In this document: positions 1 through 21,007 of the stretch, piece by piece
Numbering within the stretch: the first letter of the stretch is position 1
Layout of the letters: each line of letters begins with the position of its first letter
Virus record (IMG/VR): IMGVR_UViG_3300049216_000608
Coordinates: 1-21,007 of that record
Strand: one strand, 5' to 3'
DNA length: 21,007 nt
From: a virus
Notes under the pieces: generated by a model
Databases searched by the model: none
What the model was told of the DNA's origin: nothing
Seen by the model: only the letters and a program-made list of their open reading frames with translations
Made by a program: the position numbers and the translations under genes

Positions 1-372
1 TCAGGGCGGCGATTTGCCGCCGCGGGTCAGGGCGGTCATGAGCCGAAGAATGGCGGCCTGGCCCTCGTCGTCGAGGTCACGGTAGAGGCGGAGGAAGGCG
101 AGCTCCGTGGCATCGCCGGCGCGGGCCTCGGCCTCGCGGTCGGCGCCGAATTCGAGCCAGGCGGGGCTGACGCCGAATTCCTTGGCCAGACGGCGGATAT
201 TTTGGCGTCGCAGGCCGTGCGTCGCGTTGACCCAGGCGTGGATGGTGGGCTGCGAGACGCCGAGCCGGCGCGCGAGTTCCGCGCCGCTGATGCCGCGGGC
301 TGCCATGGTTTCGCGGATACGGCCGGCCACGGCCTCGCGAATGGCGGCGAGGGATTCGTCTTGTCGGTCCAT
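1..372 (-). CDS. Xre/cI-type phage repressor, short form
   Basis: A 123-residue DNA-binding protein, probably the lysogeny repressor that shuts off the rightward genes. Residues about 14-74 form a classic Xre helix-turn-helix: the stretch GISGAELARRLGVSQPTIHA gives the two core helices, followed by NIRRLAKEFGVSPAWLEFG, the usual end of this domain in phage repressors. The remaining tail (LAFLRLYRDLDDEGQAAIL) is a short helical segment that may serve for dimerisation. There is no S24 LexA-like peptidase domain, so RecA-stimulated self-cleavage is not expected and induction would need another route. The gene is divergent from the GcrA-like gene across 75 bp that hold a palindrome. The ATG at 370-372 (reverse strand) has no strong ribosome site. 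The stop codon is the first three bases of the window. A chromosomal regulator is possible but less likely given the phage context. Confidence 0.85.
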   Translation of the reverse strand: MDRQDESLAAIREAVAGRIRETMAARGISGAELARRLGVSQPTIHAWVNATHGLRRQNIRRLAKEFGVSPAWLEFGADREAEARAGDATELAFLRLYRDLDDEGQAAILRLMTALTRGGKSPP

Positions 373-397
373 GTTGTCGCGCTAGAGGAGATGTCAT

Positions 398-410
398 TAG
401 GTTGCACCTA
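398..410. promoter_or_regulatory. Palindromic operator candidate in the divergent control region
   Basis: TAGGT-TGC-ACCTA is a perfect 5-bp inverted repeat with a 3-bp centre. It lies between the divergent repressor and GcrA-like genes and directly abuts the -35 box of the rightward promoter. A further CCTAA half-site lies at 433-437, within the -10 region, inverted relative to TTAGG at 397-401. The position suits a repressor that blocks rightward transcription and regulates its own gene. Binding is inferred from position and symmetry only. Confidence 0.5.
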
Positions 411-440
411 TTGACAGCGCTAATCGGATTTGCCTAACAT
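411..440 (+). promoter_or_regulatory. Rightward early promoter, likely leaderless
   Basis: A consensus -35 box TTGACA (411-416), an 18-bp spacer and a -10 box TAACAT (435-440, four of six consensus bases). The expected transcription start, 6-8 nt after the -10 box, falls at 446-448, which is on the ATG at 448. No ribosome binding site precedes that ATG, so a leaderless mRNA is the simplest reading. The operator candidate at 398-410 touches the -35 box. Confidence 0.6.
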
Positions 441-447
441 CCGCCGC

Positions 448-852
448 ATGAGCAGCGAACCCAGCCTGGCCCCGATGCGGGATTTGGACGTGGAAACGCT
501 GCGGCGACTGTGGCGGGAGTATCTGCCGGTGCGGGCGATCGCCAGGGATCTCGGGCGGACGCCCCGGCAGATCGAGGCGATGGCGCGGCAGCTGGGCCTG
601 GCGCACCGGGACCAGGCGGCGGTGGAGCATGCGGGACGCCTGCGCGCGGCCGCCTGTGCGCTGCGCCGCGCGCGGGAGGCCAGCGAAGAGGCTTTTCCGC
701 GGGCGATGAGCGCGCGTGCGGCGGCGGCCTTGGCTGCTTCCCGCAGCGTTCCGTGGAGCGGGCGCCGAGGGGACCTCCCGGTGCTCAACGCGGCACTGGA
801 GGGCGCGGGGCAGCGGCCGGTTTATGTTCCGTTCCGGGAACTGCTTCCATGA
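448..852 (+). CDS. GcrA-like helix-turn-helix regulator
   Basis: A 134-residue protein whose N-terminal part resembles the DNA-binding end of GcrA, the alphaproteobacterial cell-cycle regulator: LDVETLRRLWREYLPVRAIARDLG followed by RTPRQIEAMARQLGL matches the pattern of a tryptophan-bearing helix, an alanine-rich turn and a terminal RLGL-like helix. GcrA proteins work with sigma-70 at promoters, often with methylated GANTC sites. The rest is Ala/Arg-rich with no motif I recognise, ending PVYVPFRELLP. A TTG start at 430 is possible, but it lies inside the promoter -10 region and would not be transcribed, so the ATG at 448 is preferred. The gene is the first rightward gene opposite the repressor, the usual place for an early regulator. 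I infer a transcription factor of early or late phage genes. The family assignment rests on pattern memory, not on a search. Confidence 0.65.
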   Translation: MSSEPSLAPMRDLDVETLRRLWREYLPVRAIARDLGRTPRQIEAMARQLGLAHRDQAAVEHAGRLRAAACALRRAREASEEAFPRAMSARAAAALAASRSVPWSGRRGDLPVLNAALEGAGQRPVYVPFRELLP

Positions 853-947
853 GGCGGGGCGCGACGCGACCGGCAGCCGCCGGCGTATGCGGCGCCGATG
901 CGCGGACCCAGCGGGATAGTCACCATCACAACCAGGGATCAGGCATC

Positions 948-998
948 ATGAGCACGCCGTGCGCTTTTCCGCTTGCCACGCTTGAGCTGCACGCATGA
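948..998 (+). CDS. 16-residue leader ORF overlapping the next gene
   Basis: A tiny ORF (MSTPCAFPLATLELHA) with an AGGGA ribosome site at 934-938, 9 nt before its ATG. Its TGA (996-998) overlaps the ATG of the following gene (995-997) in an ATGA junction. The following gene has no ribosome site of its own, so translating this leader would feed ribosomes to it. No function of the peptide can be read from its sequence. It could also be chance, since nothing but the ribosome site and the junction supports it. Confidence 0.4.
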   Translation: MSTPCAFPLATLELHA

Positions 999-1531
999 GC
1001 GGGGCGCGGCGGCCCGACGGCCGGGGGACCAGGGAACGGAGCCGCGGGAGCGCGGTTGTGGCGCCGGCGACCCAGGGCGCGTGGGCATCGCGGCCTGGGC
1101 GGCGAGAGGTGCTGAGCGAGCGGCGGATCACCGCGACGCGCAGCCAGCCGCTCGAGGTTACTCGTTACGATGACGCGACGGTGTACGACCGGTTGCTGCA
1201 TGCGAACCTGATCACCAACCGCCAGCACGACGCGGCACGGATCGCGCACATGCTGTTCCTCGCGGCCGGGCTGGTGCCACGCGTGGTGGGGCGGCTCGAC
1301 ACGCTCGATGAGGCGTTGGAGGAGATTTTCGAGCCCCGGCAGGAACGCGAGGCGCGCGACCCCGACGCGCCGTCGCCGAGGGACAAGTATCGGGCGATCA
1401 TGCGGCGCCTGGGCGGGTTCCACGCGGGGTTGGTGGAAGGCGTCTTGCTTGGGCAGTCGCCGACGCGGGCCTGGGTGGCGAGCCTGGCGGCGGGATTGGA
1501 CAAGCTCGGCGACATTCTGGGATTGCGTTAG
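995..1531 (+). CDS. DUF6456-like protein, possible phage regulator
   Basis: A 178-residue protein of unknown function. Residues 1-38 are Arg/Gly-rich and look disordered. From about residue 58 the layout resembles the alphaproteobacterial DUF6456 domain as I remember it: TVYDRLLHANLITNRQHDAA (an early helix ending in Gln-x-x-Ala-Ala), AGLVPRV, then a gap, DKYRAIMRRLGGFHAGLVEG, and a final helix LAAGLDKLGDILGL. The ATG at 995 forms an ATGA overlap with a 16-codon leader. A GTG at 1109 would remove the disordered part and is an alternative start. It is the last gene before an intrinsic terminator at 1563-1605. Its place directly upstream of a promoter-terminator pair ahead of the terminase genes is where lambdoid phages carry the antiterminator Q, but there is no sequence evidence that it is one. 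Confidence 0.7.
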   Translation: MSGARRPDGRGTRERSRGSAVVAPATQGAWASRPGRREVLSERRITATRSQPLEVTRYDDATVYDRLLHANLITNRQHDAARIAHMLFLAAGLVPRVVGRLDTLDEALEEIFEPRQEREARDPDAPSPRDKYRAIMRRLGGFHAGLVEGVLLGQSPTRAWVASLAAGLDKLGDILGLR

Positions 1532-1562
1532 CGACGGCGCCGGGTTCGGCGGCCGAATTCGG

Positions 1563-1605
1563 GGGCGGCGGGGTGCGATGGGCGCCTCGCCGCCCTTGGT
1601 TTTTT
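1563..1605 (+). terminator. Intrinsic terminator after the early regulator genes
   Basis: GGGCGGCG (1563-1570) pairs perfectly with CGCCGCCC (1588-1595). The stem continues inward through a G-U pair and GGTGC/GCGCC to give about 14 bp with two G-U pairs and a 5-nt loop. It is followed by TTGGTTTTTT. It lies 32 bp after the stop of the DUF6456-like gene, so it ends the early rightward transcript. Confidence 0.85.
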
Positions 1606-1613
1606 GGCGTGTC

Positions 1614-1649
1614 GCGGGCGTTGTCGGGGGCTTTGCCGGGGGCGTTGTC
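1614..1649. repeat. Three 12-bp tandem repeats (iteron-like)
   Basis: Three consecutive 12-bp units, GCGGGCGTTGTC, GGGGGCTTTGCC and GGGGGCGTTGTC, follow the terminator directly. Units 1 and 3 differ at one base and unit 2 differs from unit 3 at two. The spacing is close to one helical turn. It could be a protein-binding array near the duplicated promoters or a slippage product in G-rich DNA. No coding frame across it looks real. Confidence 0.6.
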
Positions 1650-1676
1650 GGGGCCGCCGGAAAGCCGCGTGCGTTT

Positions 1677-1743
1677 CTTCGGATTTTCCTTTACATGGGG
1701 GTTCGAATTTCGTATCTGTTTCCCGGGGAGGCGAACTGCGTCC
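1677..1743 (+). repeat. Promoter cassette copy A of a 67-bp direct repeat
   Basis: This 67-bp segment aligns without gaps to 1871-1937, exactly 194 bp downstream, with 50 of 67 bases identical by my count. Conservation is not even: the first 15 bases (CTTCGGATTTTCCTT), the -35 and -10 boxes, and CGGGGAGGCGA at the expected transcript start are kept, while the spacer between the boxes has diverged. That pattern is what selection on a promoter and its flanking sites would leave. Confidence 0.75.
1690..1718 (+). promoter_or_regulatory. Promoter A (upstream copy)
   Basis: TTTACA (1690-1695), a 17-bp spacer and TATCTG (1713-1718). Transcription would start near 1725 with GGGGAGGCGA. The box CTTCGGATTTTCC directly upstream is shared with promoter B and could be an activator site. 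It is weaker than B by its -35 box. Confidence 0.6.
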
Positions 1744-1870
1744 ACGGTTTGGCGGGCGGCGCGGTGAATACCTCTCTTCCAATCATGGACATGGAAAAAT
1801 TCTTCCGGTTCCGACATCGCGGCGCGGTGGCGGGGATCGATATTTCAGCGTTCGGATCGACGCGAAAAAA

Positions 1871-1937
1871 CTTCGGATTTTCCTTGACAGCTTGGCGAGG
1901 ATTGCGTATGTCTCTCGCGGGGAGGCGAGGTGTGTCC
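1871..1937 (+). repeat. Promoter cassette copy B of a 67-bp direct repeat
   Basis: The second copy of the 67-bp cassette, 194 bp after copy A and in register with it over the whole length. The conserved blocks are the 15-bp upstream box, the promoter hexamers, and the 11-bp box CGGGGAGGCGA at the expected first transcribed bases. Confidence 0.75.
1884..1912 (+). promoter_or_regulatory. Promoter B, candidate late promoter
   Basis: A consensus TTGACA (1884-1889), a 17-bp spacer and TATGTC (1907-1912). The start is expected near 1919. About 100 nt downstream an intrinsic terminator precedes the terminase genes, so this is the best candidate for the late promoter of the structural operon, active in full only when that terminator is bypassed. 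Confidence 0.7.
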
Positions 1938-2020
1938 GTCGCGCTGCCGGCCCCGAGACACGATGAACCCGAATTCGATCACGCCCAGGCCGACGCTGTC
2001 GGCTGGGCGTGATTTGTTTT
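1919..2020 (+). ncRNA. Putative ~100-nt terminated transcript (6S-like leader RNA)
   Basis: The interval from the predicted start of promoter B to the end of the terminator U-tract. The 5' half can fold, for example GTGTC (1932-1936) with GACAC (1957-1961) and GGGG (1919-1922) with CCCC (1951-1954). The 3' half is the terminator stem. Nothing else shows that it is a functional RNA. It may simply be the aborted late transcript, as the lambda 6S RNA is. Confidence 0.4.
1978..2020 (+). terminator. Strong intrinsic terminator upstream of the terminase genes
   Basis: The left arm 1978-1994 pairs with 1998-2013 to give 16 base pairs with one bulged G (1988) and a GCT loop. It is followed by TTGTTTT (2014-2020). 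It ends 11 bp before the small terminase ATG at 2032, so late transcription from promoters A and B must pass it to reach the structural genes. This suits an antitermination or attenuation switch. It could alternatively insulate the terminase genes, but no promoter is visible after it. Confidence 0.85.
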
Positions 2021-2031
2021 GGTGACAAAAC

Positions 2032-2355
2032 ATGCGGCGACGCAAGGCGGACGCTCGCGGGAGCGGGGTGCGTGACGCGCGGCCTCGGCTCACCAGGGAC
2101 GACATGGTCGAGGCCTGCATCGAGACACTCTATGCCATTGCGATGGATTGCGGGGAGTCCGGCAGCACACGCGTGGCCGCGATCACGCGCATCCTCGACC
2201 GCGAGATCGGCAAGGCGGCATCGCCCAACCCCAACCTGAACAGGAGCGATGTCGGCGCACTCAGCGACGATGAGCTGCGAGACGAGCTCGCGCGCCTTGA
2301 ACGAGCGATTGCTGACGCTGACGCGCGAGAGGCGGACGCGGCAACTTCGCCGTAG
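2032..2355 (+). CDS. Small terminase subunit-like protein
   Basis: A 107-residue protein in the small terminase position directly before the large subunit. Small terminases bind the packaging site as rings and load the large subunit. The N-terminus is basic (MRRRKADARGSG). The middle (DMVEACIETLYAIAMDCGESGSTRVAAITRILDREIGK) has the helical look of phage small terminases that mention a gene-dosage-like TRVAAI...LDREIGK core. The C-terminus (LSDDELRDELARLERAIADADA) is a charged helix suited to oligomerisation. The ATG at 2032 sits 6 nt after GGTGA, which is a weak ribosome site just past the terminator. The function is inferred mainly from position and size, since no catalytic motif exists to test. 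Confidence 0.7.
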   Translation: MRRRKADARGSGVRDARPRLTRDDMVEACIETLYAIAMDCGESGSTRVAAITRILDREIGKAASPNPNLNRSDVGALSDDELRDELARLERAIADADAREADAATSP

Positions 2356-3709
2356 CTTCGAGGAGTTTGTCCGCGACGGGATGGCGCGGCTGGGCCTCGC
2401 ACCCGCCGCGCATCACCGGTTGCTGATCCGCGAACTGCAGGACGTGGCCGGGGGACGCCGGACACGGCTGATGGTGAACATGCCGCCGGGTTCGGCCAAG
2501 AGCACCTATGCCAGCGTCTGGTTCCCGGCCTGGGCGATGCATCGTCGGCCGGGGTTCGACGTGATCGCGGCGAGCAATATCGCGGCGACCGCGGAGGGGT
2601 TTTCGCGCGGCGTGATGGGAGTCGCGCGGGACCATGCGCAGACGCTCGGCTATTCGATCCTGCGGCAGGCGGCGGCGGATTGGACGACGACGACGGGGGC
2701 GCGCTTCCGTGCCGTGGGCGTGGGCGGCACGATCACCGGTTCGCGCGCGGACCTGGCGCTGATCGACGACCCCGTGAAGTCCCGGGAGGAGGCGGATTCG
2801 CCGCTGATCCGTGAACGGCAATGGGATTGGTTCAACGCGGATCTGCGCACACGCCTCAAGCCGAATGCGGCGATCGTGCTGGTGATGACGCGCTGGCACG
2901 AAGACGATCTCGGCGGACGGCTGTTGCGGTATCAGCCGGGTTTGTGGCGGGTGGTTTCGCTGCCGGCGGTGGCGGGCGAGGCCGATCCGCTGGGACGCGC
3001 GCCCGGGGATTTTCTTTGGGACGACGACTATGGGTTTGGCGGGGAGCTGCGCCGGATCAAGGACGAGTTCGACGCGGCGGGCGCCACTCGGGAATGGCAG
3101 GCGCTTTATCAGCAGGACCCGCGTCCGCGCGAGGGGATGATGTTTCGTATCGGCTCCGTGCCGTTCCTCGAGGCAGCGATGGCCGGGGGGACGCGGGTAC
3201 GCGCGTGGGACCTGGCGGCGACGTCGGCGATGGGCACGCGGGATGGGGACTGGACGGTCGGGGTGCGGCTGGCGCGCCACGAAGACGGGCGTCTTGTCGT
3301 CGAGGATGTGATCCGCCTGCGCGGCGGACCGGACGAGGTGGATGCGGCGATCATGTCCACCGCGATGACCGACGGGACGGGTGTGGCGATCCACCTGCCG
3401 CAGGACCCGGGACAGGCCGGCAAGATGCAGGCGATGTACCTGACGCGACGGCTCGCGGGGTTTCATGTGACGGCCAAGCCCGTGAGCGGCAGCAAGGCTG
3501 TAAGGGCGGGGCCGTTCGCCTCGCAGATCAATGTCGGGAACGTGTCGATCGTTCGGCGGGCGTGGAACCGGGCTTTTCTGGAGGAGCTCGCCGGGTTTCC
3601 ACACGCGGCGCACGACGACCAGGTGGATGCGGCGGCCCTTGCCTTCGAGGCGCTGAGCTGCGCGCCGGAAGCGGCGCGGGGCGTTCGGGTGGGAATCATG
3701 CGGAGATGA
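2249..3709 (+). CDS. terL: Terminase large subunit
   Basis: The 486-residue packaging motor and nuclease. The ATPase part shows Walker A PPGSAKST (about 79-86), Walker B LALIDDP (169-175) and the coupling motif VMTRWHEDD (212-220). The nuclease part shows the RNase H-like acidic residues in AWDLAAT (D321), RDGDWTVGV (D332/D334) and AHDDQVDAA (D456, D457, D460). This is the T4-gp17-like family with the Terminase_6 type C-terminus. All key residues are present and the length is normal. The start is uncertain: ATG 2249 overlaps the small subunit by 107 bp and has AGGAG only 2 nt upstream, while ATG 2270 or TTG 2297/2309 would still keep both domains. The stop overlaps the next ORF as ATGA (3706-3709). 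Confidence 0.95.
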   Translation: MSAHSATMSCETSSRALNERLLTLTRERRTRQLRRSFEEFVRDGMARLGLAPAAHHRLLIRELQDVAGGRRTRLMVNMPPGSAKSTYASVWFPAWAMHRRPGFDVIAASNIAATAEGFSRGVMGVARDHAQTLGYSILRQAAADWTTTTGARFRAVGVGGTITGSRADLALIDDPVKSREEADSPLIRERQWDWFNADLRTRLKPNAAIVLVMTRWHEDDLGGRLLRYQPGLWRVVSLPAVAGEADPLGRAPGDFLWDDDYGFGGELRRIKDEFDAAGATREWQALYQQDPRPREGMMFRIGSVPFLEAAMAGGTRVRAWDLAATSAMGTRDGDWTVGVRLARHEDGRLVVEDVIRLRGGPDEVDAAIMSTAMTDGTGVAIHLPQDPGQAGKMQAMYLTRRLAGFHVTAKPVSGSKAVRAGPFASQINVGNVSIVRRAWNRAFLEELAGFPHAAHDDQVDAAALAFEALSCAPEAARGVRVGIMRR

Positions 3710-3711
3710 CA

Positions 3712-3948
3712 ATGGGCAATCCAATCGGCGCGGCCTGTCAGGCGATCAAATCAGGCCAGGGCTACGTCGCCGCCGCCTCTGGCGCGGGGATGACGACAGC
3801 GCGGCTGATCGAGCTTCTGCTCGGGCGCTCGAAGTGCACACCGCGCGAGGCCGCACGCATCGGTGCCGCGACCGGACAGAGTGCTGCGCAGCTCGCCGTG
3901 GCGGACCCGGACTTCCAGCTCCTGGCGAACCGGAACGGGGCACTCTGA
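3712..3948 (+). CDS. Small hypothetical protein between terminase and portal
   Basis: A 78-residue protein (MGNPIGAACQAIKSGQGYVA...) of unknown function. The ATG at 3712 has GGAG at 3702-3705 with 6-nt spacing; an in-frame ATG at 3706 also overlaps the terminase stop (ATGA) but has no usable ribosome site. The sequence is a run of short amphipathic helices, including TTARLIELLLGRSKCTPREAARIGAATGQSAAQL, whose look recalls a small helix-turn-helix, but no family is recognised. Its TGA shares a base with the portal ATG (TGATG, 3946-3950), so it is co-translated with packaging genes. A packaging accessory or head-morphogenesis role would fit but is only inferred from place. Confidence 0.65.
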   Translation: MGNPIGAACQAIKSGQGYVAAASGAGMTTARLIELLLGRSKCTPREAARIGAATGQSAAQLAVADPDFQLLANRNGAL

Positions 3949-5369
3949 TGTTCCGGCGGCTGGCGCAGAAATTCCCGCGTGATCCCGATTATCCGGCGCG
4001 TGTCCGCAGGCTTGCGATCCTGCGCGCGGTGCTCGACGGCACGATCTATGACGTGCTGCCCTACGAGTTCTTCGAGGAATACAACGACGCCGGCGAGTAT
4101 GTGCCGCTGCGCGATCGGGCGCCGTCCGTGCGGTCCAATCTCTGCCGGGCGGTCGTCGAGGACAGCGTGGCGCTGCTGTTCGGCGAACGCCACTTTCCAA
4201 CCGTGGTGTGCGAGGACGAGGCCGCGCGCGCGGCCCTCGAGACGCTGATTCGCGAGACCAAGCTCAACGCCGTGATGATGGATGGCGCGACCAGGGGGGC
4301 GGTGGGCTCGGTCGTGTTTCACATGCGCATCCTGAAGGGCCGGCTGTTCTTCGATGTGCTCGACACGGAATACCTGACGCCGACCTGGGACCAGGACGCA
4401 CCGGACCGTCTGCTGCTTGTGACCGAGCGGTACAAGGTGAAGGGCGAGGACCTCGCGGCGCAGGGCTACGCAATCGCGCCGGACGCGCTGGGCGCGGATC
4501 ACTGGTTTCAGCGCGAATGGGACGCGGAGCGGGAAATCTGGTACCGGCCGCAAGCCCGCGGCGATGACCGGCCGATGCGGATCGATGCGGAACGGACGGT
4601 GCGGCACGGGCTTGGCTTTGTGCCGATGGTGTGGGTGCGGAACCTGCCGGGCGGCGACGCGATCGACGGGGCATGCACGTTCCGTTTCGGCATCGAGGAC
4701 GCCATCGCGATCGACTACCAGATGAGCCAGGCCGGACGAGGCTTGTCGTACTCCTCCGACCCGACCTTCGTGGTCAAGGAGCCGGCGGGGGATGAGGGCG
4801 CGTTCGTGCGCTCGGCCTCCAACGCGTTGATCGTGAGCAAGGACGGCGACGCCAAGGTGCTGGAGATCAGCGGGACGGCGTCGGGTGCCGTCATCGAGTA
4901 TTGCCGCGCGGTGCGCGAGATGGCGCTCGAGGCGATGCACGGGAACCGTGCCGACCCGCGGCGCTTCAGTGGGGCGCAATCCGGGCGGGCGCTGGAGTGG
5001 ATGAACCAGGGTCTGGTCTCGCTCGCCGACAAGCTGAGGATTTCCTATGGCGAGGGCGCGCTGCTGTCGTTGCTGACGATGGCGGTGCGGGCTTCGCAGC
5101 GCTACCCCGTGCGCATCGGCAACCGGGATACGACGCTCAAGGAATTTGACGTCTCGCTTCGCTGGCCGCCCTGGTATTCGCCGACCTGGCAGGATCGGCA
5201 GGCTCAGGCAGGCGCGATGCGGACCCTCATCGATGCCGGCGTCCTGAGCACGGCCACCGGGACGGCGCTGGTCGGGCACACCTACGACATTCCCGACGTG
5301 GCCGCCGAGCGGGCACGCATCGCCGGGGAGTGCGCGACGCGGCCCGGGACGACACCGATCGTCGCGTGA
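3948..5369 (+). CDS. Portal protein, SPP1 gp6-like
   Basis: A 473-residue portal, the dodecameric ring through which DNA enters the head and to which the tail joins. The N-terminal run AILRAVLDGTIYDVLPYEFF and VRSNLCRAVVEDSVALLFGE follows the pattern of SPP1-type portals, as do the later RFGIEDAIAIDYQMSQAGRG and SYGEGALLSLLTMAVRASQR segments. Length is in the usual range. The ATG at 3948 overlaps the previous stop by one base (TGATG). An upstream in-frame extension exists but would overlap the previous gene by over 100 bp. It lies in the normal order terminase, portal, scaffold, capsid. No MuF-type minor head protein follows it. Confidence 0.9.
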   Translation: MFRRLAQKFPRDPDYPARVRRLAILRAVLDGTIYDVLPYEFFEEYNDAGEYVPLRDRAPSVRSNLCRAVVEDSVALLFGERHFPTVVCEDEAARAALETLIRETKLNAVMMDGATRGAVGSVVFHMRILKGRLFFDVLDTEYLTPTWDQDAPDRLLLVTERYKVKGEDLAAQGYAIAPDALGADHWFQREWDAEREIWYRPQARGDDRPMRIDAERTVRHGLGFVPMVWVRNLPGGDAIDGACTFRFGIEDAIAIDYQMSQAGRGLSYSSDPTFVVKEPAGDEGAFVRSASNALIVSKDGDAKVLEISGTASGAVIEYCRAVREMALEAMHGNRADPRRFSGAQSGRALEWMNQGLVSLADKLRISYGEGALLSLLTMAVRASQRYPVRIGNRDTTLKEFDVSLRWPPWYSPTWQDRQAQAGAMRTLIDAGVLSTATGTALVGHTYDIPDVAAERARIAGECATRPGTTPIVA

Positions 5370-5412
5370 CGTCGCCGCCCTGCCGCCATCGCCTCCAGAT
5401 CCAGGGGTAGTC

Positions 5413-5928
5413 ATGATTCCGTTTCGTTATCCGACCTTCGCCAGGGCGCCTGACGGGGACGCCGGCGAGGCTGTGCCCAAGTCGCCAGCCGATGCCGCGG
5501 GCTTCTCACCCGACTACGTGCGCGAGCTGCGCCAGGAGAACAGGGGCTGGCGGTTGAAGGCGACGGAGCTGGAAGCGGCCGCGCACCGGGCTCGGGAGGA
5601 ACTCGACCAGGCGCGGGCCGAGGCGGAGCGGCGAATTGTTCGCGCCGAACTCAAGGCGGTCGCGGCGCGCGCGGGGATGGTCGATCTCGACGGGATCAAG
5701 CTGCTGGACCTTTCGCGCGCGCGGCTTTCCGAGACCGGGGAGGTCGAGGGCGCGGACGAGATCATCGGGGCGGCCCGCCGGGAGCGGCCGTGGCTGTTTG
5801 GGGATGCGCGCACCAGCAACTCCGTCGCCCCTCCCCGCCCCCGCGAAGCGCGGGACATCCGCGACGCACGCCAGATGACGGCGAAGGAGTTCGCCGAGGC
5901 GAAGAAAAGCCGCTTCTGGCGGCGCTGA
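5413..5928 (+). CDS. Scaffold protein
   Basis: A 171-residue scaffold-like protein directly before the major capsid gene. Residues about 34-87 (YVRELRQENRGWRLKATELE... to KAVAARAG) form a long charged coiled coil. The next part, MVDLDGIKLLDLSR...DEIIGAARRERPWLFG, is the helical unit commonly seen in phage scaffolds of this type. The C-terminus is short and basic (AEAKKSRFWRR), as in scaffolds that bind the coat through a basic tail. It has AGGGG 5 nt before the ATG. It should direct procapsid assembly and then leave. No protease domain is present and no separate head protease gene is seen, so it probably exits intact or is cut by a protein encoded elsewhere. Confidence 0.85.
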   Translation: MIPFRYPTFARAPDGDAGEAVPKSPADAAGFSPDYVRELRQENRGWRLKATELEAAAHRAREELDQARAEAERRIVRAELKAVAARAGMVDLDGIKLLDLSRARLSETGEVEGADEIIGAARRERPWLFGDARTSNSVAPPRPREARDIRDARQMTAKEFAEAKKSRFWRR

Positions 5929-6039
5929 CAGGACATTTTGATTGCAAACCGACCATCCGCGCGCGGGGCATGCCCGGCGCGGCGCGTGCCATCGGGCCAC
6001 GACGGCCTGGGCATAACCCCTAACCGTTGAGGATCTCGC
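5929..6039 (+). other. Leader of the major capsid gene
   Basis: A 111-bp gap, long for this operon. It holds the perfect palindrome GGGCATGCCC (5966-5975) inside GC-rich sequence that can form several alternative stems, and a good ribosome site GAGGA (6029-6033) before the capsid ATG at 6040. No clear promoter or U-tract is seen. It may shape capsid translation or mRNA stability. Confidence 0.4.
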
Positions 6040-7398
6040 ATGGGTATCAACAATCTTCCCACGACTCTGCAGAGCGTCATCCAGCAGGGATATCTCGAGC
6101 GCGAGTTCGAACAGGCGCTGCGGGCGGAACTCGGGTTCCGCGCGATTGCCGATCGCGAGCCGTTCATGGCGGGGATCGGCGAGACGCTGACCAAGACGCG
6201 CACCGGGCTGCTGCCGGCGGTGACGACGCCGCTCGCGCCGCCCGCCAACGCGGACATCACCTCCGGACTCATGCCGCAGAATTACGGTGTGGAGCAGTAC
6301 ACGCTCTCGGTGAACCAGTATGCGGCGAACCAGATGCTGAACGTGGTGACCGCGCGCGTCGCGATCGACGATCTGTTCCTTAACAACGCGCGGACGCTGG
6401 CGGAGCAGGCGGCGCGGTCCGTCGACACGCTGGCGCAGGCCGCGATTTTCGGCACGTATATGGGCGGCAACACGCGGGTGATCACCACGCTGGGTGCCGC
6501 GGGGCCGGTTGTCCATGTCGATGACATCCGCGGGTTCCTGTCCACGTGGAACGCCGAGGGGCAGCCGGTTTCGGTTTCGGCCGGCAACACGGTTTCGGTG
6601 ACGGTGGGTGCGGATGTGTACACGCTGTCGGCGGCGGCGGCGGATGCGACCAACATCTCGACCGCGCCGGGGGGGATTTCCGGCAGCCTGACCTTTACCA
6701 CCAGCGTCTCGGTGGCGGATGGGACCGCGGGGAATTCGGTGGCGTCCGCGGTGGCACCCGTGGTGATGCGGCCGCTCAACGCCTCGAACAATCTGATGGC
6801 GGGGACGACGCTCGCGATCTCGGCGGCAAGCGATGTGAACAGCGCGAAGCTCACCATGCAGATGGTGCTGAACGCCAAGGCGACGATGAAGGCCAACGGC
6901 GTGCCCCCGGTGACGGCGACGGGCAACTATATTTTCTACGCCGACCCGCTGCAGATGACCGGGCTCTACAGCGACCCCGCGTTCCAGTTCTTCTTCCGGG
7001 GCCGGCCGGATACGTCCGAATACCGGCGCGGCCTGGTGGCGGAGATGCTGGGTGTCGATATCGTGGAGACCAACATCAACCCGGTGCAGGCGCTCTCCGG
7101 CGTGGGGACGGTGCGGCGCGGCATTCTCTGCGGCCAGGGCGCGCTGGTCGAGGGCGTGTTCACGCGGGAAGGTTACGCGGCGACGAACCAGGCGGACGAT
7201 GACGCGATGATCGCGATCGTCGATGACATCGCGCACATCACGCGCGAGCCGCTGGATGCGCTGAAGCAGGTGGTGACGCAGACCTGGAACTATATCGGCG
7301 GGTTCGCGGTGCCCTCCGACATCAACACCAACCCGAACACGATTCCGACCGCGAACAACTCGGCGTTCAAACGGGCGATCATCCTCGAGAGCCTGTGA
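6040..7398 (+). CDS. Major capsid protein with an inserted beta-rich domain
   Basis: A 452-residue coat protein that forms the head shell. It follows the scaffold, starts at a strong GAGGA site and has the composition of an HK97-fold coat: an N-terminal helix (LQSVIQQGYLEREFEQALRA), central helices (ARTLAEQAARSVDTLAQAAI) and a C-terminal core with YIFYADPLQMTGLYSDPAF, VDIVETNINPVQ and GQGALVEGVF. Residues about 175-263 differ: they are Ser/Thr/Val/Ala-rich, lack charge, and sit between two helices (DIRGFLSTW and DVNSAKLTMQMVLNAKATMK), as an insertion would. It may stabilise or decorate the capsid, in the manner of the P22 coat I-domain, by analogy only. The assignment rests on position, size and pattern, not on a diagnostic motif. 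Its stop overlaps the next ATG (TGATG). Confidence 0.85.
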   Translation: MGINNLPTTLQSVIQQGYLEREFEQALRAELGFRAIADREPFMAGIGETLTKTRTGLLPAVTTPLAPPANADITSGLMPQNYGVEQYTLSVNQYAANQMLNVVTARVAIDDLFLNNARTLAEQAARSVDTLAQAAIFGTYMGGNTRVITTLGAAGPVVHVDDIRGFLSTWNAEGQPVSVSAGNTVSVTVGADVYTLSAAAADATNISTAPGGISGSLTFTTSVSVADGTAGNSVASAVAPVVMRPLNASNNLMAGTTLAISAASDVNSAKLTMQMVLNAKATMKANGVPPVTATGNYIFYADPLQMTGLYSDPAFQFFFRGRPDTSEYRRGLVAEMLGVDIVETNINPVQALSGVGTVRRGILCGQGALVEGVFTREGYAATNQADDDAMIAIVDDIAHITREPLDALKQVVTQTWNYIGGFAVPSDINTNPNTIPTANNSAFKRAIILESL

Positions 7399-7592
7399 TG
7401 GCGAAGGCCAGGACCGCGGCGGAGACCCACGAGACGCGACGTCTCGTGGGTTACCGGCTGCGGCGGGGGTTCGTGCTGTTCACGGGGCGGACGCATCGGG
7501 CGCTGCTCGCGGGCGAAATCGTGCCGGCGGAGGATGACGTCGTGACGATGTTGTTTCGCGGGGGCGCCGACCTCGAACCGGTTTTGGAGTGA
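7398..7592 (+). CDS. Small hypothetical protein after the capsid gene
   Basis: A 64-residue basic protein (MAKARTAAETHETRRLVGYR...). The central RLRRGFVLFTGRTHRALLAGEIVP and the acidic PAEDDVVTMLF end give a small beta-rich domain, a common look for proteins between capsid and connector genes, but I recognise no family. Its ATG overlaps the capsid stop. The codons for residues about 10-18 form a perfect 12-bp hairpin (see 7425-7451), so its sequence is under an RNA-structure constraint or its amino acids happen to give one. Confidence 0.6.
   Translation: MAKARTAAETHETRRLVGYRLRRGFVLFTGRTHRALLAGEIVPAEDDVVTMLFRGGADLEPVLE
7425..7451 (+). other. Perfect 12-bp RNA hairpin just after the capsid gene
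   Basis: ACCCACGAGACG (7425-7436) and CGTCTCGTGGGT (7440-7451) are exact reverse complements around a CGA loop. It begins 27 nt after the capsid stop codon, inside the next gene. No U-tract follows, so it is not an intrinsic terminator. It could protect the 3' end of capsid mRNA, lower expression downstream, or mark a processing site. Confidence 0.7.
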
Positions 7593-7596
7593 GGCC

Positions 7597-8001
7597 ATGT
7601 CGGGGTTCGCTTCCTATGTCTTCGGTGAGCAGCAGCTGGCGGATATCAGGCGGTTCTGCGGGTATCCCGCGATCGGTGACGGGAATGTGGTGTTTCCGTT
7701 TCCTTGGATCATGCGGCAATACCTGGCACTCGAATACCGGTTGCAGCATCTGAGCGAGACCGACGGGGCGACGCTCGTTTCGCAGTACCTCACGCCGCTC
7801 TATGCGATCGAGCAGTCGCTGGGCGCGGTTTACCAGAATCTCGACACCGCTCAGGCGGCGGTGTGGACGCACAACGCGAATGAGCAGCGTGACAAGGTGG
7901 CGTCGTTCACGTGGTGGCGGCGGCGGCTGTGCGCGTTCCTGCAGGTGCCGCCGGGGCCCGAGCTGACTACGCCCGACGGCACGATCCGGATGGTGGTGTG
8001 A
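7597..8001 (+). CDS. Head-tail connector-like protein
   Basis: A 134-residue protein in the position of the first head-completion protein. It starts with an aromatic-rich helical part (GFASYVFGEQQLADIRRFCGYPAIGD) followed by helices (LALEYRLQHLSETDGATL, LYAIEQSLGAVYQNLDTAQAAVW) and a Trp-rich FTWWRRRLCAFLQVPPG motif. Helical bundles of this size that bind the portal are typical of gp6-like connector proteins, which is why I propose that role. The ATG has GAGTGAGG upstream. The sequence has no conserved residue that proves the family, so this is an inference from order and predicted helix content. Confidence 0.6.
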   Translation: MSGFASYVFGEQQLADIRRFCGYPAIGDGNVVFPFPWIMRQYLALEYRLQHLSETDGATLVSQYLTPLYAIEQSLGAVYQNLDTAQAAVWTHNANEQRDKVASFTWWRRRLCAFLQVPPGPELTTPDGTIRMVV

Positions 8002-8002
8002 C

Positions 8003-8662
8003 GTGGACCAGGCGGGGCTGCAGGCGAAGGCGAATTATGCCTACGGGAAAGCAGCGGGGATTCTGGGATCGACGGTCGACGTCTTCCGGCCGGATTCCAG
8101 GCAGGCGCTGATACCGGCGCTGGATTCACGTTACGTGACCGGACGGATCATGGCGTGGTTCAACCCGGACCCGCGATTTGGTTCGATATCGCCGGCGGCG
8201 GCCGACCGGGCGGTGGTGTTTGCATCGCTCGACCGGATGCTGCTCGAGGCCGGGGACTACCTCATGGATGCGGACCAGAACACATGGTTCGTGGGATCGT
8301 TGCAGCCGATGATGGCGACACCCTGCGTGCGGTGTACGCGCGCGTTCACGCTGACGCGCGCGGTGCCGATGGTGGGGGATGCGGCCTATGGCGGGAACGC
8401 GCCGGCCAACATGCGGACGATCCTGACGCTGTGGCCCGGCTTTATCGCGCCGAAGTCGCGCGGGATGAGCCCCGAGGAACGCGTGCCGGGCGAAACAAAG
8501 CTGAACGCCGTGCTGATCAACCTGCCGGTGACGGCAGGGGCACAGATTATGCCCAACGATGTTCTGGTCGACGACCAGGCCGATCCCATGCGCTACACGG
8601 TGAGTATCGCGACGGCGACGGATTGGGGCTGGACCATCGACGCCTATTACGCCGGAGCCTGA
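8003..8662 (+). CDS. Head closure-type structural protein
   Basis: A 219-residue protein, GTG start one base after the previous stop. It looks beta-rich with a Cys pair in TPCVRCTRAF (about residues 107-116) and later MPNDVLVDDQADPMRYTVSIA, a pattern of short strands and turns. The N-terminus (LQAKANYAYGKAAGILGSTVDVFRP) recalls neck proteins that begin with a helix and then meet a beta domain. Position between a connector-like gene and the tail terminator-like gene suggests the head-closure or neck role. No family motif is certain. The two cysteines could bind a metal or form a bridge in the particle. Confidence 0.6.
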   Translation: MDQAGLQAKANYAYGKAAGILGSTVDVFRPDSRQALIPALDSRYVTGRIMAWFNPDPRFGSISPAAADRAVVFASLDRMLLEAGDYLMDADQNTWFVGSLQPMMATPCVRCTRAFTLTRAVPMVGDAAYGGNAPANMRTILTLWPGFIAPKSRGMSPEERVPGETKLNAVLINLPVTAGAQIMPNDVLVDDQADPMRYTVSIATATDWGWTIDAYYAGA

Positions 8663-8663
8663 C

Positions 8664-9719
8664 ATGGCCGATACCGCGGATGTGGAGCGCGCGCTGGTCG
8701 CGGTCTGCGCCGGCGCGCTGTTTCCCGCAGGCGGTTACGCTTACGGAGCGACGGCTGCCAGTGCCGTCAGCGTGGCCCAGGAGAACGGTGCGAGCACGAC
8801 CCTCTCCTGCCGGCTGTATCGGGGCTGGCCATCGACCGACACGCTGAACGCCGACCTTGCGAAAGGTGTCGCCCATGTCTCGGTCTATCCTGAGGCGGAC
8901 GCGGGGCAGAACGCGACACGCTACTTCACGAAATGGTGGCAGGCTCCGCGGGCTGCCCCCACGCTGACGGCGTCCGTCACGCAGGGCACGACGAGCGCCA
9001 CGGTCACGTGGGCGGGCGCGTGCGCGGTAAACCAGCTCGCGGGCGTTGCGGTGGGCGCCGGTCGCACGCCGGCGACCTACACCTATGCGGTGCAGGCGAC
9101 CGATACGCCGGCAAGCGTGGCGGCGGCGCTGGCGGCGCTGATCGCGGGAGCCTCGGCGAACGGGGCGGTGCTGACCGTACAGGATGGTTCGTGCCTGGCG
9201 CGGGTGGCGCAGGGAACGACGGCGACCTCGTTGCTGCGACAGATCAAACAGCGGTACCGGATCAATGTCTGGTCTGCCTCGCCGCAGGCCCGGGATGCGC
9301 TGGCGGGCGTGCTCGACCTGGCCTTCGCGCAGATTTTTCGCCTCGCCATGCCGGACGGATCGCCCAGCCTGCTGCGCTACGGCGGCACGCTGGTATCCGA
9401 TTTTCCGGCACGGCAGGCGGAGTGGAACCGCACGCTGGTGATGCAGGTGGAATACTCGACGGCACGGGTGGAGAACCTCGCCGCGGTGCTGTTCCCCGCG
9501 GGCAGCATCAACGGGACCGCGTTTGGCGCGCAGCCGCCGCTGCCGGCACTGATCTACACCGACATGACAGGCAATGTGCTGATGGATGCGAACGGGCTTC
9601 CCATGGGTGGCAGCGGCGTGGTGACCGGCGGCGCCGTGCAGCCGCGGGCGAACGGGTACGTCACCACCGGAGGCGCGATGCTGATTGATATCTTCGGCAA
9701 TCCGGTGGTGGGACCATGA
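8664..9719 (+). CDS. Tail terminator-like protein with inserted domain and C-terminal extension
   Basis: A 351-residue protein. Residues about 195-280 (RYRINVWSASPQARDALAGVLDLAF, then RYGGTLVSDFPARQAEWNRTLVMQVEYSTA) follow the tail terminator pattern: a strand, an arginine-bearing helix and a final strand with W-R-x-L...YST. The N-terminal part (DVERALVAVCAGALFP) and RLYRGWPSTDTLNADLA complete that fold, interrupted by about 90 residues (95-185) that include ASVAAALAALIAGAS. The C-terminal 60 residues (YTDMTGNVLMDANGLPMGG...) are Gly-rich and not usual in this fold. The stop overlaps the tailspike ATG (ATGA). The role is to cap the tail tube and join it to the head, by analogy. The insertion and tail have no assigned function. 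Confidence 0.65.
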   Translation: MADTADVERALVAVCAGALFPAGGYAYGATAASAVSVAQENGASTTLSCRLYRGWPSTDTLNADLAKGVAHVSVYPEADAGQNATRYFTKWWQAPRAAPTLTASVTQGTTSATVTWAGACAVNQLAGVAVGAGRTPATYTYAVQATDTPASVAAALAALIAGASANGAVLTVQDGSCLARVAQGTTATSLLRQIKQRYRINVWSASPQARDALAGVLDLAFAQIFRLAMPDGSPSLLRYGGTLVSDFPARQAEWNRTLVMQVEYSTARVENLAAVLFPAGSINGTAFGAQPPLPALIYTDMTGNVLMDANGLPMGGSGVVTGGAVQPRANGYVTTGGAMLIDIFGNPVVGP

Positions 9720-12700
9720 GCGGGACGACGACGGTTCAGGGGGTTTCGCTCCAGAGTTTCGTGGGAGCGGTCTCGCCGCAGGTTTTCACGACGCCCTACA
9801 CGGCGATCGGAAACACCGCCCGCAGCCTGCTGACCCGCGCGCAGGAAGTGGTGAATGTGAAGGATTTCGGCGCGCCCGGCAGTGCTGGGGGGGACTCGGC
9901 GCCGGGCATCAACGCGGCGCTTACCTATGTGCGGGGATTGGGCGCGAGTGCCACGGCCCGCGTGGTGTTTCCGGCGGACACCTATACGCTGCTGTCGCCG
10001 ATCAATGCGACGGGGTTGCAATCCCCGGGGATCGTCATCGAGGGTTGCGGGAGCACCCTGCTGGCGGCGTTTTCCGGTGGTATCGTCTTCGACTTCTTCG
10101 ACTCGCGCTTCCTCAGGCTTCGTGACCTCGTCATTACCTGGGACGGCGCGCATGAGCCGGCCGTGGGGCTGGCCGGCGGCTCGATCGGCGCGCGGGTGGC
10201 GGATTGCCACGCGATCGAGAACGTCTTCATCGAGGGCAATTTCTCGCTTGCGTGCGCCTATTTCATTGCGACCGAGACCTCCGCGGCGCGTTCGCTCCGA
10301 TGCTGGAACGGAGACGGGAATGCGACGAGCTATGCACTGATCGTCGATGGGACCAACCATTTTGGTGTCACATCGAGTTTCGCGCCGCAGACATCGGCGG
10401 CGGACAATTTCGTCTCCTTCAACGAAATGCTGTTCGACCAGGTGGATGCCCGCAAGCCGAACGGCGGCCATGCGGTGTGGATCGGGGGCGTGAGCCGGCA
10501 TCGGTGGCAGGCGAGCTACGTCGATTGCCAGACCGCGACACAGGCCGTGGTGCTGTGGGCCTCCGCCGGCAACACCAGCCAGTCGATCACGGACCTGATG
10601 CTGGATCTGCATCAGGAGACGACGAGCTGCACGGATGTCTTCCTCGTCGACGGAACCAACGCCACACCCACGATCCAGGGGTTGAGCTACCGCGACCATC
10701 GCCCGCAGGCCAGCAGCTCCATCTTTCGCACCGCGACGCACATCACCGGCGTTGTGGCACAGAACCTGACGGTCGATATCGCGCAGGTGGCGCAGTCGCC
10801 GGTGCTGTTCGCCAATCCCACGCTGTGGACCGTTTCCGGCAGCTTGATCTCGCCGAGCAGCAGCACGATGGTCAACGTCGTGCCGGCACAGTTTTCCGGC
10901 ACGCAGCTGACGCCGCTCGGGATCGACGGGTCCGCGCTGCATGTGGCGGCGGGCAGCAATGCCGCGTCGCTGGCCACACGGTTTGGGCACGTCGCCGACA
11001 TCGTCGCCGATTACGGCGCTGATCCCACCGGCGTGGTGGACGCGACCATCGCGATCCAGGCCGCGGTCAACTCGGGCCGGCCGGTGTGGATGCCGATGGG
11101 AACATATCTGCTGGGTGGGGCCATCACGATCCCCTCCGCCGGCGCGCGGATCTATGGCGCGGGCATGGGCGTCACGGTGCTCAACTGGCAGTGCAACGTC
11201 TCCGCCTTCGTCAACAACGGGCCGATGAACGGGCAGCTCCTGCCGAGCTATGTGGAGATGTCGGAGTTCAGCATCGCGGGGAATTTCACCACCAACCCCA
11301 ACTCGGCGTTCAACAACCCGGCGACGACCGATAGCAATGTCGTTGCGGTCTCGATCTTCGGGATGGAGCGGGCGCGGCTGTTCCACGTGGAACTGACCAA
11401 TGCGCCGTTCTTCGGATTTTCTATCCACGCCTGCAAGATCGTCGATATCGAGAGCTGCATGGCCTCGATGGTCTGCCGGGACTGTTTCTCCTGTGTGGAT
11501 TCGGCCTGGGTTTCGATACGCGGATGCCGGGTTGATCATTGCGATGACGACGCGATCACCGCAGGCGTGAATGTTCCGCCGGCCGCCTGGTTTGCCGATT
11601 CGCAGCAGAATTTCATCTGTATCGGGAACCACCTGACGGACACGTATTGCATCCGCGTCGATAACCGCAAGCAGTTCACGGTTGCGGGAAACATCATCGA
11701 TCGGGCGAAGTCGCATGCGATCAGCGTTGGCGGCATCACGGTTGGCGCGACCGGCGGGTTTGGCGCCATCACCGGCAACACCGTCACCAATGTCATCAAC
11801 GAGGCCGCACTTCCCGGAATCTCGCCGGAGGACGGCGACAGCCAGTGCAATTACCTCGAGATCTACGGATACGCTGCCCATGGCGGGCTGAACGCACCGC
11901 CGGGGCAGAACGATCCCACGACCGGGTCAGTGGTGCCGCTTTACACGCATCTCTACGATACGACGGCGAACGCGCCATCCGCCGGCAGTCTCGGCATATT
12001 GGTCTCCGGCAATGTCCTCGCGCGGACGCGCCCCACGGGTGTTGCCTATACCGCGTGGGGAGAGGGCGCGATGTTCACGCGCCGGGGGTGGTTTTCCGGC
12101 ACCGTGCCGGCGAGTGCCATGAGCGGCTATGGCGCTCTCGTCGGCGGCAGCGTCGAGGACGTGACCCTCGCGGACAACAAGTTCCGTGGGCTCACCGGTG
12201 GCGTCGTCTTTGCGAATGTCCCCGGGGTGACGTCTCGCTTCCAGGGGCTGCGGATCCGGGGCTGCAGTTTCAGCGACATCGCGACGGCGGCGGCGATTGG
12301 TGTCGGCGGGTTTTCGGGCATTGCCGATATCGTCGTCGAGGATTGTGCCTTTGATCTCGATCCCTATCGCACGAGCACGCAGCGCAGCGCGGCCGGTGCG
12401 GCGACCTGGGGCGGCACGGGCGGATACCCGGTGCTGTGGGCCGGGAACGGGATGAGCATCACGCTGCGGCACTGCACGCTGCGCAATGCCTATTCGTACA
12501 CCGATGGCAGCCCGGTGAGCGGCGACGGCAACACGATCTTCGCGAATGTCGCGGGGCTCGGTGCCGCGGCCGGTAATGCCGGCGTGGGCTTTATCCCGCA
12601 GGCGGGTGCGGCGTGGCGCTTCGTCGAGCTCAACCAGACGGTGACGTCGACGAGCTTCGACAACGTGCTGCAGCTGCCGACGCTCGATGCCTCGGCCCAA

Positions 12701-13219
12701 CCCGCCAGCGGCATCTGGGTCCAGGGTCATCACGTGCACAATACCGGGCCGGCGCTGGCGGGTGGGATGCTGACCCTGGGCTGGAGCCGCTTGACGACGG
12801 GCGCCGGTAACGTGGCGGGGACCGACTGGGCGCAAGTGCTGACGATGGGTGGCACGGTGGCAGTGCGGGCGCAGCAGGGCCTGACGGCCCTGAGCAACAC
12901 CGGCGGGACGGTCATCACGGCGGCGGAGATCGTCGCGGGGTATTCCATTCGCACCGGCCAGATTGCGGCCGTGATCGATACGCTCGATACCGCGGCGGAT
13001 GTCATCGCGGCGATTCCCAACTGCGCGGTCGGAACCACGTTCAAGTACCGGAGCCTCAACACCGGCGGGTTCACCCAGACCGTGGCGCCGGGAAGCGGCA
13101 TCACCGCAAGCGGTGCGATGACGGTGGCGCCGAACACATGGCGGGAATGGATGGGCTTGGTGACGAGCGTCAGCCCGGCCGCGATCACCTTCACGAATAT
13201 TGGCAGCGGCGCTGCCTGA
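9716..13219 (+). CDS. Tailspike with two pectate-lyase-like beta-helix domains
   Basis: A 1167-residue receptor-binding tailspike that probably binds or cuts surface polysaccharide. A short N-terminal segment (1-45) leads to VNVKDFGAPG...DSAPGINAAL (46-70), the start of a Pectate_lyase_3 type right-handed beta-helix, with VVFPADTYTLLSPI next. A second such start occurs at about 428-445: IVADYGADPTGVVDATIAIQ, with GTYLLGGAITIP after it. Repeated short strands continue to about 960. The C-terminus (about 1077-1167) contains TLDTAADVIAAIPNCAVGTTF, a module I recall from other phage structural proteins. The ATG overlaps the previous stop. Tailspikes usually lie after baseplate genes, so its place between tail terminator and sheath is unusual. 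No catalytic residues can be fixed by eye. Confidence 0.9.
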   Translation: MSGTTTVQGVSLQSFVGAVSPQVFTTPYTAIGNTARSLLTRAQEVVNVKDFGAPGSAGGDSAPGINAALTYVRGLGASATARVVFPADTYTLLSPINATGLQSPGIVIEGCGSTLLAAFSGGIVFDFFDSRFLRLRDLVITWDGAHEPAVGLAGGSIGARVADCHAIENVFIEGNFSLACAYFIATETSAARSLRCWNGDGNATSYALIVDGTNHFGVTSSFAPQTSAADNFVSFNEMLFDQVDARKPNGGHAVWIGGVSRHRWQASYVDCQTATQAVVLWASAGNTSQSITDLMLDLHQETTSCTDVFLVDGTNATPTIQGLSYRDHRPQASSSIFRTATHITGVVAQNLTVDIAQVAQSPVLFANPTLWTVSGSLISPSSSTMVNVVPAQFSGTQLTPLGIDGSALHVAAGSNAASLATRFGHVADIVADYGADPTGVVDATIAIQAAVNSGRPVWMPMGTYLLGGAITIPSAGARIYGAGMGVTVLNWQCNVSAFVNNGPMNGQLLPSYVEMSEFSIAGNFTTNPNSAFNNPATTDSNVVAVSIFGMERARLFHVELTNAPFFGFSIHACKIVDIESCMASMVCRDCFSCVDSAWVSIRGCRVDHCDDDAITAGVNVPPAAWFADSQQNFICIGNHLTDTYCIRVDNRKQFTVAGNIIDRAKSHAISVGGITVGATGGFGAITGNTVTNVINEAALPGISPEDGDSQCNYLEIYGYAAHGGLNAPPGQNDPTTGSVVPLYTHLYDTTANAPSAGSLGILVSGNVLARTRPTGVAYTAWGEGAMFTRRGWFSGTVPASAMSGYGALVGGSVEDVTLADNKFRGLTGGVVFANVPGVTSRFQGLRIRGCSFSDIATAAAIGVGGFSGIADIVVEDCAFDLDPYRTSTQRSAAGAATWGGTGGYPVLWAGNGMSITLRHCTLRNAYSYTDGSPVSGDGNTIFANVAGLGAAAGNAGVGFIPQAGAAWRFVELNQTVTSTSFDNVLQLPTLDASAQPASGIWVQGHHVHNTGPALAGGMLTLGWSRLTTGAGNVAGTDWAQVLTMGGTVAVRAQQGLTALSNTGGTVITAAEIVAGYSIRTGQIAAVIDTLDTAADVIAAIPNCAVGTTFKYRSLNTGGFTQTVAPGSGITASGAMTVAPNTWREWMGLVTSVSPAAITFTNIGSGAA

Positions 13220-13231
13220 AAAGGAACCTGC

Positions 13232-13402
13232 ATGTCCGCAACACCATCGACGCCGGCCGCGGGGCCGGCGTTTCACTATGTCGTGCTTTCGCCGTTCCTG
13301 AGCTACGCGAAGGGTGACGTGATCACGGAACCAGCCGCGATCGCGGAGGTCGAGAAGCAGTATGGGCCGCACGTCGTCCGCGTGACCGCGCCCTCGTCCT
13401 GA
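13232..13402 (+). CDS. 56-residue protein before the sheath
   Basis: A small protein, MSATPSTPAAGPAFHYVVLSPFL...VVRVTAPSS, translated from an ATG with AAGGAA 5 nt upstream and ending just before the sheath gene. A short Pro/Ala/Thr-rich N-terminus precedes a small domain with FHYVVLSPFLSYAKGDVI and AAIAEVEKQYGPHVVRV, which looks like a strand, a turn and a helix. Mu-like and related phages also carry a very short gene just before the sheath, so this gene may be their counterpart, but I see no sequence match that I would defend. Its codons 7-14 form a 9-bp GC hairpin. It is too short to appear in a simple ORF search with a 60-residue cut-off. Confidence 0.7.
   Translation: MSATPSTPAAGPAFHYVVLSPFLSYAKGDVITEPAAIAEVEKQYGPHVVRVTAPSS
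13250..13271 (+). other. 9-bp GC-rich hairpin just after the tailspike gene
   Basis: ACGCCGGCC (13250-13258) pairs perfectly with GGCCGGCGT (13263-13271) around a GCGG loop. It begins 31 nt after the tailspike stop, inside the next small gene, and is followed by only two more T residues, so it is a weak terminator at most. Its placement matches the hairpin after the capsid gene. Confidence 0.5.
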
Positions 13403-13451
13403 CCCCGATGTCGGCGGCGTGAACCAGGCCATCCAACCCCGGAGTAACACC

Positions 13452-15014
13452 ATGTCCGTGACCCCTCTTGGCGCGTTGAACACGAACGCGCTGATCGTGC
13501 CGGGGCTTTATGTCCAGGTCGTCCCCCCGCAGACCATCATCAACGGCATCCCGACCGACATCGTGGGCGTGGTGGGCACCGCCGCCTATGGGCCGGTGAA
13601 CACGCCGGTGGTGGTGGGCAGCTATGCCGATTTCAAGCAGTATTTCGGCGATCTTGTCGCGCGCACCAACGACATGGGCACGCAGGTCGCCAAGATGACG
13701 CAGCAGGGGGCGCAGAATTTCCGTTGTGTTCGCGTCACGGATGGGACTGACACGGCGGCGACGGCGACACTGACCCAAGGCGGCTCGATCCAGCTCACGG
13801 CCAGGTACACGGGGTCGTGGTTCGGCAACAACGTCAACGTGGTGTTAAGCGGCGGCACGAGGTCCGCGACACAGAAGGTCTCGGTCGTTGTCGCGGGGTT
13901 CGGGACGGTCGAGGTGTTCGACAATATTCCGCTGGGCGCGATGGCGAATGTCCAGAACGCCATCAACAACGGCATCGGGCTGCAGGGGCCGAGTCAGTGG
14001 CTGGTGGCGAGTGCGGCGAGTGGCAGCCTGGCAGCACCGATCTTCCCTTCGGTCGGACCCTCCGCATTGACTGCCTGGACGAACGGGACGGATGGTGTCG
14101 GTGGGGTGACCGCCGCGACGCTGGTTGGCGTGGACAGCGCGCCGCGGACGGGCATGTACGCGCTGCGCGGTCAGGGCGCCTCGATCATGGTGCTGTCCGA
14201 CATGACCGATGTGACCAAATGGACCACGATCGCGGCGCTGGCGGACGGCGAGGGAATCTATGCGATCCTGGAGACGACCGCCGGTGACACGCCGGGCAAT
14301 GCGGCGACCGAGATGTACCAGGCCGGGCTTGACGATTACGGCGTGAAGATATGCTTCGGTGACTGGCTCGACTGGTACGATGCGGTCAACCAGACGACGC
14401 GGCTGACGGGACCCGCGGCATTTCTGGCGGGGAAGCTCGCGACCCTGGCGCCGCATCAGTCCAGCCTCAACAAGAAGCTCGTCGGCATCGTCGGCTCGCA
14501 GAAATCCGGGATGATTGGCTCGGCGGTGAACGGGCAGTGGTCCGATGCCGACAAGGCCGCGGTCTTTACCTCGCGGATGGACCTGGTGTGCAGCCCCTCG
14601 CCCGGCGGCGCCTATTGGTCCGCGGGGCTGGGGCATAACAGCTCCAGCAACCCCGGCAGCAGCGGGGACAACTATACGCGCATGACCAACTTCCTGGCGT
14701 TCACGTTCAACGCCGCGATGGGGGTTTATGTGGGCCAGGTGATTACGCCCGACTTGTTCAACCAGGTGCACGCGACATTCGCGGAGTTCCTGGGCAACCT
14801 GCGTGATTCGAACATGATCGCGGCGTTCTCGGTGCTGTGCGACACGACCAACAATCCGCAGAGCCGCACGGCGCTGGGTTACCTGCAGGCGGATGTGCAG
14901 GTGCAATACCTCGGCATCAACGAGAAGTTCATCGTCAACCTGCAGGGCGGGACGACGGTGCAGATCGTGAGCCAGGGCACGATGGTCGGCGGCGCGCCGG
15001 CGGCTTCCTTCTGA
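13452..15014 (+). CDS. Tail sheath protein
   Basis: A 520-residue contractile sheath subunit, which makes this a myovirus-type phage. The N-terminus carries the typical strand VPGLYVQVVPP followed by DIVGVVGTAAYGPVNTPVVVGSYADFKQYFG, the opening pattern of phage sheath proteins. The C-terminal part has the conserved domain look of SVLCDTTNNPQ and YLQADVQVQYLGINEKFIVNLQGGTTVQIV. The middle (about 300-420), including LNKKLVGIVGSQKSG, DADKAAVFTSRMDLVCSPSPGG, fits the subtilisin-like sheath core. The ATG at 13452 has GGAG at 13441-13444; a GTG at 13419 is in frame but has no site. The tube gene follows 31 bp later, as is usual. Confidence 0.95.
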   Translation: MSVTPLGALNTNALIVPGLYVQVVPPQTIINGIPTDIVGVVGTAAYGPVNTPVVVGSYADFKQYFGDLVARTNDMGTQVAKMTQQGAQNFRCVRVTDGTDTAATATLTQGGSIQLTARYTGSWFGNNVNVVLSGGTRSATQKVSVVVAGFGTVEVFDNIPLGAMANVQNAINNGIGLQGPSQWLVASAASGSLAAPIFPSVGPSALTAWTNGTDGVGGVTAATLVGVDSAPRTGMYALRGQGASIMVLSDMTDVTKWTTIAALADGEGIYAILETTAGDTPGNAATEMYQAGLDDYGVKICFGDWLDWYDAVNQTTRLTGPAAFLAGKLATLAPHQSSLNKKLVGIVGSQKSGMIGSAVNGQWSDADKAAVFTSRMDLVCSPSPGGAYWSAGLGHNSSSNPGSSGDNYTRMTNFLAFTFNAAMGVYVGQVITPDLFNQVHATFAEFLGNLRDSNMIAAFSVLCDTTNNPQSRTALGYLQADVQVQYLGINEKFIVNLQGGTTVQIVSQGTMVGGAPAASF

Positions 15015-15045
15015 TCTTCATCCGGCACCGTAACGGAGACCTGAC

Positions 15046-15486
15046 ATGCCTGTGAGCAACAACGGCGTGCTGAACATCAGCATCGGCCGCGACGTATCCG
15101 TGGTGCTGACCGTCGCCGGCCAGACCATCGACCTGCAGAACGTGACGGGGTTCGAGGCGTCCCCGCAATACGCCAATTTGAGGGTCGACCGGCTGGACGG
15201 GATGGTGCTGAACGCCGAGCTGCCCAAGGGGTGGACCGGACGGTTTGCCCTGGAGCGGGCGAACGACAATCTCGACGCGTTCTTCGCCCAGGCCGAGGCG
15301 CTGTGGCTGTCCAGCGGAACGTTGCAGAACGGCACCATCACCCAGGCCATCACCGAGGCGGACGGCTCGACCTCACGCTACCAGTTCACCAATTGTGCGC
15401 TGAAGTTCGGGGCACAGAATTGGAAGCCGGAGTCGCCGGTCGCCATGGAGGTCAGTTTCGTCGCGACGCAGCGGGTGGCGCTGTGA
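15046..15486 (+). CDS. Tail tube protein
   Basis: A 146-residue tube subunit, stacked inside the sheath to form the DNA channel. The sequence follows the tube pattern with alternating strands (DVSVVLTVAGQTIDLQNVTGFEASP), a helix (ERANDNLDAFFAQAEALWLSSG) and a closing strand pair (SRYQFTNCALKFGAQNWKPES, VAMEVSFVATQRVAL). Size and place directly after the sheath are standard for this family. CGGAGA lies upstream of the ATG. The stop overlaps the next gene's GTG (GTGA, 15483-15486). It could only be mistaken for another beta-barrel tail protein, and the gene order argues against that. Confidence 0.9.
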   Translation: MPVSNNGVLNISIGRDVSVVLTVAGQTIDLQNVTGFEASPQYANLRVDRLDGMVLNAELPKGWTGRFALERANDNLDAFFAQAEALWLSSGTLQNGTITQAITEADGSTSRYQFTNCALKFGAQNWKPESPVAMEVSFVATQRVAL

Positions 15487-15845
15487 CGCAGACCCATGTG
15501 ACGGATGCGCGGGGGCGACGGATCCTCTTCGCCGAGCTCGATGTGCTCGACCAGGCGAGGCTTGCGCTGGTCGTGGGGCGCGGCGGGCACCCGGAGGACA
15601 CGCAGAACGCGCTGTTCATGCAGATGGCGACGGTGGCCTACGCCGTGACCGAGATCGACGGCGTGCCGATGTCCAGGCCCGCCACCCACGCGCAGGTCAT
15701 GGCGGCGATCGGCACGCTGGGCGATGACGGCTTTGCCGCGGTGATGCCCGCGATGCGCGCCGAGATGGATTCGCATGAGGAGGCAGCGCGCCTTGCGGCG
15801 GAACGGAACGTCGCAAAAAACTCGCGAGCCACCCCGATTTTGTAA
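15483..15845 (+). CDS. Tail assembly chaperone, short form
   Basis: A 120-residue protein (GTG start overlapping the tube stop) in the place of the tail assembly chaperone, which coats the tape measure during tail assembly. It is helical: DVLDQARLALVVGRGGHPED and FMQMATVAYAVTEIDGVPM, then ATHAQVMAAIGTLGDDGFAAVMPAMRAEMDSHEE. It ends at TAA 15843-15845 soon after a slippery sequence (15815-15821). As in lambda G and GT, most ribosomes should finish here and a minority should shift to the -1 frame and make the longer form. The reading frame after the slip has higher coding quality than the zero frame tail (TPIL), which fits. Confidence 0.8.
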   Translation: MTQTHVTDARGRRILFAELDVLDQARLALVVGRGGHPEDTQNALFMQMATVAYAVTEIDGVPMSRPATHAQVMAAIGTLGDDGFAAVMPAMRAEMDSHEEAARLAAERNVAKNSRATPIL

Positions 15846-15875
15846 CTGCCTGCTGGCTGGTGCGAAACGGGGTGG
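15815..15875 (+). promoter_or_regulatory. -1 programmed frameshift signal
   Basis: The heptamer A AAA AAC (15815-15821) is in the correct phase for simultaneous -1 slippage from the zero frame. A perfect 8-bp stem, CCACCCCG (15829-15836) with CGGGGTGG (15868-15875), starts after a 7-nt spacer, the usual distance for a stimulatory structure. Its loop of about 31 nt contains a smaller GCC-TGCT-GGC hairpin. The zero frame stops at 15845; the -1 frame is open to 15991. Confidence 0.8.
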
Positions 15876-15991
15876 AGAGCGAGCGCGCCTTCGCGATGGA
15901 GCCGGCGTTGCGGCTGGCGATGGCGGTGGCGTTCGGGATGTTCGAGGGGCTCGAGTTCGACTGGACCGAGATGGGCTGGAAGAATCGCTGA
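15821..15991 (+). CDS. Tail assembly chaperone, frameshifted C-terminal extension
   Basis: The -1 frame continuation, 56 codons from CTC at 15821 to TGA at 15989-15991. Joined to the first 113 codons of the short form it gives a protein of about 169 residues. The peptide LASHPDFVTACWLVRNGVES and then MEPALRLAMAVAFGMFEGLE, DWTEMGWKNR, is helical and has the Trp/Phe-rich look of chaperone C-terminal domains. The TGA overlaps the ATG of the next mini-ORF (TGATG), the junction type used elsewhere in this operon. Independent translation from ATG 15896 cannot be excluded, but it has no ribosome site that I can see. Confidence 0.75.
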   Translation, partial: LASHPDFVTACWLVRNGVESERAFAMEPALRLAMAVAFGMFEGLEFDWTEMGWKNR

Positions 15992-16047
15992 TGCGCAGCG
16001 AGGTTTCCCTCGAAGGGACAATCGCGGGACGAGGAGATGGCGCGTGA
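15991..16047 (+). CDS. 18-residue relay ORF between chaperone and tape-measure position
   Basis: A mini-ORF (MRSEVSLEGTIAGRGDGA) whose ATG shares a base with the stop of the frameshifted product and whose TGA overlaps the GTG of the next gene (16044-16047). No function is seen in the peptide. It may keep ribosomes moving from the chaperone to the next gene, or it may be chance, since the next gene has its own good ribosome site. Confidence 0.3.
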   Translation: MRSEVSLEGTIAGRGDGA

Positions 16048-17129
16048 TCGACGTGCTCGGGATCGGCGGCTCGACCGGGATGATGAACGCGATGGCACCG
16101 GCAACTGGGGCGGTTCGGCGGGATCTGCTTGGAGCTGGGCGTGTGCCGGACCCGGTTACATCCCGCCTTTGGGCGATGCGCCTGGCGGGCGCGAAGAAGG
16201 GTGCTGGCCAGGTTGCGCCGCGCTGGCTTGGGGGGGCGTTCAGGGCACGGAAGGCGACGGGCGAGGGCACCGTGGCGGCACGGGCTCCGGCGGCATCGCG
16301 CGGCCTTTCCGAGGCGATGGGGCGGGTTGGCGGGCGTGAGCGGCGCAGGCCGGCGGGCGAGGCGGCGCGCCCGTTTGTGACGCCGCTGTTTCCGTTGTTT
16401 ATCCGTAACAACATGGTGGGTGTGACCATGAGCCGACCCGGTGGCCGGCAGGCAACGGCGGGAACAGCCGTGGCCAGCATGCGCGCGCGCCTGGATGCGC
16501 CCCTGGCCCGGCTCGCACCCCTGGTGGGACGGGAGGCGCGGATTTCGGCGCCGGGATCGGCTGCGTTTGGGCGCGAGGCAGGTCGGGCTCGGATGGTGGC
16601 GACGCGGACCGCGGCCGGGGACTGGCCGGCGCGCGGCCCCCTGCCCCTGGGCGCGCGTGTGTCCGCGATACGAACGGACAACGGGGAGCGCGTGGCGGCG
16701 TCCGGCGCGGACCTGCTGGGAAGCGTGGGCACGGCGGCGCGGAACCTGGCGCGGCTTCGCACGGTGGGGCCCGCTTTCGATGGCGACGGATGGCCGCGAT
16801 CCGCGGGCATGGCAGGTGGGTTGCGGTTCTTCGGCGAGCGGGGACCGGGCGGCGTGCCGCCGGGCTCGACGCGGTGGCACCGGGACGGAGCGCGCGATGA
16901 TGGGCTGGGGATTGGTCGCTGGCCCGTCGCCGAGCGCGCGGTGCCCGACGCTCCCGCTGGCGATGCACGGGAGCCACGACACGTGATTGTGATGAATGCG
17001 CACGATATCGGAAACGCAACGGGTGTGGCGGTGCATCGGGGTCTGCGCGTGACGGCCGCCGTGACGCCCAGCCTGCCCTCGGCCGCCTCCCTGCCCTGGG
17101 CGCCCGGGCCGATGCCGGCGCTGTCCTGA
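16044..17129 (+). CDS. Basic Ala/Gly/Arg-rich protein in the tape-measure position
   Basis: A 361-residue protein where a tape measure is expected, between chaperone and the GpU/X/D tail genes. Tape measures set tail length and are usually long helical proteins. This one is short, rich in Ala, Gly and Arg, with few long hydrophobic helices; only FVTPLFPLFIRNNMVGV (about 112-128) is clearly non-polar. GTG 16044 has GAGGAG at 16031-16036, 7 nt upstream, and third codon positions are strongly G/C, so the frame is real. The C-terminus (RHVIVMNAHDIGNATGVAVHRG) has an HDIG-like run and a strand pattern found at the end of some tape measures. If it is the tape measure, at about 1.5 A per residue the tail would be near 54 nm. 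Alternatively the true tape measure lies elsewhere. Confidence 0.55.
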   Translation: MIDVLGIGGSTGMMNAMAPATGAVRRDLLGAGRVPDPVTSRLWAMRLAGAKKGAGQVAPRWLGGAFRARKATGEGTVAARAPAASRGLSEAMGRVGGRERRRPAGEAARPFVTPLFPLFIRNNMVGVTMSRPGGRQATAGTAVASMRARLDAPLARLAPLVGREARISAPGSAAFGREAGRARMVATRTAAGDWPARGPLPLGARVSAIRTDNGERVAASGADLLGSVGTAARNLARLRTVGPAFDGDGWPRSAGMAGGLRFFGERGPGGVPPGSTRWHRDGARDDGLGIGRWPVAERAVPDAPAGDAREPRHVIVMNAHDIGNATGVAVHRGLRVTAAVTPSLPSAASLPWAPGPMPALS

Positions 17130-17142
17130 ACCCGGTGACGCA

Positions 17143-17955
17143 ATGAGCGATGTTCTTGCCACGTTGAGTGACGCGGAATCCGCTGCCTCGGGGCTCGCGA
17201 CGCTCGCCTTCGGGGCCTCCGGCCCCGTGGTGCTGGGGAGTTTTGCCTTCCAGGATTTCGAAGTGCCGGAGGTGATTCGGGTACCGGTGCGCCAGGCGAT
17301 TACCGTGCACCGGCTGATCGGCGGCGAGCGGGTGTTTGACGCGATGGGGCCGGATTACGGCGACGTCGCGTGGTCCGGCATGATGCTTGGCACGGATGCG
17401 GAAAGCCGGGCGCAGATGCTCAAGGCGCTGGTGGATGGGGGAGAGGCGGTGGCGCTGACCTGGGGAACGTGGTCCTTCACAGTGCTGCCGTATCGGCTTT
17501 CGTTACGGGAAGCATACCAACGGATCTCTTATACCGTTCGATGTGCGGTGATCCGCGATGACAGTGCCGCGCCTGACGAGCTCGTGATCGATCTCGGCGC
17601 CAGCCTTCTCGCCGACATGGCGGCGGCTGGCGGCGCGGGTGGAACGGCGCTCGGGGGGACGCTGGCGATCGCGCAGGGCGCGCTGCAGGAGCTGGCACCG
17701 ATCCTGCCGGGGACGGCCGGCGTTGGCGCGGCGCTTGCGGCGGTTCTGGCCGCCCAGATGGTGGTTTGCGGGGCGCAGGATGCTTCTTCCTCCGCGATCG
17801 TTTCGGTAGGCGATCGAGCAGCGGGGCTTTCCACGCCGGTGGCCAGTTTGACGGACCTTTCGGCCGTTGCGGGCCAGACCGGCACGCTCGCACAGGCCAG
17901 CGCCGCCAGCACCTATCTCGGGCGGATGGCGGCGAACCTAAACGCTAATTTTTGA
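17143..17955 (+). CDS. GpU-like tail protein
   Basis: A 270-residue tail protein in the slot after the tape measure and before GpX and GpD, which is where P2-like phages have GpU or DNA-circularisation-type proteins. The first 130 residues follow that pattern: VVLGSFAFQDFEVPEVIRVP, HRLIGGERVFDAMGPDYGDV, W-SGMMLG, MLKALVDGGEAVALTWGTWS and YTVRCAVIRDD. The C-terminal half is Ala/Gly-rich and hydrophobic (ADMAAAGGAGGTALGGTLAIAQGAL) and predicted helical, unlike the short GpU of P2. It may help connect tube to baseplate. The family link is by order and pattern. The ATG is preceded by GGTGA. Confidence 0.7.
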   Translation: MSDVLATLSDAESAASGLATLAFGASGPVVLGSFAFQDFEVPEVIRVPVRQAITVHRLIGGERVFDAMGPDYGDVAWSGMMLGTDAESRAQMLKALVDGGEAVALTWGTWSFTVLPYRLSLREAYQRISYTVRCAVIRDDSAAPDELVIDLGASLLADMAAAGGAGGTALGGTLAIAQGALQELAPILPGTAGVGAALAAVLAAQMVVCGAQDASSSAIVSVGDRAAGLSTPVASLTDLSAVAGQTGTLAQASAASTYLGRMAANLNANF

Positions 17956-17963
17956 GGTGAGGC

Positions 17964-18164
17964 ATGGCGAGGAAATTACCGCGGCAGGTGATCGAGTCGG
18001 GGGTCAACCTCTTCGCGCTGGCGGCCCAGCTCTATGGCGACGCGACCCTGGCGAACATCATCGCGCGTGCGAACGGCCTCAGTGATCCGCTTCCGCAGGG
18101 CGTGGTGAGCTTGACCATTCCGGCACCGAACGCGACGCAGGTTGGTGGGATGCCGGTGGCGTGA
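17964..18164 (+). CDS. X: GpX-like tail protein with LysM-type core
   Basis: A 66-residue LysM-like protein. NLFALAAQLYGDATLANIIARANGLSD is the typical core: a helix, a short loop, a second helix with the I-I-A-x-A-N-G-L motif, followed by LPQGVVSLTIPA. P2 GpX has this size and position and helps form the baseplate hub. The ATG has GAGGTGAGG just upstream. Its TGA overlaps the GTG of the next gene (GTGA). Confidence 0.85.
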   Translation: MARKLPRQVIESGVNLFALAAQLYGDATLANIIARANGLSDPLPQGVVSLTIPAPNATQVGGMPVA

Positions 18165-19249
18165 GCGGGACGGTCTGCGCGCCGTTGGTTCGGGTGCTCG
18201 CGGATGGCGTGGCTTTGCCGACGCCGATCTCGGCGGTGGTCGCGAGCAACGGGTATTTTCACGCGAGCGAGTTTTCGTTGGAGTTCGCGGGGTCGTCGGG
18301 GGTGGGGGCGTGGTGGGATGTCTCGCCGCCGTGGGTGCTGGATGTCGCGGTTTCGACGGATGGGGCGAGTTTTGTGACGTTGATCTCCGGCGAGGTCGAT
18401 CAGGTCGATTACGATTTCGCAACGGGGGCGCTGTCGGTTTCGGGGCGGGATTTTGTGGCCGCGATGATCGAGGCGAAGACGCAGGAGACCTTCGCGAACC
18501 AGACCTCATCGGAGGTGGTGCGGACCATCGCGGCGCGGCACAACCTGACGGCTTCCGTGGTGGCGACGACGACGCTGGTGGGGACGTTCTACCAGTCCGA
18601 TCATACGCGGCAGACCCATGGGCAGTTCGCGCGGGCGCAGACCGAATGGGATGTGCTGACCTACCTCGCGCAGCACGAGGGGTTCGATCTCTGGGTGCAA
18701 GGACGCACGATCTATTTCCAGCCCCAGGCGACGCAGGGCGCGCCGGACTTCACCGTGGCGGTGACGACGGGGGCCAATGGGGTGCGCGTCGCCAATGTGG
18801 AGCATCTGCGGGGGTCGCGGGCGCTGACGCTGGCGAAGGATATCCAGGTGGAGGTTCATTCCTGGAACTCGCGGCAGCAGCGCGGGTTCGTGAAAAGTGC
18901 CCGATCCGTGGGGGCGAAGGTCGCGGCGATCCAGCCGGCTTCGAATCAGGTGGGGACGACGACGCAGCGTTATGTGTTTGTCCGGCCGAACCTCACCGAG
19001 GACCAGGCGTTGCAGCTCGCACAGACGATGCTGGAGCAGTTGGGCCGGCATGAGCGCACCTTGGAGGTCGAGATGCCGGGGGAGCTGGTGCTGTCGCCAC
19101 GGTCGCAGATCGCGGTGACGGGGACGGGGACGAGTTTCGATCAGTCCTATTGGGTCGATAGCATCCACCGGCAGGTCTCGATGGGCGGGTTTCGGCAGTC
19201 GGTGCGGTTGAAGAACCATTCGCCGCTGTCGCAGGTGGTGCTGTCGTGA
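18161..19249 (+). CDS. D: GpD-like baseplate hub / late control D family protein
   Basis: A 362-residue baseplate hub that resembles P2 GpD and T4 gp27, the platform on which the spike sits. The N-terminal ADGVALPTPISAVVASNGYFHASEFSLEFA and GEVDQVDYDFATGALSVSGRDFVAAMIEAKTQETFANQTSSEVV are the usual beta-layered opening and the SGRDF/L...E-x-F turn of this family. Later, TEWDVLTYLAQHEGFDLWVQGRTIYFQP is the conserved second-domain motif. GTG start overlapping the previous stop (GTGA) and stop overlapping the next gene (GTGA) show close coupling. Length matches the family. Despite the family name, it is a structural protein. Confidence 0.9.
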   Translation: MSGTVCAPLVRVLADGVALPTPISAVVASNGYFHASEFSLEFAGSSGVGAWWDVSPPWVLDVAVSTDGASFVTLISGEVDQVDYDFATGALSVSGRDFVAAMIEAKTQETFANQTSSEVVRTIAARHNLTASVVATTTLVGTFYQSDHTRQTHGQFARAQTEWDVLTYLAQHEGFDLWVQGRTIYFQPQATQGAPDFTVAVTTGANGVRVANVEHLRGSRALTLAKDIQVEVHSWNSRQQRGFVKSARSVGAKVAAIQPASNQVGTTTQRYVFVRPNLTEDQALQLAQTMLEQLGRHERTLEVEMPGELVLSPRSQIAVTGTGTSFDQSYWVDSIHRQVSMGGFRQSVRLKNHSPLSQVVLS

Positions 19250-19905
19250 CGGGGTTGCGCGAGGCGGTGCGCTACCATGCCGCGGCGCTGGATGCGACAC
19301 GACCGCAGCCGCGTTTCGCGGTGGTCGAGAGTGTCGATGCGGCACGGCATCTCGCGAAGGTGACGATCCAACCCGAGGGCGTCCTGACGGGGTGGCTGCC
19401 GATCCTGGGGATGGGCGGTGGTGGTGCCTGGGGGTTGATCTGCCCGCCGGCGGTGGGGGCGCAGGTGGTGGTGGTGCCGCTCGACGGCGATCACGAGAAT
19501 TGGGCCGTCCTGGGGGCGGCGTGGAGCACGGCCAACGTGCCGCCGGACCCGAGCGCGACGCCCGGTGGGGCGGCGGCTGCGGTGCAGGCCGGGGAGATGG
19601 CGCTGGTGTCCAAGGCAGGCGCCTATGTCAGGCTCAATGCCGATGGGAGCGCCGTCGTGCTGTCGCCGGGGAACGTGACGGTGAGCGCCGGCGGCAATGC
19701 CACGATCGAGGCGACGGGGACGATTGCGCTGTCGGCGCCGAGTGTCGTGGGCGGCAACGGATCGCTGTTGCAGGAACTCTGCACCGCCGAGGCGTATACT
19801 TACCTTATCAATCACGTCCACACCGATCCGCAGGGCGGGCTGACCGGGGCGCCGTATCAGGCGCCGCCGGCGAACCCGCTGACCACGAATTTCAAGGCGT
19901 CGTGA
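19246..19905 (+). CDS. V: Baseplate spike GpV/gp45-like
   Basis: A 219-residue central spike that punctures the host membrane. The first 90 residues make an OB-fold (FAVVESVDAARHLAKVTIQPEG, LTGWLPILGMGGGG, W-GLICPPAVGAQVVVVPLDGD). The next region (VSKAGAYVRLNADGSAVVLSP, VTVSAGGNATIEATGTIALS) is a short triple-helical beta-prism pattern. Residues 190-192 give an H-x-H motif in INHVHTDPQGG, the residues used by P2-type spikes to bind iron at the tip. GTG start overlaps the hub stop. Confidence 0.9.
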   Translation: MTGLREAVRYHAAALDATRPQPRFAVVESVDAARHLAKVTIQPEGVLTGWLPILGMGGGGAWGLICPPAVGAQVVVVPLDGDHENWAVLGAAWSTANVPPDPSATPGGAAAAVQAGEMALVSKAGAYVRLNADGSAVVLSPGNVTVSAGGNATIEATGTIALSAPSVVGGNGSLLQELCTAEAYTYLINHVHTDPQGGLTGAPYQAPPANPLTTNFKAS

Positions 19906-19906
19906 C

Positions 19907-20278
19907 ATGGCCGACATCGCGCATCAGTTCGGGGGCGACATCATGCTGGCGCCGAACGGGGATGTGGCGCTGGCGAGTGCCACGGTGCTGACGCAGCAGC
20001 GCGTCTTGCGGCGGCTGCTGACCAACCCCGGGGATTATATCTGGGACGTGAACTACGGCGCCGGGCTCGGCAACATGGTGGGGCAGACCGTGGATGCCGG
20101 GCGGATCACCGCGATCATCCGGGCGCAGATGTTCCAGGAGGCGACCGTGGCGCGGAACCCGCTGCCGACGGTGAGCGTTTCGGCGGGGACGAACGGGCTG
20201 GTGCAGGCGGCGATTGCGTATGTCGATACGACGGACGGGACGGCGCAGAACCTTGTGGCCGCGCCGGCGGGGAGTTAG
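19907..20278 (+). CDS. W: GpW/gp25-like baseplate wedge protein
   Basis: A 123-residue gp25-like protein that links the hub and wedge and starts sheath polymerisation. VLTQQRVLRRLLTNPGDYIWDVNYGAGLGNMVGQ has the conserved T-x-x-G-Y/D...Y-G-x-G-L pattern of this family, followed by the helix RITAIIRAQMFQEATVA and a final beta part. The start ATG lies one base after the previous stop. It is followed within 4 bases by GpJ, as in P2-like phages. Confidence 0.9.
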   Translation: MADIAHQFGGDIMLAPNGDVALASATVLTQQRVLRRLLTNPGDYIWDVNYGAGLGNMVGQTVDAGRITAIIRAQMFQEATVARNPLPTVSVSAGTNGLVQAAIAYVDTTDGTAQNLVAAPAGS

Positions 20279-20281
20279 GCG

Positions 20282-21007
20282 ATGCAACTGAGTTTTCTCC
20301 CGCAAGCGCAGATCGTCCAGGGCGAGGTCGCCGCGGCGCAGGCCGTGGCGCCGCAACTGACGCAGGTGTCGTCCGGGAGCGTGGCCTATGCGCTGTTCCA
20401 GGGCTTCGCTTCGGTGTGCCTGTGGCTGCAATGGCTGATTGCCCAGGTGCTTTCGATGACGCGGTTGGCGACATCGCAGGGCGCGGATGTGGATTCCTTC
20501 GTCGGGGATTTCGGGCTGGCGCGGTTGCCGGCGACGAGTGCGACGGGCAGCGTGACGTTCTCGCGCTATTCGACCTCCGGCACGGCGCTGGTGGTGCCTG
20601 GCGCGCAGGTCAAGACCGCCGATGGTTCGCAGCCCTTCGTGGTGACGACGGACACGACGAACGCGGCGTGGAACGCGACGCTGGGTGGCTACGTCGTGGC
20701 GAATGGTGTCGGCAGCGTCACGGTGCCGGTGCAGGCCGCGAACGCGGGGACGCAGGGGAACGTGCAGGCCGCGACGATCACGCTGATTGCCTCGGCGATA
20801 CCGGGGATCGACACCGTGACGAACGCGAGCGCCTTCACCAACGCGCTGAACGCCGAGACCGATGCGGCGCTGCGGGCGCGGTTTGCCGCGTATATCCAGG
20901 CGTTGTCGAAGTCCACGCTGGCGGCGATTGGTTACGCGGTCGAAAGCGTCGAGCAGGGTTTGAGCTACGTGATCCAGGAGGGCGCGCCGGGGACGGCCGC
21001 GGTGACG
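20282..21007 (+). CDS. J: Baseplate J-like protein, truncated by the window end
   Basis: The first 242 codons of a baseplate wedge protein of the Baseplate_J/gp47 family. No stop is reached before base 21007. VDSFVGDFGLARLPATSATG, then GSVTFSRYSTSGTALVVPGAQVKTADG, are the usual opening of the domain. AVQAANAGTQGNVQAATIT-like strands and the conserved ETDAALRARFAAYIQALSKST helix follow, including the E-T/S-D-x-x-L-R signature. GGGGAG lies upstream of the ATG. The complete protein is usually about 300-400 residues. Confidence 0.9.
   Translation, partial: MQLSFLPQAQIVQGEVAAAQAVAPQLTQVSSGSVAYALFQGFASVCLWLQWLIAQVLSMTRLATSQGADVDSFVGDFGLARLPATSATGSVTFSRYSTSGTALVVPGAQVKTADGSQPFVVTTDTTNAAWNATLGGYVVANGVGSVTVPVQAANAGTQGNVQAATITLIASAIPGIDTVTNASAFTNALNAETDAALRARFAAYIQALSKSTLAAIGYAVESVEQGLSYVIQEGAPGTAAVT

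Follow-up and report, generated by a model that had tools for sequence, protein, structure and literature searches.

A lambda pR'-tR'-like promoter-terminator order ahead of the terminase genes of a myovirus, and a remote GafZ (DUF6456) homologue as candidate late antiterminator

Gene layout and early region of the phage

The DNA analysed here (the window) is the whole of the virus record IMGVR_UViG_3300049216_000608, with a length of 21,007 bp. Pfam and PHROG matches identify genes for the large terminase, portal, major head protein, tail sheath and baseplate, a gene set that makes the virus a myovirus, as the original prediction had said. The best explanation for the record is a temperate myovirus of an alphaproteobacterium, with relatives found in Acetobacteraceae assemblies. 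From left to right, the locus holds a cI-like repressor gene on the minus strand, an early promoter, two genes here named Y and Z, a terminator (t1), two copies of a promoter element, a second terminator (t2), terS and terL. The structural genes follow downstream of terS and terL, over about 19 kb on one strand.

The Cro/cI-type (XRE) repressor gene (positions 1-372, minus strand; HTH_3, 5.6e-11; PHROG transcriptional repressor, 3.8e-15) is divergent from the early operon. The early promoter, TTGACA-18-TAACAT (411-440, plus strand), is the only promoter-like site given by a standard promoter scan in positions 1-20000. Abutting its -35 is the palindrome TAGGTtgcACCTA (398-410), a putative repressor operator and the only inverted repeat with arms of at least 5 within 376-460. 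The start expected from this promoter is the ATG of gene Y at 448, so the Y mRNA would be leaderless. Gene Y (448-852, plus strand) encodes a small HTH protein that weakly resembles GcrA (PF07750, E = 3.4e-4, below the cut-off; phrog_5536, 2.4e-6), and gene Z lies at 995-1531 on the same strand.

Regarding the late side, terL (2249-3709, plus strand; Terminase_6C, 2.8e-16; phrog_38, 3.1e-90) is the first gene of the ~19-kb late region, and the small terminase candidate upstream of it, terS (2032-2355, plus strand), was assigned by position and by conservation across relatives. Its ATG at 2032 is unconserved in the closest relative, L002, which has ACG there plus a 17-nt indel, and the real start may be 2104. 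Within the tail region, a 361-aa ORF (16044-17129) has no PHROG match.

A duplicated promoter element upstream of the terminase genes

The original prediction placed a late promoter ahead of the terminase genes, and its coordinates are correct: a -35 TTGACA at 1884-1889, a 17-nt spacer and a -10 TATGTC at 1907-1912. Calling it a consensus promoter is too strong, as the -10 agrees with TATAAT at 3 of 6 positions only. What had been missed is that this promoter belongs to a 67-bp direct repeat on the plus strand, with copies at 1677-1743 and 1871-1937 that are 75% identical. Copy 1 contains TTTACA (1690-1695) and TATCTG (1713-1718), also 17 nt apart, while transcription from copy 2 would be expected to start near 1919. 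An 18-mer of the repeat matches twice in the window and not once in 100 shuffles.

We compared a family of four members, namely the window, L002 (a 93% relative), and G001 and G002, two phages found as contigs in assembled genomes; G002 is split over two contigs at the promoter repeat itself. All four carry two copies of the element, with a 17-nt spacer throughout and the consensus CTTmGGATTTTCCTTkAC(A/G)-N17-TAySTNT, followed by GGGGwGGCGA. In every copy conservation reaches beyond the -35 and -10, with CTTmGGATTTTCC upstream and CGGGGwGGCGA downstream. The full element was found in 2 of 397 host-family genomes, both with this phage, and its reversed control gave 0 hits. Besides, a search of IMG/VR with the promoter core returned the 93% relative and eight chance matches in unrelated sequence.

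Since the -10 is a poor match and the site at 1884-1912 is missed by the standard scan, support for the late promoter comes from its repetition and conservation. The same scan lists no promoter between 2020 and 20000, in line with the earlier claim that none lies before the late genes, but this absence counts for little because the scan also misses the late promoter.

Repeats directly ahead of terS are a usual mark of packaging sites, and those described here are present in all four relatives. One could thus argue that the 67-bp repeats are terminase recognition (cos/pac) sites and not promoters. Given that every copy has the promoter anatomy TTkAC(A/G)-17-TAySTN, we consider this highly improbable.

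As to other signals within the element, GafYZ-type switches have a palindromic GafZ element between the -35 and the -10, where no clear palindrome common to both phage copies was found (TTCGAA is in copy 1 only). A start-site hairpin, TTCGC-N6-GCGAA, was rejected as an RNA signal, as it is broken in half of the copies.

Two strong terminators and a predicted leader RNA

The intrinsic terminator hairpin announced for this locus is present at 1978-2013, with 16 pairs, one bulged G and a 3-nt loop. It folds at -28.4 to -30 kcal/mol (z = -5.4 versus shuffles) and is followed by the U-tract TTGTTTT, which runs to 2020; the whole terminator (t2) thus spans 1978-2020 on the plus strand. Its end had been placed 11 bp before the terS ATG, which is true of a start at 2032 and not of one at 2104; as the former is not conserved in L002, this distance depends on the start chosen.

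A further terminator, t1 (1560-1606, plus strand; -36.4 kcal/mol), had escaped the original prediction; it is conserved in L002 and would close the early Y-Z operon. When both strands of the 21-kb window were searched for strong terminators, defined by dG <= -25 and at least 6 T in 8, only t1 and t2 were found, and by the same rule 0 of 60 dinucleotide-shuffled windows contained any. The two terminators flank the promoter pair, and both lie within a 0.5-kb stretch. From the promoter and t2 together we predict a terminated leader RNA of about 100 nt (1919-2020, plus strand).

Conservation of the promoter and terminators in relatives

Between the window and L002, identity is 84% in t1, 91% in promoter element 1, 93% in element 2 and 95% in t2, where 42 of 44 positions are identical. 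The sequence between the elements is 56-72% identical, and the leader between promoter and hairpin 69%. Both terminators and the promoter repeats are therefore conserved islands in L002. A chance resemblance without function would fit the poor -10 and the silence of the standard scan, but is hardly credible in view of these phylogenetic footprints and of the 0 of 60 and 0 of 100 shuffles obtained for the terminators and the repeat.

The leader folds better than shuffles (z = -4.2) and forms a discrete promoter-terminator unit, as would be expected from a stand-alone small RNA of ~100 nt, with t2 just ending the RNA and insulating terS, and late transcription coming from elsewhere. This explanation is improbable: the part of the leader ahead of the hairpin is poorly conserved, a match to 1919-2020 is absent from Rfam, and the scan lists no other promoter before the late genes.

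Both promoter copies persist in the more distant relatives G001 and G002. The t2 hairpin is absent from the two, and in neither does the leader fold better than its shuffles. Either their switch works by initiation control, or it uses another kind of terminator, or they are decayed prophage copies. Judging from these sequences, a switch by terminator alone does not apply to the whole of this phage group, and because this is the main counter-evidence, we hold the reading of the locus as a late switch with moderate confidence. Gene Z is kept in all four family members, and the position of Y holds a different gene in G001 and G002.

The retention of both promoter copies without t2, together with conservation well past the -35 and -10 in all of them, would suit control of the late genes at initiation. 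According to this explanation, the repeats form a tandem activator- or repressor-controlled promoter, Z and/or Y would be an initiation factor that binds the conserved stretches around -49 to -37 and +1 to +14, and t2 would merely trim leakiness. We find it rather unlikely, as t2 is strong and is as conserved in L002 as the promoter itself.

Gene Z is a remote homologue of DUF6456 proteins

The early gene next to the switch had been described as DUF6456-like, which is correct, by remote homology only. Z gives no hit to Pfam DUF6456 (PF20057) up to E = 5, and thus does not reach the curated cut-off; hence we call it a remote homologue and not a Pfam member. Sequence searches of Pfam, PHROGs and PDB and a PDB fold search with Z returned nothing. 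The homology appears in profile, profile-profile and transitive comparisons. In a search with an HMM of phage-type DUF6456 proteins that pass the cut-off, Z and its relatives ranked ahead of all unrelated ORFs, and the profile-profile comparison of Z with DUF6456 gives a probability of 96% (E = 4e-9). In a single comparison, Z matches the DUF6456 protein of contig L101 at E = 1e-8, and the latter passes PF20057 at 7e-10. With a structural model of pLDDT only 62, Foldseek gave an unnamed phage protein as the best match (3e-7) and phage proteins named DUF6456 at E 0.026 and 0.19. Z is without an 11-residue stretch of the C-terminal region that is present in other DUF6456 proteins.

GafA homologues carry the annotation DUF6456 (PMC9638019, PMC9765227), and Caulobacter GafZ is the counterpart of the C-terminal part of GafA (PMC11150451). 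In 2024, GafZ was reported, with experimental support, to be an antiterminator of the gene transfer agent (GTA) cluster of Caulobacter, which loads at the promoter and acts likely with NusA, NusE and NusG (PMC11150451). The proposal that the phage antiterminator would be a new family consequently falls, since the nearest known antiterminator is GafZ. We found no description of a DUF6456-type antiterminator as a phage's own late switch. Neither Y nor Z hits the lambda Q families PF03589, PF06530 and PF06323. Gene Y is unlikely to be the antiterminator, having been replaced by a different gene in G001 and G002 while Z is kept; Z is thus our candidate for this role.

Recurrence at other DUF6456 loci

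In contig L101, the DUF6456 gene is directly before terS-terL; L119, L121 and L124 have it ahead of terS/terL as the final early gene that was recognised. L124 has TTTACA-17-TACTAT and, after ~100 nt, the contig's only terminator, which abuts the terS ATG; L119 has TTGACC-17-TATATT and then a terminator, with 28 nt between it and the terL ATG. The order of promoter, ~100-nt leader, terminator and terminase is thus also found in two unrelated viral groups that carry DUF6456. With a promoter-terminator rule fixed once L119 and L124 were already known, 4 of 5 DUF6456 terminase loci (three independent groups) had both elements, versus 1 of 36 control terminase loci. A pair comparison of L123 and L124, made by eye on the folds, showed the hairpin stem preserved through three double changes, with a weaker U-tract in L123 than in L124.

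By the rule used, L101 has neither promoter nor terminator, and L095 has no terminator, though both contain terminase and a DUF6456 gene; in L090/L091 and L099 a terminator is present but a good promoter is not. The genome DUF6456 loci L092-L098, of which L094 lies in transposon-like sequence, do not present the promoter-terminator-terminase arrangement. According to these comparisons, the recurrence at DUF6456 loci is suggestive, not proof, of a common design; as far as it goes, it argues against control at initiation.

Two further motifs were seen at these loci. In the AT-rich group formed by L124 (2771-2885) and the end of L123, a small inverted repeat CTAC-N4-GTAG lies directly downstream of the -10, ahead of the terminator, and is a possible RNA or DNA signal. 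In L090 (1348-1850) and L091 (4963-5100), a conserved TTGAAATCsCCGCGGrAGTGTGTCT and then a strong terminator come directly after the Z-like gene, and in L090 an HNH-endonuclease-like frame stands between that terminator and terS.

A proposed late-gene switch and its known counterparts

We propose that the locus is a lambda pR'-tR'-like late-gene switch, probably worked by the GafZ-like protein Z in place of Q. The order of early regulator, t1, promoter, ~100-nt leader, t2 and terminase is present in the window, conserved in L002 and recurrent in unrelated DUF6456 contigs. In the proposed sequence of events, the cI-like repressor would shut the early promoter at 411-440; upon induction, Y and Z would be made from a transcript ended by t1. 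Polymerase would then start at the duplicated late promoter and, without Z, stop at t2, giving the ~100-nt leader RNA. The near-consensus -35 suggests that the late promoter needs no activator, so that a block after initiation would be needed to silence the late genes, and t2 may be such a block. Finally, Z would load on polymerase at promoter-proximal DNA, allowing it to pass t2 into terS, terL and ~19 kb of head and tail genes, an action that we infer from the homology to GafZ and the position of the gene.

The likeness to lambda that had been predicted is borne out in the order of the elements. As in the pR'-6S-tR' region with Q, Q21 or Q82, a regulator gene immediately upstream, a near-consensus late promoter, a short leader RNA, an intrinsic terminator and the late genes follow one another; the terminator between late promoter and late genes is found in the window and L002, and is absent in G001 and G002. 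Q genes hold equivalent positions though unrelated in sequence (PMC7171158). Unlike lambda, Z is outside the three Q families, the promoter is duplicated and the leader is of ~100 nt; moreover, a sigma-dependent pause element was not recognised, with no obvious -10-like repeat at +1 to +7.

A DUF6456-type regulator is shared with GafY/GafZ of the Caulobacter crescentus GTA (PgtaT, terGTA) and with Rhodobacter capsulatus GafA. In GTA control, too, a terminator downstream of the promoter keeps transcription of the structural cluster in check, the regulator operon is under a repressor, and the regulator is one of two adjacent genes. GafZ has GafY encoded beside it; the neighbour of Z is the HTH gene Y, which resembles GcrA weakly, and in G001 and G002 it is another gene. 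The CcGTA promoter -10, TATCTTT, fits the TATSTNT pattern of the phage element. Unlike in the GTA, the phage regulator adjoins the promoter within the phage itself, the promoter element is duplicated, and the terminator is before the first gene and not after it; and, unlike GafZ, Z is below the Pfam cut-off.

GafA and GafY are also initiation activators (PMC9638019, PMC11150451), a further point in favour of initiation control. Against it, the phage -35 is TTGACA or TTTACA, consensus or near it, whereas the activator-dependent PgtaT has a degenerate AATCAT and needs GafY and IHF (PMC11150451). A CcGTA promoter with a near-consensus -35 is active without GafYZ (PMC11150451).

AlpA of Pseudomonas aeruginosa is an antiterminator loaded via a DNA element at the promoter (PMC11150451, PMC7969949). 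The loading at a promoter element proposed here for Z is alike in mode rather than in recognisable sequence, and AlpA belongs to a host cell-death system and is not a phage late switch.

DUF6456 proteins in phages and gene transfer agents

As a tentative and more general idea, DUF6456 might be a widespread phage late antiterminator family, a further 'Q' lineage whose genes usually close the early region, or nearly so, ahead of the terminase genes. GafZ/GafA of GTAs would then be a domesticated branch, and the GTA on-switch would be inherited from such a phage switch. The switch proposed for the present locus would itself be the natural phage setting of a GafZ-type antiterminator, compact enough (1.6 kb for regulator, promoter and terminator together) to be moved easily into a reporter, and would open the question of how GTA control arose to testing. 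A role would also be suggested for DUF6456, a domain without an assigned function that occurs where early genes give way to late ones in phage-like viral contigs.

A tblastn search for DUF6456 relatives in named phages detected GafA-like proteins in RDJL Phi 1/2 and R4C, the genes of which do not adjoin terminase where inspected, so that they lend no support to the positional argument. In Roseobacter phage RDJL Phi 1 (HM151342, 21915-23694), the GafA-like DUF6456 gene gp38 is beside the ctrA-like gp37 and far from terL. The record MW462191, named 'Bacteriophage sp.', has a gafYZ-like pair by host genes and resembles a fragment of a bacterial chromosome; it may be misclassified.
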